DNA of 64,000 bases from Crocinitomicaceae bacterium. Its GTDB lineage: Bacteria; Bacteroidota; Bacteroidia; Flavobacteriales_D; Crocinitomicaceae. Below are positions 1 through 64,000 of this stretch, piece by piece (the stretch's first letter is position 1; each line of letters opens with the position of its first letter). The position numbers and the translations under genes were made by a program. Below the pieces are notes generated by a model. The model was not told where the DNA came from and made no database searches. It worked only from the letters and a program-made list of their open reading frames with translations. Location: assembly GCA_021325675.1 (NCBI GenBank), contig JAJTCM010000001.1:558001-622000 (forward strand). Reading direction: 5' to 3'.

Positions 1-97
1 TCTTTCCTGAAACTTTAAACTTTGCATCCTCTGCGCATTACTTTGTTTACTTTGCGTTCCAAAAAAATAATTAATTTTATACCAAAATAAGAAAACT
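1..97. repeat. TTTGCG-rich degenerate spacer
   Basis: The stretch before the first gene consists of loosely repeated words of the type CTTTGC / CTCTGCGC / ACTTTGCG followed by an A-run. The same words recur in other spacers of this window (around 1500, 14.2 kb, 21.2 kb, 36.2 kb). It has no coding potential. Its function is unknown; it looks like a degenerate intergenic repeat family. Confidence 0.45.
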
Positions 98-1474
98 ATG
101 AGCCTGAAATCCTTTTTCCTGGTCATTCTCCTCACGGCAGTGAAATGTACTGCCAGCTACGCTTTTGAAGCCTCCCCGAAAGATTCCACAACAAACCTCA
201 AAGACCGGACGGCTGCTTTGCTCCTCATTGAAGAAGGAAAAGAATTATACCTCGACGGTAAATTACGTGAAGCCCTGATTAAATTTAAGCTGGCCGGTAA
301 CAAAGATGTATATAACAGCCGTGTGCCTTTCTGGACGGGAATGTGTCACTACCGCCTGAAAAATTATGGTTACGCATTGCAATACGCCCAGAAAGCAAAA
401 GAAATTTCCGAGCCGGACGACCTGGACGTAAACGAATTGCTGGCATATTCTTACCATTCTTTAAATAAACTGGACTCAGCGCTGTTCCACTACGATTTTT
501 GCCTGAAAAACATGCAGAAGCAGCGGATCAAAGACCTGCGGATCGTAGAAAAGATCGCGGAGTGTAATTATGCCCTGGAACAGCAGAAAAGCGGTAAGGT
601 GAACATGCGCCGGAATTTCTCAATGGATATCAACAGTGATTTTAACGATTACGGTGCTTTGCTGGTAAACGACGGCAAAGTGTTGTATTTCACTTCTCGC
701 CGCGAGAATACCACGGGAGGTTTGAACAACCCGGACGACGAGCAGTATTTTGAAGATAATTACCGCGCCGTATGGAATGCAGAAGACGGCCGCTGGGACA
801 GCATTACCAACAACCTGGACCGTATTAACAGCGCTGGTTTTGACTGCATTTCCTGGCTGAGCCCTGATGGCTTGAAATGCATGATGACGCTCAACACAAC
901 TGCAGTTAAAGTGAAAGAGCAAACCAAAAGCTCCGATATCTGCGAAGTGAGTCTCTCCAATAAAGGTAAATGGCAGTCACCGAAAATAATTGATAATAAA
1001 AGTGTTAACTCCACTTTTTTTGATGGTTCGGCAACGTTGAGCGCTGACGGAAACACGATGTATTTTGTGACTGACCGCAAAGGCGACAAGAGCATGACGG
1101 ATATTTACGTAGTTCAGAAAGAAAACAAAAAATGGGGCACTGCGAAGCCTGTTTCCGACAGTATCAATACGGAAATGCGTGAAACAACGCCTTACATTAC
1201 GCCGGACGGAAGATACTTGTTCTTCAGCTCGGACGGACACCCGGGAATGGGAGGTTACGATATTTTTGTCTCCGAAAACATGGGAAAATACTGGTCGAAG
1301 CCGAAAAACCTCGGGATCCAGATCAACAGCGTGAACGACGAAACACATTTCCAATTGTACGAAAAGCTCGGTAAAATCCTTTTCGCCGGCTGCCGGATCG
1401 ACGGAATGAAATCCAACATGGACGTGTACGAGATCGATCTGAAAAGCATTGAGCTTCCTGTGAGCTTGAAGTGA
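98..1474 (+). CDS. Secreted TPR and PD40 (WD40-like beta-propeller) repeat protein
   Basis: A 458-residue exported protein of unknown exact role. Residues 1-23 form a signal peptide (a Lys, then a hydrophobic run ending near SYA). Residues about 40-135 look like tetratricopeptide helices. From about 185 to the end there are PD40-type blades, with hallmark strings such as LYFTSRRE, MYFVTDRKGD and LFFSSDGHPGMGGYDIF. In Bacteroidota this TPR-PD40 layout is common in periplasmic or outer-membrane proteins that usually end in an OmpA-like peptidoglycan-binding domain; that domain is absent here, as the protein stops just after the propeller. The gene stands alone, 208 bases before pyrG. The family call is firm; a specific role, such as helping a secretion or envelope complex, is only inference. 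Confidence 0.8.
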   Translation: MSLKSFFLVILLTAVKCTASYAFEASPKDSTTNLKDRTAALLLIEEGKELYLDGKLREALIKFKLAGNKDVYNSRVPFWTGMCHYRLKNYGYALQYAQKAKEISEPDDLDVNELLAYSYHSLNKLDSALFHYDFCLKNMQKQRIKDLRIVEKIAECNYALEQQKSGKVNMRRNFSMDINSDFNDYGALLVNDGKVLYFTSRRENTTGGLNNPDDEQYFEDNYRAVWNAEDGRWDSITNNLDRINSAGFDCISWLSPDGLKCMMTLNTTAVKVKEQTKSSDICEVSLSNKGKWQSPKIIDNKSVNSTFFDGSATLSADGNTMYFVTDRKGDKSMTDIYVVQKENKKWGTAKPVSDSINTEMRETTPYITPDGRYLFFSSDGHPGMGGYDIFVSENMGKYWSKPKNLGIQINSVNDETHFQLYEKLGKILFAGCRIDGMKSNMDVYEIDLKSIELPVSLK

Positions 1475-1601
1475 TTTTTAGGATTCTGCCTGTTGTAGGT
1501 ATTACGCAGGGTTCGCAAAGGTATTTATCTCTTTACCTGCTTTTGGCGCTCTTAACGGAACTTTGTGGCACTGTACGTTACCGGAAAGAGATCGTTGATA
1601 A

Positions 1602-3299
<1,698 letters not shown>

Positions 3300-3315
3300 A
3301 AAGTTAATACATAAA

Positions 3316-5178
3316 ATGGATAGAAATACCATCATTGGTTTGGGAGTTATCGGCGCTATTTTGGTGACCTTTACAATTCTGAACAAACCATCCGAAGAGG
3401 AACTGAAAAAGCAGCGTGAGCTCGAAAAGAAAGAGAAAAAAGAGCAGGCCCTCGAAAAACAAAAAGAAAAAGAAGCTGAAAAAACGGCTGTTGTTAAAAA
3501 AGCAGACGATAAAAGCACGAAAGATACAACAAGCTCTGTTGCCAAAGAAGTGAAAGCGGCGGCTCCGGCTGAAACTATCCGTTTGGAATCAGATAAGCTG
3601 ATCGTTGAGATCTCGACCAAAGGAGGAAACGTTGAAGCGGCGTACATCAAAGGCTACCAAAGCTATTTCGATTTCCGTTCAAAAAACAAAAAAGAGAAGG
3701 CTTTACAGCTGTTCTCAGCGAAAGATGCAAGCAACGAGCTGGAGTTTGAAGCCAACGGCAAAACGTACAAAACGGGCAATGAAATGTTCGAAGTCGTTAA
3801 GAAAACAAAACGCAGCGTAACGTTAGCCTGGACGCCGGAAGACGGTAAAACCCTGAAATATACGTACAAGCTTTTGCCGGGTAAATACGACCTGGATTAC
3901 AAAATCAGCCAGAAAGGCCTGGATGCAAAGAACGCGAGCTTTATCTGGAATGTTGATATGAAGCAGACGGAGCGCTTGCTGAGCGAGCAAAAACGTGTTT
4001 CTACCATTTGCTACAAATACAAAGGCGAAGATTTCAGCTACCTGAGTGAAATGGCCGATGACGAGCTGCAATACGAAAAGCCGGTCGAATGGATTGCTTA
4101 CAAACAAAGCTATTTCTCAACAATCATCCAGCCTGACGTAGCTTTCAGCAACAAGAAAGCAGAAAGTAAAATCCGCAACTTCAAGAAAGGCGACGATAAG
4201 TTCTTTTCACATATCAAGCGCTACCGCTCCAAACTGGGCGTTGATCTTTCCGGATCAGAGGCTTCTGCCGGCATGTCCTGGTATTTTGGGCCGAACGATT
4301 ATGAGATGCTGAAGTCTTATAAATCGGATTACGAAGATATTATCAACTACGGCTGGGGCTTGTTCCGCTGGATCAATATTTACGCGATTCAGCCGATCTT
4401 CAACGTATTGGCTTCCACAGGGATGGGCCTTGGATTGGTTGTTCTTTTGCTGACGCTCGTTATTAAGCTGTTCCTGACACCGATCCAGTGGAAAATGTAC
4501 GTTTCTTCTGCCAAAATGCGGATCCTGAAACCTGAGATCGACGACCTGAATAAAAAATACCCGAACAAGGAAGACGCGATGAAAAAGCAGATGGAGATGA
4601 TGACCCTGTACCGTGAGAGCGGCGCTTCGCCTTTGGCGGGTTGTATCCCGATGCTGATCCAGATGCCTATTTTGCTGGCAGTATTCCGCTTCTTCCCGGC
4701 TTCATTTGAGCTGCGTCAAAAACCATTCCTCTGGGCGGAAGACCTTTCTTCTTATGATTCCGTATATGACTTCGGTTTCTATGTGCCGCTTTACGGTGAC
4801 CACATTTCCTTATTTACTTTATTGATGGCGGTTACAACCCTGGCTTACACCTGGTTGAACAGTGGTCAGATGCAGCAGCAGCAACAGCCGGGCATGCCGA
4901 ATATGAAAGTGTTGATGTACATCTTCCCGTTCATGATGATTTTCTTCTTCAATAATTATTCTTCCGGTTTGAGCTATTACTACTTCATCTCGACGTTGAT
5001 TTCCATCCTGATTATGCTGGCGATCAAATACTTCTTTGTAGATGAAGAAAAGCTCCGTGCAAAAATGGCTGCGAAAAAAGCCAATGCTGCCAACGGAGCG
5101 GGGAAGAAAAAATCAAAGTTCCAGGAGCGTTTGGAGCAAGCTCAAAAAGCGCAGCAGGAAAAGAGAGGTAAAAGATAA
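3316..5178 (+). CDS. yidC: Membrane protein insertase YidC
   Basis: Inserts and folds inner-membrane proteins, alone or with the Sec translocon. At 620 residues it has the Gram-negative layout: an N-terminal transmembrane anchor (about 5-22), a long lysine- and glutamate-rich linker (about 28-80), a large periplasmic P1 domain to about 340, then the conserved five-helix core beginning near the WINIYAIQPIF stretch. The hallmark ESGASPLAGCIPMLIQMPI is present. The C-terminal tail is strongly basic (KKKSKFQERLEQ...KRGKR), as expected for ribosome contact. A perfect terminator follows immediately, which makes this the last gene of the pyrG-yidC unit. Confidence 0.97.
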   Translation: MDRNTIIGLGVIGAILVTFTILNKPSEEELKKQRELEKKEKKEQALEKQKEKEAEKTAVVKKADDKSTKDTTSSVAKEVKAAAPAETIRLESDKLIVEISTKGGNVEAAYIKGYQSYFDFRSKNKKEKALQLFSAKDASNELEFEANGKTYKTGNEMFEVVKKTKRSVTLAWTPEDGKTLKYTYKLLPGKYDLDYKISQKGLDAKNASFIWNVDMKQTERLLSEQKRVSTICYKYKGEDFSYLSEMADDELQYEKPVEWIAYKQSYFSTIIQPDVAFSNKKAESKIRNFKKGDDKFFSHIKRYRSKLGVDLSGSEASAGMSWYFGPNDYEMLKSYKSDYEDIINYGWGLFRWINIYAIQPIFNVLASTGMGLGLVVLLLTLVIKLFLTPIQWKMYVSSAKMRILKPEIDDLNKKYPNKEDAMKKQMEMMTLYRESGASPLAGCIPMLIQMPILLAVFRFFPASFELRQKPFLWAEDLSSYDSVYDFGFYVPLYGDHISLFTLLMAVTTLAYTWLNSGQMQQQQQPGMPNMKVLMYIFPFMMIFFFNNYSSGLSYYYFISTLISILIMLAIKYFFVDEEKLRAKMAAKKANAANGAGKKKSKFQERLEQAQKAQQEKRGKR

Positions 5179-5199
5179 TTTTCTTACAATGATATAGAG

Positions 5200-5231
5200 A
5201 AGAGGGTGGCAGGTTTGTCATCCTCTTTTTT
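5200..5231 (+). terminator. Rho-independent terminator after yidC
   Basis: AAGAGGGTG (5200-5208) pairs with CATCCTCTT (5219-5227) with one G-U wobble and a 10-base loop, and runs into a T tract. It lies 21 bases after the yidC stop. Confidence 0.75.
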
Positions 5232-5468
5232 GTAGCCAACAAGTCGCCAGGACACTGCGCCTATGCTGATCTTGCTCTGCCGAAGCTTTGCAAGGGCGAA
5301 GAGCTTCAGCGTGAGCATGAGGGTACACGAAGTAGTTGTATGGGATGCAATCCTTTGTAAAGATTGATATAGATGTACTGTTTTGGCTTGTGATTTTGAG
5401 AAAAACCATGCCGAAATAACTTTTAGGAGTAAGTCTCGAGTCTTGTCTTCGGCCTGATGTCTATTTCT

Positions 5469-7040
5469 CTAAGCAAACATCACCTTCGCCAGTTTCTCAT
5501 CGCGCCTGTAAATGTCCCGCATAAAGATCAGCTTGTTTCCCGGGCCGCTCACTACGGAACGGTACACGACATAAATCGGGATACGTTTCCGGAGTTGGAT
5601 CGGATGGTGACTTTTGCGTGAAAGAATGGAGTCCAGGCTGTCCGGGATCGTTTTGTTTTCGTCCTTAGTCAGGATGAGCTTGGCAAGATCGATCGGTTTT
5701 TCGCAGCGCATGCATCCGTGCGAATAGGAGCGCACAACCGTGTTGAACAGGCTCTTTTGCGGTGTGTCGTGGAAATATACCCCGTATTTATTGTTAAAGT
5801 CAAATTTAATGATTCCCAGTGAATTATGTGATCCGGGTTGTTGTATTACTTTATATGGGAAAGTGTTTTTCCGGATGCCGTCCCAGTTGACGGAAAGCGG
5901 ATCGATTTCTTCCCCGTTTTTATAAATTTTCATGTGGTTACGCGCAAAGTAATTCGGGTTTCGCTTGGCGTCAGGCAGTATTTCCTTGCTTGTAATCGAG
6001 AAGGGAACGCTCCAGTAAGGGTAGGTGATAATCGTCCGCAGCTGTGCTTCAAACTCTGGGGTTTGGGTGTCGAATTTTCCGACGATAAGGCGGTTGACAC
6101 TTTTGAGTGTATCATCAGCAAAAAAACGCAGGGTGTACTCCGGGATATTGACCTCGATGTAGCGCTTCGACTCAGGGCTTCGCCAGCGTAAACGTTCCAG
6201 GGCAATGGCAGCGCGGCGGCATTTCTCCGTAAGTGTCTCATTCAGGGCGTCAACGGTAGTTTGGCCGATCACAGCATCGTCTTTTAAGCCGTTGTCAAGC
6301 TGGAACTGTCGGAGAGAGTTGTCAAAAGAAGTGCTATCTGTTTGTTTTTCTGTTAAATAACCTTTGAGCTGTAATGACTTTTTCGCAAGATTCAACGATT
6401 GAACAGAATCTTTTTTAAAGAGCGGCACTTTGAGGTTTTTGTCCCTTCCCAAATCCTTTTTCCAGGCATAATCAAACAAAGCAACCGCTAGTTTTTGATA
6501 AACGGTGTCACGTGGGCCCCAGCCAATGATTTCTTTCGCTAAACCTTCCTGTGTATTTGATTTGAAGCTGGCTTTCTCTTTAAAATTACTGCTTTTCGGG
6601 TAAGAAAATGGCTTTAGCTTCTGGCGCGTGCTGTCAAGAATTCCGTATTTCAGGTCTTGGCTTAAAGTTGCCAATGAATGTGTGATCTGTATTTCCTTAA
6701 TTACCAGGTGGGTTGATTTCTTTTTAGATAATTTTACGCGCTGGTCTGGGATACCTAAAGCCAGTGGCTCCTGCAGGATCTTGTAGAGATTGGCGCCGGT
6801 TTTAGTGAAATTTTTCTTGTCGGTCCAAAGGCTTTTGTGCTTGCGTTTGCCATAAAATTCCTTCAGGAAAGCGATTGATTCTTCCGGGAGCTCCAGGATG
6901 GCATTGTTTTCATCTTTAAGCGCCCAGGCAATTTTTTTACTGACCGGAACCTTGCGGTCCAGGAAAGCCGTTTCGACCTTTTTTTCGCTGCAGGATAGGA
7001 AAGTAAATAAAACGGATAAGTATAGCAGATAAAGCTTCAT
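5469..7040 (-). CDS. L,D-transpeptidase (YkuD family) lipoprotein with peptidoglycan-binding domain
   Basis: A cell-wall cross-linking or anchoring enzyme of 523 residues, probably lipid-anchored and facing the periplasm. The N-terminus is a lipoprotein signal with the lipobox FLSC (Cys at about 17). A peptidoglycan-binding helix bundle lies at about 240-275 (FQLDNGLKDDAVIGQTTVDALN-like region). The YkuD catalytic domain spans about 292-455 and contains the signature SHGCMRC, with Cys443 as the nucleophile. The architecture matches the large WcfX/YcbB-like L,D-transpeptidases. It is transcribed toward yidC and divergently from the rhomboid gene, with only 56 bases between the two starts. The substrate bond (3-3 cross-link or lipoprotein attachment) cannot be read from sequence. 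Confidence 0.92.
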   Translation of the reverse strand: MKLYLLYLSVLFTFLSCSEKKVETAFLDRKVPVSKKIAWALKDENNAILELPEESIAFLKEFYGKRKHKSLWTDKKNFTKTGANLYKILQEPLALGIPDQRVKLSKKKSTHLVIKEIQITHSLATLSQDLKYGILDSTRQKLKPFSYPKSSNFKEKASFKSNTQEGLAKEIIGWGPRDTVYQKLAVALFDYAWKKDLGRDKNLKVPLFKKDSVQSLNLAKKSLQLKGYLTEKQTDSTSFDNSLRQFQLDNGLKDDAVIGQTTVDALNETLTEKCRRAAIALERLRWRSPESKRYIEVNIPEYTLRFFADDTLKSVNRLIVGKFDTQTPEFEAQLRTIITYPYWSVPFSITSKEILPDAKRNPNYFARNHMKIYKNGEEIDPLSVNWDGIRKNTFPYKVIQQPGSHNSLGIIKFDFNNKYGVYFHDTPQKSLFNTVVRSYSHGCMRCEKPIDLAKLILTKDENKTIPDSLDSILSRKSHHPIQLRKRIPIYVVYRSVVSGPGNKLIFMRDIYRRDEKLAKVMFA

Positions 7041-7057
7041 CGTTTCGAATGAATGAT

Positions 7058-7065
7058 TATTTTTG
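7058..7065 (+). promoter_or_regulatory. TAnnTTTG-type -7 element for the rhomboid operon
   Basis: TATTTTTG in the 56-base divergent spacer, 31 bases before the rhomboid ATG. No good -33 partner is visible. Confidence 0.4.
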
Positions 7066-7096
7066 TAAAGTTATAATTTCTGACGAATAAACGTAC

Positions 7097-7720
7097 ATGT
7101 CTCTGAGTATTACATTGATTATCATTATTGCTACTGTGCTGGTTTCCCTGCAAGGATTTAACAACCAGGAATTTATGTACAAGCTGGCATTTTCCCCTTA
7201 TGATGTCAAGCATCATGGCAGGCAGTATAAATTTATAACACACCTGTTTGTGCATGCGGATTGGGGGCACCTGATCTTCAACATGATCTCTTTTTACATG
7301 TTTGGCGAAATGATGGAAAGCCAGCTGGTGCTGGAATATGGCCTGGTAACCGGGAAGCTGCATTTTGTGCTGATTTACTTCCTGGGGGGATTTTTCGCAA
7401 CAATCTGGCCGATGGCTCGCAATCACGATAACCCGGCGTATGTGTCCCTGGGCGCTTCCGGAGCGGTCTCTTCACTTATTTTTGCAGCTATTCTCTGGTA
7501 TCCAACGATGCAGCTTGGCTTGATCTTTATCCCCGGAATTATGATTCCTGCCTATATATTCGGGCCCTTGTACCTGGCCTTCGAATTCTGGGCTTTTAAG
7601 CGCGGAAAAACAAATATTGCCCATGATGCGCATATTGGTGGTGCAATTTTTGGCATTATTTACATATTAATTATTAATATTGAAAAAGGAAAAGAACTAA
7701 TCTCCTTAATATTCGGATAA
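7097..7720 (+). CDS. Rhomboid family intramembrane serine protease
   Basis: A 207-residue polytopic membrane protein with the rhomboid core. GHLIFNM in the second helix gives His58 and Asn62. The catalytic serine is Ser121 in GASG and the catalytic histidine is His179 in AHIGG, so the Ser-His dyad is intact. Rhomboids cut single transmembrane helices within the bilayer; the substrates here are unknown. It starts 56 bases from the divergent L,D-transpeptidase and ends one base before the aminotransferase gene, so it heads a three-gene run. It is one of three rhomboids in the window; the other two are tandem at 51.5-53.2 kb. Confidence 0.92.
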   Translation: MSLSITLIIIIATVLVSLQGFNNQEFMYKLAFSPYDVKHHGRQYKFITHLFVHADWGHLIFNMISFYMFGEMMESQLVLEYGLVTGKLHFVLIYFLGGFFATIWPMARNHDNPAYVSLGASGAVSSLIFAAILWYPTMQLGLIFIPGIMIPAYIFGPLYLAFEFWAFKRGKTNIAHDAHIGGAIFGIIYILIINIEKGKELISLIFG

Positions 7721-7721
7721 C

Positions 7722-8573
7722 ATGTCGGTGATTTATGTTAATAACAACGGGGAAGTGCTCCCGAATGAAGGTGCCACCATTGCAGCAGGAAACCGTTCGT
7801 ACCTTTACGGTGACGGGATTTTTGAGAGCATCCGGATTGTCAACGGAAAGGCGATCAACATCAACAACCATTATAAGCGTTTGACGGAAGGGGCAAAGGT
7901 CTTGAAAATGAGACTGCCGTCTTTTTATTCTGCTGAATTTTTTCAAAGCCGGATCCAGGAGCTGATTGACAAGTCTGATATCCCGGAAGGAGGGAAGTGC
8001 AAGATATCTATTGACCGGGCTTCCGGCGGGACTTATTTTCCTGAAACGAACGAGGTGACTTATTTCATCGAGGTTTACCCGTACCACTCGAATTTATTTG
8101 AGCTCAATTCAAAAGGACTGGAAATCGATATTTACACCGACCTGAAAAAGCAGAAGAACTTTCTTTCCAATTATAAAACCAAAAACGGCATCATGTACGT
8201 GATGGCTGCTATAAACGCGAAGGAGAAAAACCTGGATGACTTGCTGATCACGAACGATCGGGGCGGGATCCTCGAAAGTACGAATTCCAACCTGTTCATT
8301 GTGAGCAACGGCGTGCTTTACACTCCGGGACTGGACGAAGGCTGCCTGGCCGGAACGATGCGGATGCAGGTAATCAACCTCGCGATCCAGCACGGGATTA
8401 AAGTCTACGAATGCAGTATTTTGCCGCAAAACATCCTGGCTGCTGATGAAATTTTCCTCACAAACGCCATTCGCGGGATCCAGTGGGTTGGAGGTTATCG
8501 CACCAAGCGTTATTTCAATACGACGGCCCGCAAAATACAATCTTTCCTGAATGATTACTGGGAGAATTTTTAA
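7722..8573 (+). CDS. Class IV PLP-dependent aminotransferase (PabC / branched-chain / D-amino acid type)
   Basis: A fold-type IV PLP enzyme of 283 residues. It has the N-terminal SYLYGDGIFESIR motif (about 26-38), a candidate PLP lysine Lys152 in NYKTKNG, and the downstream cofactor region LESTNSNLFIV and LAGTMR. The family includes aminodeoxychorismate lyase (PabC), branched-chain aminotransferase and D-alanine aminotransferase. Sequence alone does not separate these, though the size and single-copy context fit a PabC-like lyase of folate synthesis. It begins one base after the rhomboid stop and is followed after 24 bases by the histidine kinase. Confidence 0.85.
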   Translation: MSVIYVNNNGEVLPNEGATIAAGNRSYLYGDGIFESIRIVNGKAININNHYKRLTEGAKVLKMRLPSFYSAEFFQSRIQELIDKSDIPEGGKCKISIDRASGGTYFPETNEVTYFIEVYPYHSNLFELNSKGLEIDIYTDLKKQKNFLSNYKTKNGIMYVMAAINAKEKNLDDLLITNDRGGILESTNSNLFIVSNGVLYTPGLDEGCLAGTMRMQVINLAIQHGIKVYECSILPQNILAADEIFLTNAIRGIQWVGGYRTKRYFNTTARKIQSFLNDYWENF

Positions 8574-8597
8574 ATAAAACTGCTTATACACTGAATA

Positions 8598-10136
8598 GTG
8601 AAATTTTTAGGTTGCTTACTCTTTTGCCTGTTCACGCTGTCTCTCCTGGCTCAGAAAATCCATTTTACGGAAGAGGAGAAAGCCTGGATGAAGCAAAATC
8701 CCGTCGTTTATTTTGGCTATGACCCCAACTGGCCGCCCTATGAAATTTATTCCAAAGGCAAGTACAGCGGAATGTGCGCCGATTTTTTAGAGAAGATTTC
8801 AGAAAAAACCAATATCCGTTTTGTTCCCCGTAAAAACATGACCTGGGAGAAAACGTTTCACCAGCTTATGCAAGACAGCCTGATGATGGCGCCGGCAGTA
8901 GGGATTACACCGGACAGGCTCAAAACGCTCGTTTATTCCGAGATTTATATCAAGCTTCCCACGGTAATCGCTACGAACCGGGAAAACAAGCATTTTAAAT
9001 CCCTGAAAGATTTAAATTACAAGAAAGTTTCCATCCCGAAAAATTACCTCCAGGAAGAAATCCTGAAACGCCACCATCCAGATATCAGGCTTGTCCTGCG
9101 GAATAATTTCGCGGAATGTTTGCAGGATGTTTCTTCCGGTGAAAGTGTGGCTACAGTGGGAAGCCTGGGTTCGATCTCTTATTTCATGAAGGAGAACGCC
9201 TTTTCCAACCTGATTATTTCCGGTCACACGAATTTACAGACGAGGGGAGTGGCTTTTGCTTTTCCAAAAAGCAAGAAAATCCTGCGGGATATCGTGGACA
9301 AGGCTTTAAAAAGTATCTCTGAGGACGAGCGCGGTAAAATTTATTCCAAGTGGGTGACAATCAATATGCAGAAGGAATACAATTACAACCAAATCTGGAA
9401 GTATGTTGTCCTCGTGACGGTTATCCTGACGATTGTACTGGTGCTCTTTTATCTTTGGAATAAATCCCTTCGCAAGCAGATTTTTCTTCGCAAGCACATT
9501 GAAGCTGAGCTTTCACATACGCTGGAGCAGGTAAATAAGCAGAATAACGATAAGACGGTGCTTTTGCAGGAAATTCATCACCGGGTAAAAAATAACCTGC
9601 AGATCATCATTAGCTTGCTGAGGCTTCAGGCCAATTCCCACACGAACAGCGATGTGCAGGATGCGATTTACGAAGCAATCGAACGGGTGAATTCCATTTC
9701 CCTGGTGCATGAGCATTTATACAAAAACCCCAACCTGGGTGAAATAGATTTGTCCGGGTATATCAGGGATCTGGGTGAAGAGCTGAAGCGTGTCTTTATC
9801 AAGGATTTTGATGTGGAAATCCGGGTGGAGACAAACGATACCCAATTGAATATCAAGGTAATCATTCCGCTGGCCTTGATTTTAAATGAGCTAATTACTA
9901 ATAGCTTAAAATATGCTTTCAGAAATACACGCAGCGGGCAGATTTCCATCAGGCTGTTCGTGAAAGACGATATCCTGCATTTTCATTATGCTGACAACGG
10001 TGAATGGTTCCACAACGACTATTCACGGAATTTCGGGACTTACCTGCTGGATATTTTCACCGAACAATTGAACGGTGAATATGAAAAGCTACCGGAAGAA
10101 TTCGCTTCGTACCGCTTTGTGTTTAAGGATTTTTAG
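8598..10136 (+). CDS. Sensor histidine kinase with periplasmic solute-binding (SBP_bac_3) input domain
   Basis: A 512-residue membrane sensor kinase. It starts at GTG, which is needed to include the signal peptide (residues 1-18, ending LLAQ). Residues about 20-255 resemble family 3 solute-binding proteins (FGYDPNWPPYEIY, then GMCADFLEKISEKTNI), implying periplasmic detection of an amino-acid-like ligand. One transmembrane helix follows at about 263-285. A HisKA_2 dimerisation domain has EIHHRVKNNLQ with phospho-acceptor candidate His328, and an HATPase region has NELITNSLKYAF and a DNGEW box. No response regulator gene lies alongside, so its partner is elsewhere. It is last in the rhomboid-aminotransferase-kinase run and converges on the NDH-2 gene. 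Confidence 0.9.
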   Translation: MKFLGCLLFCLFTLSLLAQKIHFTEEEKAWMKQNPVVYFGYDPNWPPYEIYSKGKYSGMCADFLEKISEKTNIRFVPRKNMTWEKTFHQLMQDSLMMAPAVGITPDRLKTLVYSEIYIKLPTVIATNRENKHFKSLKDLNYKKVSIPKNYLQEEILKRHHPDIRLVLRNNFAECLQDVSSGESVATVGSLGSISYFMKENAFSNLIISGHTNLQTRGVAFAFPKSKKILRDIVDKALKSISEDERGKIYSKWVTINMQKEYNYNQIWKYVVLVTVILTIVLVLFYLWNKSLRKQIFLRKHIEAELSHTLEQVNKQNNDKTVLLQEIHHRVKNNLQIIISLLRLQANSHTNSDVQDAIYEAIERVNSISLVHEHLYKNPNLGEIDLSGYIRDLGEELKRVFIKDFDVEIRVETNDTQLNIKVIIPLALILNELITNSLKYAFRNTRSGQISIRLFVKDDILHFHYADNGEWFHNDYSRNFGTYLLDIFTEQLNGEYEKLPEEFASYRFVFKDF

Positions 10137-10162
10137 CCATTTCAGGGCTTGGCCCGCTTACA

Positions 10163-11443
10163 TTAATCCACCACCGTTTTTTTCTTTTCTTTTTCCTCAG
10201 GCTGAACGAGGATCAGGCGCAGGGAAGTGTCTTTCGTGATATAAGCCCAGGCCCAGTTGATGAAAATAATCAGCTTGTTTTTAACGCTCAGGATGAGCAT
10301 CAGGTGCAGGAACATCCACACGTACCACGCGAAAAAGCCTTTGAATTTCATAAAAGGAAGATCAACGACAGCCTTGTGTTTCCCTACGGTAGCCATTGAG
10401 CCCAAATCCCTGTATTCAAATTCTTTAAGTTCTTTGTTATTAAGCTTTCGTTTAAAATTACGGGCTAAGTTTACTGCCTGGTTGATTGCAACGTTGGCCA
10501 GTTGCGGGTGACCCTTCGGATATTTCGGCGTTTCCATGTGAGCAATGTCACCGATAGCGTAAATATCATCGTAACCTTCAACGCGGTTTGTACGGTTGAC
10601 TTTCAGGCGGTTTCCACGCTGCACGACATCCGGGTTCATTCCCTCGATCAGGTTTCCGGTTACCCCGGCAGCCCAAACGAGCGTTTTGCATTTAATTTCC
10701 CGTCCGTTGCTTAAGTGCACCACTTCATTGATGTAATCCAGCACCTGCACCTGGGTCACTACTTCAACGCCCATTTCTTCCAGGTACTGACGGGAAGCCG
10801 CTTTCGCATTGTCGCTCATGCTGTTCAATGTGTTCGCGCTCCCTTCCACGACGATGATTTTCAGATGGGAAAAGTCGATGCCCGGATAATCTTTGGGTAG
10901 AATGTTCTTTTTGATTTCAGCGAAAGCCCCGGCCATTTCAACACCGGTAGGCCCTGCACCGGCTATAACGATATTGAGCATGGCTTCGCGCTCTTCGTCG
11001 CTGCTGGAAATGTAATCCTCGAACATCTGTAAAACGTGGTTACGGATTGTAATAGAATCGTACGTGCTTTTCAGGGTAAAAGCGCTTTCTGCAATGGATT
11101 TGTTGTTGAAGAAATTCGTCTGACAGCCGGTCGCAATCACGAGGTAATCGTAATCAAAAACCCCGATGCCGGTATGAAGCAGGTTTTTTTCGGGCTCTAC
11201 TTTCAACACTTCCGTCATCCGGATTTGCAAATGCCTTTTTTTCTGAAAAATTTTACGGAAAGGGAAGGAAATGCTTGATGGTTCCAGCTGCGAGGTCGCG
11301 ACCTGGTAAAACAAAGGCTGAAACTGGTGGTGGTTCAGTTTATCGATGAGAAGTACATCAAACAGGCTAGTGTCGATTTTGCGTACAAATTGCATTCCGG
11401 CGAAACCTCCGCCGATTACAATAATTTGTTTACGTTCGTTCAT
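10163..11443 (-). CDS. ndh: Type II NADH dehydrogenase-like FAD oxidoreductase
   Basis: A single-subunit, non-proton-pumping NADH:quinone oxidoreductase of 426 residues. The first dinucleotide fold begins at once (IIVIGGGFAGMQF, residues about 7-19) and binds FAD. The second, IAGAGPTGVEMAG (about 157-170), binds NAD(P)H. The late AIGDIAHME motif contacts the flavin. A hydrophobic segment at about 365-400 likely anchors it to the membrane. An upstream in-frame start at 11485 exists but adds 14 residues with no family counterpart, so the ATG at 11443 is preferred. It lies 99 bases downstream of lon on the same strand and converges on the histidine kinase gene. Quinone as acceptor is inferred from the family. 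Confidence 0.9.
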   Translation of the reverse strand: MNERKQIIVIGGGFAGMQFVRKIDTSLFDVLLIDKLNHHQFQPLFYQVATSQLEPSSISFPFRKIFQKKRHLQIRMTEVLKVEPEKNLLHTGIGVFDYDYLVIATGCQTNFFNNKSIAESAFTLKSTYDSITIRNHVLQMFEDYISSSDEEREAMLNIVIAGAGPTGVEMAGAFAEIKKNILPKDYPGIDFSHLKIIVVEGSANTLNSMSDNAKAASRQYLEEMGVEVVTQVQVLDYINEVVHLSNGREIKCKTLVWAAGVTGNLIEGMNPDVVQRGNRLKVNRTNRVEGYDDIYAIGDIAHMETPKYPKGHPQLANVAINQAVNLARNFKRKLNNKELKEFEYRDLGSMATVGKHKAVVDLPFMKFKGFFAWYVWMFLHLMLILSVKNKLIIFINWAWAYITKDTSLRLILVQPEEKEKKKTVVD

Positions 11444-11542
11444 TGTTACACGTTTTTTAATAGCAATACAGCTTCGTGATCCCAACTGAAACGGGTTTTA
11501 TAGCCCTTAAATTTAACTAAAAAAGTTTAAAAGCAAGTAGAA

Positions 11543-14008
11543 TTAATTTGCAATTTTCTCATACGTTATTTTGATGCTGTCCTTCACTTTTTCATCCGTC
11601 AGGGCAATATCGAGCACTTCCCTCATCGTTTTGACATAATGGAATTTCAGCCCATCCAAATAATCGGCGCGGATATCTTCCACATCTTTGCGGTTATGCT
11701 CACACAGGATAATTTCTTTGATCGAAGCCCGTTTGGCAGCGAGCACTTTTTCCTTGATCCCGCCAACAGGCAATACTTCGCCGCGAAGCGTGATTTCACC
11801 GGTCATAGCCAGGCTCTTTTTCACTTTACGCTGCGTAAAAACGGAAGCCAGGGAAGTCAGCATCGTGATCCCGGCGCTTGGACCGTCTTTTGGCGTAGCC
11901 CCTTCCGGAACGTGGACGTGTACATTATACTGCTCAAAAACTCCCTGTTCAAGATTGAGCCAACTGCTGCGCGACTTTAAGAATTCAAGGGCAATTACAG
12001 CCGATTCTTTCATGACATCACCAAGGTTACCGGTTAGGGTTAATTTGCCTTTTCCACGTGTCACGGAGGATTCGATGAATAAGATATCACCGCCAACACT
12101 TGTCCAGGCGAGCCCGGTTACAACACCTGCAATATCGTTATTGAGGTATTTGGTTTTCGGCCTCCCGATCCCAAGGATGGTATGAAGGTCTTTCATCAGG
12201 ACTTTTTGCTCGTATTTTTCGTCCATGGCGATTTGGCGGGCACGGTTACGAACCAGCTTGGCAACCATTTTATCAAGGCCGCGCACACCGGATTCGTTCG
12301 TATAGTCTTCGATCACTTTTTCAAGCGTCGATTTATCAATGCTGAATTCTTTTTTCGTGATCCCGTGTGCTGCAAGCTGTTTAGGAATGAGGTGGTTTTT
12401 GGCAATTTCAATTTTTTCCTCGATCGTATAGCCGTTCACCTCGATGATTTCCATCCGGTCGCGCAAAGGTCCCTGGATGGTTGAAAGCGAGTTGGCCGTA
12501 GCAATGAACATGACTTTCGAGAGGTCAAATTCCGTTTCGATGTAATTATCGTAAAACTCTTTGTTCTGTTCCGGGTCCATCACTTCCAGGAGGGCAGAGG
12601 ACGGGTCACCGTGATTACTGCGGCTGAGCTTATCGATTTCATCCAGCACAAAAACGGGGTTGGCTTTCTCTGCTTTTTTGATGTTTTGGATCACACGCCC
12701 CGGCATGGCGCCGATATACGTTTTCCGGTGTCCGCGGATCTCAGATTCGTCGTGCAGGCCTCCGAGCGACATGCGTACATACTGGCGGCCCAAAGCGTCT
12801 GCAATGGATTTTCCTAAAGAGGTTTTTCCCACTCCGGGAGGACCGTAAAAGCAGAGGATCGGCGATTTCATGTCGTTTTTCAGCTTCAAAACCGCCAGGT
12901 ATTCCAAAATACGTCTTTTTACATCTTCCAAGCCGTAATGATCGCGGTTCAGGATTTTTTCAGCGCGTTTCAGGTCGAGACTGTCTTTGGAATATTCGCC
13001 CCACGGAAGGTCAAGCAGCATGTCGAGGTAATTAAGCTGGACAGTATATTCGGCGCCCTGTGGGTTCATGCGCTGTAATTTATTCAATTCCTTGTAAAAA
13101 AGACGGGCCACCTTATCAGTCCATTTTTTCTTTTTGGCGCGTTTCTCCATGTCTTCCACCTCCTGGATTTGCGGGTTGTCACCGAGCTCTTCCTGGATCT
13201 GGCGCATTTGCTGGTTGAGGAAATATTCACGCTGCTGGCGGTCAATATCACGTTTTACTTTGGACTGGATCTCAAACTGCATCTGGAGCATTTGCGATTC
13301 TTCGTTCAGGTGTTCCAGTATTTTGTACGCTTTCCGGCGCATATCCAGCTCTTCGAGGATTTGCTGCTTTTTGGAAACATCAGCGTTCATATTCGACGCA
13401 ATGAAATTTACGAGGAAAGTCGGGCTGTCGATATTTCCAATTGCAAAAGATGCTTCTGAAGGGATATTCGGGCTGTCCTTGATGATTTGCAGCGCCTGGT
13501 CCTTGATAGACTTGAAAATCGCCGTCATTTCCTTCGACTTTTTGTCAAAAGCGTTTTCGGGAATGTATTCTACTTCAGCCTTGAAATAAGGATCTGTCTG
13601 TGTAGGCTGGGTCACCTCAAAGCGGCGTTTTCCCTGAATAATCGCCGTGGTGCTTCCGTCCGGCATTTTCAGCATGCGGATGATCTGCGCAACTGTTCCA
13701 ATTGTATGTAAGTCACTGAATTCAGGTGTTTCTTCGTCCTGGTTCTTCTGGGAAACGACACCAATAATTTTATTTCCTTTGTTGGCATCCTGGATCAGCT
13801 TGATGGATTTATCGCGGCCCACGGTAATCGGGATCACAACGCCCGGAAAAAGTACGTTATTGCGCAGCGGCAAAATCGGCAGCTCTTTGGGGAATTCCTG
13901 TTTGTTCATGCGCTCTTCTTCCTCCGGTGTAATCAGGGGAATGAATTCCGCATCGGCTTCTATGTTGTCCGAAAAGTCAAAGTTACTGTTATTAAAAAAA
14001 TCAGTCAT
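11543..14008 (-). CDS. lon: Lon protease (ATP-dependent endopeptidase La)
   Basis: A cytosolic quality-control protease of 821 residues, full length for Lon. The N-terminal LON substrate-recognition domain covers about 40-235 ([15 protein letters not shown] at its start). A coiled-coil region follows, then the AAA+ module with Walker [10 protein letters not shown] near 386-394 and Walker [10 protein letters not shown]. The C-terminal protease domain carries the Ser-Lys dyad: Ser711 in DGPSAG and Lys754 in GIKEKVLAA. Nothing is missing. It sits alone between a 333-base spacer upstream and the NDH-2 gene downstream. Confidence 0.98.
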
Positions 14009-14341
14009 ATGTAAATGTCAATTTGTCAGTATTGTGAATTGTCTTTATCCTATATAACGAATCAAACCGATAAATAGTAAGGCGGTATTAGTATTTCAAG
14101 ATGTATGCCAAGTCCGCCGCGACGGCGAAAGGTGCTTTTTTGGCAGGATTAGCTTACTTTTATTCCTGTAAATTTTGTGGATCGCAAAGGATACAAAGTT
14201 TTCGCTGAGGTCTCAGAGTTTAAGGGTAGCAAAGTAACCTGGTAAAATTAAAAGTGTTTCTTTTAAGCGGCTTACAGTTTCACTAAACAAACAAAACTTT
14301 GTAAATTCTGCGCAAGACTTAGCGCCGCTTTGCGGAACAAA
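14009..14341. repeat. Gene-free spacer with TTTGCG-type degenerate repeats
   Basis: A 333-base gap between lon and bshB1 with no credible reading frame. From about 14170 it holds words such as GATCGCAAAGGATACAAAG, TTTTCGCTGAGG, TTTGTAAATTCTGCGCAAGACTTAGCG and CTTTGCGG. These are the same degenerate family seen at 1-65 and 21.1-21.4 kb. No terminator or promoter could be assigned with confidence. Confidence 0.4.
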
Positions 14342-15058
14342 TCAATTCAAATCAAACAAGCTCTCAACGCCGGGAATGCGTTCCACGGTGAAGCCTTCAG
14401 CATATTGCACCCCGATTGCCCGGCCGAATTCAGCCATGCGGCCCCGCAGGAAATCAAAGAATTCTTCTCCTGAGATCGGTGTTTTGGGCTCTTTGGAATT
14501 GGGATCGTAAAATTGTGTTTTATAAGCGCGTACGGCTTCGAATTTCTGTTCAACGTATTCCGTAACATCAATTACAAAATCCGGCTGGATGTAGCGGTCC
14601 TGGATGTAGTGGTAAACTGCTTTGGGACGATGGGCTTCCTGCTTGTTCTCATCGTGGCCGGTCTCAATTTTACGTAAACCTGAAAGAAAACAGGCTTCGG
14701 AAACGAGCTTGCTGGCGCGGCCATGATCCGGATGGCGGTCGTCGATAGCGTTGCACAGCACGATCTCAGGTTTGAAATACCGGATCTGCTCGATAATTTT
14801 CAGTAAGTTCTCCTGTGAATGCGTAAAAAAACCGTCTTCCATTTTCAGGTTGGCCCGGGCGCTGATCCCCATGACCTGAGAAGCATCTGCCGCTTCTTTG
14901 TAACGCGTTTCAATTGTGCCCCGTGAACCAAGCTCGCCTTGCGTTAAATCCACTAAAGCTACTTTTTTGCCTGCTTTGATATGTTTGATCAAAGTTCCGG
15001 CCGCTGATAATTCAACGTCGTCGGGATGGGCTGCAAAGGCTAAAATATCAACTTTCAT
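14342..15058 (-). CDS. bshB1: Bacillithiol biosynthesis deacetylase BshB1
   Basis: A zinc-dependent LmbE/PIG-L family deacetylase of 238 residues. In bacillithiol synthesis it removes the acetyl group from GlcNAc-malate to give GlcN-malate. The metal motif AHPDD (His11, Asp14) is at the N-terminus, and a second metal ligand region is DDRHPDHGRAS. The LTQGELGSRGT stretch is typical of the BshB1 clade. It starts 10 bases after the stop of a thiol peroxidase gene, so the two appear to form a redox unit. BshA and BshC, the partners for the first and last steps, are not in this window. Confidence 0.92.
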   Translation of the reverse strand: MKVDILAFAAHPDDVELSAAGTLIKHIKAGKKVALVDLTQGELGSRGTIETRYKEAADASQVMGISARANLKMEDGFFTHSQENLLKIIEQIRYFKPEIVLCNAIDDRHPDHGRASKLVSEACFLSGLRKIETGHDENKQEAHRPKAVYHYIQDRYIQPDFVIDVTEYVEQKFEAVRAYKTQFYDPNSKEPKTPISGEEFFDFLRGRMAEFGRAIGVQYAEGFTVERIPGVESLFDLN

Positions 15059-15068
15059 GACAAGATAT

Positions 15069-15530
15069 TTATTGTTCGATCCACTGAATAATCTCCGGGT
15101 CCTGCGGATCTACATTGTGCGAGATCATTTTTACTACCTGTCCGTTTTCGTCCACCAGGTATTTCTGGAAATTCCAGGCTACTTCGGTGTTTGTTTGAGC
15201 TTTCAGCCACTGGTAGAGCGGGTGGGCATCTTTTCCTAAAATCGTTACTTTCGACATCAAAGGGAAAGTCACGTCAAAGTTTTTACTGCAAAACTGTGCA
15301 ATTTCCGTTTCCGTTCCGGGTTCTTGTCCGCCAAAATCGTTGCAAGGAAAACCTAAAACCGTAAAACCTTTGTCTTTATAGTCGAGGTACAAATCCTCCA
15401 AAGGTCCGTAGTGGAATGTATAGCCGCATTCGGAAGCCGTGTTGACGATCAGGATCTTTTTGCCTTTCACTGTCTCCCAGTCAAAGGTTTTGCCGTTTAT
15501 ATCTTTCACTTCAAAATCAAAAAGGGTCAT
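15069..15530 (-). CDS. Glutathione peroxidase-family thiol peroxidase
   Basis: Reduces hydroperoxides with a cysteine in place of selenocysteine. The 153-residue protein has the full catalytic set: Cys35 in NTASECGYT, the Gln/Asn pair in FPCNDFGGQEPG, and Trp-Asn in VAWNFQKYLV. Enzymes of this subfamily in bacteria often use thioredoxin rather than glutathione. Because the next gene, 10 bases downstream, makes bacillithiol, that thiol is a plausible physiological partner here; this is inference from context. The region before the start has a weak TTG-N20-TACCTTCG promoter-like pair on the minus strand. Confidence 0.93.
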   Translation of the reverse strand: MTLFDFEVKDINGKTFDWETVKGKKILIVNTASECGYTFHYGPLEDLYLDYKDKGFTVLGFPCNDFGGQEPGTETEIAQFCSKNFDVTFPLMSKVTILGKDAHPLYQWLKAQTNTEVAWNFQKYLVDENGQVVKMISHNVDPQDPEIIQWIEQ

Positions 15531-15664
15531 TTATACGAGTTTTATATTTAGGGTAACGAAGGTAGTGAACAAATCAGAATAAAACAATACACTTTTATTG
15601 TATAACACCAGAAAACCATAAACAGCCTAAATTAGTGGAAATTTTACAATCTAAAACCGACATT

Positions 15665-16891
15665 ATGCGTGTATTACTTTTAGTAATCGTTTCTTCCTGC
15701 GCTTTTTCTGCGTACAGCCTGGGCCAAAAGCCGGAAACCGACAGTTTGTGCTGCAATTGCCTTAAATACAACTATGAAGAACTTGATAAAGTGCTTGTAT
15801 TCAAAGATCTGATTCAGACAATTGCCCCCAATTACATCCAGCATACCCGGTCTTTAAGTGAAAATATTGATCTCATCCAGTATGAAAAGTTTACTTACCT
15901 CTTTAAGATGGACAGGTATTTAAAATATGAAGTCAACAAAAAAAAATATGCCCTGGAAAGCCTGGAGGACCCTGCTTCACAGGCTTTAAAGCTTGAATTG
16001 GGCCGACTGAACGAGGTGCTGAAGAGAAAATCGGAATTGCTTCATTTTAGGATTTCAGAATGCGAAAAACTGGACATTGTAAAACGCTATAACAGCAAGA
16101 AAAATATGATTAACAGCGTGGCCGCTGATTATTATACCAACTACATCAACCTGATCAATTCAACGATAGACCTTAACAAGCTGGATTATGCGAAGCTGGT
16201 TGAGCTGGAGCGCAAATTAGGCGGAAAGCTTGAGACGAAAAAGCAAACACTACAAACAAGTCCCCGCATAACCCCCGAAGATTCATTAAGCCTTATCCTG
16301 TTAGAAGAATTGCTCTTCGAAAGCCAGGAACGGATTAACAGGTTCGAGCTGAACCAGATCCATAAAAAAATGACATCAGATGATTATCCGGCAGAAGGCA
16401 AAATCCAGGCGTCAGAAAGTTATTTCCTGAAAGAAATTATCAGGAATTCGGACAGCTTATATTTTAACCAGCGTAAACCGAATGAAAAACAAATTATCGT
16501 TGCGAACAATACCATGTATATTTTCCGTAATGACACATTGATTGAAACCATTAAAAACGAAGACAATTCTCAGGTAGCATCCGTTTTTGATAACAGGAAG
16601 CCTATTTCGGTGGATAATTACAGCGCGTTGTTTTATACAATCCAGATCGGGACATACAGCAAGGAGGTAACGACCAAAGAACTGAAAGTGAAATCCAATT
16701 TATTTTACAAAAAACTTCCAAACGGAACGATCCGCTATTCATTTGGTATGTTCAATGACCTGCAAGAAGTCGAAAAAGCCAGGCTGTTGCTTGAGAAAAT
16801 TGGCATTACGGACGTGCTCGTTATTGCCTATTATCACAAAGAGATGATCAGCCTTAAGGAAGCGCGGAAGCTCAAACCGGGACAAGATTAA
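15665..16891 (+). CDS. Secreted SPOR-domain-like protein of unknown function
   Basis: A 408-residue exported protein. The ATG at 15665 is chosen because it puts a signal peptide first (MRVLLLVIVSSCAFSAYS); an upstream GTG at 15635 would add ten polar residues ahead of it. The middle (about 30-240) is charged, largely helical, and likely coiled coil. The last 85 residues (about 320-395: FYTIQIGTYSKEV ... RYSFGMFNDLQEVEKARLLLEKIG) look like a SPOR domain, which binds denuded peptidoglycan at division sites. It stands alone and converges on ccsBA. A role at the cell wall is inferred from the SPOR-like domain only. Confidence 0.7.
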   Translation: MRVLLLVIVSSCAFSAYSLGQKPETDSLCCNCLKYNYEELDKVLVFKDLIQTIAPNYIQHTRSLSENIDLIQYEKFTYLFKMDRYLKYEVNKKKYALESLEDPASQALKLELGRLNEVLKRKSELLHFRISECEKLDIVKRYNSKKNMINSVAADYYTNYINLINSTIDLNKLDYAKLVELERKLGGKLETKKQTLQTSPRITPEDSLSLILLEELLFESQERINRFELNQIHKKMTSDDYPAEGKIQASESYFLKEIIRNSDSLYFNQRKPNEKQIIVANNTMYIFRNDTLIETIKNEDNSQVASVFDNRKPISVDNYSALFYTIQIGTYSKEVTTKELKVKSNLFYKKLPNGTIRYSFGMFNDLQEVEKARLLLEKIGITDVLVIAYYHKEMISLKEARKLKPGQD

Positions 16892-16943
16892 TTCCGGCAT
16901 TTCCGGCGGAAAAAATCTTCTTCAATACCTGCTGATTGAACCG

Positions 16944-19900
16944 TCAGATAAGCTCTTCTTTTATTCTTTTTGAGTATGCCTTAAAGCGGATATACGATAG
17001 AATTGAGAAGATCACAAAGCTTCCGATGGTATAATACAGCCAGGACGGGATTTCTGCCAAGCCTTCACCTTGTGCGTATGAGTGAAGCCCCACGAGGTAG
17101 AAATTCACCCCGAAGAAGGTAAACAAGATCGCGCCGTAGCCCCACAGGGAAACGAGGTTGAACGTAAATTTACCGGCCAGGGCAGGAATGTAGCGTAAAT
17201 GCAGGATCACGGCATACACGAGCACGGAAACCAGGGCCCAGGTTTCTTTCGGGTCCCAGCCCCAGTAGCGCCCCCAGGATTCGTTTGCCCAAACACCGCC
17301 GAGGAAAGTACCAATCGTTAGCATAAACAAGCCGATGGTAATTGTCAGCTCGGAAACGGCCGTAATTTCATTAATATGTGCCGTAATTCGCTGTCCGTTA
17401 TTTTTGTTGCGGAAAATATACAATACCATGTTCTGCATCCCCAAAATAGCGCCAAGGCCAAGGAAACCGTAGCTCCCGGTAATCACCGCTACGTGGATCA
17501 TGAGCCAGTAGGATTTGAGAACGGGCTGTAAAGGCGTAATTTCAGGATCCAGCAAATTCAGGTTGGAAACGAAGAGCATGAAATAGGCGAGGATCGCTGT
17601 TCCGGCAAGCACCATCGGGTTTTTGCGGGAAAAGATAAAGCCTGCAAGCATGGTTACCCAGGCAATGAAAACAATCGCTTCATAACCGTTGCTCCACGGG
17701 GCGTGACCGGAAATATACCAGCGCATTCCCAAACCGGCTGCGTGGTAGAGGAAGATAATCACAATCAAAACGACAAAAGGAATGGTGATCCGGCGGAAAC
17801 GTTTTTCACTGCGCTCACTTGGCTTAACGAAAATACGTACGTAGAAAATGATCAGCAAAATCATACCCAGCGAGAAGTAGCTGTACATTGCATTTTTGAA
17901 GATATTCATCTTGTTGTAGCTGATTTCCATTTTTACCAGGCTTTCGCTCGGAAGAATATCTTTTCGGGCTATCTTGCGCTGATGGGTTTTGAGGTCTTTC
18001 AGCTTATCCGAAGCCGAGCCGTATTTATTGGAGCGCGTAGCTTCAAACAGGCTTTGGAAATAAGACATTGCCATACGTGTGGAAGCGGAATCTTTCGCAA
18101 TAAGCTCGCCGGCAAAAGGCAGGTACCAGGTATTGTTCGGATCGCCTTTTAACGGCAAAATTTTCATGTATTGCCAGGAAACAATGGCATTCACGACTTC
18201 AAAGCGTTCCACGAGCTTGATGAGCTTTTTGTCAAATTCACTGCGCTTGGATTCCAGTTTGCGGTGAGCGATGTTGTAATCCGCGATCCATTTGAAATTG
18301 CCATCCTGTCCCATGAGATTGATCGGGGAAACATATTCTTTCAGCTTCAGGCGCTCACGCAAAGCTTTCGGAACAGCGATGATTTCCTGCTTGCCCCAGT
18401 ACATCGGGAACATGTGCATGCTGACAATCGTTTGAACGGCATTGTATTCCTTGTATTTGCTCTGTCCGTAAATCTTACGCAGCAATTCGTCACAAACGGT
18501 GTGTGCGGGAACAATTCTTCCTTTAAAATCCTGTACCAGCAGGGAAGCAAACTCGTCGGAATGTTCTTTCGACATCACACTGAACGTTTTGTCATCCACC
18601 AAAGGCGCCTGTTCCTGCTGGTGATCGTGGTGCTCATGTCCGCTGTGGTCGTGATCATGGTTATGATGGTGTTCCTGCTCCTGTGCAAATGAAGTCAGGC
18701 TCAAGGCAGAAAACAAAACGGCCAAGGTCAGCAGGGAAGATTCACGGCGCTCGCGTGATTTGCGGATTTTGCCCAGCAAGTCGCGGAAACGTCCGTTCGG
18801 GGCAAATAAGGAAAGGATCATCCCGATCGCCATTAGTAAATATCCAACGTAAGTTACGTTTGTACCCCAAAAGTCATAGTTTACGCTCAAACGTGTTCCT
18901 TCTTCATTTTCAGGGGTTTCCGGGTTGTCAAGATCATAGCTTGACTGGAAAAAGCGGTAACCGCCGTAATCCATCACGTTGTTCATGAAAATGCGGTGAT
19001 CTTTCTTGTATTTTTTCTTTTCATCGAGAACAGTCACTTCGCTGGCAAAAGATGAAGCCACATCCGAACCCGGGTATTTATCGAGAACAAAATCCCGGCA
19101 GGCAATCGCAAAAGGCAATTTGCGCTCCGTTGAGCCGTATCGCATTTCATATTGCAATCCGCCAAGCACAAACATTTCAGATTGCGGCATTTGTCCCATT
19201 CCGCCCTCAAGGCTGACGATGCGGCTTTCTTTTCCGTCAGTAATGCGTAAAGTCAGGATATCAACGCCCACGTCTTTTTTGCCGGAAGACATTTTCGTCA
19301 TTTTAGCGTGGTCGATTTTGCGGTTAAACACAAATTGCTGTCCCTGGACGAGATAAAGCGTAGTGGTCATCAGGGGAACAAGTGTATCCGTCGGGATTTT
19401 GACATACATCGAATCTGAAATCGAAGCGCCGCCCTCACGTACTTTACGCATTTGAGACATCGGGAGGTACTGCATCGGCAATTTGGTTGTGAACATCAGC
19501 TTGCCGTTTTGCTCAATAATATCAATTCCCGGCGCCGAATTTTTCTTTTCGTATGAAATCGGAATGTCACCCAGCATCAAAAACTGGTCTTTTCCTAAAT
19601 AGTTCGATTGTTTTCCGCCGGTTACGATATCAAGCACGTGGCCTTTGATCGTATCCTTGATGAGGAGCGTATCAATTTGTTTGGCTTTAAAATCTACGTA
19701 TTCAATGTGGATAGGGGACTTATGCCCCGGAAAATCATCCACTGTCACATCAAAATCATTGCTTGTCACTTCCGACATGTAATGCTTGTCGTTGTAGACG
19801 TACTGCATTTTTCCGTCATTGATCTTAAACCACAGGTGCGGCTCAGACAGGTAAATGAAATCGGAAGATTGTCCTTCGCGGATCAGCATCAGGCCTTCGT

Positions 19901-20198
19901 AGCCAAAGAAACGGGTAATCGCAGCCCCGATAATGATCACAATAAAAGAAATATGGAAAGCAAAAAGCGCCATTTTCTCCCGCTTGTACATCTGGTAGCG
20001 GAAAATATTCGCGATCAGGTTGATGCACAGGAAAGCCAGCAAGATCTCAAACCATGTAGCGTTGTAAATCCATATTTTGGCCGCCTGGATCCCATATTTT
20101 GATTCGGCAATTGTGGCATAACCGATGGATACAAAAAATATAACCATCGCGACGGCCATCATGCGCATCGAAAATAAAGCTTTGGATAATCTTTCCAT
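16944..20198 (-). CDS. ccsBA: Fused cytochrome c biogenesis protein CcsBA (ResB-CcsA)
   Basis: System II cytochrome c synthase of 1084 residues that moves haem across the inner membrane and attaches it to apocytochromes. The ResB/CcsB half (about 1-470) has several N-terminal helices and a large periplasmic part. The CcsA half (about 800-1080) has the tryptophan-rich haem-handling WWD region WGRYWGWDPKETWA and flanking histidines. Between them is a second signal-like hydrophobic segment ending FAQ, followed by a histidine-rich run at residues 510-530 (13 His in about 20 residues) and a soluble domain of about 270 residues. Fused CcsBA is common in Bacteroidota and Epsilonproteobacteria; the His-rich segment is a notable extra. 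It stands alone on the minus strand. Confidence 0.94.
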   Translation of the reverse strand: MERLSKALFSMRMMAVAMVIFFVSIGYATIAESKYGIQAAKIWIYNATWFEILLAFLCINLIANIFRYQMYKREKMALFAFHISFIVIIIGAAITRFFGYEGLMLIREGQSSDFIYLSEPHLWFKINDGKMQYVYNDKHYMSEVTSNDFDVTVDDFPGHKSPIHIEYVDFKAKQIDTLLIKDTIKGHVLDIVTGGKQSNYLGKDQFLMLGDIPISYEKKNSAPGIDIIEQNGKLMFTTKLPMQYLPMSQMRKVREGGASISDSMYVKIPTDTLVPLMTTTLYLVQGQQFVFNRKIDHAKMTKMSSGKKDVGVDILTLRITDGKESRIVSLEGGMGQMPQSEMFVLGGLQYEMRYGSTERKLPFAIACRDFVLDKYPGSDVASSFASEVTVLDEKKKYKKDHRIFMNNVMDYGGYRFFQSSYDLDNPETPENEEGTRLSVNYDFWGTNVTYVGYLLMAIGMILSLFAPNGRFRDLLGKIRKSRERRESSLLTLAVLFSALSLTSFAQEQEHHHNHDHDHSGHEHHDHQQEQAPLVDDKTFSVMSKEHSDEFASLLVQDFKGRIVPAHTVCDELLRKIYGQSKYKEYNAVQTIVSMHMFPMYWGKQEIIAVPKALRERLKLKEYVSPINLMGQDGNFKWIADYNIAHRKLESKRSEFDKKLIKLVERFEVVNAIVSWQYMKILPLKGDPNNTWYLPFAGELIAKDSASTRMAMSYFQSLFEATRSNKYGSASDKLKDLKTHQRKIARKDILPSESLVKMEISYNKMNIFKNAMYSYFSLGMILLIIFYVRIFVKPSERSEKRFRRITIPFVVLIVIIFLYHAAGLGMRWYISGHAPWSNGYEAIVFIAWVTMLAGFIFSRKNPMVLAGTAILAYFMLFVSNLNLLDPEITPLQPVLKSYWLMIHVAVITGSYGFLGLGAILGMQNMVLYIFRNKNNGQRITAHINEITAVSELTITIGLFMLTIGTFLGGVWANESWGRYWGWDPKETWALVSVLVYAVILHLRYIPALAGKFTFNLVSLWGYGAILFTFFGVNFYLVGLHSYAQGEGLAEIPSWLYYTIGSFVIFSILSYIRFKAYSKRIKEELI

Positions 20199-20254
20199 TA
20201 AAAAAAAGTTTGCGCAAAATTACTCAATGAATTTGAAATAGCTGTATTTTCGGG

Positions 20255-21109
20255 GTGACAATATTGACAGGAATGCTTTTATTTTTCACAAACTCTATGC
20301 TTCTATCCGGGATGTACCTTCCGGGCAGCGGTCAATATGAGACCTTCCGGGAGCCGGAGGAAAGTCTTCCCTGGTATCTTACGATTTCCGCTATAGGGCT
20401 TCCCTTTGTAATTGCCTGTTCTTATTTGCTGTATAAGTACCTGAAAAACCGCCAATGGATGAAGGGCAGCTTTCCGCAGGATCTGCCTGCCACCACAGAA
20501 AACCTGCTGGAAGCATATATGAGCCTGACGGCGGGTTTCATTTTACTGGACCGTTACCGCCAGATGGAAAAGGTGGCTTACCTGAAGTCGTTTTTTATGC
20601 GCCATTTCCATACCGTCCCGGTTGATATCCAGGATTCCATTCAGCGTAATTTTCATTATCCCATTCAAATGGAATCTACAGCAAGCTGGGTGAACAACCA
20701 TTATTCTGATGAACATAAAAAGCAATTGGTCCGTTTTCTCGTCGGATTGTCCCACATAGACAAGGTTCTCAAACAAAAAGAGTATGACGCTTTAAAACAT
20801 GTTGTTTCCGCATTACAGCTTGGGCTTTCCTTCCTGGATGCGACGATCCACCTGTACCGGGAGCAAAAAAACAGCTCCAAAAAGAAAACACCGCTTCAGC
20901 CCCGCATTTCGGAAAGGAAAAAATATGCTTCGATCCTCGGGGTGGATGAACGTGCCGATATCAAGGAAATCAAACAGCGTTTCCGGGAACTGGCGAAAAA
21001 GCACCACCCGGACCGGTTTTCTAAAGGAACGAAGGAGCAGCAGCAAATGGCGCATGACCGGTTTTTGGAAATCCAGCAGGCGTATGAGTATTTGATGGGG
21101 ACAGCGTGA
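20255..21109 (+). CDS. Membrane-anchored protein with C-terminal J domain
   Basis: A 284-residue protein whose last 60 residues (about 225-284) are a J domain: YASILGVDERADIKEIK, then the HPD tripeptide in KKHHPDRF, then the AYEYL helix. J domains stimulate the ATPase of a DnaK partner. The N-terminal part has a clear transmembrane helix at about 43-62 and a cytoplasmic helical middle, so it probably brings DnaK to the inner membrane, as DjlA does. The GTG at 20255 is taken as the start; the ATG at 20272 is an equally good choice and follows a TATTTTCG promoter-like box at 20244. It is divergent from ccsBA with a 56-base gap. Confidence 0.75.
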   Translation: MTILTGMLLFFTNSMLLSGMYLPGSGQYETFREPEESLPWYLTISAIGLPFVIACSYLLYKYLKNRQWMKGSFPQDLPATTENLLEAYMSLTAGFILLDRYRQMEKVAYLKSFFMRHFHTVPVDIQDSIQRNFHYPIQMESTASWVNNHYSDEHKKQLVRFLVGLSHIDKVLKQKEYDALKHVVSALQLGLSFLDATIHLYREQKNSSKKKTPLQPRISERKKYASILGVDERADIKEIKQRFRELAKKHHPDRFSKGTKEQQQMAHDRFLEIQQAYEYLMGTA

Positions 21110-21450
21110 TTTTTTTGTGTTTTTCCGCAGATCTCGAAGATTTTTGAGGATCTTTTTTGCCCGCAGATTTTTTTGGGATCGCAAAGTAAGCTAAGGTTTC
21201 GCAGAGGCGCGAAGTATAAGAGATGAGATAAGTGAAAAGAGTCGGACTGTTTTGCTTTTTAGTAATGAATGGAAATATCCTCCCCCTCGATCCTCCTCCA
21301 AAGAGGGAAGATTGGTTTTCCGTCAAAAAACTTAGCAATCTTAAGCTCTGCGTCCTTTGCACTTAACTCTGCAAACTTTGCGATCCAAAAAACAAAAAAA
21401 TCCCCGGCCAAATAGACCAGGGATTTAATTTTATTCAGATGTCGTTTGAA
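21110..21450. repeat. Gene-free spacer with degenerate repeats
   Basis: A 341-base gap between two convergent genes. From 21125 to about 21215 and again from 21340 to 21385 it contains the TTTGCG word family (GATCGCAAAGTAAGC, TTTCGCAGAGG, CTCTGCGTCCTTTGC, CTGCAAACTTTGCGATCC). Around 21281-21312 a C/T-rich word reads CCTCCCCCTCGATCCTCCTC followed by CAAAGAGGGAAG, resembling a second common Bacteroidota spacer motif. No gene was found. The far end holds the terminator of the TPR gene. Confidence 0.45.
21390..21426 (-). terminator. Terminator of the gyrA-TPR unit
   Basis: Read on the minus strand, AAATCCCTGG (21426-21417) pairs with CCGGGGATTT (21407-21398) with one wobble, followed by a T run. 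It lies 24 bases after the TPR gene stop. Confidence 0.75.
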
Positions 21451-22653
21451 TTACTTGATCGCGTCTGCTCTCTTTTTGTATTCCATCGCTTTGTCTGTGT
21501 TTTTTAAGCTTTTGTGAATCTGGAAGAGGATCGTTAAAACCTCTTTGTCATTCGGATTTTTCGCGATGTAAGCTTCAAGCGGGGTTACTGCCTTTTTGTA
21601 GTACTCATCGCCTTTAGCCAGCATTACGTCGTAGTTCGGGTCACCGAGCTTCAAACGGCTTGCTTCTTCTTTCAGGCTTCCTGCAACACCAACGAGGTGA
21701 GCGCCTAACTGGTACTGTGCATCAGCGTAATTCGGGTCCAGCTCGATTGCCTTGTTCAGGGCAGCTTCCGCTTTGTCGTTTTCTTTCAGGTCGATGTAAA
21801 TCGTACCGATCACGTAATACAGTTGCTTATTTTTCGGGTCTGCGGCAATTGCTTCCTGTAAGCTTTTTTCGGCTTCAGCGTTGTTTCCTTCGTCGAGGGA
21901 AGCATTTACCAGCTCAAGCAGCATACTGCGGTCGGAAGGATATTTTTTTCTTCCAAGGGCAATAATCTCTTTTGCTTCAGCTATTTTCTTGTCCTTGCGC
22001 AGGATTGCGGCAGCCATTGCGTAGATCTCAGGCGCTTTGTAGCCGATTTCAGCACATCTTTTGTAGCGGGCGGCAGCTGCAGAGAAATCACCGGCTTTTT
22101 CAGCACAGATCCCTGCGTTGAAGAGCGAAAGGCTGTCTACCATTCCGATTGCATCAGACAATTCAACCTGGGCATCATAAATTTCCATCGCTTCTTTGTA
22201 CATCGCACCAGTGTAAAGGATAGTAGAAAATTTTTCCAGCTCAAGCTTTTTGTTCAGTACAGCATCTTTGATATCGCCTTTATACTTTTTATCGTTCAGT
22301 GAATAAGCCTTTTTGTATGAAGCGATCGCTACGTCAAAAGCATCTTCCCCGGCAATTTTGATGAAATTGGTATCCTGTGTCGCCATTCCGAGGGAAACGA
22401 AATTGGAGTAGATTTCACCTTTATAGAACAAGGTTTTTGCACTTTCTTTAGTGTCCGGGTGCATGGCAGCCTGATCAACAAACTCTTTCGCCTTTTTCAG
22501 GGAAGTTTTTGCGGCTTCAAAATCACCGGTCATAAAGTACTCGTTAAATTTTTTATACTCCAGGGCAGCGGAAGTTTCCGTTGTTTTCTGTGCAAACAGG
22601 CCAGTTGCGAAAAGAACGGCCATGAGGGACAAAGTCAATAATTTACGTTTCAT
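21451..22653 (-). CDS. Secreted tetratricopeptide repeat protein
   Basis: A 400-residue exported protein with a signal peptide (MKRKLLTLSLMAVLFATGLFA, cut before QKT) followed by TPR units over most of its length. The clearest consensus repeats are at about 255-325 (NAEAEKSLQEAIAADPKNKQ and DKAEAALNKAIELDPNYADAQYQLG). It probably acts as a periplasmic or outer-membrane scaffold; no enzyme motif is present. It follows gyrA by 46 bases on the same strand and ends in a terminator, so the two likely share a transcript. A TPR gene directly behind gyrA is a frequent arrangement in Flavobacteriia. Confidence 0.85.
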   Translation of the reverse strand: MKRKLLTLSLMAVLFATGLFAQKTTETSAALEYKKFNEYFMTGDFEAAKTSLKKAKEFVDQAAMHPDTKESAKTLFYKGEIYSNFVSLGMATQDTNFIKIAGEDAFDVAIASYKKAYSLNDKKYKGDIKDAVLNKKLELEKFSTILYTGAMYKEAMEIYDAQVELSDAIGMVDSLSLFNAGICAEKAGDFSAAAARYKRCAEIGYKAPEIYAMAAAILRKDKKIAEAKEIIALGRKKYPSDRSMLLELVNASLDEGNNAEAEKSLQEAIAADPKNKQLYYVIGTIYIDLKENDKAEAALNKAIELDPNYADAQYQLGAHLVGVAGSLKEEASRLKLGDPNYDVMLAKGDEYYKKAVTPLEAYIAKNPNDKEVLTILFQIHKSLKNTDKAMEYKKRADAIK

Positions 22654-22699
22654 TCTGTTTTTTATTTTACAAGATGCATTTTGTGTTTATTTTCCACAA

Positions 22700-25273
22700 T
22701 TATTCTGCATCATTTGTTGTTTCTTCTTCGTTGTTTTCAATTTCCGTGCCATTTTCCGGTGTCGGGTCTAAAATCGGGTTTCCGTTTTCATCCAAAGCTT
22801 CATCTTCTTCTTCATCACTTCTCGGAACACGTGCAATTGCTGCAATTTCGGCATTTCCTTTGAGGTTGATCAAACGAACACCCTGCGCTGCACGGCCCAT
22901 CACGCGGATCGTATCCATGTGCATACGGATCGTTACGCCGCTTTTGGTGATAATCATCAAATCGTCCTCGTCGGTAACCAGCTTGATTGCCAGCAAAGGT
23001 CCTGTTTTATCTGTGATGTTTATCGTGCGGACACCTTTACCGCCACGGTTTGTTACGCGGTAAACCGGCTCACCGTCCTCCGGATCATTGAGGAAGGAGC
23101 GTTTTCCGTAGCCTTTTTCCGACACAACAAGAATCGTTTCCGAATTGTCGCGGACACAGATCATACCAACTACTTCATCTTTTTCGCTTTGCAGCGTTAC
23201 GGCTTTCACACCGGAAGCGTTACGGCCCATCGGGCGCACTTTGGCTTCGTTGAAACGGATCGCACGGCCGGATTTGGTTGCAATTACCATTTCATTTGTT
23301 CCGTCAGTCAGTTTCGCTTCAAGCAATTCGTCGTTCTCACGGATCGTGATCGCATTGATACCGTTAATACGCGGACGGGAATAAGCTTCGAGGGAAGTTT
23401 TCTTGATGATACCTTCTTTCGTACACATGATGATAAAGTTATTCTGTACATAATCTTTATCTGTCAAATCCTGTACTTTTACGTAAGCTTTCACTTTATC
23501 GTCCTGCTCAATGTTCAGCAGGTTCTGGATCGCACGCCCTTTGGCCAGCTTGTTGCCTTCCGGGATTTCGTAAACACGCATCCAGAAGCAGCGTCCTTTT
23601 TCCGTAAAGATCAGGAGGTAGTTGTGGTTCGTTGCTACGAATAAGTGCTCCAGGAAGTCTTTATCGCGGGTTGTGGAACCTTTCGAGCCCATGCCGCCGC
23701 GGTTCTGCACCTTGAATTCAGTAAGGCTGGTACGTTTGATGTAACCGGCGTGTGAAATTGTGATTACCACTTCTTCATCCGGGATCAAATCTTCCATGCG
23801 CATTTCGCTCGCAGAGTATTCAATCCGTGAACGGCGTGCATCACCGTATTTATCTTTTACGTAGTTTAATTCGTCTTTGATGATCTGCATGCGGCGCTCT
23901 TCGTTCGCCAGGATGTCTTTCAAATCAGTGATGAGGGCCATCAAGTCGGCGAATTCAGCACGCAGCTTGTCCTGCTCAAGCCCAGTCAGCTGGCGCAGAC
24001 GCATTTCAACAATTGCACGGGCCTGTAAATCTGACAGCGAGAAACGTGTAATCAGGTTTTCACGGGCTTCATCCGGGCTTTTGGAAGCACGAATAATTTT
24101 GATCACTTCATCAATGTTATCGGAAGCAATGATCAAACCTTCGAGGATATGTGCGCGCTCTTCAGCCTTGCGTAAGTCGAATTTCGTACGGCGGATCACA
24201 ACCTGGTGGCGGAAATCAATGAAATTAGAGATCAGCTGCTTCAGGTTCAGTAATTGCGGGCGACCGTCCACTAAGCAAATGTTATTTACTGAAAATGAAG
24301 TCTGTAAAGAGGTGAACTTATATAATTTATTTAAGACGACGTTTGAAATCGCGTCTCTTTTAAGCTCATATACGATCCGCATACCGTTCCTGTCGGATTC
24401 GTCGCGGATATCGGAAATACCTTCGAGCTTTTTGTCGTTGATCAGGTCGGCAGTCTTTTTAATCAGCTCCGCCTTGTTTACCTGGTAAGGAATTTCGGTT
24501 ACGATGATTTGCTCGCGTCCGCCGGCTTCTTCGATTTCAGCCTTGGCACGCATAACAACTCTTCCGCGGCCAGTCAGAAGGGCTTCACGGACCCCTTCGT
24601 ATCCGTAAATGATACCACCGGTAGGGAAATCCGGTGCTTTGATGTAGTTGAGCAATTCTTCTACCTCAATATCCTTATTATCTACATAAGCAATACAGCC
24701 TTCAACAACTTCGGTTAAATTGTGCGGCGCCATATTTGTTGCCATACCTACAGCGATCCCGGAAGCACCGTTTACGAGCAGGTTAGGGATTTTAGTCGGT
24801 AAAACAGTTGGTTCCTCCAAGCTATCGTCGAAGTTGGGCGCAAAGTCCACCGTTTCTTTCTCAAGGTCTTCGAGCATGTCTTCAGCCACCTTTTTCAGGC
24901 GTGCCTCGGTATAACGCATTGCCGCAGGGCTGTCGCCGTCAACCGAACCGAAGTTACCCTGTCCGTCAACGAGCGGGTAGCGCAGTGACCACGGCTGGGC
25001 CATACGTACCATTGTATCGTACACAGAGCTGTCTCCGTGCGGGTGATACTTACCCAAAACTTCACCAACGATCCTCGCCGATTTTTTATGCGGCCTGTTG
25101 GAATACACCCCAAGATCCTGCATACCATACAATACGCGTCTGTGAACCGGTTTGAAACCGTCCCTCACATCCGGTAAAGCTCTTGAAACAATCACTGACA
25201 TTGAATAATCAATGTAAGCGGATTTCATTTCGTCTTCAATGTTAATCTGGATTATTCTTTCTCCGTCTGCCAT
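22700..25273 (-). CDS. gyrA: DNA gyrase subunit A
   Basis: The breakage-reunion subunit of gyrase, 857 residues, which introduces negative supercoils together with GyrB. The active-site tyrosine is Tyr121 in AAMRYTE. The quinolone-resistance-determining region reads [10 protein letters not shown], with Ser82 and Asp86 at the positions of E. coli Ser83 and Asp87, so the usual resistance substitutions are absent. The C-terminal beta-pinwheel (about 515-810) carries repeated GR-type blades and an NRGGKG box in place of the classical QRRGGKG. The tail is very acidic ([12 protein letters not shown] and EENNEEETT). The ATG at 25273 fits the conserved start. It diverges from clpC. Confidence 0.98.
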
Positions 25274-25324
25274 AATGTCATTCTAACTTTTTTGCATAAT
25301 CTTTGCTTAGTCTAAAGCAAGGTT

Positions 25325-25332
25325 CAAAAATA
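25325..25332 (-). promoter_or_regulatory. TAnnTTTG-type -7 element of gyrA
   Basis: TATTTTTG on the minus strand, 51 bases ahead of the gyrA ATG, in the 215-base divergent spacer with clpC. Confidence 0.4.
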
Positions 25333-25434
25333 ACTAATTTAAGATGATTAGGGACACGGGCCAAAATGCTTTTTATAAACAAAATTCTGTGGAAAATTGC
25401 TGTTTTAGACGAGTTATTAACAATTTTAATCGAT

Positions 25435-25442
25435 TATATTTG
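25435..25442 (+). promoter_or_regulatory. TAnnTTTG-type -7 element of clpC
   Basis: TATATTTG lies 46 bases before the clpC ATG. No -33 TTG at the expected 17-23-base spacing was found, and no CIRCE or CtsR-like operator was seen. Confidence 0.45.
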
Positions 25443-25488
25443 TTCCTATAATAAAAAAGTGGTTATTTAGCCTTAAAGTACGATAAAA

Positions 25489-28011
25489 ATGGAAGCAAAA
25501 TTTTCTCCAAGGGTCAAAGATGTAATTGCATTCAGCAAGGAAGAAGCTGTTAGAATGGGGAATGATTATATCGGCGTAGAGCACCTGCTCCTCGGCTTGA
25601 TCCGCGAAGGATCGGGCAAGGGGATGCGGATATTGACAGAATTCAACCTGGAAATGGACCAGATCAAAAATGAAGTAGAAAAGACAATCACACGCCCGGA
25701 GAAAGCCGCAGAAATACCTGGTGGCAACATTCCGCTGGTGAGACAGGCCGAAAGGGTATTGAAAATGACTTACCTGGAAGCCAAGCTTTTCAAAAGTGCT
25801 GTAATCGGCACAGAACATTTATTACTTTCCATATTAAAAAACGAAGACAGTACGGCATGTGCGATTTTAAATAAATATGGAGTTATTTACGACAACGCAA
25901 AAGAAGAACTAGAAAGTATGTTAGACGAAAACCAAAGCCCGAGGGCAGAATTCCCAAGCTCATCTGATGATGAAGGGGAAAATTTCGGTGCCAGCCAAAA
26001 GAAAAGCGCTGACCCGAAATCAAAAACACCGGTACTGGATAATTTCGGCCGCGACCTCACTAAAATGGCGGAAGCCGGAAAACTGGACCCGATTGTAGGC
26101 CGTGAAAAAGAAATCGAGCGCGTAAGCCAGATCCTTTCCCGCCGGAAGAAAAACAACCCGATCCTGATCGGTGAGCCGGGAGTTGGAAAAAGCGCTATTG
26201 CGGAAGGCCTTGCCCTGCGCATCGTTCAGCGTAAAGTATCCCGGATTTTATTCAATAAGCGCATCATTTCCCTGGATTTGGCTTCACTCGTTGCCGGTAC
26301 AAAATACCGCGGTCAGTTTGAAGAAAGAATGAAAGCTGTGATGCAGGAAATCGAAAAGAACCCGGATGTGATCCTCTTTATTGACGAAATCCACACCATT
26401 ATCGGTGCGGGCGGCGCGAGCGGCTCACTGGATGCCTCCAACATGTTCAAACCGGCTTTGGCACGCGGCGAAATGCAGGCTATCGGTGCAACAACACTGG
26501 ATGAATACCGCCAGTACATCGAAAAAGACGGAGCACTCGAAAGACGTTTCCAGAAAGTATTGGTTGAGCCTACAACTGTAGAAGAAACCGTACAAATCCT
26601 GAACAATATCAAGGAGCGTTACGAAGAGCACCACATGGTGAGCTTTACCCAGGAAGCAATTGATGCATGCGTGAAACTGACGGACCGTTACATTTCCGAC
26701 CGTCACCTGCCGGATAAGGCGATCGACGCGCTGGACGAAGTTGGTTCCCGTGTTCACATTACGAATATCAACGTTCCGCAGGAAATCCTGGATATCGAAC
26801 AGAAAATCGAAGAAATCAATGTTCAGAAAGCCAACGTCATCAAGCAGGCGAAGTATGAAGAAGCTGCCGTATTGCGTGATGATGAACGCAAATTGCAGGA
26901 CCAGCTGGACGTTGCCAAGAAAAAATGGGAAGAAGACAGTAAAGCCAAGCGCATTGAGGTTACCGAAGACCACGTGGCGGAAGTTGTTTCCATGATGTGC
27001 GGCATTCCTGTAACGCGTATTGCACAAAAAGAAAGCGGCAAGCTCGCAAGCATGGGCGCTGAGCTGCAAGGAAAAGTGATCGGCCAGGCAGAAGCCGTTG
27101 AGAAAGTGGTGAAAGCCATCCAGCGTAACCGCGCCGGATTGAAAGACCCGAACAAGCCAATCGGTTCCTTCTTCTTCCTCGGGCCAACCGGGGTAGGTAA
27201 GACGCAATTAGCAAAAGTTCTCGCGAAATACCTCTTTGACACGGAAGATTCCCTCGTTCGTATTGATATGTCTGAATACATGGAGAAATTCTCGATCTCA
27301 AGACTGGTCGGAGCGCCTCCGGGATACGTTGGTTATGAAGAAGGCGGACAGCTGACTGAGAAAGTACGCAGGAAGCCATATTCCATTATCCTGCTTGACG
27401 AAATCGAAAAAGCGCACCCGGATGTATTCAACCTCTTGCTGCAAGTACTCGACGACGGACACATGACAGATGGTTTGGGCCGTAAGGTGGATTTCAAAAA
27501 CACGATCCTCATCATGACTTCCAACATCGGTGCGCGCCAATTGGCAGACTTCGGAACGGGAGTTGGCTTCGGTACGAAATCCCAGTCAGACCAAAAGGAA
27601 GAAAACAGCAAAGTAGTGATCCAGAATGCGCTTCGCAAGGCATTTTCACCGGAATTCCTGAACAGGATCGACGATATCATCATGTTCAAATCCCTGAGCC
27701 GCGAAAGCATCCATCTGATCATCGACCTCGAGCTTAACAAGCTGTACGGACGTATCAACAACCTGGGTTACCACATCGAGATGACGGAGAAAGCGAAAGA
27801 CTTCATCGTAGAAAAAGGCTACGACGAGAAATTCGGTGCCCGTCCTCTGAAACGTGCGATCCAGAAATACATCGAAGATCCGCTGGCGGAAGAAATCATC
27901 AAGGCAAACCTCAACGAAGGTGACAAAATCCTGATGGACATCGAAGACGGCGCAGAAGTACTGAGCGTTAAAATCGAAAAAGCAACGAAAACAAAGGCAA
28001 ATAAGTCTTAG
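25489..28011 (+). CDS. clpC: ATP-dependent Clp protease ATP-binding subunit ClpC
   Basis: A Hsp100 unfoldase of 840 residues that feeds substrates to ClpP. It has the class I order: two Clp-N repeats (about 1-150), an acidic linker, first AAA+ module with Walker [10 protein letters not shown] at about 227, a middle region with a UVR-like motif ([17 protein letters not shown], about 460) that marks ClpC rather than ClpB, second AAA+ with GPTGVGKTQ at about 565, and the C-terminal D2-small domain ([21 protein letters not shown]). No mcsA/mcsB/ctsR neighbours are present, unlike in Firmicutes. A strong terminator follows 19 bases after the stop. Confidence 0.96.
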
Positions 28012-28030
28012 TTTCTGAATAAAAATAGGG

Positions 28031-28060
28031 AAAGCCGCAGTTTTCACTGCGGCTTTTTTG
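28031..28060 (+). terminator. Rho-independent terminator of clpC
   Basis: AAAGCCGCAG (28031-28040) pairs perfectly with CTGCGGCTTT (28047-28056) around a short loop and continues into a T run. Confidence 0.9.
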
Positions 28061-28160
28061 TTTGGCATAAACAAAATTATTTTCCTGCAGATCAGTGGTG
28101 GGTCCATTTGTGTGTTATTCCAGTGAAAGTTGCTAAATTTGGGAGAATTAATACCGGTCT

Positions 28161-28934
28161 ATGCCTGAATTATTTGTTTGCTTCATCGCTTTTGCTGCTT
28201 CGGCGCTGACCTTATTTTCCGGTTTTGGACTGGGTACGCTTTTGCTGCCTGCATTTGCGGCATTTTTCCCGGTGGAGATGGTAATTGCGATGACAGCGAT
28301 CGTTCATTTTTTAAACAATGTATTTAAGTTCTTTCTCCTGGGCAAAAAAGCTGATTGGAAAATTGTACTGCGTTTTGGGCTTCCGTCTGTAGCAGCGGCG
28401 TTGCTGGGCGCCTGGCTGCTGAACAAGCTTGCGGTGCTGGGGCCGATCAGTGAATACACGCTTTTCGGAAAAAGTTTTGAGCTCATCCCCATAAAGCTTA
28501 CCGTTGCTGTTCTGCTGACCGCTTTCGCTTTGTTTGACTTGATTCCAGGCCTGTCCCGTTTAGAATTCAACAAAAAATATTTACCCCTCGGAGGATTGCT
28601 CAGCGGCTTTTTCGGAGGTCTTTCGGGGCACCAGGGTGCTTTGCGTTCCGCTTTCCTGATCCGGTCGGGCTTGAGCAAGGAGGCTTTTATCGCTACGGGA
28701 ATCATTATTGCCTGCATGGTGGATATTTCCCGGCTCACAATATACAGCGGACAAATTATGAAGGCGCACCATCAACTGGATTATCTTTTTATCCTGGTGG
28801 CCGTATTGTCAGCTTTTGCAGGTGCTTTTGCCGGGAATTTACTGCTGAAAAAAGTAACCCTCAAAGCCGTAAGGTTTATGGTTGCAACCGGGCTGATCAT
28901 ATTTTCAGTTTTTCTCGCGCTTGGACTGATTTAG
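28161..28934 (+). CDS. TauE/SafE family sulfite/organosulfonate-type membrane transporter
   Basis: A 257-residue polytopic inner-membrane protein with about eight hydrophobic helices and the duplicated TSUP-family layout (FSGFGLGTLLLPAF near the N-terminus; GGLLSGFFGGLSGHQGALRSAFLI in the second half). TSUP proteins export or import sulfite, sulfoacetate and related small anions; the substrate here cannot be told. It stands alone after the clpC terminator, with a 358-base gap behind it. Confidence 0.85.
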   Translation: MPELFVCFIAFAASALTLFSGFGLGTLLLPAFAAFFPVEMVIAMTAIVHFLNNVFKFFLLGKKADWKIVLRFGLPSVAAALLGAWLLNKLAVLGPISEYTLFGKSFELIPIKLTVAVLLTAFALFDLIPGLSRLEFNKKYLPLGGLLSGFFGGLSGHQGALRSAFLIRSGLSKEAFIATGIIIACMVDISRLTIYSGQIMKAHHQLDYLFILVAVLSAFAGAFAGNLLLKKVTLKAVRFMVATGLIIFSVFLALGLI

Positions 28935-29292
28935 GGCTCAGAAGTGTTTCGTAGATTCTTTTTCAATGTGCTTTGCTAGTTGACACACTAATAAAAGAGA
29001 ATAAACACCTGATTTTTTGATCTTTTGTTACTCATATAAACCGAATCCTTACAGATTTGCACACAAGTTAAGGCCCTTAAAAGGGGTATGTCAAACCGGT
29101 AGTTTATTGAATTAAACAGCTATGAATGAGTCTCTTGTTCGAGATTTATTGGCCAGAATAGATTTTAATTTGCGCCCGTTTTTTGTAATATCACATATTC
29201 AAATAATTAAAATCCCGTTTATCCGTATATTAAGCTTAATTTAGTAAAATAACCGGTAAAAAGGAATGTTCCTCTTACTCTAATCAGGCAAC
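28935..29292. other. Gene-free spacer upstream of the CheB-CheR hybrid kinase
   Basis: A 358-base AT-rich stretch. A 40-codon frame (29122-29244, starting MNESLVRDLL) exists but has no supporting features and is not called. No clear terminator for the transporter and no strong TAnnTTTG box were seen. Regulatory sequences for the large kinase gene would have to lie here. Confidence 0.3.
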
Positions 29293-32200
29293 TTGAAAAA
29301 AAAAGCCTTAACACCAGGTAGTAAGCCGGAAAAGCGCGAGCCACAAGGGGCTGATTCTTTTACGGTAGTTGCCATCGGGGCATCAGCCGGCGGACTCGAA
29401 GCAGTCACGCTCTTGCTGCAGCATCTCGCACCTGATACAGGGATGGCATTTATTTACGTGCAGCACCTGAGCCCTAATCACAAAAGCCTGCTTACATCCA
29501 TTTTATCGAAGCTCACCAAAATGAAGGTGCAGGAAATCGATGACATGGAGAAGATGAAGCCCGACAATGTTTACATCATCCCATACAACAAAAATATTGA
29601 GGTTACTGACGGGCACATCAAATTAATTCCCCGGCCCGAAAACGTAAGCTCCAACCTTTCAATTGATGTTCTTTTTTCTTCGCTGGCAAACGCCCGGAAA
29701 GAAAATGTGATCGGCATCGTGCTGTCGGGAAGCGCCAATGACGGCACGCGCGGATTAAAAGAGATCAAACAGGCAGGGGGCATTACCTTCGCCCAGGATG
29801 ATTCCGCCAAATATACGAGCATGCCCCATTCTGCCATTGCCGAAGGCGTGGTTGACTACATTTTATCTCCTGGTGAGATCGCATCTGAATTAAACCGGAT
29901 AAGCGCCTTTCCGTTGATCAAAAGGGCACACGTCATCAAACGGAGCGAAGATGAACTGGAAGATGTTGACCAGGATTTACGGGCCATTATCGACATTCTC
30001 CATAAGAAAAGGAATGTTGACTTCAGCCATTATAAAATGAACACCATCAAAAGGCGGATCTTGCGCAGGATGTCTATTCATAAAATAAAGCTGATCAGCA
30101 AGTACGCCAGCCTGCTCCGCGAAGAAAATGACGCCCTGGATTTATTGCACCAGGACCTGCTGATCAATGTAACCGAGTTTTTCAGGGATACGGACGCATT
30201 TGATTATTTGAAAAAGTCCTTGCTGCCACGCTTACTGATGAGCAAATCAAGCGGCGAAACGCTCCGGATCTGGGTTGTAGCCTGCGCTACGGGGGAAGAA
30301 GTTTATTCCATTGCCATGCTGCTAATGGAATTACAAGATGAAGAAAATCACGTTCCTTTCCAGATTTTTGCATCGGATGTCAGCCTGCAGGCCATCAGTA
30401 AAGCCCGCAAGGGAGAATATTCCCCTCACCAGATCGGGAACGTTTCACAGGAAAGACTGCAGCGGTTTTTTACCAGGCAAAAAGATAAATTTCAGGTATC
30501 CAAGGATATACGTGACGCCTGCGTATTCGCCCAGCATAACATTTTGTCTGATCCACCTTTTTCAAAGATGGATTTGATCAGCTGCAGGAACCTGATGATA
30601 TACCTGGAGGGATCGGCACAGAAAAGGGCTATTTCCACCTTCCATTACTCCTTAAATGACGGTGCATTCCTCATGCTTGGCAAATCGGAAACGATCGGTA
30701 GGTCGGATGAGCTATTTACCGCCCTGGATAAAAAAGTCAAAATCTATTCCCGTAAAAGAGATTCGGGCGGATACAAAATACCTGATATTACCTCCCGGAT
30801 TTTCAATAAAAACATGACCGAAAAAAACAGCTTCCTGCTTACCGAGCCCAAAAAAACGATCAGTTCAGCAAGCAGTAACCTGGGAATGGTATTGGATGCA
30901 GCTTTACTGGCCAATTATATGCCGCCGAGCGTTATCATCAATTATAATATGGAAATTCTCCAGTTCAGGGGTGATACGGAAATGTACCTGAAGCATACTT
31001 CCGGCAAGGCCAGCTTCAATATCTTAAGAATGGCCCGGATGGAAATTGCCTTTGAGCTGCGCAATGCTATCCACAATGCCATCAAAACGAACACGACCAC
31101 CAAGAAAACGGGGATTGAAATGGATTCCGAAGAGAAAGGGACTGCCATCCGGATTATTAACCTGGAAGTGACCCCTTTGAACGTGGACGGCGAAGAACCT
31201 TTATTGCTCGTCGTATTCAGCGGGCAGCAGATTGATCTTGTGCAGCAGCTCAGCAAGGGCGGGGAAAACATGTCCGAGGCAACCAGCCGCCGGATCAAAA
31301 ACTTAGAGCAGGAATTATTTATTACGCGTTCCGATATGAGCTCCATCACACGGGACCAGGAAAGTGTAAATGAAGAGCTGCAAAGCAATAACGAAGAAAT
31401 TGTTTCCAGCAACGAAGAGCTTCAAAGCCTGAACGAAGAGCTAGAAACTTCTAAAGAAGAGATTGAATCTACTAACGAGGAGCTTATTGTCAGCAACCGG
31501 GAATTACTTGCCCGTAACCAGGAAGTAGAAGAAATCTATGCTTACCACGAAGCGATTTTGTCAACGATCCAGGAACCGATGCTCATTCTTGACAAAGATG
31601 TGCGGATCCAGTCGGCCAACGGATCATTTTACAAGACTTTCCGGGTCAATGAAGAAGAGAGCATTGGTGTTTCCTTGTATAAATTAGGCAACAACCAATG
31701 GGACATTCCGCCCCTGCGAGAGCTGCTTGAGAATATTGTACCGAAAAACATCCGTATCCAAAATTTTGAAGTAGAGCACACTTTTCCGGTGATCGGCAAA
31801 AAAAACATGCTCCTCAATGCACATCGCTTCATTAAGCAAAGTAATGAAGAAGAGCTGATTGTACTGACGATCCTGGATATCACAGAAGTACGGAACCTGG
31901 CTGTTGAGCTCCAGATGAAAGAGCAAAAAGCCATCGAAAAACAGCTGCAGCAGGAGAAAAACGCCGTGAAGCTGAGTGAAGCAAGCAACAAGCGCTACAA
32001 CATGATGCTTATGCAGTCACCTTTTGCTTTTGCGGTACTGAAAGGGGAAGAAATGATCATTACACTCGCCAATGACAGCGTAAAAGAGCTATGGGGCAAA
32101 GGAAACGACATCGAAGGGAAATCCCTCTACGAAGTTTTACCGGAAATTGTGGAAAGCAAAGTGCCGGAGTTGCTTAACGGCGTTTTCAGGAGTGGCAAAG

Positions 32201-33558
32201 CCTACCAGGGATACGAGTTTTTAACCCCGCTGGTGCGCAGGGGAAAACGGCAAAATGTGTATTTCAATTTTGTTTATCAGCCCTATAAGGAGGAGGACGA
32301 ACGGATTTCCGGGGTAACAATCATTGCCTACGAAGTGACGGGACATGTACTGGCCAAAAATGAGCTGCAAAAAGCCAAAAGCAATGCGGAAGTCAAAACC
32401 CAGATTGCAGAGGATGCCCTGAAAGCCAAACAGCAGTTTTTATCTAACATGAGCCATGAAATCCGGACGCCGATGAGCGGCGTGATCGGTTTTGCCAATG
32501 CCGTTTTAAAAACAAAGCTTGACCCTAAGCAAAGGGAATACCTCACGGCTATTAAAACATCGGGAGATGCGCTCATTGTATTGATCAATGATATCCTGGA
32601 CCTTGCCAAAGCAGATTCAGGCAAGATGATTTTCATGAAAAGCCCGTTTAATCTGTCCGCTTTGCTCTCGGTTGTACTCCAGTTATTCGAGGTGAAGCTC
32701 AGGGAGAAAAACATCGTTATGCTGAAAGAATTCGATGAACGGATCCCGCAAGTTTTACTGGGAGACCCGCTTCGTTTGAGACAGATCCTGCTGAACCTGA
32801 TGAGCAACGCCGTCAAATTCACTCCGAAAGGCAGCATCAGTATAAACACCCGGATGCACAGTGAAGACGCCGAAAGTGTAAGGGTTGAATTTATCGTGAC
32901 AGATACCGGGATTGGAATCCCTGAAGCCAGGCTGGAACATATTTTCAATGATTTTGAGCAAGCTTCGGATGATACGAGCAACACGTACGGCGGAACAGGT
33001 CTCGGTTTAGCTATTGTAAAGCAATTACTGGAGCTCCAGGGTGGCGCAATTTACGTCAGCAGCGTAATCGATAAAGGTTCTGTTTTTAATTTCGTGCTCT
33101 CGTTCAGGAAGCTCAGTCCCGGAAACAGCCATGAGGAAATACATGAAAAAATAATCCCGGAACCGGATTTTGAGGTTCAGAATGCTAAAATACTTGTAGT
33201 GGAAGATATCGCCCTCAACCAGCTTTTGATGAAGATTATCCTCACGGATTTTGGCTTTGAATATGACGTCGTTGAAAACGGAAAACTGGCCGTCGAAAAA
33301 CTGGAAGCAGGCAGCTATGATCTTGTGCTGATGGACATCCAGATGCCCGTCATGAATGGGATCCAGGCCACTGCATATATCCGTGACCACCTGAAATCGG
33401 ATATCCCGATTATCGCGCTAACGGCGGATGTAACGACGATGGGCCTTGCCAAATGCCGGAAATTAGGTATGACGGATTATATCTCCAAACCGATCGATGA
33501 AAAACTGCTCCACCGCAAAATCCTCAAATGCTTAATGAAAAGCGTTTCTTTAAGATAA
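29293..33558 (+). CDS. CheB-CheR-PAS hybrid histidine kinase with receiver domain
   Basis: A 1421-residue multi-domain signalling protein. The order is: CheB methylesterase-like domain (about 22-215) with the intact triad Ser31 (GASAGG), His58 (VQHLSP) and Asp150 (SANDGT); CheR methyltransferase-like domain (about 225-490) with the SAM-site text WVVACATGEEVYS and a SCRNLMIYL motif; a long Glu/Asn/Ser-rich coiled coil (about 670-755); two PAS-like segments (about 755-870 and 895-1015); a HisKA domain with His1055 in SNMSHEIRTP; HATPase with a GGTGLGLAI box; and a C-terminal receiver with Asp1348 in LMDIQMP. No N-terminal receiver precedes CheB. The start is TTG at 29293, since no earlier ATG fits. 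It has no chemotaxis neighbours, so it is probably not part of a flagellar pathway. Confidence 0.93.
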   Translation: MKKKALTPGSKPEKREPQGADSFTVVAIGASAGGLEAVTLLLQHLAPDTGMAFIYVQHLSPNHKSLLTSILSKLTKMKVQEIDDMEKMKPDNVYIIPYNKNIEVTDGHIKLIPRPENVSSNLSIDVLFSSLANARKENVIGIVLSGSANDGTRGLKEIKQAGGITFAQDDSAKYTSMPHSAIAEGVVDYILSPGEIASELNRISAFPLIKRAHVIKRSEDELEDVDQDLRAIIDILHKKRNVDFSHYKMNTIKRRILRRMSIHKIKLISKYASLLREENDALDLLHQDLLINVTEFFRDTDAFDYLKKSLLPRLLMSKSSGETLRIWVVACATGEEVYSIAMLLMELQDEENHVPFQIFASDVSLQAISKARKGEYSPHQIGNVSQERLQRFFTRQKDKFQVSKDIRDACVFAQHNILSDPPFSKMDLISCRNLMIYLEGSAQKRAISTFHYSLNDGAFLMLGKSETIGRSDELFTALDKKVKIYSRKRDSGGYKIPDITSRIFNKNMTEKNSFLLTEPKKTISSASSNLGMVLDAALLANYMPPSVIINYNMEILQFRGDTEMYLKHTSGKASFNILRMARMEIAFELRNAIHNAIKTNTTTKKTGIEMDSEEKGTAIRIINLEVTPLNVDGEEPLLLVVFSGQQIDLVQQLSKGGENMSEATSRRIKNLEQELFITRSDMSSITRDQESVNEELQSNNEEIVSSNEELQSLNEELETSKEEIESTNEELIVSNRELLARNQEVEEIYAYHEAILSTIQEPMLILDKDVRIQSANGSFYKTFRVNEEESIGVSLYKLGNNQWDIPPLRELLENIVPKNIRIQNFEVEHTFPVIGKKNMLLNAHRFIKQSNEEELIVLTILDITEVRNLAVELQMKEQKAIEKQLQQEKNAVKLSEASNKRYNMMLMQSPFAFAVLKGEEMIITLANDSVKELWGKGNDIEGKSLYEVLPEIVESKVPELLNGVFRSGKAYQGYEFLTPLVRRGKRQNVYFNFVYQPYKEEDERISGVTIIAYEVTGHVLAKNELQKAKSNAEVKTQIAEDALKAKQQFLSNMSHEIRTPMSGVIGFANAVLKTKLDPKQREYLTAIKTSGDALIVLINDILDLAKADSGKMIFMKSPFNLSALLSVVLQLFEVKLREKNIVMLKEFDERIPQVLLGDPLRLRQILLNLMSNAVKFTPKGSISINTRMHSEDAESVRVEFIVTDTGIGIPEARLEHIFNDFEQASDDTSNTYGGTGLGLAIVKQLLELQGGAIYVSSVIDKGSVFNFVLSFRKLSPGNSHEEIHEKIIPEPDFEVQNAKILVVEDIALNQLLMKIILTDFGFEYDVVENGKLAVEKLEAGSYDLVLMDIQMPVMNGIQATAYIRDHLKSDIPIIALTADVTTMGLAKCRKLGMTDYISKPIDEKLLHRKILKCLMKSVSLR

Positions 33559-33575
33559 ACCCCGGAATAATTACT

Positions 33576-36032
33576 CTATCTGTTTTTAGTCCAGCGTTTT
33601 AAGTATAGGTAATCAAAGAAATAGATTAACTTTAAAGAGACTGTGTTTGTTTGCGGTGACTGGATCGTTTGGTTGAAGTTTTTACTGAAAGAATAAATAA
33701 TTTCCTGGTCCTGGGTTTCGATTATGTTTTTGTAAGCCAGGGACAGGAAGCTGCCCGGTGCGAACTGCCAGGAATAAATCAAATCAACACTGAAATAATT
33801 GTAGCTGAAATCGTTGTTGCCAGAGTATGTATCCGTCCGGGTGATATCGCCATTCTCTTCCAGGTTGAAATACTGGCTGTAAGCCGCGTTCGTCCAGTAA
33901 TGCCTGCCGTTGAGTGTCAGTGACATGTTATTGGTGAAGATAAAGCGGGCAAAAAGCGAATTTTCAAAGGTGTGCATTTTACGGAGACCAAAAACAATTG
34001 TATCCGGCTGACTATACCAGTCTGCGCAGCCGAAATTATAAGGGTCAAAATTGTAAGAGCCGGAATAACGCACACTGAAGCGGTCGTTGAAACGATAGCG
34101 CAGCGACCAGGAGCTGTTATATCCCTCCGACACAAAACGATCTATGAAATTGCTGATCGTAACATTCACGTTTGCCATGAGCTTTTTCCGGGAATCGCTG
34201 CCAAAACCGACATAAGCATACCAATAACGCAGGGTTTTGTTATAACGGCCCATGATCCTTGGCTCATTGAAATCGTAAGCAGCTACCGGTGTTCCGCCTG
34301 CGCCAAGGGAAATCGCATTAAAATTCATCAAAACAGGGTTCAGCGAAGCATTTACGGAAACGCCGGTATTCATTTTGCTTTCGTAATGCCTGCTGTAGTT
34401 GAAGGAAAATTCGTTGTACATGCTCCGGAAAATTTTGCGCGGCTGGAAAAACTGGTGCACAAGATAAGCGCGCATATTTTCATAATTGACAATCGTAAAT
34501 GGCCCCAGGTCGGTCTGGCGATAAGTATCATTCGCTACGGAGCGGCTCGCGCCATACTGGATTTTGCCCGTCGTTTTCCTGAAACCAACAAAATAATTGT
34601 AGCCCGGTGTATTCATCAATGCTTTGTTGGAACCGGCTTTTGGCTCAAAATACTGGCTGACATTGAGGCTTCCGTCGATGGCATATGTATTTTTAAACAA
34701 AGCAATATTGAATCCGCCACCGGTAACATTCGCATTTCCCCAGTCGCGGGGGCGGGTTGTGTTGGTGTTGATGAACCATAGGCTGGAATTGTTCTTCAAC
34801 TGCTTGTCCAACACCAGGATATTGTAATTCGTCAGCGGTTCGGTGAGAATTTTGCGCTCATTTCCAATAGAATCCCTGACAAGAGCGTGCATTTCGTCTG
34901 TAACGGCATTGAAAAAACCGATTCCCAGGCCGTTGGCGTTTCGCCCGGATAATTTAGCTGCATTGATCAGGCGCGTGGACGATGGATTGGAAATAATCGT
35001 TTCCTTTTCCCCGACCATGTACGGAACAGAATAATACAGCGTTGGCGTTTTCCCGATCCGGCGGGAGTAGAAGAGGTTATTTTTGGAAAAAAGATCGGTA
35101 CCTTCTTTGAAAAACTGGCGGTATTCGTCGTACATGACCTCCTGGAAAGTAATATTTTTCACTTTGTTATCGGATTGCACCTGCCCGAAATCCGGCAAAA
35201 GCGTCATATCGAGCGTATAATAATCGTTTATTCCGTAGCGGACATCCGCGCCTAGCTTCCAGGACGTTTCGCCGATTGTTTTACCTGGATCGCCCGGGTT
35301 TGGAAAGCGCGAGGAATAAGCGGAAACGTACGGAAGAAAAGACAAGCGCAGCGGAGTTTTGATGTTCTCAATGCCTTTCAAAGTTCCCCAGTAAAACAGG
35401 CCGTTTGCAACTCCCGAAGGCGTCAGGGCCCACTGGTCAAATTCGCGCGTTCGCCGGATATTCCGGGTAGCCTGCAGAGCCCATTCCTGCACGGCCGTTT
35501 CCGGAAAGCGCAAAGCCGAGTAGGGGATCCTCATTTCAACCGCCCAGCCTAGCTCGTTGATCTGAACGGCGCTTTCCCAAACGGCATTGTACGTATAATC
35601 GGAAAAGCGGAAATCCTGCTGCACACCGGAAGCAAAAACAGAAAACTCAAAAGCGTCCTGGCGAATGTTGTACGGATCGATCACAAAACGGAACAGATCG
35701 GCGTTCAGGTCATCGTCACGCATTCCAAGCTCGTGTAAAATGCTATCCGGGTGCGGATCATACATCATCGCGGAAACGTAAATCGCATTATCGTCATATA
35801 GAATAGCGACTTCCGTTTTCATGGTCGGCGCAGCGCCTTCAATCGGGCGGTTCATCGTAAAATCACTGAAGGGTTTTGCTTTTCCCCAGGTTTCCGGCTC
35901 AAGAACGCCGTCAATCTTTGGCGCCTGCTCTGTCCTGGTTGCAAAGCACACTTTATTCGTATCTATCTGGCCCTGAGCCGAAAAATGAACCAATAACAGT
36001 AAAATGAAACTGCCTGCTGCTGCCCTCATCAT
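33576..36032 (-). CDS. DUF5916 outer-membrane protein with CBM9-like N-terminal domain
   Basis: An exported protein of 818 residues if started at the ATG at 36032 (or 817 from 36029). Those starts place a signal peptide first (MMRAAAGSFILLLLVHFSAQGQ); the longer frame to 36149 would bury it. The N-terminal part (about 30-230: PKIDGVLEPETWGKAK, then ILYDDNAIYVSAMMYD) resembles the family 9 carbohydrate-binding fold. The remainder is rich in alternating aromatic and polar residues and ends in a hydrophobic strand, consistent with the DUF5916 beta barrel. Proteins of this family are common in Bacteroidota outer membranes; ligand and function are unknown. It converges tightly on the hybrid kinase (17 bases). 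Confidence 0.85.
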   Translation of the reverse strand: MMRAAAGSFILLLLVHFSAQGQIDTNKVCFATRTEQAPKIDGVLEPETWGKAKPFSDFTMNRPIEGAAPTMKTEVAILYDDNAIYVSAMMYDPHPDSILHELGMRDDDLNADLFRFVIDPYNIRQDAFEFSVFASGVQQDFRFSDYTYNAVWESAVQINELGWAVEMRIPYSALRFPETAVQEWALQATRNIRRTREFDQWALTPSGVANGLFYWGTLKGIENIKTPLRLSFLPYVSAYSSRFPNPGDPGKTIGETSWKLGADVRYGINDYYTLDMTLLPDFGQVQSDNKVKNITFQEVMYDEYRQFFKEGTDLFSKNNLFYSRRIGKTPTLYYSVPYMVGEKETIISNPSSTRLINAAKLSGRNANGLGIGFFNAVTDEMHALVRDSIGNERKILTEPLTNYNILVLDKQLKNNSSLWFINTNTTRPRDWGNANVTGGGFNIALFKNTYAIDGSLNVSQYFEPKAGSNKALMNTPGYNYFVGFRKTTGKIQYGASRSVANDTYRQTDLGPFTIVNYENMRAYLVHQFFQPRKIFRSMYNEFSFNYSRHYESKMNTGVSVNASLNPVLMNFNAISLGAGGTPVAAYDFNEPRIMGRYNKTLRYWYAYVGFGSDSRKKLMANVNVTISNFIDRFVSEGYNSSWSLRYRFNDRFSVRYSGSYNFDPYNFGCADWYSQPDTIVFGLRKMHTFENSLFARFIFTNNMSLTLNGRHYWTNAAYSQYFNLEENGDITRTDTYSGNNDFSYNYFSVDLIYSWQFAPGSFLSLAYKNIIETQDQEIIYSFSKNFNQTIQSPQTNTVSLKLIYFFDYLYLKRWTKNR

Positions 36033-36149
36033 CTTGTGTAGTGTAAACAATAATTTATCAATATTTGATATGTCAATTATAGAGACTTTTCGGGAATGGT
36101 GACGGACAAAAAGGACGAAAGGTTGCATCCGGGTGGATAAACGGCACAA

Positions 36150-36293
36150 AAGATTTATAGAAAGTTAAGGCGCATTTTTATTGTGAACGCAAAGTTTTCG
36201 CAAAGTTCGCTGAGGAATGCGAAGAAAAGAAGTGATTAACGATGAATTCCTCATTCTTCATTCTTCATTCTTCACTCTTCACTCTCAATTTAA
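36150..36293. repeat. Spacer with TTTGCG words and a 7-bp microsatellite
   Basis: At 36180-36225 the words AACGCAAAGTTTTCGCAAAG and TTCGCTGAGGAATGCGAAG recur as in other spacers. At 36251-36286 a 7-bp unit CATTCTT is repeated about five times with slight drift to CACTCTT, just past the rpe stop codon. Confidence 0.55.
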
Positions 36294-36947
36294 CTAATGT
36301 ATTTCTTTCAGGGCGGCGATTGTTTCCTTGGGGTTACCTGAGTTGAAAACAAAGCTTCCGGCAACGAGTGCATTCGCGCCGGCATGAACGAGCTGTTTGC
36401 CGGTTTCGAGGTTGACACCGCCGTCTACTTCCAGGACACAAGCCGGGTTTTTAGCATCGATCAGCGCGCGAAGCTCTTTGACTTTATTGATTGCGTTTGC
36501 AATGAATTTCTGACCGCCAAATCCGGGATTAACGGACATAATAAGCACCAGGTCAAGGTCTTCTATCACCTCGCTGAGCACATTTACAGGTGTATGCGGA
36601 TTAAGCGCAATTCCTGCCTTCATACCTTCCGCTTTGATCGCCTGGATCGTGCGGTGAACATGTGTGCTTGCCTCGTAATGAAAAGTCAGGATATCCGCTC
36701 CGTGCTTTTTGAACTCTGAAATATAAGCATCCGGGTTCTGGATCATAATATGAACGTCCAGCGGCTTGGTGGCATGTTTTTTAATTGCTGCCATCACGGG
36801 AAAGCCAAAGGAAATATTCGGTACAAAAACCCCGTCCATCACATCGATATGAAACCAGTCAGCCTGGCTTTGGTTGATCATTTCAACGTCGTGCTGGATG
36901 TTTCCAAAATCACAGGAAAGAACGGAAGGGGAGATGATAATACTCAT
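36294..36947 (-). CDS. rpe: Ribulose-phosphate 3-epimerase
   Basis: Interconverts ribulose 5-phosphate and xylulose 5-phosphate in the pentose phosphate pathway. The 217-residue TIM barrel has all the metal-binding motifs: SPSVLSCDF at the N-terminus, His33 and Asp35 in WFHIDVMDG, a further His in DVHIMI, and Asp in EVDGGVN. MSVNPGFGGQKF forms the phosphate-binding loop. It stands alone, divergent from the small membrane protein gene at 37007. In this organism it is probably housekeeping; the carbon-uptake genes beside it do not imply a Calvin cycle. Confidence 0.97.
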   Translation of the reverse strand: MSIIISPSVLSCDFGNIQHDVEMINQSQADWFHIDVMDGVFVPNISFGFPVMAAIKKHATKPLDVHIMIQNPDAYISEFKKHGADILTFHYEASTHVHRTIQAIKAEGMKAGIALNPHTPVNVLSEVIEDLDLVLIMSVNPGFGGQKFIANAINKVKELRALIDAKNPACVLEVDGGVNLETGKQLVHAGANALVAGSFVFNSGNPKETIAALKEIH

Positions 36948-36991
36948 TTGTTATTTTTTTGGTAAAATTAATCATTCTATCTGATTTGTGG

Positions 36992-36999
36992 TAATTTTG
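36992..36999 (+). promoter_or_regulatory. TAnnTTTG-type -7 element, near-leaderless
   Basis: TAATTTTG ends only 7 bases before the ATG at 37007, so a transcript from it would have almost no 5' leader. Confidence 0.4.
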
Positions 37000-37006
37000 C
37001 TTTTGC

Positions 37007-37372
37007 ATGAAGAAAATCAAAGTAGCGAAATTTTTGGGTTTGTCAGCAGCTATAATTCTGTTGTTCAACTTATTATTTACCAGCTACCAGGGCTTCTTCA
37101 ACCTGGAGAAAAACACAGAAAAAGACAAGTCCGGACTTAGCATTAACACACTGAGCCTGGATGATGACAACCTTTTCAACTTCGAAAAAGAAGCTCCTGA
37201 TGAAGAAGATTTTGATGATAAACACGAATTTCTTCCTTACGGCTTAAATTTTGCAAAATACGATCTCAGTGCCCTGCTCAGCCAGGTTCCCTGCTTAAAA
37301 AAATATAAGTATACCGTTGCGCTTAAGCAATCACTCCCGCGGTGGCTGCTTGTAAGACATATTTTGATATGA
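37007..37372 (+). CDS. Small single-pass membrane protein of unknown function
   Basis: A 121-residue protein I do not recognise. It has a basic start, one hydrophobic helix at about 11-30 (FLGLSAAIILLFNLLFTSYQ), then a polar and strongly acidic middle (about 46-72: many Asp and Glu, including EAPDEEDFDDKHE) and a basic C-terminus (KKYKYTVALKQSLPRWLLVRH). This suggests an inner-membrane anchor with a periplasmic tail. It lies 115 bases before dabA on the same strand and may be transcribed with the carbon-uptake operon, but nothing in its sequence proves a shared function. Confidence 0.6.
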   Translation: MKKIKVAKFLGLSAAIILLFNLLFTSYQGFFNLEKNTEKDKSGLSINTLSLDDDNLFNFEKEAPDEEDFDDKHEFLPYGLNFAKYDLSALLSQVPCLKKYKYTVALKQSLPRWLLVRHILI

Positions 37373-37420
37373 AGATTAAATAAAACCGGTTAAAAATCAG
37401 TGTTTTATTAATCTTATATC

Positions 37421-37501
37421 ATGAAAAAAAGAAATCCAATTAACAGATTTTATTCTTTTATCCTGATATATTCCAAACGAATGTATCATGATAGGGAATA
37501 A
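37421..37501 (+). CDS. Possible 26-residue leader ORF overlapping the dabA start
   Basis: ATG at 37421 opens a frame of 26 codons (MKKRNPINRFYSF...) that ends at a TAA at 37499-37501, 14 bases inside dabA in another frame. If translated, it could couple ribosome flow to the dabA start. There is no independent evidence that it is expressed; chance is a fair alternative. Confidence 0.2.
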   Translation: MKKRNPINRFYSFILIYSKRMYHDRE

Positions 37502-39995
37502 GCAAGGCTTCGACCTGGACCACCTTGTCCACGAGCTGAAACATTACCTGCCAAGCCAGGCCCCGCTGAAAGATTTCATCCACCACAATACGCTGCATGC
37601 GTTCCAGGGTGATCCTTTCCATACGGCGCTGGTGAAGGCCAACCGCATATTCGGGTACAAGACTTACCTGAATTTCGGGGACTACCAGCAAATGTTCCAC
37701 GACAACAAAATTTCGCGCGAGGTACTTGAAAAAGTGATCCGCACGAAAAAAGGGGAGGAGAACATGACTTACTGGCTTTCCCGCCTGTTTGAAGCCCGTG
37801 AGCTGAATTACACGGCGCCGCGCATCGGTTCCCTGCGTGAATGCTGGAAAGAGAAGTACAAATTCGACCTGGATGTCCGTGTGCACCCTTTTCTGTTCCG
37901 GTTATTGGCGAGCTACCTCGACCAGGGCGTTTCCGTATGGAATTTTCCGGGCAATTCGAAGGATTTTATGAAGTCCTTGCGCGACCTGGAGAAAAAGAGT
38001 CTCATCGGTTTGCTGAAAAGTCCGCGGGCCAAAAAGTTGCTGCTCACACCTAAGCTGCAAATCGAAAAGCTGCTCGAAATCCTCGTTGGAGACGAAAGCC
38101 TTTTTGAAACATACACTTTCGATCAGCAGTTTGCACACCCCGGATGGTCAGGAATCGTTTCCGTGATCGAAGATAACCCGGGCACGCTTTTGGACAAAAG
38201 ATCACTTTCCCTCGTAGACCTTATTAAAATCGAGCTGCTAATGGAAATTGATGCCCTGGACACACATTTTGGTGAAATCTGGGCGCCGCTGGGCTCGAAA
38301 GTCAAGGTTAAGCCCCCACAGCTTTTTTCGCCGGTGAGAATGACAAAGAACGATGAGCTGAAAGAAATCTGGCAGGAAGCTTACGAATGGTCTTATTACG
38401 ACCAGGTGATCTGCGCCCTGAAAAACCAGGAAAAAAACAAGTCCGTTCCTGCTGAGAGACAATTCCAGGCGCTGTTCTGCATCGATGACCGCGAATGTTC
38501 AATCCGCCGCTATATTGAGCAAACTGTTCCTGGTTGTGAAACTTTTTCCACGGCCGGGCATTTTAACGTAGAGTTCTATTATCAACCGGAACACGGGAAG
38601 TTTTTTACGAAAGTTTGTCCCGCTCCCTTAACACCAAAATTCCTCGTCCAGGAAAAGGAAAATAAAAGCAAGAAAAAGCGGGATTTTCACTTCAACAGAC
38701 GCTCACACTCTTTAGTCACCGGCTGGTTTCTGACCCATACCATCGGTTTGTGGTCCGGGATCCGGCTGGCGCTGTCTATTTTCAAGCCGCAGATGAACGC
38801 AGCTACAAGCTCGTCTTCCCTGCACATGGACCCGGCTGCCAGTCTGACGATCGAGAATAAAGACCCAAACCACACTGTAAATGGCCTGCAGGTTGGCTTC
38901 ACCGTTACCGAAATGACCGACAGGGTGGAAGGCTTACTGAAAAGTATCGGTCTTGTAACTGATTTTGCGCCAATTGTCTATGCGATCGGCCACGGGTCAA
39001 CGAGCGTCAATAATACACACTATGCCGGTTACGACTGCGGGGCTTGCTCCGGGCGGCCGGGATCGGTAAATGCACGAACGGCTTGCTTCATGGCGAACCA
39101 CCCTGAAGTGCGTAAAGGCCTGGCTGAAAGAGGAATTCAAATCCCTGACAGCACACAATTTGTTGGCGCTTTGCACGATACTTCCCGCGATGAGATCACG
39201 TATTTTGATACGGCGGTTTTACATGAAAGCAACAAAGCTTTACACCTGAAAAACGTACAGGCTATTGAAATTGCGCTGGATAAAAACGCGAAGGAGCGTT
39301 CGCGCCGTTTTGAAAGTATCAGCTCGAATGCCGATGCTAAGAAAGTTCACCGGAAAGTGAAAACGCGTTCGGTCTCCCTGTTTGAGCCGCGCCCGGAACT
39401 GAACCACGCTACCAACGCCCTTACAATCGTTGGCCGCCGCTCGTTCACACGGCAGATTTTCCTTGACAGGCGCGCTTTCCTGAATTCATTCGATTACCGG
39501 GTTGATCCGGAAGGCAAATATTTACTCGGGATCCTGCACGCTGTGGCGCCGGTTTGCGGCGGAATTAACCTCGAGTATTATTTCTCGCGGGTGGATAACC
39601 ACAACCTGGGAGCAGGAACAAAGCTTCCGCACAATGTGATGGGACTTCTCGGGGTTGCGAACGGTACAGACGGCGATTTACGCACGGGCTTGCCGCAGCA
39701 GATGATCGAAGTACACGATCCTGTGAGGCTTCTCGTTATTGTGGAACATTTCCCGGAAATCGTTTTACGGACCATCAAAACAAACCCGCAAACCTACAAT
39801 TGGTTTGAAAAAAACTGGGTGAAACTGGTGGCTTGCAATCCTGAAACCAATGAATTCTTCGAGTTCAGGGACGGGAAATTCCTGCCGTACGAAACGGTAC
39901 AGGATTATACGGAAACCGTAAGCGACCCGGAAAAGCTGATTATGCAGCACGAAGATAATTTGCCTGTTTTTTACCTCAAACAAAATAGCTTATGA
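37488..39995 (+). CDS. dabA: DabA (DUF2309), catalytic subunit of the DAB inorganic carbon pump
   Basis: Cytoplasmic, membrane-associated beta-carbonic-anhydrase-like subunit of 835 residues that, with DabB, hydrates CO2 to bicarbonate in an energy-coupled, one-way manner. The zinc-site residues are all present: Cys331 and Asp333 in FCIDDREC, His502 in AIGHGSTS and Cys517 in YDCGACSG. Their spacing (2 and 15 residues) equals that of the characterised Halothiobacillus DabA (Cys351, Asp353, His524, Cys539). The N-terminal HHNTLHAFQG motif is also typical. Its stop overlaps the dabB start by 4 bases (ATGA), pointing to translational coupling. It heads dabA-dabB-sulP-porin. Confidence 0.95.
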   Translation: MIGNKQGFDLDHLVHELKHYLPSQAPLKDFIHHNTLHAFQGDPFHTALVKANRIFGYKTYLNFGDYQQMFHDNKISREVLEKVIRTKKGEENMTYWLSRLFEARELNYTAPRIGSLRECWKEKYKFDLDVRVHPFLFRLLASYLDQGVSVWNFPGNSKDFMKSLRDLEKKSLIGLLKSPRAKKLLLTPKLQIEKLLEILVGDESLFETYTFDQQFAHPGWSGIVSVIEDNPGTLLDKRSLSLVDLIKIELLMEIDALDTHFGEIWAPLGSKVKVKPPQLFSPVRMTKNDELKEIWQEAYEWSYYDQVICALKNQEKNKSVPAERQFQALFCIDDRECSIRRYIEQTVPGCETFSTAGHFNVEFYYQPEHGKFFTKVCPAPLTPKFLVQEKENKSKKKRDFHFNRRSHSLVTGWFLTHTIGLWSGIRLALSIFKPQMNAATSSSSLHMDPAASLTIENKDPNHTVNGLQVGFTVTEMTDRVEGLLKSIGLVTDFAPIVYAIGHGSTSVNNTHYAGYDCGACSGRPGSVNARTACFMANHPEVRKGLAERGIQIPDSTQFVGALHDTSRDEITYFDTAVLHESNKALHLKNVQAIEIALDKNAKERSRRFESISSNADAKKVHRKVKTRSVSLFEPRPELNHATNALTIVGRRSFTRQIFLDRRAFLNSFDYRVDPEGKYLLGILHAVAPVCGGINLEYYFSRVDNHNLGAGTKLPHNVMGLLGVANGTDGDLRTGLPQQMIEVHDPVRLLVIVEHFPEIVLRTIKTNPQTYNWFEKNWVKLVACNPETNEFFEFRDGKFLPYETVQDYTETVSDPEKLIMQHEDNLPVFYLKQNSL

Positions 39996-41860
39996 CAGTA
40001 GTAATTCAATTGTTGGTTCTATTGCCATTGCTGGGATTTGCGGTGACGCTGCTCATTCCTCAAAAGCAGGAAAAGCTGATTGCGCGGAATACGGTACTGT
40101 TCATCATCCTGCACTTCCTGACCTTGTGTGTGCTGGGGTTCTTTTGGGTAAAAAACGGCTTCGAAGTCATTAACCTGAAAGAAATTACCCTTTTCAAATC
40201 CGTCGGGTACGAGTTCTACATTGATTTTTATTTCGATGAAGCCAGCTTTGTGTATTTGTTCCTGGGAGCATTTATCTGCTTCCTGATCTCACAATACAGC
40301 CGGTATTACATGCACCGTGAGGAAGGCTACAAACGGTTTTTCAGCACTTTTTTGTTTTTCTATTCCGGCTTAACGATCGTTGTCAGTGCCGGGAACCTGG
40401 AAACCTTGTTCATCGGCTGGGAAATCCTGGGAATTTCGTCTTTCCTGCTGATTGCTTTTTACCGTAACCGGTACCTGCCGGTTAAAAATGCGGTCAAGGT
40501 CTTTTCGGTTTACCGCATCGGCGACGTCGGAATTATCCTGGCAATGTGGCTGAGCCATCATTTGTGGCACGAGAACATTTCCTTCATCAAGCTCAATAAC
40601 TACGAAATTGTGCATGAACACCTTGCCCAACACAGCTGGATCGGGGTGGGGATTTCCTTGCTGCTTTTGTTGTCGGCGATGGCTAAATCCGCCATTTTTC
40701 CTTTTTCTTCCTGGCTGCCGCGTGCAATGGAAGGCCCGACACCTTCAAGCGCCGTGTTTTACGGTTCGCTGTCGGTGCATATCGGTGCGTTTTTGCTCCT
40801 GCGGACGTATCATTTCTGGGAACACCAGGTTTCCATGCGGGTGGTTGTGATCATTTTTGGCTTATTAACTGCAATTTTAGCGACTTTATCGGCGCGGGTA
40901 CAATCCAACATCAAGAGCCAGATCGCTTATTCATCGCTGGCGCAAATCGGGCTGATCTTCATAGAAATAGCGCTTGGACTGGAAATACTGGCTTTGGTAC
41001 ATATCGCAGGAAACGCTTTCTTACGTACTTACCAGCTGCTGATTTCGCCCTCCACGGTGACTTACAAGATCCGCGAGCAGTTCTTTCATTTTCAGCCACG
41101 CGAAAAAACGATCGAAGACAGCTGGCCGAAGCGCCTGGAGTATACACTTTACATTCTCAGCCTGAAGGAATGGAACCTGGATAACATGCAGTATAAATAC
41201 CTGTGGAACCCGGCGAAACAGCTCGGCAGTAAATTGAGTTTCCTGAGCAAGCCGTTTTTCATTGGTTTAGCCGTTCTCATTTTTCTTTCCGGGCTTGTGC
41301 TTCACTTTTTCGAAGACAAGGTGCCTGTGAATGTGATCCGGAATATTCCGCTGCTTTTCGCGGCGATCGGCCTGCTTTTCGTCCTGAAATCCTTTACCGA
41401 GCGGAAAAATGTTTTCCTGAGCTGGTGGCTGATTGTATTCAACCATTGCTGGATTGCGCTGGCAGTTTCCTATAACGAGCATTTTGGCTTTACGCACCAC
41501 ATCTGGTATTTGGGCGGAGTGCTTGTAGCCGGTTTTTTCGGCTTCTGGATTTTGATGCGCCTGAAGAAAAAAGAGCGCAAAGTGTCGCTGGACCAGTTCT
41601 ACGGGTATTCGTACGAGTACAAGCGCTACAACATAGCTTTTCTGCTTGCGGGACTTGTGTTGGCGGGCTTCCCGATCAGTCCGACTTTCATCGGTGAGGA
41701 CCTCGTTTTTTCACACATTCACGAAGACCAGTTTTTACTCGCTTTTTGTGTCTCGCTGAGCCTCATTATTGACGGCCTGGCTTTGATCCGGATTTATTCG
41801 CGGGTATTCCTGGGGCCATTTATAAAAACATACGACGGGATCGTCAAAAGAAATGCTTAA
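39992..41860 (+). CDS. dabB: DabB, NuoL-like membrane subunit of the DAB carbon pump
   Basis: A 622-residue polytopic membrane protein related to the proton-conducting subunits NuoL/MrpA of complex I and cation antiporters. It is thought to couple cation flow to DabA activity. The conserved GWEILGISSFLLIAFYRNR and SAMAKSAIFPFSSWLPRAMEGPTPSSAV segments of the antiporter-like core are present, including the lysine and glutamate positions used in proton transfer. About 14-16 hydrophobic helices are visible. It overlaps dabA by 4 bases and is followed after 18 bases by the SulP gene. Confidence 0.93.
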   Translation: MTVVIQLLVLLPLLGFAVTLLIPQKQEKLIARNTVLFIILHFLTLCVLGFFWVKNGFEVINLKEITLFKSVGYEFYIDFYFDEASFVYLFLGAFICFLISQYSRYYMHREEGYKRFFSTFLFFYSGLTIVVSAGNLETLFIGWEILGISSFLLIAFYRNRYLPVKNAVKVFSVYRIGDVGIILAMWLSHHLWHENISFIKLNNYEIVHEHLAQHSWIGVGISLLLLLSAMAKSAIFPFSSWLPRAMEGPTPSSAVFYGSLSVHIGAFLLLRTYHFWEHQVSMRVVVIIFGLLTAILATLSARVQSNIKSQIAYSSLAQIGLIFIEIALGLEILALVHIAGNAFLRTYQLLISPSTVTYKIREQFFHFQPREKTIEDSWPKRLEYTLYILSLKEWNLDNMQYKYLWNPAKQLGSKLSFLSKPFFIGLAVLIFLSGLVLHFFEDKVPVNVIRNIPLLFAAIGLLFVLKSFTERKNVFLSWWLIVFNHCWIALAVSYNEHFGFTHHIWYLGGVLVAGFFGFWILMRLKKKERKVSLDQFYGYSYEYKRYNIAFLLAGLVLAGFPISPTFIGEDLVFSHIHEDQFLLAFCVSLSLIIDGLALIRIYSRVFLGPFIKTYDGIVKRNA

Positions 41861-41878
41861 ACATTAAAATATTAAAAC

Positions 41879-43513
41879 ATGAAAACAAATGCAAACATTC
41901 CCCTGAAAGGCTTTCAGGGATTAAAACAAAACTGGAAAACGGACATGAGCTCCGGGTTCATGATTTTCCTCCTGGCGCTTCCATTGAGTCTCGGGATCGC
42001 TAAAGCGAGTGGTTTTCCACCTGCAATGGGTGTTTTGACGGCTATGATAGGCGGCTTGTTTACCAGCTTGTTCAAAGCTTCAGAGCTAACGATCAAAGGC
42101 CCTGCCGCGGGATTGATCACTATCTGTGCTGCAGCTTGCGCTGAATTTGGCGGTGACGGCGGTGTGATTTACGATGCTGTTACCGGAATGCAGGTAGCGC
42201 AGAATTTCCATGCCTGGCAAATGGTTTGCGGGGTGATTGTCGTTGCTTCTGTGCTGCAAATTCTCTTCGGTGTGCTGAAATTCGGCTCCCTGAGCGATTT
42301 CTTCCCGCATTCAGCGATTCACGGTATGCTGGCGGCCATCGGGCTGATCATTATTGCCAAGCAGATCCCGGTTTTACTGGGCGACGATCCTTCGATTTAC
42401 AAAGGAGAAAGCGTTATGGAGCTTTTCAGGGACATTCCAAAGTTTGTGATGGAATCGCACTGGCACATTGCTGTCATTGGCCTGACCGGCTTATGTATCC
42501 TTTTCCTGCTTCCTTTGCTGAAAATCGGTTTCATCAAAAAAATGCCTTTGCCGCTTTTTGTGCTTATTCTCACTGTGCCACTGGCAATTATCTGGAATTT
42601 CAAGTCTACGGAAGGAACTTATGCTTTGGTAAAAATTGGTAATTTTTGGGGAGAAATCCGGATTAATGCTATTTTTGAGCACATCGGGACTTTCACTTTC
42701 TGGAAATATGTTTTCATGTTCCTGTTTGTGAGCAGCCTTGAATCTTTATTGACCGTAAAAGCAGTGGATAACTTAGACCCATACAAACGAGCCTCAGATT
42801 ACAACGGCGATTTGATTGCCCAGGGTTCCGGCAACGTACTTTCCGGTTTGCTGGGCGGTTTACCGATGATTTCCGAAGTAGTGCGTTCATCTGCCAACGT
42901 AGGTTTCGGCGCCAAAACCAAATGGTCCAACTTTTTTCACGGTGGTTTTTTGCTGATCGCGATGCTGTTCATGATCCCTGTCATTGAAATGATCCCGAAT
43001 GCTGCGCTGGCCGCTATGCTTATTTTTGCCGGTTTTCGTCTCGCTGCACCGAAAGAATTTATCCACACATATAAAGTAGGGCTGGAGCAATTGGTGATTT
43101 TCATAGTGACAATTATCGTAACGATGCTCGAAGATCTTTTACTCGGTGTTGCCTGTGGAATTTTGGTGAAATTCATTTTCCACCTCGCGAATGGCGTTCC
43201 GCTCAAAAGCCTCTTCAAAGCACATTACAAAAAAGAGGTTTATGGAAATGACATCAAGCTGGTTATTTCTGAGTCTGCTATTTTTTCCAATTTACTCGGG
43301 TTCAAGCGCATGCTCGTTGGCTTGCCGGAAAACGCAAATATTCACGTGGATATGAGCAAGGTGAAGCTGATCGACCATTCTTTCATGGCTTTTATCAGTC
43401 ATTTCCAGCGGGAATACAATTTCAGGGGCGGTTCATTCGAAATCACCGGTTTGGAAAATCACAAATCGTTTTCAGATCATCCGCTTTCCACCAAAAAATT
43501 AATCAAGTCTTAA
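41879..43513 (+). CDS. SulP family anion transporter (probable bicarbonate or sulfate permease)
   Basis: A 544-residue inner-membrane carrier of the SulP/SLC26 family. The transmembrane part (about 20-430) has the characteristic GFMIFLLALPLSLGIAKASGFPPAMGVLTAMIGG start and ELTIKGPAAGLI motif, and it ends in a short STAS-like domain (about 445-530). Members move sulfate, bicarbonate (BicA) or other anions. Its place directly behind dabAB makes bicarbonate the favoured substrate; that is inference from context. The gap to dabB is 18 bases and to the next gene 17 bases. Confidence 0.9.
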   Translation: MKTNANIPLKGFQGLKQNWKTDMSSGFMIFLLALPLSLGIAKASGFPPAMGVLTAMIGGLFTSLFKASELTIKGPAAGLITICAAACAEFGGDGGVIYDAVTGMQVAQNFHAWQMVCGVIVVASVLQILFGVLKFGSLSDFFPHSAIHGMLAAIGLIIIAKQIPVLLGDDPSIYKGESVMELFRDIPKFVMESHWHIAVIGLTGLCILFLLPLLKIGFIKKMPLPLFVLILTVPLAIIWNFKSTEGTYALVKIGNFWGEIRINAIFEHIGTFTFWKYVFMFLFVSSLESLLTVKAVDNLDPYKRASDYNGDLIAQGSGNVLSGLLGGLPMISEVVRSSANVGFGAKTKWSNFFHGGFLLIAMLFMIPVIEMIPNAALAAMLIFAGFRLAAPKEFIHTYKVGLEQLVIFIVTIIVTMLEDLLLGVACGILVKFIFHLANGVPLKSLFKAHYKKEVYGNDIKLVISESAIFSNLLGFKRMLVGLPENANIHVDMSKVKLIDHSFMAFISHFQREYNFRGGSFEITGLENHKSFSDHPLSTKKLIKS

Positions 43514-43530
43514 AATTTCAAGAGATATAC

Positions 43531-44859
43531 ATGAAAAAAATCATTTTTTTAAGTCTCCTGCTCAACGCCGGTACAACACTTTTCGGCCAGGGCGGGATCA
43601 GTCAAATCCCCGAATTGAAGAAGAAGTTCAACGAATCCGGAAGCCAATATGTCAAAGCGACTTTCGTTGGTCAGTTTTGGGGACGTTATACCGACCTCAA
43701 CCCGGGAACAACGCTCGATGGCTACGGATTAAGCTCAGCGATGGATGTCGGGATCCGCAGGCTGCGCTTTAATGTGTATTCGCAGCTGTCGGACAAAGTG
43801 TTTGTTTACGTGCAATTCGGGCAAAATAATTTTAATTACACATCAAAGCTTTATACCGGCGCATTTTTTCACGATGCCGTGGCAGAATTCAGGCTGCACC
43901 CGAAAATGCTGTCGCTTGGTACCGGGTTGACCGGCTGGAGCGGATTAGCGCGTTTCGCCGCTCCGGGCGCCGGAACGATCCTCGGCGTTGACGCACCGCT
44001 CTACCAGCAGGTAACCAACGGGATCAACGACCAGTTCCTGCGTAAATTATCCGTTTATGCCAAAGGTAAGATCGGCAAGCTCGACTACAGGCTGATTGTA
44101 ACTAAGCCAATGACGGCAACGAATAGCACCGTCCCGCTGGGAACGCTCAATGCCACAACAGCGACATATTCTCCCAAACCGCCGAAAATCCAGACGCAAG
44201 GTTACCTTAACTACCAGTTTTTCGACCAGGAAGACAACACGCTGGGCTACATGGCGGGCAGTTACCACGGGAAGAAAAAAATCCTGAACGTAGGCGCTGG
44301 ATGGATTGAGCAGAAGGATGCTTTGTGGCGCCTGAATGACAACGGCGATACGATCGGCGAAAATATGCAGCTGATCGGGGCTGATGTTTTTCTCGAGCTG
44401 CCTTTGAGTGATAAACGCAACGCTATAACGACCTACATCGCTTTTACGGATTACCGGTTAGGCAAAAATTATATCCGAAACCTCGGTGTGATGAACCCAA
44501 CAAACGGTGTAAACGCTGCGACGGCTTCCTTAAACGGAACGGGTAACGCGCTGCCGCTTGTCGGGACGGGACAAACGCTTTTCATCCAGGCGGCCTACAA
44601 ATTCAAGGACAATTTATTAAAAAACCTCGGTTCACTGCAGGTTTACGGCCAAACACAGGTATCCGATTTCCAGGGGCTCGATCAGAAGATGAACCTCTAT
44701 GAAGGCGGCTTAAACTGGCTGATTTCCGGCGATCATAAGAGCAAGCTGACACTGGCGTATCAATCGCGGCCGGTTTTCAACCTTTTACCTGACACTGGAC
44801 GCAAAATCGAGACAGATCGCAAAGGAATGGTCGTTTTGCAGTACCAGGTTGCCTTGTAA
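43531..44859 (+). CDS. Outer-membrane porin-like beta-barrel protein
   Basis: A 442-residue exported protein. The signal peptide is MKKIIFLSLLLNAGTTLFG. The body has repeated amphipathic strands with aromatic girdles (for example SQYVKATFVGQFWGRYTDL and KVFVYVQFGQNNF) and finishes with a short strand ending in VAL, consistent with a phosphate-selective-porin-like barrel. It is the last gene of the dabA-dabB-sulP run, 17 bases behind sulP and just before a strong terminator. A channel for bicarbonate or other anions across the outer membrane is a reasonable inference; family assignment is from overall pattern, not a specific motif. Confidence 0.75.
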   Translation: MKKIIFLSLLLNAGTTLFGQGGISQIPELKKKFNESGSQYVKATFVGQFWGRYTDLNPGTTLDGYGLSSAMDVGIRRLRFNVYSQLSDKVFVYVQFGQNNFNYTSKLYTGAFFHDAVAEFRLHPKMLSLGTGLTGWSGLARFAAPGAGTILGVDAPLYQQVTNGINDQFLRKLSVYAKGKIGKLDYRLIVTKPMTATNSTVPLGTLNATTATYSPKPPKIQTQGYLNYQFFDQEDNTLGYMAGSYHGKKKILNVGAGWIEQKDALWRLNDNGDTIGENMQLIGADVFLELPLSDKRNAITTYIAFTDYRLGKNYIRNLGVMNPTNGVNAATASLNGTGNALPLVGTGQTLFIQAAYKFKDNLLKNLGSLQVYGQTQVSDFQGLDQKMNLYEGGLNWLISGDHKSKLTLAYQSRPVFNLLPDTGRKIETDRKGMVVLQYQVAL

Positions 44860-44895
44860 CAAGATTCAACTGCAACTATTTTTATCATAAACAGG

Positions 44896-44930
44896 AAAGC
44901 TTCCCGCGTTACCGGGAGGCTTTTTTTCTT
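44896..44930 (+). terminator. Rho-independent terminator of the dab operon
   Basis: AAAGCTTCCCG (44896-44906) pairs with CGGGAGGCTTT (44913-44923) with one wobble, then runs into seven T. It lies 36 bases after the porin stop and closes the operon. Confidence 0.9.
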
Positions 44931-44960
44931 TGTCAGGACAGCAAGCCCCTTAAATTTTCC

Positions 44961-44968
44961 TATATTTG
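44961..44968 (+). promoter_or_regulatory. TAnnTTTG-type -7 element of the cystathionine beta-synthase gene
   Basis: TATATTTG lies 18 bases before the ATG at 44987. It also shows that a TTG start at 44966 would sit inside the promoter, which supports the shorter frame. Confidence 0.5.
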
Positions 44969-44986
44969 CCGGGAGAATTTAAAAAG

Positions 44987-46348
44987 ATGAAAATATACAA
45001 CAACATACTCGAAACCATTGGGAACACGCCATTGGTACGTTTAAACAAACTGACAAAAGACGTCAAAGCAACAGTCCTCGCTAAAGTGGAAACCACGAAT
45101 CCGGGCAACTCCGTGAAAGACCGTATGGCTGTCAAGATGGTGGAAGATGCTGAAAAATCAGGCTTGCTCAAGCCCGGAGGGACAATTATTGAAGGTACTT
45201 CCGGAAATACAGGTATGGGACTCGCATTAGCGTGTATCATCAAGGGGTACAAACTGATCTGCGTGCTGAACGATAAGCAGTCCAAAGAAAAAATGGATAT
45301 CCTGCGTGCTGTCGGCGCTGAAGTGGTTGTTTGTCCTACGGCAGTTGACCCTTCTGATCCGCGTTCGTACTATTCTGTTTCCAAGAGACTGGCGAAAGAA
45401 ATTCCGAATTCCTGGTACGTGAACCAATACGACAACCTGTCAAACCGCCAGGCGCATTACGAGCAAACAGGCCCTGAGATCTGGGACCAGACTGACGGTA
45501 AAATCACGCATTTCATAGTAGGAGTAGGGACTGGCGGAACGATTTCCGGGGTTGGTAAATTCCTGAAAGAACAAAACCCTAACATCAAAATCTGGGGAAT
45601 CGATACCTATGGTTCCGTATTCAAAAAATACAAGGAAACCGGGATTTTTGACGAAAACGAAATTTACCCGTACATCACGGAAGGGATCGGTGAAGACATT
45701 CTTCCTGCAAATGTTGACTTTGACATCATCGACCGTTTTGAAAAAGTGACTGATAAAGACGCAGCGGTATACACACGTAAGCTCGCCCGCGAAGAAGGTA
45801 TCTTCGTTGGAAACTCTGCCGGTTCGGCCATCAAAGGCTTGCTGCAGCTCAAAGACGAGCTGAAGGAAGAAGATGTGGTTGTTGTTTTGTTCCACGACCA
45901 CGGTTCACGTTATGTAGGTAAAATCTTCAACGATGACTGGATGCGCGAGCGCGGTTTCCTGGAAGAAGAAAACAAAACTGCCAGCGACCTGATTTCTCAC
46001 CACGCGGACGAACCTTTGGTATCCGTTTATGCTGAGGAGCTCGTTTCTCATGCGATTGCCAAAATGCGCAAGTATTCTATTTCACAAATACCGGTACTCC
46101 GCGACGGTAAATTTGTCGGTTCACTGGATGATACGCATACCTACCAGGTATTGATTGAAGATCACAACAAGCTCAACGCACCGATCTCAAGCATCATGCA
46201 AAAAGCTTTTCCGGTTGTACAGCCAAATACCAGCATTGAAGAAATATCAAAACTGATCAATAAGGAAACACCGGCTGTTTTGGTTGAAACAGGTGAAAAC
46301 AAATACAACATCATTACGAAGCAAGATATCATTTCGGCTATCGCCTGA
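44987..46348 (+). CDS. cbs: Cystathionine beta-synthase (PLP domain plus CBS-domain pair)
   Basis: Condenses serine (or O-acetylserine) with homocysteine, or acts as a cysteine synthase; 453 residues. The fold-type II PLP core (about 1-310) starts with IGNTPLVRLN, has the Schiff-base Lys44 in NPGNSVKDR and the phosphate-binding GTSGNTGMGLA. A C-terminal pair of CBS regulatory motifs (about 340-453: EELVSHAIAKMRKYSISQIPVL, and a second repeat) is what separates it from plain CysK. No N-terminal haem domain is present. The ATG at 44987 is preferred over an upstream TTG at 44966 inside the promoter. It stands between the dab terminator and the palindrome array. Confidence 0.92.
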   Translation: MKIYNNILETIGNTPLVRLNKLTKDVKATVLAKVETTNPGNSVKDRMAVKMVEDAEKSGLLKPGGTIIEGTSGNTGMGLALACIIKGYKLICVLNDKQSKEKMDILRAVGAEVVVCPTAVDPSDPRSYYSVSKRLAKEIPNSWYVNQYDNLSNRQAHYEQTGPEIWDQTDGKITHFIVGVGTGGTISGVGKFLKEQNPNIKIWGIDTYGSVFKKYKETGIFDENEIYPYITEGIGEDILPANVDFDIIDRFEKVTDKDAAVYTRKLAREEGIFVGNSAGSAIKGLLQLKDELKEEDVVVVLFHDHGSRYVGKIFNDDWMRERGFLEEENKTASDLISHHADEPLVSVYAEELVSHAIAKMRKYSISQIPVLRDGKFVGSLDDTHTYQVLIEDHNKLNAPISSIMQKAFPVVQPNTSIEEISKLINKETPAVLVETGENKYNIITKQDIISAIA

Positions 46349-46377
46349 TTTGAGAAGTTCGTATAGAAAAATAAGCT

Positions 46378-46404
46378 AAGGTGGTCACAAAATGTGACCA
46401 CCTT
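46378..46404. repeat. Palindrome copy 1 (GGTGGTCACA-AAA-TGTGACCACC)
   Basis: Perfect inverted repeat with 12-base arms (46378-46389 and 46393-46404) around AAA. It lies 29 bases after the cystathionine beta-synthase stop and is followed by a T-rich run (TTTCTTTTTT), so it could also serve as that gene's terminator. It is the first of three copies before the ORF6N gene. Confidence 0.9.
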
Positions 46405-46475
46405 TCTTTTTTGACAAGAAAAAATAAAATTAACTTATTGGATTGAAGCGATTTAAAGTAAATTGAGCCCCGTTG

Positions 46476-46502
46476 GAGGTGGTCACAATCTGTGACCACC
46501 TC
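46476..46502. repeat. Palindrome copy 2 (GGTGGTCACA-ATC-TGTGACCACC)
   Basis: Perfect inverted repeat with 12-base arms; the 10-base core arms are identical to copies 1 and 3, but the central triplet is ATC instead of AAA. It begins 98 bases after copy 1, and the intervening sequence is unrelated. A short T run follows. Confidence 0.9.
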
Positions 46503-46583
46503 GGTTTTTCATCCCATATTTTTTTAACAAAACGCTTGTTTTTGCCCGGATTATACTTATATTTGATTAAACAGTTATTTCAA

Positions 46584-46608
46584 AGGTGGTCACAAAATGT
46601 GACCACCT
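46584..46608. repeat. Palindrome copy 3 (GGTGGTCACA-AAA-TGTGACCACC)
   Basis: Perfect inverted repeat with 11-base arms around AAA. It ends 24 bases before the ORF6N ATG, where an operator or the 5' leader would lie, and its core begins 107 bases after that of copy 2. Confidence 0.9.
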
Positions 46609-46632
46609 CCATTTAACCTAACTTGATAAGCT

Positions 46633-47148
46633 ATGAACAAACCTATCTACCTCGGTTCGATCGAAAACCTGATTTTTGAATTCAGGGGAATTAAAGTTAT
46701 GCTGGATTCTGACCTGGCCGCCATGTATGAAACAGACACAAAAAAATTAAAGCAGCAAGTGAAACGAAACCAGGACCGTTTTCCGGATGATTTTATGTTT
46801 CAGCTCACGAAGGAAGAGAAAGAAGTGCTGATTTTTATGACACCCCGACTGGAAAACCTGAAGTATTCATCTACAACACCTTATGTGTTTACAGAACAAG
46901 GCGTATCAATGCTTTCTTCCGTTTTGACTTCTGCAAAAGCAGTGCAGATCAACATCGAAATTATGCGCGCATTTGCCCATTATCGTTCACTGATCCTTGA
47001 AAATATGGAGCTCCGTAAGGAAATGGGTAGTCTTGACAACAAGCTAAACGAGGCTTTCCAGTATTTGCTGGAGAAAATAGATGCTTTAGCGCCAACAATA
47101 AATAAACGTAAACCAATAGGTTTCAAAACAAAATCACATGCCCAATAA
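46633..47148 (+). CDS. ORF6N-domain DNA-binding protein
   Basis: A 171-residue protein whose first 100 residues match the ORF6N domain (IKVMLDSDLAAMYETDTKKLKQQVKRNQDRFPDDFMFQLT, then YVFTEQGVSMLSSVL), a module found in phage and Bacteroidota proteins and thought to bind DNA. The remainder is a helical tail (MELRKEMGSLDNKLNEAFQYLLEKI) suited to dimerisation, then a basic end (NKRKPIGFKTKSHAQ). Three copies of one long palindrome lie just upstream, the nearest 24 bases before the ATG, which suggests the protein binds them and controls its own gene; this is inference. Its last 11 bases overlap the next gene. Confidence 0.88.
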   Translation: MNKPIYLGSIENLIFEFRGIKVMLDSDLAAMYETDTKKLKQQVKRNQDRFPDDFMFQLTKEEKEVLIFMTPRLENLKYSSTTPYVFTEQGVSMLSSVLTSAKAVQINIEIMRAFAHYRSLILENMELRKEMGSLDNKLNEAFQYLLEKIDALAPTINKRKPIGFKTKSHAQ

Positions 47149-47917
47149 ATTTACCGATCAAATGAACCGGGAAGTCAGACTGAATGGTTTCCCAAAACGC
47201 ATTGTTTCTTTAGTTCCCTCACAGACGGAATATTTGTTCGACCTCGGCCTGGAAGACAGGGTAGTGGGGATCACTAAATTCTGTATCCACCCGGTTGAAT
47301 GGTATTTAAGTAAAAGAAGAGTAGGAGGGACTAAAAAGATTGATATTGAAAAGGTTAAAAAATTAAATCCCGATTTAATCATTGGCAACAAGGAAGAAAA
47401 TACGGAAGAGGATATTGCCGCCCTGGCAAAGATAGCGCCCGTTTGGATGAGTGACATCTATACGCTGGAAGACGCTTTCGCAATGATGCTCGAAATCGGG
47501 AAAATGTGCGGTTTAAAGCATAGGGCAGAAGGAGTTGTCACTGAAATCAGGCAGAATTTCGAGAATTACGCCGGCTTTGACATATCAAAGTCCGTGATCT
47601 ATCTCATTTGGAACGATCCGCTGATGGCCTCCGGCAGTCACACCTTTATTGATGAAATGATCCGTACGTTTGGCCTGAGGAATTTCTACGGTGACCAGGA
47701 ACGTTATCCTGAATGTGTGCCTGATCCTGCTAACCAGCCGGATTATATTTTCCTGAGCTCAGAGCCTTTTCCGTTTAAAGAAAGTCACAAGCAGGAGATC
47801 CAGGAGCAATTCCCGGGTTCAAAAGTTGTTTTCGTGGATGGCGAAATCTTTTCCTGGTACGGCTCACGAATGCTCAAGGCCCCGGCTTATTTTGGAGAAT
47901 TGAAGAAACAGCTGTGA
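47138..47917 (+). CDS. BtuF-like helical-backbone metal/cobalamin-binding protein
   Basis: A 259-residue protein of the class III periplasmic binding family (BtuF, FhuD and relatives). Typical signatures are KRIVSLVPSQTEYLFDLGLEDRVVGIT, LNPDLIIGNKEENTEEDI and VFVDGEIFSWYGSRM. Unusually, no signal peptide or lipobox is visible at the N-terminus (MPNKFTDQMNREV), so it may stay in the cytosol or be a non-transport relative. No ABC permease or ATPase gene lies nearby. It overlaps the ORF6N gene by 11 bases, implying a shared transcript. It ends one base from the convergent gdx stop. Confidence 0.85.
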   Translation: MPNKFTDQMNREVRLNGFPKRIVSLVPSQTEYLFDLGLEDRVVGITKFCIHPVEWYLSKRRVGGTKKIDIEKVKKLNPDLIIGNKEENTEEDIAALAKIAPVWMSDIYTLEDAFAMMLEIGKMCGLKHRAEGVVTEIRQNFENYAGFDISKSVIYLIWNDPLMASGSHTFIDEMIRTFGLRNFYGDQERYPECVPDPANQPDYIFLSSEPFPFKESHKQEIQEQFPGSKVVFVDGEIFSWYGSRMLKAPAYFGELKKQL

Positions 47918-47918
47918 T

Positions 47919-48251
47919 TTAGTCCTGGTGTGAAACCGCTTTCAATCCAACAATGGACGCAATAAGCGTAAGCAGGAAAAAAACTCTCCAGAAACCGGCA
48001 GGATCTTTAAAAACAAAGATCCCGATCAAAGCGGTCCCGACAGCTCCGATTCCCGTCCACACGGCATAGGCCGTACCAATAGGCAGGCTTTGGCTTGCTT
48101 TCACCAGTAAAACCATGCTGATTGTCAGCGCCAGCAGGAAACCGGCATACCACCAGTACATTTCTTTCCCGGTGGTTTCCTTCGCTTTTCCCAGGCAGGC
48201 GGCAAAGGCCACTTCAAATAAGCCTGCGATAATCAATATAATCCAGTTCAT
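47919..48251 (-). CDS. gdx: SMR-family guanidinium exporter (SugE/Gdx type)
   Basis: A 110-residue four-helix small multidrug resistance protein. The conserved membrane glutamate is Glu13 in AGLFEVAFA, and the region SLPIGTAYAVWTGIGAVGTALIGI is diagnostic of the SugE/Gdx branch, which exports guanidinium in exchange for protons, rather than the EmrE multidrug branch. It is a single gene, so the protein is likely a dual-topology homodimer. I looked for a guanidine riboswitch in the 5' region (48252-48360) and saw none. Confidence 0.9.
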   Translation of the reverse strand: MNWIILIIAGLFEVAFAACLGKAKETTGKEMYWWYAGFLLALTISMVLLVKASQSLPIGTAYAVWTGIGAVGTALIGIFVFKDPAGFWRVFFLLTLIASIVGLKAVSHQD

Positions 48252-48397
48252 TTTTTTTTAGGATTTAATCCGGTAAAAACAGTCGCTTCAAAAGTAATAA
48301 TTCGTTGGTTTAGTTCAGGCTCGAAGCAAGAAAAAATGCTTTTTATATAAGTTTTTTCGGTCATCGTTTTCTTATATTGCAGTATAATTCAACGATT

Positions 48398-48547
48398 ATG
48401 GACCCAAAGACAGAAAAAGTACTCCGGCACATCGAAGAGCTGGAAACCAAGCTCAAAAAGCTGCAGGACAAAGACCACGAATTGTTTTCCGATTTAGCGC
48501 CGCTGATTGAGAAGATTATTGAGGAAGTTAAGAACCCTGACAATTAA
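48398..48547 (+). CDS. Small coiled-coil protein (49 residues)
   Basis: A short frame starting ATG at 48398 and ending TAA at 48547. The product is highly charged and almost entirely helical in character (MDPKTEKVLRHIEELETKLK, continuing KKLQDKDHELFSDLAPLIEKII), with leucines and isoleucines in heptad-like spacing that would form a coiled coil. The codon use resembles a real gene, and the space between gdx and the lipoprotein gene is otherwise empty. No function is known. Confidence 0.6.
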   Translation: MDPKTEKVLRHIEELETKLKKLQDKDHELFSDLAPLIEKIIEEVKNPDN

Positions 48548-48576
48548 GCCTTAAAAAGAAGTTTTGCTAAAATGAT

Positions 48577-48584
48577 TATCTTTG
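48577..48584 (+). promoter_or_regulatory. TAnnTTTG-type -7 element of the lipoprotein gene
   Basis: TATCTTTG, 21 bases before the ATG at 48606. It argues against the upstream TTG start at 48582, which lies inside it. Confidence 0.45.
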
Positions 48585-48605
48585 AGTCAAAAATTTAATT
48601 TGACC

Positions 48606-49190
48606 ATGAAATCACATGTAGTAAAGCTTTTCATTCTCACTGCTGTTTTGTTTTCCTGTAAAAAGGAAAGCGTCCAATCCGGAAGCGGGGGACTGGTATA
48701 CCGTTCCAGCTATGAATATCACCTGGAGATCAAGCCCGCGTTTTTTTCGGACCGGCTGGTACTCGAAAATGCAAACCCATACAGCGAAATTATGGGCCAG
48801 ATCGCTACTTCAGCCAACGCGTCCACAATTGACGGAAAGCCCATGAAATTCAGCGACATAAACATTACAAACATCCGTTTAAGCTCAGCATTTGTGCACG
48901 TATCAACGCAGGAAGCATTTGTAGACGATCACCTGACAGACTCCAAAATCGTGTTCAAAAACCTGACGTCCATGACGGAAACGACCATTGCGACATTCAG
49001 CGGCTTTAGCGATTCCGAGATAAAATATACGCTTTCCAGCGATAACCTGGCGGAAATTTTCAAATCTGCCGGTTCCGGGATGTTTTATATTCATTTTGAT
49101 TTTGACAGCAATGCCGTTCCGGACAATATTAAAGTATATTATGATATTTTCTTTGATTACGATTATTCGTTGAAGCAGTATAAAAAGTGA
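48606..49190 (+). CDS. Hypothetical lipoprotein
   Basis: A 194-residue protein with a lipoprotein signal peptide (KLFILTAVLFSC; lipid-modified Cys at about 18) followed by a charged KKE. The rest shows alternating hydrophobic strands (YEYHLEIKPAFF, DINITNIRLSSAFVHVS, KIVFKNLTSMTETTIATFSG) and is probably a beta-sandwich. It is not a family I recognise. The ATG at 48606 is used because it exposes the signal peptide. It stands alone ahead of a long AT-rich spacer. Confidence 0.75.
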   Translation: MKSHVVKLFILTAVLFSCKKESVQSGSGGLVYRSSYEYHLEIKPAFFSDRLVLENANPYSEIMGQIATSANASTIDGKPMKFSDINITNIRLSSAFVHVSTQEAFVDDHLTDSKIVFKNLTSMTETTIATFSGFSDSEIKYTLSSDNLAEIFKSAGSGMFYIHFDFDSNAVPDNIKVYYDIFFDYDYSLKQYKK

Positions 49191-49684
49191 TAGATCAATT
49201 AATTTCGAATCATTTAAAATTTCTACATCGAAGAATTATTTTGACAGCCAAATAATTTCGGCGGATCAACCTTAAATTGATTTTAAAGAGGATGTATTTT
49301 TTATATTTTTTCCTCATATTTAAGAGTTCAATTTTAATTAGTTCAAATATATCGAAAAATATTTATCCAATCTAACAGTTTAATTATATTTTTATGGATT
49401 AAACTAAAAGTGTAGCCTTCCATAAGTCTTGGTGAAAATATCTATAATCAGATAATTAAAAAAAACAAAATCAAATTCATATGTATATATTTAACATAAT
49501 ATTAATTATGAGAATATATAATTTGTAATTAACATTGCATAATAATTTAAAACGTTAGAAATCCAATAATACGACAATATGATATATACTAACAAAAATG
49601 CGTTCTTCCTTTTCAACACAATCCTGTGCACTGAAATTTTGTCAGGAAAACCGAAAAGGAACAATAATTGTTATTTTTGTAGAT
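49191..49684. other. AT-rich gene-free region upstream of mutL
   Basis: A 494-base spacer, visibly richer in A and T (by eye well above 70 percent) than the flanking genes. It contains runs such as ATATGTATATATTTAACATAAT and short imperfect inverted repeats but no open frame of note. One word resembling a DnaA box (TTATCCAAT near 49364) is isolated. I see no clear function. The mutL promoter lies at its right edge. Confidence 0.45.
49672..49679 (+). promoter_or_regulatory. TAnnTTTG-type -7 element of mutL, probably leaderless
   Basis: TATTTTTG ends 5 bases before the mutL ATG at 49685, so transcription would begin at or next to the start codon. Confidence 0.45.
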
Positions 49685-51535
49685 ATGAGTGAAATCATCC
49701 GATTATTACCGGACCATATTGCCAACCAGATTGCTGCAGGTGAAGTTATCCAGCGGCCGGCTTCCGTTGTGAAAGAATTGGTTGAAAACGCCATTGACGC
49801 CGGTGCACAGCGTATTGACATCCACATCAAAGATGCCGGAAAAACGCTCATCCAGGTATTGGATAATGGCTGCGGGATGTCGGAAATTGACGCACGCATG
49901 GCATTTGAGCGCCACGCTACCAGCAAGCTCTCTTCTGCCGAGGATTTATTTAATCTCCGGACAAAAGGTTTTCGCGGCGAAGCTTTGGCTTCCATTGCGG
50001 CAATCGCTCATGTTATGTTAAATACACGCCAGGAAGGCCATGAATGGGGAACTTCCATTACGATTGAAGGCTCACAAATAACTGACCAGCACCCGGTTAC
50101 CTGTAAAACAGGCTCGTGTTTTGCCGTAAAAAACCTCTTTTTCAACGTCCCGGCGCGGCGTAATTTCCTGAAATCAGATGCTGTAGAGTTTGGTCATATC
50201 GAAGATGAATTCCTGCGGATTGCACTCGCCCACCCGGATTTGAAATTCAGTTTGGTACACAACGACCAGGTGATTTACCAGGTGGATGAAGCTAACCTGC
50301 GCAAGCGGATCGTGGATTTATTCGGGCGCAGCCACAATGACAGGATTGTGCCGATTGGCGAACAAACGGATATTGTCAGCATTGAAGGCTTTATCGGGAA
50401 ACCGGAATTCGCTAAAAAATCGCGCGGTGAACAGTATTTTTTTGTGAACGACCGTTTTTTCCGGGATTCTTATTTCAATCATGCTTTAACGCAGGCTTAC
50501 GATAATTTGCTCGCTTCAAGGACTTTTCCTTCGTATTTTGTGTTTTTAAAGGTCGACCCGTCTGTCATTGATGTGAACGTTCACCCGACCAAAACGGAGA
50601 TCAAATTCGAGAACGACCGCGAGATTTACGCAATCCTGAAAAGCGCTGTGCGCCAAAGTCTCGGGAAATTCAACATCTCCCCTTCCCTCGATTTTGAGCA
50701 GGAAACGAGCTTTGACCTCCCGTGGGATATGAACAATAAACCCGTTACCGAACCAACGATCCAGGTCAACCCGAATTACAATCCCTTTACTTCCACCACC
50801 ACTTCTTCAACAGGAAAAGGCGTTTCGAACGGCAATTCCCCGGCATTGAAGCAAGCCGGTTTTGGCAACAAAGAAGCCGAAAAGGTGGATTGGAACAGCT
50901 TTTATAAAATCGAAGAGGAAAACACGGAAATCCAGCAAACACTTTCTTCAAGCGAGGAAGAAATTGCTTTTGAAGAAGAGCTGAAGCAGCGGAATACCTT
51001 TTTGTTTACCGATAATTATTTGATTTCCAGTATTAAGTCCGGCTTGTTGCTCATTCATTTCCGACGGGCAAAAGAACGGATCATTTACGACGAGATCATG
51101 CAGAATTTCCTCGTGAGCCCGCTCAACGGCCAACACCTGCTTTTCCCGGTTTCAGTAGAAATGAGCGCTAAAACACTGGGTTTGTGGGAGGAAAACGTAC
51201 TGACACTGAAGCGCCTGGGCTTCGAATGGGAAAGATCCGATAAAATATTGAATTTCACTGCGGTTCCCTCCTACCTCGACAACGACCAGACGGTGAGCTG
51301 CATCGAGGCCATCCAGCAAAAACTGGAAGTGCGGCAGCTCGATAAAGGCGAAATCGCCCACGAGTTTATCCTTTCGATCGCAAAAGCGGCTTCCCGGCAA
51401 AAATACCGCTGGAACCAGGACAGCGCCAACAACCTGCTTGAATCGCTTTTCCTCTGTGCGGAACACCAGTACAGTCCCGGCGGCAAGCTCATTTTAAAGA
51501 CAATCAGCAACGACGAATTATACAAACAATTTTAA
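49685..51535 (+). CDS. mutL: DNA mismatch repair protein MutL
   Basis: A 616-residue mismatch repair ATPase. The start at 49685 gives the canonical N-terminus MSEIIRLLPDHIANQIAAGE; a longer frame to 49598 would add 29 residues of no family counterpart. The GHKL motifs are intact: ELVENAIDAGA, DNGCGMS, and TKGFRGEALASI. The PTKTEIKFE segment completes the N-terminal domain (about 1-335). A low-complexity Ser/Thr/Asn linker follows, then the C-terminal dimerisation domain (about 430-616). No DQHA-type endonuclease motif was recognised in the C-terminus. It heads a run with two rhomboids and an endonuclease gene. Confidence 0.96.
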   Translation: MSEIIRLLPDHIANQIAAGEVIQRPASVVKELVENAIDAGAQRIDIHIKDAGKTLIQVLDNGCGMSEIDARMAFERHATSKLSSAEDLFNLRTKGFRGEALASIAAIAHVMLNTRQEGHEWGTSITIEGSQITDQHPVTCKTGSCFAVKNLFFNVPARRNFLKSDAVEFGHIEDEFLRIALAHPDLKFSLVHNDQVIYQVDEANLRKRIVDLFGRSHNDRIVPIGEQTDIVSIEGFIGKPEFAKKSRGEQYFFVNDRFFRDSYFNHALTQAYDNLLASRTFPSYFVFLKVDPSVIDVNVHPTKTEIKFENDREIYAILKSAVRQSLGKFNISPSLDFEQETSFDLPWDMNNKPVTEPTIQVNPNYNPFTSTTTSSTGKGVSNGNSPALKQAGFGNKEAEKVDWNSFYKIEEENTEIQQTLSSSEEEIAFEEELKQRNTFLFTDNYLISSIKSGLLLIHFRRAKERIIYDEIMQNFLVSPLNGQHLLFPVSVEMSAKTLGLWEENVLTLKRLGFEWERSDKILNFTAVPSYLDNDQTVSCIEAIQQKLEVRQLDKGEIAHEFILSIAKAASRQKYRWNQDSANNLLESLFLCAEHQYSPGGKLILKTISNDELYKQF

Positions 51536-51538
51536 GGC

Positions 51539-52297
51539 ATGTTTTCATTCAGCAATATTCCGACAGTTACCAAAAACCTATTGATCATCAATGTTTTGTT
51601 CTACATTGCAAGTCTTGTGATGCTGCAAAACCACATTGATGCGCTTGGGATGCTGGGCGGACATTACGTCAATTCACCGCTTTTTGAGCCTTACCAGATA
51701 ATTACGCATTTTTTCATGCATTCGCCGAATGATTTCTTCCACATCCTTTTTAATATGCTGATGCTGGTGATGTTCGGCTCACACCTGGAGCGCGTTTGGG
51801 GGCCAAAACGCTTCTTCATTTTTTACATTTCCTGTGCGCTGGGCGCTTTTGCTTTGTATAACGGGATTGGTGTTTACCAGATCATGGAGCTGAAAAGCAA
51901 GCTGGCGGCGATGCACGTTGATGTGTCACATCTCAACGAACACGCGCTCCTGAAAGACGGTACCATCCTGATTTTCCCGGATGATTACCAGCTGAACGCA
52001 CTTGCGAAAGCTTACCAGATGAAGATCCTGACGCCAATGGTTGGCGCGTCGGGAGCGGTTTTCGGCATTATGGCCGCTTTCGCCTACCTCTTCCCGAATA
52101 CCGAGCTGATGCTGCTCTTCCCTCCTATTCCTGTGAAAGCCAAATACCTGATGGGAATTTATTTTGCCCTGGAAGTTTACCTCAGCTTCCGCAGCAACGT
52201 AAATGATAATGTGGCACACCTGGCGCATGTCGGCGGCGCGATCGTAGGCTTTGCACTGGTGTATTTCTGGAACAAGAAACGTAAAACTTTTTATTGA
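51539..52297 (+). CDS. Rhomboid family intramembrane serine protease
   Basis: A 252-residue six-helix membrane protein with Ser171 (GASGAVFG) and His230 (HLAHVGGAIVG) as the catalytic dyad, and HILFNM (His69, Asn72) in the second helix. Between two helices there is an inserted soluble segment of roughly 50 residues (about 112-163). It begins 3 bases after the mutL stop and is followed one base later by a second rhomboid, so both are in the mutL run. Substrates are unknown. Confidence 0.92.
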   Translation: MFSFSNIPTVTKNLLIINVLFYIASLVMLQNHIDALGMLGGHYVNSPLFEPYQIITHFFMHSPNDFFHILFNMLMLVMFGSHLERVWGPKRFFIFYISCALGAFALYNGIGVYQIMELKSKLAAMHVDVSHLNEHALLKDGTILIFPDDYQLNALAKAYQMKILTPMVGASGAVFGIMAAFAYLFPNTELMLLFPPIPVKAKYLMGIYFALEVYLSFRSNVNDNVAHLAHVGGAIVGFALVYFWNKKRKTFY

Positions 52298-52298
52298 T

Positions 52299-53216
52299 AT
52301 GCAAAGTAACCGTAGTTTTATTGACGAGCTGAAATACCAGTACCAAAGTGGTGGTATGCACATCAAACTGATTTTTGTGAATGCCGTTTTTTTCCTGCTG
52401 ATCGGGCTTTTCACCATCATTTCACGACTTTCGGCTTCACCGGAGCTGGCGGACCTGTCGCATAGTATTTTTACGCTCCAAACCAATTTTTCAGACTTCA
52501 TTTACCAGCCCTGGGGCTTGTTTACCAGTATCTTTTCACATTTCGGCATCCTGCATTTTGCTTTCAATATGCTCATGCTTTATTTCGCGGGGAGCATTTT
52601 CCGGATGTTTTTCAGCGATCAGCGCTTGCTGGCGATTTATATCCTGGGCGGGCTGGCCGGCGGGATTTTCGAAATCCTGGCACATACGCTTTTCCCGGGA
52701 CTTGCCAACCAGCCGACCGTTGTTGTAGGGGCTTCCGGTTCCATCATGGCGATTTTCATCTGCATGGCCTTTTACAAGCCGAATATTCCTGTTTCACTTT
52801 TCGGGATTATTCCCGTTCCGATTATTTACCTCGGCTTATTTTTTCTTTTAATCGACTTCATCAGCCTTGGCATGAACGACGGAACAGCCCATTTCGCCCA
52901 CCTTGGCGGTGCGATCATCGGGATGGTTGCTTCCCAGCGTCCGCATAGCCAGCACAACTTTGTTTACAGTTTTGAACGTTTGCTGCAAGCTATCGGGAAT
53001 TTTTTTCGTAGCTTCGGGAACCGGTCTTCCGTGCGTGTAGCTTATAAAAACAAGCAGGACCCGCGCCGGATGAAGGATGAAGACTTTAACCTGGATAAAA
53101 AAGCAAGACAGGAAAAGGTGAACCTGATCCTGGATAAAATTTCAAGGTCCGGCTACGAGTCGCTGAGCAAGGCGGAAAAAGAATTTTTATTTAAACAGAC
53201 AAATAAGAATGGGTGA
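52299..53216 (+). CDS. Rhomboid family intramembrane serine protease with C-terminal extension
   Basis: A 305-residue rhomboid. The ATG at 52299 is used: it follows the previous stop by one base, and the upstream start at 52251 would lie inside the neighbour. The dyad is Ser146 in GASGSIM and His201 in AHFAHLGGAIIG. After the last helix there is a polar C-terminal tail of about 90 residues (YKNKQDPRRMKDEDFNLDKKARQEK, then helical) that is cytosolic and could bind a partner. Its last 8 bases overlap the endonuclease gene. Confidence 0.92.
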   Translation: MQSNRSFIDELKYQYQSGGMHIKLIFVNAVFFLLIGLFTIISRLSASPELADLSHSIFTLQTNFSDFIYQPWGLFTSIFSHFGILHFAFNMLMLYFAGSIFRMFFSDQRLLAIYILGGLAGGIFEILAHTLFPGLANQPTVVVGASGSIMAIFICMAFYKPNIPVSLFGIIPVPIIYLGLFFLLIDFISLGMNDGTAHFAHLGGAIIGMVASQRPHSQHNFVYSFERLLQAIGNFFRSFGNRSSVRVAYKNKQDPRRMKDEDFNLDKKARQEKVNLILDKISRSGYESLSKAEKEFLFKQTNKNG

Positions 53217-54330
53217 AAAGCTGAAAAAGATCTTTAGGATTTCAGTTATATTTAAATTCCTGAGCATTTTGTGCATGGGAGGCCTTTTATTGTCTTACCT
53301 TTCCCCTTACGTCAGCCCGGCCACTTTCTGGATGATCCCGTTTTTCGGACTGGCCTACCCCATCATTATCCTGTGTACGCTTTTTTTGCTGGTCATCTGG
53401 GGCCTGGCACGTTCCCGCTGGTTTTTCATTGTCCTCGCCGTAATCCTCATTGGCGGAAGACTGCATTTCAGGCTGTACAGCCCGCCTTTCGGCAAACAAA
53501 CGGAAACATCACCGAATAAAATCAAACTGCTGAGCTACAACGTTAAAAACTTTGATGTGTATACCGTTGGCTTTGAACATGATTTTACAAACAGGAACGG
53601 AATTTTCCATTATTTAAGCGGCCAGGACGCCGATATTATTTGTTTCCAGGAGTTTTATTTCCAGGATGAAAAAAAGAAATTCCCTACGAAAGACACGCTG
53701 CATAAAATCCTGAAGGCAGAGCATTACCACGAGCGCATGAGCTTCAACCGCCGCTTCAAGAATTATTTCGGTGTGGCGATGTATTCCAAATACCCGATGA
53801 TTACACGCGGGTTTATTGAGCTGGACCAATCGTCGCGAAACTCCAACAACTTCTGTATTTTTGCCGATATCGTGAAGGGCCGCGATACCATGCGGGTTTA
53901 CAATACCCATTTTCAGTCGATCAAATTCCAGCAGGATGATTACGCTTTGTTTGGACAAAAAGAATACAGCGGAAGCGTAAAATCCGGTGTTATTGCCATG
54001 ATGCGCAAACTCCATATCGCTTACCAGAAACGGGCTGAGCAGGCGTTGAAAGTCATCGAGCACATGGAGCAATCGCCTTACGAAGTGATAATTTGCGGCG
54101 ATTTCAATGATACGCCCCTTTCTTATGTTTACAACCAGTTCTACAGCAAATTTATTGATGCTTTTCGCAATTCTTCCTCCGGTTTGGGGATCACTTACGC
54201 CGGAAAAGTACCCGCAGGAAGAATCGACTATATTTTTCATTCTGAAAACATTGAGTCCGGTAACTTTCAGATTCAATCCGAAGTTTTTTCAGATCACAAA
54301 GCAATTAGTTGTGAATTTTGGAAAAAATAA
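53209..54330 (+). CDS. Membrane-anchored endonuclease/exonuclease/phosphatase family protein
   Basis: A 373-residue protein with three N-terminal hydrophobic helices (about 10-90) followed by a metal-dependent EEP-fold domain (about 100-373). Family motifs are seen: LLSYNVKNFD, CFQEFYF, CGDFNDTPLSYVY (the DxN pair) and a terminal SDHKAIS (the catalytic Asp-His). The fold covers DNases, phosphodiesterases and lipid phosphatases, so the substrate cannot be decided; the membrane anchor makes an envelope or lipid role plausible. It overlaps the upstream rhomboid by 8 bases. Confidence 0.88.
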   Translation: MGEKLKKIFRISVIFKFLSILCMGGLLLSYLSPYVSPATFWMIPFFGLAYPIIILCTLFLLVIWGLARSRWFFIVLAVILIGGRLHFRLYSPPFGKQTETSPNKIKLLSYNVKNFDVYTVGFEHDFTNRNGIFHYLSGQDADIICFQEFYFQDEKKKFPTKDTLHKILKAEHYHERMSFNRRFKNYFGVAMYSKYPMITRGFIELDQSSRNSNNFCIFADIVKGRDTMRVYNTHFQSIKFQQDDYALFGQKEYSGSVKSGVIAMMRKLHIAYQKRAEQALKVIEHMEQSPYEVIICGDFNDTPLSYVYNQFYSKFIDAFRNSSSGLGITYAGKVPAGRIDYIFHSENIESGNFQIQSEVFSDHKAISCEFWKK

Positions 54331-54340
54331 TTTATTTTTG
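54309..54340 (+). promoter_or_regulatory. Full Bacteroidota-type promoter TTG-N21-TATTTTTG
   Basis: TTG at 54309-54311 and TATTTTTG at 54333-54340 are separated by 21 bases, within the range reported for the phylum. It lies inside the end of the preceding gene and drives the lipoprotein gene, whose ATG is 25 bases downstream. Confidence 0.55.
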
Positions 54341-54365
54341 CTTAAAAACACATAACGCCGATCGC

Positions 54366-54827
54366 ATGAAATACTTAATCTTTCTTACACTTACTACTTG
54401 TATCCTGTTTTCCTGTACCGAAGCACCCAAAGTAACTTCTGACAAGGAAGATGAAGAATTGAGCGAAAACCCGATTGTCGGTAAATGGAAATTGCAATCC
54501 CACCGCAAAAAAGAAGGAAACGGCTCTGAGATCGATGTCAAACACCAGCCAACCGAAGTTATTTTATCCATTATGGAAGGTGGCTACTTCGTTATTTATG
54601 ATACGTTTACCGATCCGCGCTTTAACCAGAAAGGATTCAACCGCATTTCGGAACGCAGTAAAGGCCAGTGGGAATTCATAGACAATAAACGTCTCATTCT
54701 CCATCATAATTTCGACGATTCGACGCGAACAGAGGAAATGAGCATCACGACGCTCAATAAAAACACCCTGGTCACGAAAGGCGGCGACAAAAAATCAAAC
54801 ATCTACAAAACCTACGAAGGATACTAA
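54366..54827 (+). CDS. Lipocalin-like hypothetical lipoprotein
   Basis: A 153-residue lipoprotein. The signal peptide YLIFLTLTTCILFSC gives a lipid-modified Cys at about 17. The mature part starts with an acidic linker, then the pattern IVGKWKLQSHRKKEG, repeated beta strands and a GQWEFIDNKRLILHH region, which recalls lipocalin-like (DUF4923/DUF5004-type) domains of Bacteroidota. The ATG at 54366 is used because an upstream TTG at 54318 would overlap the previous gene and hide the signal peptide. It is 2 bases from the Sua5-like gene, so they share a transcript. Confidence 0.75.
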   Translation: MKYLIFLTLTTCILFSCTEAPKVTSDKEDEELSENPIVGKWKLQSHRKKEGNGSEIDVKHQPTEVILSIMEGGYFVIYDTFTDPRFNQKGFNRISERSKGQWEFIDNKRLILHHNFDDSTRTEEMSITTLNKNTLVTKGGDKKSNIYKTYEGY

Positions 54828-54829
54828 AC

Positions 54830-55447
54830 ATGCTCATAGAAATCAACCCCTACAACATAAACCGCCGCAGCATCGAAGAAGTTGTTCATTCCCTGCGCAA
54901 AGGAAATATCATTATTTTCCCGACGGATTCGGTTTACAATGTAGGCTGTGATTTATTCAATAAGAAAGCTTTGCAGGAACTTGCCCGCTTCAAGGACGTA
55001 AAGCTCAACAAAGCCCGCTTTTCCATTATTTGCTCCGACCTGAGCGATATATCGAATTATACCAAACCCATCGACCGTCCGACCTTTAAATTATTGAAAC
55101 ATCATTTGCCCGGTCCTTTTACCTTCATTTTAAATGCGACCAACGAGGTTCAGAAAATCTTTGATTCCAACCGGAAAAAAATCGGGATCAGGATTCCGGA
55201 CAATAATATCTTAAAGGCAATTACGGAAGAACTGGGCAACCCGCTGGCTACTACTTCCCTGCATGACGAGGAAGACCATATCCTGGATTATTTTACGGAT
55301 CCGAATGAAATGTACCAGCGCTACGAAGACCAGGTAAGTATTGTAATCGACGGCGGAACCGGTCACCTGGAGCCAACAACAGTAGTGGATTGTACCGAAG
55401 GTGACGCCAAAATCATACGCCAGGGTGCGGGAAAATTAGACTTATGA
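54830..55447 (+). CDS. Sua5/YciO/YrdC family protein (probable threonylcarbamoyl-AMP synthase)
   Basis: A 205-residue YrdC-fold protein. Family features include LRKGNIIIFPTDSVYNVGCD, the KARFSIIC segment, LLKHHLPGPFTFILNA and a RIPDNNI motif. True Sua5/TsaC makes threonylcarbamoyl-AMP for the universal t6A modification at tRNA position 37; YciO relatives have the same fold but weak activity. The NVGCD variant (in place of YGL) is closer to YciO. It starts 2 bases after the lipoprotein gene, and its stop overlaps the next start by 4 bases. Confidence 0.85.
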   Translation: MLIEINPYNINRRSIEEVVHSLRKGNIIIFPTDSVYNVGCDLFNKKALQELARFKDVKLNKARFSIICSDLSDISNYTKPIDRPTFKLLKHHLPGPFTFILNATNEVQKIFDSNRKKIGIRIPDNNILKAITEELGNPLATTSLHDEEDHILDYFTDPNEMYQRYEDQVSIVIDGGTGHLEPTTVVDCTEGDAKIIRQGAGKLDL

Positions 55448-56022
55448 TCGGGATTATCAATTGCGGAAGCCAGAAAGTACCCTACATCGAGCAAGCAGTC
55501 GATGCGGTGTGTGATTACGAAACTTTTGGTATGTTCGACCTGCTGAAACGGGATTTGAACCATTACGACGGGATCATTATTTCCGGCGCGCCGATTTTGC
55601 TGACAGAAGTTGACCTCCAGCCCTATGTTGATAATTTCGCCTGGATCAAAAGCTATAAAAAACCGCTGCTGGGGATTTGCTTCGGTCACCAAATCCTGGG
55701 GCTCGTTCACGGGGCGTTCGTGGCGCGCCAGAAAGACGACCGCGACTGGCAGACGATTGAAAGCTACAACGATTCACCGCTTTTTGACAAGCTGCCCCAC
55801 GAATTTCAAATGACGGAAGACCACTGCGAATGTGTTTCCGTGCCCAAAGACTTCCAGCTGATTGCCGGTTCAGACGCCTGCGTCAACGAAGCGATGCAGC
55901 ACGACAGCAAACCGTTTTACGGTGTTCAGTTTCACCCGGAAACCTCAGGAACACAGGGTTTTTTGCTTATTGAAAACTTTGTTAATATTTGTTTGAAAGA
56001 AAAGGCCGGAACTCAAAATTAA
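55444..56022 (+). CDS. Class I glutamine amidotransferase domain protein (GMP synthase glutaminase-like)
   Basis: A stand-alone 192-residue glutaminase fold. The nucleophile cysteine is in LLGICFGHQILG (about residue 79) and the His-Glu pair is in GVQFHPETSG. It lacks a synthetase partner domain, so it may serve an unknown acceptor enzyme or act alone like PuuD/GuaA-type small amidotransferases. It begins inside the YrdC-like gene stop (ATGA overlap), suggesting translational coupling. Confidence 0.88.
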   Translation: MIGIINCGSQKVPYIEQAVDAVCDYETFGMFDLLKRDLNHYDGIIISGAPILLTEVDLQPYVDNFAWIKSYKKPLLGICFGHQILGLVHGAFVARQKDDRDWQTIESYNDSPLFDKLPHEFQMTEDHCECVSVPKDFQLIAGSDACVNEAMQHDSKPFYGVQFHPETSGTQGFLLIENFVNICLKEKAGTQN

Positions 56023-56038
56023 TTCCGATTTTCGCCTT

Positions 56039-57283
56039 ATGACAATGAATCGCATCTGGATCGGATTTTTCCTGGTCTCTATCCTTGTTGCCGCTATCAA
56101 ATTGGCATTCTGGCAGGACTTCTTTATTTTCGAGCGCATGGTTGAATCCTTGTTTGAAGGAGCGAGCACTGCTTTTACGCTCGCTTTGAGCCTGACAGGA
56201 GCGCTTTGTTTCTGGCTGGGTTTTATGCGGATCGGCGAAAAAGGCGGCGCTATAGCGATCCTTGCCCGTTTGATCTCCCCCTTCTTTTCACATATTTTTC
56301 CTGGAATTCCTAAAAAGCATCCCGCAATCGGTTCAATCATGATGAATTTTTCGGCCAACATGCTTGGTTTAGATAATTCGGCAACTCCCCTTGGCTTGAA
56401 AGCCATGAAAGAAATGCAGGAGCTGAACCCTGAGCCTGAAAAGGCAACCAACGCACAAATCATGTTCCTGGCCCTCAATACTGCCGGGTTAACAATTATT
56501 CCCGTCGGTGTACTCAGCATTTTGTCGCAATACGGATCATCCGACCCTACCGGTGTGTTCATCCCGATTTTAATCACCACTTTTTCTTCTGCCCTATTTG
56601 CCCTCTTTTTAGTGGCTTTCAAACAACGCATCAACTTGTTTAAGCCGGTAGTTATGGCTTATTTGTTCGCTGGTATTGCTTTCGTAACAAGCCTTTTGCT
56701 GGTAACTGTATGGTATCCCCAGCATGCAAAAGTTATCTCGAGTGTCTTCGGAAACAGCATCCTGTTGGGCATTATCCTGCTCTTTTTATTGCTCGCAATG
56801 AAACGGAAAGTGGACGTTTATGATGAATTCATTGAAGGCGCAAAAGAAGGTTTCCAGGTAGCTATTTCCATCGTTCCTTTTGTTGTCGGAATGCTCTGTG
56901 CCATTAGCTTATTCAGGTCATCCGGTTGTCTCGACGCGATGATAGACGGGATCAGGTGGCTGTGTCTCCAGGCCGGGTTGTTAAATACGCAATTTGTTGA
57001 TGCCTTGCCGGTCGGTTTCATGAAGCCTTTCTCCGGTTCAGGCGCGCGCGCCATGTTCCAGGACGTCATCCAAAACCCGGAGCTGGGCGGCGTGGATTCT
57101 TTTGTCAGCAAAATTGCAGCTACGATGCAGGGCGGAACGGAAACAACTTTCTATACGCTGGCCGTTTATTTCGGTGCGGTAAGGGTCAAAAACACGCGCT
57201 ATACGGCGGGAGTTGGCTTACTCGTTGATATATTCGGGATTATCGCGGCAATTATAGTATCCTATATTTTTTATCCGCATTAA
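56039..57283 (+). CDS. SpmA/SpmB-like fused nucleoside-recognition (Gate domain) membrane protein
   Basis: A 414-residue polytopic membrane protein. The N-terminal half matches SpmA (LGLDNSATPLGLKAMKEMQEL, with MMNFSANMLGLDNSATP) and the C-terminal half matches SpmB (PFSGSGARAMFQDVI, then GGTETTFYTLAVYFGAV), both containing Gate domains. In Bacillus the separate proteins affect spore core dehydration; fused copies occur widely in non-sporulating Bacteroidota, where the role is unknown. About ten helices are visible. ATG 56039 or 56045 could be the start. Confidence 0.9.
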   Translation: MTMNRIWIGFFLVSILVAAIKLAFWQDFFIFERMVESLFEGASTAFTLALSLTGALCFWLGFMRIGEKGGAIAILARLISPFFSHIFPGIPKKHPAIGSIMMNFSANMLGLDNSATPLGLKAMKEMQELNPEPEKATNAQIMFLALNTAGLTIIPVGVLSILSQYGSSDPTGVFIPILITTFSSALFALFLVAFKQRINLFKPVVMAYLFAGIAFVTSLLLVTVWYPQHAKVISSVFGNSILLGIILLFLLLAMKRKVDVYDEFIEGAKEGFQVAISIVPFVVGMLCAISLFRSSGCLDAMIDGIRWLCLQAGLLNTQFVDALPVGFMKPFSGSGARAMFQDVIQNPELGGVDSFVSKIAATMQGGTETTFYTLAVYFGAVRVKNTRYTAGVGLLVDIFGIIAAIIVSYIFYPH

Positions 57284-57312
57284 ATTTCGTAACTTACACT
57301 TAAAACGAAGAC

Positions 57313-57789
57313 GTGTTTTTCAAGAAAAAAAATAAACAGCAGGCACAGCCGGCCCGGGTCCAAAAAGTCGGGATCAAGCCTTTGGACTATCACCCCAAGA
57401 TTATCCTCGCATGGGCTAAAGCGCTGGAAGGCAATAAAGAAATTACTTCCTGGCTGAAGGACAATGGTTACGAAGAATTGGTATTTGCCAATGCGGCGAT
57501 CTGGCTCAAAAACGATGCGCGCGACTGGCTGATGAATAACGGCTATCCGCATTTGATGGCTATGATCCACGCTGCCGAAGGGGATGAAAAAGCGCAAAAA
57601 TGGCTTTTAAGCAACGATTTCGAGATTTTATACCATATCGCCCTCGCTGTTGAAAATGAGCAGGAAAGCTGGAAATGGCTGAAGCTGAACGCTACCCAGG
57701 ATTTGTTTATCCTCGCCCAAACCATTAAGATGATCAAAGACAGGATAGAAGAAAACCACAACGATGTGCATTCGTTCGGCAGAGACTGA
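57313..57789 (+). CDS. Helical protein of exact 25-residue W-L repeats, unknown function
   Basis: A 158-residue protein I cannot assign. It starts at GTG with a lysine-rich stretch (FFKKKNKQQ). From residue 31 to 140 it is a tandem array of 25-residue units with the consensus WLxxN(x4)L. The Trp-Leu pairs fall at 47-48, 72-73, 97-98 and 122-123, and the Asn at 51, 76, 101 and 126. The units are WLKDNGYEEL, WLMNNGYPHL, WLLSNDFEIL and WLKLNATQDL, each followed by an alanine-rich helix. This suggests a small alpha-solenoid for protein binding. It lies 29 bases behind the SpmAB-like gene. Confidence 0.75.
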   Translation: MFFKKKNKQQAQPARVQKVGIKPLDYHPKIILAWAKALEGNKEITSWLKDNGYEELVFANAAIWLKNDARDWLMNNGYPHLMAMIHAAEGDEKAQKWLLSNDFEILYHIALAVENEQESWKWLKLNATQDLFILAQTIKMIKDRIEENHNDVHSFGRD

Positions 57790-57830
57790 TTAATGTGCTA
57801 ATTATTTTTTCGTATGATCTCTTTAACTCA

Positions 57831-57876
57831 TTAGCATATTATCACATTAAAAATTAGCATATTATCACATTAAAAA
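57831..57876 (+). repeat. Perfect 23-bp tandem duplication abutting a flavoprotein gene
   Basis: The unit starting TTAGCATATTATCACATT is present twice in a row (57831-57853 and 57854-57876) without a mismatch. A related inverted word (TAATGTGCTAAT) sits at 57792-57803. The second copy runs into the first codons of the next gene, where a start codon would be expected. Confidence 0.9.
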
Positions 57877-59093
57877 AAATAGCGATCATTGGCGGCGGTG
57901 CAGCGGGATATTTTGCTGCGCTGAGTGCGAAAGAACATTTCCCGGAGGCCCAGGTCACGATATACGAAAAATCCAATAAGGTACTGGCGAAAGTTAAAAT
58001 TTCAGGCGGCGGACGCTGCAACGTTACCCACGCGTGCTATGACAATATTGCGCTTTCGAAATTTTATCCGAGGGGTGAAAAACATCTTAAGTGGGCTTTT
58101 CAACAATTCAATACACAATCCACGGTCGATTGGTTTCACAAACGGGGAGTTTTACTGGAAACTCTTTCTGATAATTGCATCTTTCCGAAATCAAACAGCT
58201 CACAAACGATTATCGATTGTTTTCAGAACGAAGCCCGAAAATTGGGGATACAGACTTTAATTCAAACTTCAATTAATAGTATTAAAATACTTGATAATCA
58301 AAATTTTGAATTAATATCAACTGAACAAACTTTTACTGCCGACCGCGTAATTATTACTTCAGGTGGCACCCCCAAGCTTTCGGGACTGAAGTGGATTGAG
58401 GATTTGGGCCACAAAGTCGTTGAGCCCCTGCCCTCCTTGTATACTTTTAACATGCCCGGAAACCCGGTGTGTGAATTGATGGGCATTGTGAACGAAAACA
58501 CGACGGTCAAAATCGAAGGAACGAAACTGATCGCTGACGGGCCTTTACTCGTTACCCACTGGGGAATGAGCGGTCCTGCCGTTTTGAAGCTTTCCGCCTG
58601 GGGAGCACGGATCCTGGCTGAAAAGCAGTATAAATTCAACGCGCTTGTGAATTGGCTGCACACGCAAAAAGATTTTCAGGCGCAGGAAAAGCTGGAGCAA
58701 TTCGCCGGTGAAAACCCTGAAAAACTGGTTTCCACATACAATCCATTTGGTTTGAGCAAGCGTTTGTGGCTTTTCCTGGTTAATAAGAGTGAAATCCACG
58801 AAGAAACGCGCTGGAAAAACCTCGGGCGCAAAAACCAGAACAGGCTGGTGAACACCCTGGTGAACGATTGCTACCCGGTAAACGGAAAAACGACGTTCAA
58901 GGAAGAGTTTGTTACAGCGGGCGGCGTGGACCTGTCAGATGTTGATTTCAATACAATGCAGAGCAAAGTCGTGCAAGGGCTCTTTTTTGCCGGTGAAATC
59001 CTTGATATCGACGGGATCACGGGTGGTTTCAACTTCCAGGCAGCCTGGACAACAGGATGGATCGCGGGGAAAAATTCAGGAAATAATCTGTAG
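57870..59093 (+). CDS. HI0933/BaiN-family NAD(P)/FAD-dependent oxidoreductase, start codon lost or non-standard
   Basis: A flavoprotein of about 407 residues. The frame is open from 57858 and reads KKIAIIGGGAAGYFAA at the N-terminus, then KISGGGRCNVTH, GGTPKLSGL, and the C-terminal GVDLSDVDFNTM and GEILDIDGITGGFNFQAAW motifs. This is a complete family length. However, no ATG, GTG or TTG occurs in frame upstream of 58242, which is deep inside the protein. By alignment the initiator should be at 57870, where the codon is TTA, the last bases of a 23-bp duplication; ATT at 57861, ATC at 57864 or ATA at 57879 are the alternatives. Function in the family is unclear (BaiN reduces bile-acid derivatives). 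Confidence 0.8.
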   Translation, partial: LKKIAIIGGGAAGYFAALSAKEHFPEAQVTIYEKSNKVLAKVKISGGGRCNVTHACYDNIALSKFYPRGEKHLKWAFQQFNTQSTVDWFHKRGVLLETLSDNCIFPKSNSSQTIIDCFQNEARKLGIQTLIQTSINSIKILDNQNFELISTEQTFTADRVIITSGGTPKLSGLKWIEDLGHKVVEPLPSLYTFNMPGNPVCELMGIVNENTTVKIEGTKLIADGPLLVTHWGMSGPAVLKLSAWGARILAEKQYKFNALVNWLHTQKDFQAQEKLEQFAGENPEKLVSTYNPFGLSKRLWLFLVNKSEIHEETRWKNLGRKNQNRLVNTLVNDCYPVNGKTTFKEEFVTAGGVDLSDVDFNTMQSKVVQGLFFAGEILDIDGITGGFNFQAAWTTGWIAGKNSGNNL

Positions 59094-59109
59094 CTTAAAG
59101 CTTCAGATT
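59085..59109. terminator. Bidirectional hairpin between two convergent genes
   Basis: AATCTGTAGCTT (59085-59096) and AAGCTTCAGATT (59098-59109) form a near-perfect inverted repeat with one mismatch and almost no loop, flanked by T- and A-rich runs. It contains the flavoprotein stop codon and directly abuts the helicase stop codon. Confidence 0.55.
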
Positions 59110-60621
59110 TTATTCGTCATCGAGGTTCTGACGCAGCTTATGACGCAATTGGCGGTTATAAGTCTCCAATAAAAACTTGAAATAGTTCGGTGTACTTTTG
59201 GAAATACATTTCGTATATTGCTTCAGGCGATATTCAATGTGTTCCTGCAGCGCCAGCTGGTATTCAATAGCTTCAAAAAAGTCCTTGCTGGCTTCCATAA
59301 TCACATCATAGTGGTTTTCCATGGAAAGCTCAACGGCATTTTTGCCTTTTTCCCCTTTGTCGAGACAAGCATAATACACTTCTTTCATTTCGAACTTATC
59401 GAGCAGGTCCGTGTTCAGTTTTTCTTTCAGGAAACGGTTGAATTCGAACTCGATCTCAAATTCGATGTCGTCGCCTTCAGATAAACGGGATTCCAGGAAA
59501 CGGTCCGGGAAACGGAAAGCGTCCTGCCAGTTGATATAATCCTGCCAGTAACCGAAGCGGCGCACGTTGTTTCCGAGGTCGATCACCTTAAACTTGCTTT
59601 TGTTTGGCAATTTACGGGAACCACGGCCGATCATCTGGTGGTAAAGCGTTAGTGAACGGGTTGCGCGGTTGAGGATAATCGTTTCTACGGTAGGCTCATC
59701 GAAACCGGTGGTCAAAATCCCAACGGAAGTGAGGATCGCGTCTTTGGTTTCCTTAAACCATCTCAAAACGGCTTTCCGGTCTTTGTCACTGAAAGTCGAA
59801 TCCAGGTGCTTGATCTTGTACCCTCTTTTCTTAAACGTTTCTTCCACTTGCAGGGAAGTTTCAATTCCCGAGTTGAAGATCAGGGTTTTGTCGCCAACCG
59901 CCACTTCTTCGTAAGCGAAAAGCAGTTTTTCCTGCATGAAATAATTACCGTAGACCAATTCCGAGCTGCTCACTGTAAAATCACCGTTAGAACCGATTTT
60001 CAGCCCGTGGAGGTTAACATCGTATGTAAACGTTTCGGCATCAGAAAGATAACCGTTATCAATCAGGCCGGAAATGCTCTCTCCTACCAGTAATTTATTG
60101 TAATTGTCGTTCAGCGGCAAAGCCTTGTTAGAGCTTAGCGGCGTAGCTGTTACTCCCAGGATATTCGTGTTGACGTAGTATTGAAAAATCTTGCGGAAAC
60201 TGTTGTAATGCGCCTCATCCACAATCACCAAACCGACATCCTGGATAAAGTTCTCATTATCACGCAGGCGGTTGTTGAGTGTTTCCACCATGGCAATATA
60301 ACATGGGTAATCTTCGTCATCAGACAGCTTTTTCACATCGCTGCTGATTACTTTATTCGGAACGCTGATGGCCGAAAGCTGCTTTGAAGTCTGTACGGAA
60401 AGCTCGATCCGGTGTGTAAGGATCAACACTTTTTTACCGAATTTCTCAATATAGCGGCGTGAAATTTCCGAGAAAATAACGGTTTTGCCACCGCCTGTCG
60501 GAAGTTGGTATAACAGGTTGAAATTACTGTCGTTGGACTCGAATTCGTTTAAAATGGATGCTACGGTTTTGTCCTGGAACGGGTACAGGGCTTTAGCTTC
60601 ATACAGGTCAATATCTAGCAT
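59110..60621 (-). CDS. DEAD/DEAH-box (superfamily 2) helicase
   Basis: A 503-residue SF2 ATPase. Motif I is LPTGGGKTVIF (about 41-51), motif II VDEAHYN, motif III-like GVTATPLSS, and the helicase C domain has LTTGFDEPTVETIILNR and HQMIGRGSRKLPNKSKF (motif VI). This set resembles the UvrB/type I restriction R-like ResIII group. The final 130 residues are helical and have no recognised nuclease motif. It is a single gene that converges on the flavoprotein and diverges from the barrel protein. A role in nucleic-acid repair or RNA unwinding cannot be decided; no methylase or specificity subunit lies nearby to suggest restriction. Confidence 0.9.
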   Translation of the reverse strand: MLDIDLYEAKALYPFQDKTVASILNEFESNDSNFNLLYQLPTGGGKTVIFSEISRRYIEKFGKKVLILTHRIELSVQTSKQLSAISVPNKVISSDVKKLSDDEDYPCYIAMVETLNNRLRDNENFIQDVGLVIVDEAHYNSFRKIFQYYVNTNILGVTATPLSSNKALPLNDNYNKLLVGESISGLIDNGYLSDAETFTYDVNLHGLKIGSNGDFTVSSSELVYGNYFMQEKLLFAYEEVAVGDKTLIFNSGIETSLQVEETFKKRGYKIKHLDSTFSDKDRKAVLRWFKETKDAILTSVGILTTGFDEPTVETIILNRATRSLTLYHQMIGRGSRKLPNKSKFKVIDLGNNVRRFGYWQDYINWQDAFRFPDRFLESRLSEGDDIEFEIEFEFNRFLKEKLNTDLLDKFEMKEVYYACLDKGEKGKNAVELSMENHYDVIMEASKDFFEAIEYQLALQEHIEYRLKQYTKCISKSTPNYFKFLLETYNRQLRHKLRQNLDDE

Positions 60622-60726
60622 CTTCTGGTTCTGGATTTGGGGCTACAAAATTACACTTCTTTTAAGGAAAAACAAAGCGTTGCGCACTTTATTTCTGCTT
60701 TTTAACGTAATTTATAAGGTATTTCT

Positions 60727-60734
60727 TATTTTTG
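60727..60734 (+). promoter_or_regulatory. TAnnTTTG-type -7 element, probably leaderless
   Basis: TATTTTTG ends 5 bases before the ATG at 60740. A transcript would start at or beside the initiation codon. Confidence 0.45.
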
Positions 60735-60739
60735 GATAT

Positions 60740-61900
60740 ATGAATGCTGCTTTCAGACCATGCTTGCTGTTTTTCGCCCTGTTGCCGCTTGTAACTTTCG
60801 GACAGGCAACGGCCCTGGATAGTTTGATGCGAAGCAGGGAAAATGCATCTGCTTTCAGGGATATGCTGGAGCTTGTCAGCGAGCCGGCTACGGTTTCCGG
60901 GGCACCGCTGGATTACCATTCAGGAATTAAAAAACCTTATATTTTCAACGGTGATTTTCAGCTTGCTTTAACAATCGGCGGCCCGGACTATGCAACGGGA
61001 AGAAAACACAAATGGGTCCACGCGCTGCAGTTTATTCCCAGCACACGCGTCAGGCTTTTTCAAAACGACACAAGCTGGCAGGACAAATCCAAGCCGGTAC
61101 GTACGCCCAGTTTTTACCCGCGCCTGTATTATTTTTTCAGTCCTGAGAAGCTTTGGAACACAGAAAACAAGCGAACGCTTTACTTTGGGCTTGGCGCTGC
61201 TCATCATTCCAACGGCCAGGACGGAACCGAATTCGTGGATTTTACCGATACGGTGAATATTTACAACGGGAGCTTTAGCGAAAGTCTGATTATCCATGCG
61301 CTTATTGGGGGGAACCTGCATTTTAAAACCCGGCTGATAAACAACAACGCTCAAAAAAGCCGCAACGAGCGTGTAATCCGCAAAAAATCACAGCGCAGGA
61401 CAATCTTTTCCGTGAAAGAAGCTTATGAAAAGAGCAATTCCCTGAACTGGCGCTTGCTTTATGAGTATCATCCCTCCTATTTTGCCAATCAAAAATTCCA
61501 TCAGCATGGCGTTTATGGCGGAAACCGTATTATTCTCAATCTCACCTGGATCAACTCACGCTTTTGGGAAAAGCATTTTTACCAGGGCACAACTTTAATG
61601 ATCACTGAAAAATCCAACATGGAGAATTTGCGCTTAAGCCTGAACCTGGAATATATTACGGATTTAAGCTACAACTCAGGAGGTTATGAAAATTTGCAAA
61701 AAATCCCTTTAGGAATGACGAGCAAGCGACTGAATGCAGCGCTCACAGCATACAAGCCCGTGCCAAGCACCCGCTTTTTGGCTTTGTTCGGTCAACTCGC
61801 CTACTATGGATCCGATAATTACAATATCTATTTCCAGAAATCGTTCTTCCAGGCCCGTTTGGGGGCAGCTTTTGCGTTTTTTGAGTACCGGAAACTTTAA
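60740..61900 (+). CDS. Outer-membrane protein with a phospholipase-A1-like H-x-S-N-G motif
   Basis: A 386-residue exported protein. The ATG at 60740 begins a good signal peptide (FRPCLLFFALLPLVTFG); the longer frame starting at 60485 runs through the helicase promoter region. The body alternates aromatic and polar residues like a beta barrel. The string LGAAHHSNGQDG places His155 and Ser157 in the same H-x-S-N-G arrangement as the catalytic site of E. coli outer-membrane phospholipase A (HQSNGRS). This points to a PldA-like enzyme, though the remaining similarity is weak by eye. It is divergent from the helicase. Confidence 0.6.
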   Translation: MNAAFRPCLLFFALLPLVTFGQATALDSLMRSRENASAFRDMLELVSEPATVSGAPLDYHSGIKKPYIFNGDFQLALTIGGPDYATGRKHKWVHALQFIPSTRVRLFQNDTSWQDKSKPVRTPSFYPRLYYFFSPEKLWNTENKRTLYFGLGAAHHSNGQDGTEFVDFTDTVNIYNGSFSESLIIHALIGGNLHFKTRLINNNAQKSRNERVIRKKSQRRTIFSVKEAYEKSNSLNWRLLYEYHPSYFANQKFHQHGVYGGNRIILNLTWINSRFWEKHFYQGTTLMITEKSNMENLRLSLNLEYITDLSYNSGGYENLQKIPLGMTSKRLNAALTAYKPVPSTRFLALFGQLAYYGSDNYNIYFQKSFFQARLGAAFAFFEYRKL

Positions 61901-61931
61901 TTCCCGGTCTTTAAATTGAAATTTCTCAAGC

Positions 61932-62810
61932 TTATTTCACGATCTGCGAATTGTTCAAAGAGCCAAAGATCCCGAAGCCGCCTTCTATATTTGAATACAC
62001 TTTCACCGGTTCGATGAAGGGGCTGTCTTCCTGGCCCATGAGCACTGAACGGTAATAGAGATACGTTTCTTTATTCATGGTGATCAGCCTGTAAGTATAG
62101 ATCGGGTCTTCGGCAGGCGTCATTCCTTTATAGGTCATGAATTCGATTTCCAGCTGCTTTTGTTCCCCGTCAAAAAGCTCATCTGTGAACAGCAGGTCAT
62201 CGAAAGTTGGTTTATCAGATGAAAGCGGGTCTGCACCCTGGCCGCTGGTTACTTCATCATTGGACTGGAAAGTCATCTGGTAGAAATAATCATAGAGCGG
62301 ATCAGCGTAAAACAGGCGCAGCATGTAGTAATTCTCTCCTGCCGGATCATTCCATTTCAGGACAGCCCTTTTGTGAAGCGACCCGTCTTTAGAAAAACCG
62401 GATGTATCAACCGAAGTAAGCGTAACGTTTGGAACGGTTGTAATTTCACTGCTGACAGACGGGTATTCCGCATGGCTCACCTCGATTTTGTAGCGTGTTC
62501 CCGGAGCTGTCACAAAAGGAAATTCATATACATTGTCATACGTAGACTGGTTCATGGTAAAAACCTCACCCGTGCTCACGTTCGTCACTTTCATGATGGC
62601 GCCGGTTTCAATGTATTTGCTCTCTTCTCCTTCATTGCTCAGGAAAAAAGTAGTACGTTCCAGGTAGACTTTAAACGTGGAATCGTTTTGCTCAATGGCG
62701 TTCACCACGAGCAGCGGGTCTTTACCTTCCCCTTTAAACTCGAGCTCTTTCTGGCAGGAAAACAGGAAAGCAAAGCCAAGCAATATTCCGAAGCATCTAT
62801 TTGTTTTCAT
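61932..62810 (-). CDS. DUF4249 lipoprotein
   Basis: A 292-residue surface or periplasmic lipoprotein. The signal peptide ends in LFSC (Cys19) followed by QKELEF. The domain layout agrees with DUF4249 (LLVVNAIEQNDSTFKVYLERT at the N-terminus, WNDPAGENYYMLRLFY in the middle, and a C-terminal NIEGGFGIFGSL motif). Such proteins are regularly encoded next to TonB-dependent receptors and probably help capture the ligand. Its start overlaps the 3' end of the receptor gene by 14 bases. Confidence 0.88.
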   Translation of the reverse strand: MKTNRCFGILLGFAFLFSCQKELEFKGEGKDPLLVVNAIEQNDSTFKVYLERTTFFLSNEGEESKYIETGAIMKVTNVSTGEVFTMNQSTYDNVYEFPFVTAPGTRYKIEVSHAEYPSVSSEITTVPNVTLTSVDTSGFSKDGSLHKRAVLKWNDPAGENYYMLRLFYADPLYDYFYQMTFQSNDEVTSGQGADPLSSDKPTFDDLLFTDELFDGEQKQLEIEFMTYKGMTPAEDPIYTYRLITMNKETYLYYRSVLMGQEDSPFIEPVKVYSNIEGGFGIFGSLNNSQIVK

Positions 62811-64000
62811 TTTCAGTATTTTTAGTTTCTTTATTTTTCTTTACTTTTTCAAAGTCAAACTGGAATTTCCAGCTGATCGACGGAATTAACGGGAAAAGCG
62901 AAACCTGCATCAAAGCCGGGTCACCTGCGTTATTAATTCCCCTGTAGATCATGAACGGATTTTGACGGTTGTAGACATTGTAGACTGAGAATGAGATCAC
63001 GGAATGTCCCCATTTTTTGTCTTTCTTGTAATTCGCTCCTACATCCATCCGGTGGTAAGCCGGCATCCGGTAGCCGTTCAATTGATCGAAATTAGTGATC
63101 GAATTTCCATAATAATACGTGAAAAGCCCCGGTGCAACGGAATAGGTCTGCGATCCAAGCGTAACGGCATTTCCAGTCCCGAAAACGAAAACCATGCCCA
63201 CATCCCAGTAATCGTCGATCTGGTAAGTCATTGCCAGGCTGACATCGTGGCGACGGTCATAGCGGTAAAAGAATTTCTCGCCAAAATTAAGGTTGTCAAA
63301 CTGGCGCTCTGCCCAGCTCAGTGTGTAGCCCAGCCAGCCGGTTAATTTGCCTTTTTTCTTTTCCAGGAAGAATTCTCCCCCGTAGCTCCAGCCCTGCCCT
63401 GTTTCAACGCGGGACTGCCAGTCGTCGTTAATCGAAATAAAATCAGCGCCTTCCTTATACTGGATCAGGTTATTCATTTTTTTGTAGTAGCCCTCAACGG
63501 AAAAGTTGTAGCCTTTGCTCAATTCCCTGTAATAACCTAAGCTGACCTGGTTGGCCAATACAGGCTTGATTTTATCGGTTGCAGGAACCCATAAGTCCGT
63601 TGGCAGCCCGATCCCGCTGTTTGACAGCAAATGGAGGAACTGTGCCATGCGGCTCACACCAAACTTAACGCTTGATTTTTCGTCCAGCATAAAATTAGAG
63701 CTAAAGCGCGGCTGCAAAGCCTGGAGCACTTTTCCGTTCGTAAAGAAAATGGAATGGTGCAAACCGTAATTCAGCTTTAGCCTTTCGCTGATCTTGTGGT
63801 CATTTTCAAAATAGAGGTTCACTTCATGCGAATACTGAACATTGGAGCCAAAAGACGTGTCAATTGCTACTCCCTGGGCGTCTACGTCGATGTAAGAAAC
63901 ACCCGGCGTAAAGGTGTGGTAGGTTTCGGCAACCCCGAATTTGATGTTGTGGTTCGGGTTCGGGAAATACGTAAAGTCGGATTTCAGTCCCCAGTCGGTA
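62797..64000 (-). CDS. TonB-dependent receptor, C-terminal part (5' end outside window)
   Basis: The C-terminal portion of an outer-membrane receptor barrel, at least 400 residues in the window. The frame is open from 64000 through 63822 (TDWGLKSDFTYFPNPNHNIK before the first internal GTG), so the gene continues beyond the window. Barrel strands with aromatic girdles are visible (FSVEGYYKKMNNLIQYKEG, GWLGYTLSWAERQF, HRMDVGANYKKDKKWGHSVISFSVYNVYNRQNPF). The last strand, SISWKFQFDFEK, is followed by a short polar tail. Together with the DUF4249 lipoprotein it forms a two-gene uptake system whose ligand is unknown. Confidence 0.92.
   Translation of the reverse strand, partial: TDWGLKSDFTYFPNPNHNIKFGVAETYHTFTPGVSYIDVDAQGVAIDTSFGSNVQYSHEVNLYFENDHKISERLKLNYGLHHSIFFTNGKVLQALQPRFSSNFMLDEKSSVKFGVSRMAQFLHLLSNSGIGLPTDLWVPATDKIKPVLANQVSLGYYRELSKGYNFSVEGYYKKMNNLIQYKEGADFISINDDWQSRVETGQGWSYGGEFFLEKKKGKLTGWLGYTLSWAERQFDNLNFGEKFFYRYDRRHDVSLAMTYQIDDYWDVGMVFVFGTGNAVTLGSQTYSVAPGLFTYYYGNSITNFDQLNGYRMPAYHRMDVGANYKKDKKWGHSVISFSVYNVYNRQNPFMIYRGINNAGDPALMQVSLFPLIPSISWKFQFDFEKVKKNKETKNTENENK

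Follow-up and report, generated by a model that had tools for sequence, protein, structure and literature searches.

Genes at the locus

The window, by which we mean the whole stretch of 64,000 nucleotides analysed here (Crocinitomicaceae bacterium, contig JAJTCM010000001.1, positions 558,001 to 622,000), carries a gene for a 158-residue protein built of short repeats, referred to below as the repeat gene. The gene order is Sua5/YciO-type and GATase genes, a Gate gene, the repeat gene and an HI0933-like gene (Table 1). The reading frame of the repeat gene contains no internal stop, and its start (MFFKKK or MWFKKK) is aligned with the same start in many homologues. The Lys-rich tail at the N-terminus is short or missing in some relatives; 16 of 77 family members lack it, and 53 of the 77 have Phe or Trp at positions 2–5 of a tail of at least 15 residues.

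The frame of the downstream HI0933-like FAD-protein gene is intact over residues 22–405 of a 408-residue relative, with 48% identity. From the in-frame stop codon at 57855 up to the TTG at 58242, no ATG, GTG or TTG occurs in this frame; loss of the start or use of a rare start codon is possible.

Table 1. Features of the repeat-gene locus in window coordinates, with one gene of a related locus. Helices of the repeat protein were assigned by DSSP on the predicted model.
Feature	Position	Strand	Remarks
Gate-domain protein gene (nucleoside recognition, PF07670)	56039–57283	+	29 bases before the GTG start of the repeat gene
Repeat gene (158-residue alpha-helical repeat protein, predicted)	57313–57789	+	GTG start, TGA stop
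N-terminal tail, residues 1–25, Lys-rich	57313–57387	+	residues 1–18 predicted disordered (pLDDT < 50)
Unit 1, W47-L48	57394–57462	+	predicted helices 28–38 and 42–50
Unit 2, W72-L73 (99/99)	57472–57537	+	predicted helices 54–63 and 67–75
Unit 3, W97-L98 (99/99)	57547–57612	+	predicted helices 79–88 and 92–100
Unit 4, W122-L123	57622–57690	+	predicted helices 104–113 and 117–126
Long C-terminal helix	57697–57777	+	predicted helix 129–155
Perfect 23-base tandem duplication	57830–57875		5' end of the HI0933-like gene
HI0933-like FAD-protein gene	57858–59093	+	downstream of the repeat gene
DUF4159-cluster gene in locus L084	about 4068–5197	-	adjoins a near-group repeat gene on its upstream side; coordinates of L084

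The 25-residue period

An earlier sequence-only reading had described Trp-Leu pairs at residues 47, 72, 97 and 122, each with Asn four and Leu nine residues after the Trp. This description is exact: the pattern WLxxNxxxxL starts at all four positions. When the residues were shuffled 50,000 times the pattern was absent from 49,741 of the shuffled sequences, occurred once in 259 and never occurred more than once. In comparisons of the protein with itself at lags of 5 to 79, lag 25 gave the best mean BLOSUM62 score, with 23 identities among 133 pairs; lags 75 and 50 came next, and none of 5,000 shuffles reached either the lag-25 score or the 25/50/75 score. A periodicity arising by chance is ruled out by the shuffles and the lag-25 statistics. 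A fifth WL, at residue 64, stands outside the 25-residue register.

The strict period claimed for this one protein extends to its relatives. Two alignments were used, A1 with 31 near members (window protein included) and A3 with 16 divergent members. Lag 25 was the best of lags 12 to 44 in all 31 and all 16, thus in 47 of 47 members tested, and in each of them at most 3 of 300 shuffles reached it.

Conservation was counted over 99 near members, again including the window protein. W72, L73, W97 and L98 are invariant, W47 is kept in 87 (Tyr in 8 and Phe in 4) and W122 in 95. The Asn at +4 is present in 89 and 93 members in units 1 and 2 and is weaker in units 3 and 4 (35 and 65), and the Leu at +9 is present in 96, 90 and 93 members in the first three units and in just 31 in the fourth. 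Since the Asn and Leu are less strict in the last units, the W-L pair is the true signature. With all four units pooled, the Trp is conserved at 95% and the Leu at 96%; counting unit positions from 0, Ala at position 8 reaches 88%, Gly at 11 57% and Asn at 22 71%. The unit can be written roughly as PHLMAMINAAEGNExAxKWLxxNGY or, as a consensus of the 99 near members, approximately as P-H/E-L-x-A-x-x-x-A-I/A-E-G-N-E-x-A-x-x-W-L-x-x-N-G-Y/F.

Several polar positions are conserved in the same alignment, namely E55 (100%), E89 (98%), R70 (88%) and H80 (77%). The C-terminal helix carries the near-group motif K142-D-x-I-E146-(x3)-N150-D151-x-H153, in which K142 is found in 98 of the 99 members, E146 in 95, N150 in 92, D151 in 99 and H153 in 97. 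None of the 16 divergent members shows the D-x-H, and the partner of the protein, if it has one, may therefore differ between the groups.

Homologues with varying numbers of units, which the sequence-only reading had anticipated, did not appear. The core (residues 26–135 of the window protein) measures 109–113 residues in all 99 near members: 110 in 82, 109 in 10, 111 in 6 and 113 in 1. The 16 divergent members align across the same units with small indels.

Predicted structure and fold searches

AlphaFold2 was run on the whole protein with 36 sequences (the window protein and 35 of 36 related loci) and on the core, residues 25–133, with 34 sequences. The whole-protein model has nine helices in the 25-residue register (mean pLDDT 88.3, pTM 0.80), and the core model has the same helices within its span at pLDDT 96.1 and a pTM of 0.87, which fits a single packed domain. 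Loops between the predicted helices are mostly three residues long, and neither model contains a beta-strand. From the sequence a small alpha-solenoid had been suggested, with structure prediction named as a check for a repeated fold. The prediction returned regular helical hairpins, arranged as four helix-loop-helix units in the 25-residue register and a long C-terminal helix. On the strength of these models a helical-hairpin array is very probable; the four-unit alpha-solenoid is a predicted arrangement, and the helix 129–155 is probably its cap.

No Foldseek match reached E ≤ 0.001, whether in the PDB (best E 0.71 for the whole model, to a designed armadillo protein, and 3.1 for the core) or among the viral models of BFVD (best E 1.1). 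The best VIA-align match of the whole model was the designed PPR protein 6een (Z 5.7, rmsd 6.6 over 103 residues) and that of the core, for which 54 chains were compared, was a designed PPR protein (Z 5.5, rmsd 6.9 over 104), both within the background that the tool states. The best VIA-align matches overall, comprising the PPR design, Rap and other quorum-sensor proteins, all have Z < 6 and rmsd of 4 to 7. Solved ankyrin arrays were not prominent in the Foldseek and VIA-align lists, which is no evidence against a relationship with ankyrin. Thus no close solved fold was found, a result that does not by itself demonstrate a novel fold.

Search of PDB sequences gave best E-values of 0.0078 with the protein, 0.22 with A1 and 0.6 with A3, the first of these to a synthetic PPR-DYW protein. 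Such matches lead to the question of whether the product is a nucleic-acid-binding or enzymatic protein in which the helical repeat is incidental. The VIA-align match to designed PPR RNA binders (6een), a second one to AhpD (1gu9, Z 4.5, rmsd 4.1 over 99) and the PPR-DYW sequence match could all be read in this way, and D151-x-H153, nearly invariant in the near group, could bind a metal. However, VIA-align describes Z values in this range as common when the model is helical, a PPR unit has 35 residues, and the D-x-H does not appear in the 16 divergent members, so that we regard an incidental repeat as highly improbable.

Comparison with known families

The window protein could be assigned to no curated family in the libraries searched. 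Pfam had no model that reached its cut-off for the protein itself, none did so for 30 near relatives among matches to E 0.01, and NCBIfam gave no model for the protein. When matches to E 1 were taken for the 31 members of A1, weak Pfam matches were scattered across 33 families, among them LNS2_PITM1-3 in 10 members, Peptidase_M24_C in 6 and Ank_4 in 2; the strongest was to Peptidase_M24_C (E 7.2e-05), its 23.1 bits falling short of the cut-off of 28.9. The 16 members of A3 gave weak Pfam matches over 21 families (best E 0.0063), and 31 members of a further alignment, A5, gave weak NCBIfam matches over 28 families, of which TQXA_dom was the strongest (5 members, best E 0.0015). These scattered weak matches are taken as chance.

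The statement that no known family has such a signature stands in part. No Pfam cut-off was reached, but another 25-residue tandem repeat with a different motif is in print, namely PARCEL/DUF285 (TIGR02167), whose tandem units are canonically 25 residues long (PMC2996958). The same paper names a Flavobacteria sequence and describes the PARCEL motif as sporadic, variable in number and horizontally distributed (PMC2996958). The repeat protein shares the 25-residue tandem unit, but its number of units is constant and almost every genome of its order has it. Models of DUF285/TIGR02167 did not match the window protein up to E 10 in Pfam or NCBIfam, and DUF285 did not match any of 30 near relatives in Pfam up to E 0.01. 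To E 1, DUF285/TIGR02167 was absent among the Pfam matches listed for the 47 members (25 of 33 families in the case of A1) and among the NCBIfam matches listed for 31 members (25 of 28 families). Neither the repeat protein nor the W-L signature was found among the matches listed in a search of the literature, most subscription papers being outside its scope.

The predicted tandem helical hairpins bear a likeness to TPR and PPR proteins, the best VIA-align matches being the PPR design, Rap and other quorum-sensor proteins, and the predicted alpha-solenoid is of the same kind as HEAT and Armadillo proteins, a designed armadillo being the first Foldseek match. The units of these families are longer. 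TPR units have 34 residues and PPR units 35, with longer helices, and HEAT and Armadillo units have about 37–47, compared with a period of 25 here. Profiles for hhalign were built from the genomes of relatives and are small. The TPR profile (10 sequences) gave probabilities of 0.1% with A1 and 0.6% with A3, no significant link, and together with the period of 25 in 47 of 47 members this bears out the earlier view that the protein is unlike TPR. The HEAT profile, a poor alignment of 7 sequences after one of eight had been dropped as misread, gave 0.2% with both A1 and A3.

Ankyrin is one of the nearest known families. Its unit has about 33 residues, with a beta-hairpin between units, and its arrays serve as interaction scaffolds. 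The repeat protein might then be an ankyrin-type array without the beta-hairpin finger (33 minus 8 being 25) that binds its partners as ankyrin arrays do. By a weak alignment, the two have in common a short helix-turn-helix unit in which Ala, Gly and (L/W)L..(N/A)G positions are similarly placed, and the core A-x-x-x-x-G-N-x-x-A-x-x-W-L-x-x-N-G resembles the consensus of the ankyrin helix pair. In hhalign, A3 and ankyrin align in the register that would be expected (LLHYSIN-KRDDALKELMKKN over ALMYAVLNQNPELVSALKKAG), with a score of 19.7, the best of 20 permuted controls scoring 14.4. Ank_4 was matched weakly by 3 of the 47 members, two near ones (best E 0.0093, with 16.7 bits where the cut-off is 22.7) and one divergent (E 0.099), and giant-virus ankyrin/F-box proteins made up 8 of the best 50 viral fold matches.

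However, the hhalign probability with the ankyrin profile (9 sequences) is 1.2% for A1 and 4.3% for A3, no significant link, while a permuted A3 control reached 6.7% against TPR. The Pfam cut-off was not reached, LNS2_PITM1-3 and Peptidase_M24_C match more members than Ank_4 does at similar E-values, and the viral fold matches all have E > 1. The unit is of 25 residues rather than 33, and the predicted models are free of strands. We consider an ankyrin-type array unlikely. The repeats constitute a real conserved family, apparently an unnamed one.

Distribution

By protein search the window's own genome has one significant locus; profile A3 finds the window gene at E 1.2e-22, and the next match (E 0.1) has an internal stop. 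The gene is present in 57 of 59 relatives by protein search, including all 49 of those with completeness of 90% or more and contamination of 5% or less, and named carriers include Lishizhenia tianjinensis, Fluviicola and Crocinitomicaceae MAGs. At the level of the order 284 of 299 genomes have it. With the same quality limits the count is 217 of 224, a match being absent in 7. In the class, profile A1 recovered it in 78 of 247 genomes, many at E 1e-8 to 1e-25. Draws across the phylum yielded it in 3 of 198 genomes by protein search and 3 of 392 by profile A5, the same three genomes in both cases, the window's own included; in view of the class figure, these draws contain few of the bacterial families that carry the gene.

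The divergent proteins of A3 are real relatives, since A3 recovers the window gene and hhalign aligns A1 with A3 at 99.8% over 121 columns, with 20 column-permuted controls at 1.3% or less. The wide presence of the gene suggests vertical inheritance. Carriage by mobile elements or phages was considered and rejected: the plasmid search gave a single match, to an AAA ATPase (E 0.7), the phage search gave none, and no viral relative was confirmed. A search of PHROGs gave a best E of 0.073.

In high-GC genomes of one bacterial family (f58) the repeat protein stands at the end of long open frames of 485, 523 and 652 residues (loci L132, L131 and L130, respectively). Domain fusions were rejected here, the translation upstream of the repeats looking non-coding by eye.

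Gene neighbourhoods

In the window's family 85 loci were taken, 8 duplicate proteins were dropped and 2 loci lay at contig ends, leaving 75; family membership of related loci was assigned from names and identity. In 68 of these 75 distinct loci the gene next to the repeat gene on its upstream side is a Gate gene of the same strand, and the remaining 7 have another same-strand gene (4) or an opposite-strand gene (3) in that place. The gap between Gate and repeat genes has a median of 2 bases and a range of -62 to 133, with 61 of 68 between -70 and 20, figures in which the upstream stop codon is counted and the first possible start is taken, so that true overlaps are smaller. This close association might mean that the product is a dedicated accessory protein of the Gate membrane protein, e.g., an assembly or gating subunit. 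Other families with close homologues, however, have a different upstream gene: methylmalonyl-CoA mutase (Pfam, one cluster member), RluD-like or MOSC-like genes (named by eye) and others. As the Gate link was found in the window's family alone, the transporter is unlikely to be the partner in general, and a dedicated accessory role is improbable.

The divergent members have another neighbourhood. In several families (loci L148, L190, L191, L194, L197 and others) the gene order is CarbopepD_reg, TonB-receptor-like, TfoX-like, repeat protein, 80-residue protein and DUF4159. Loci of families f67, f84, f55 and f87 have the TonB-receptor-like gene (profile d1) upstream of the repeat gene, and in L190 the TonB-receptor-like gene has a Plug domain above the Pfam cut-off. 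The gene for the 80-residue protein (d2), which starts MRIIxxIPHPKI... and has no Pfam match in L190, directly follows the repeat gene in 7 of 9 f67 and 2 of 2 f84 loci. The TfoX-like label is a weak one: in L136 the match scores 22.5 bits where the cut-off is 30.1, and in L190 the protein has no Pfam family.

This order would suggest that the repeat protein belongs to an envelope-related unit, and two observations in the near group point the same way. In L084 (family f5) the repeat gene is immediately preceded, on the same strand, by a gene of the DUF4159 cluster (profile match at E 5.6e-111), which we see as a distant echo of the divergent order, and in L067 and L071 (family f13) the genes directly upstream, of 793 and 807 residues, have by eye a carboxypeptidase-regulatory-like start. 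Nevertheless, profiles d1–d4, which together cover the TonB-like, 80-residue, TfoX-like and CarbopepD_reg clusters, had no match in the near-group loci L001–L135 or in window positions 50001–64000, and the DUF4159 cluster in L084 is the only divergent neighbour to recur in the near group. The window's own genome has the 80-residue gene, unlinked, about 400 kb away (C1:216728 compared with C1:615313 for the repeat gene). That gene occurs in 55 of 149 class genomes, the window's own included; of these genomes, 28 carry the repeat gene as well, and the other 27 are outside the repeat-positive class set, some of them perhaps unsearched for the repeat gene. Together with the weak TfoX name, these results make membership of an envelope-related unit quite unlikely.

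In family f81 the repeat gene is found behind an SPFH/Band_7_1 and GYF gene or behind the zinc-ribbon gene that adjoins it. Two loci of this family, L145 and L146, have two adjacent copies of the repeat gene, which lie behind the SPFH/Band_7_1 and GYF gene and the zinc-ribbon gene. A member of the HI0933-like cluster lies near the repeat gene in L137, L146 and L149. Because the neighbours differ between families, no single neighbour explains the repeat gene.

Discussion

We propose, with a probability of roughly 55%, that the product works as an adaptor, inherited vertically, which contacts a partner protein through one face of the helix stack and the conserved C-terminal helix. From its single locus it would be made as a small alpha-solenoid of four 25-residue helix-loop-helix units closed by the long C-terminal helix. 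The Trp and Leu of each second helix would pack the stack together with the small Ala positions, and the N-G-Y/F and E-G-N stretches would form the two tight turns. The binding face could be composed of the conserved polar residues E55, E89, R70, H80, K142, E146, N150, D151 and H153. The protein is probably cytoplasmic, no signal peptide being seen by eye, and we might speculate that its basic aromatic N-terminus (M-F/W-F-K-K-K) touches the membrane. A possible partner in the window's family is the nucleoside-recognition membrane protein encoded upstream, or something close to that protein.

A more far-reaching view, which we hold tentatively and at slightly less than even odds, is that this repeat family, in which the unit is exactly 25 residues long and the unit count does not change, had an origin in Bacteroidia independent of ankyrin, TPR and HEAT. 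It would then have become a near-universal housekeeping adaptor in one order, and would rank with the most compact helical-hairpin solenoids in nature, no solved structure being closely related to it.

Helical units used in repeat-protein design are usually longer than 25 residues. Should a solved structure bear out the predicted fold, a helical unit of 25 residues whose core hardly varies would be a useful starting point for such design. For the order itself, the repeat gene marks a gap in annotation: it is near-universal there, and it has neither a curated family in the libraries searched nor a close solved fold.
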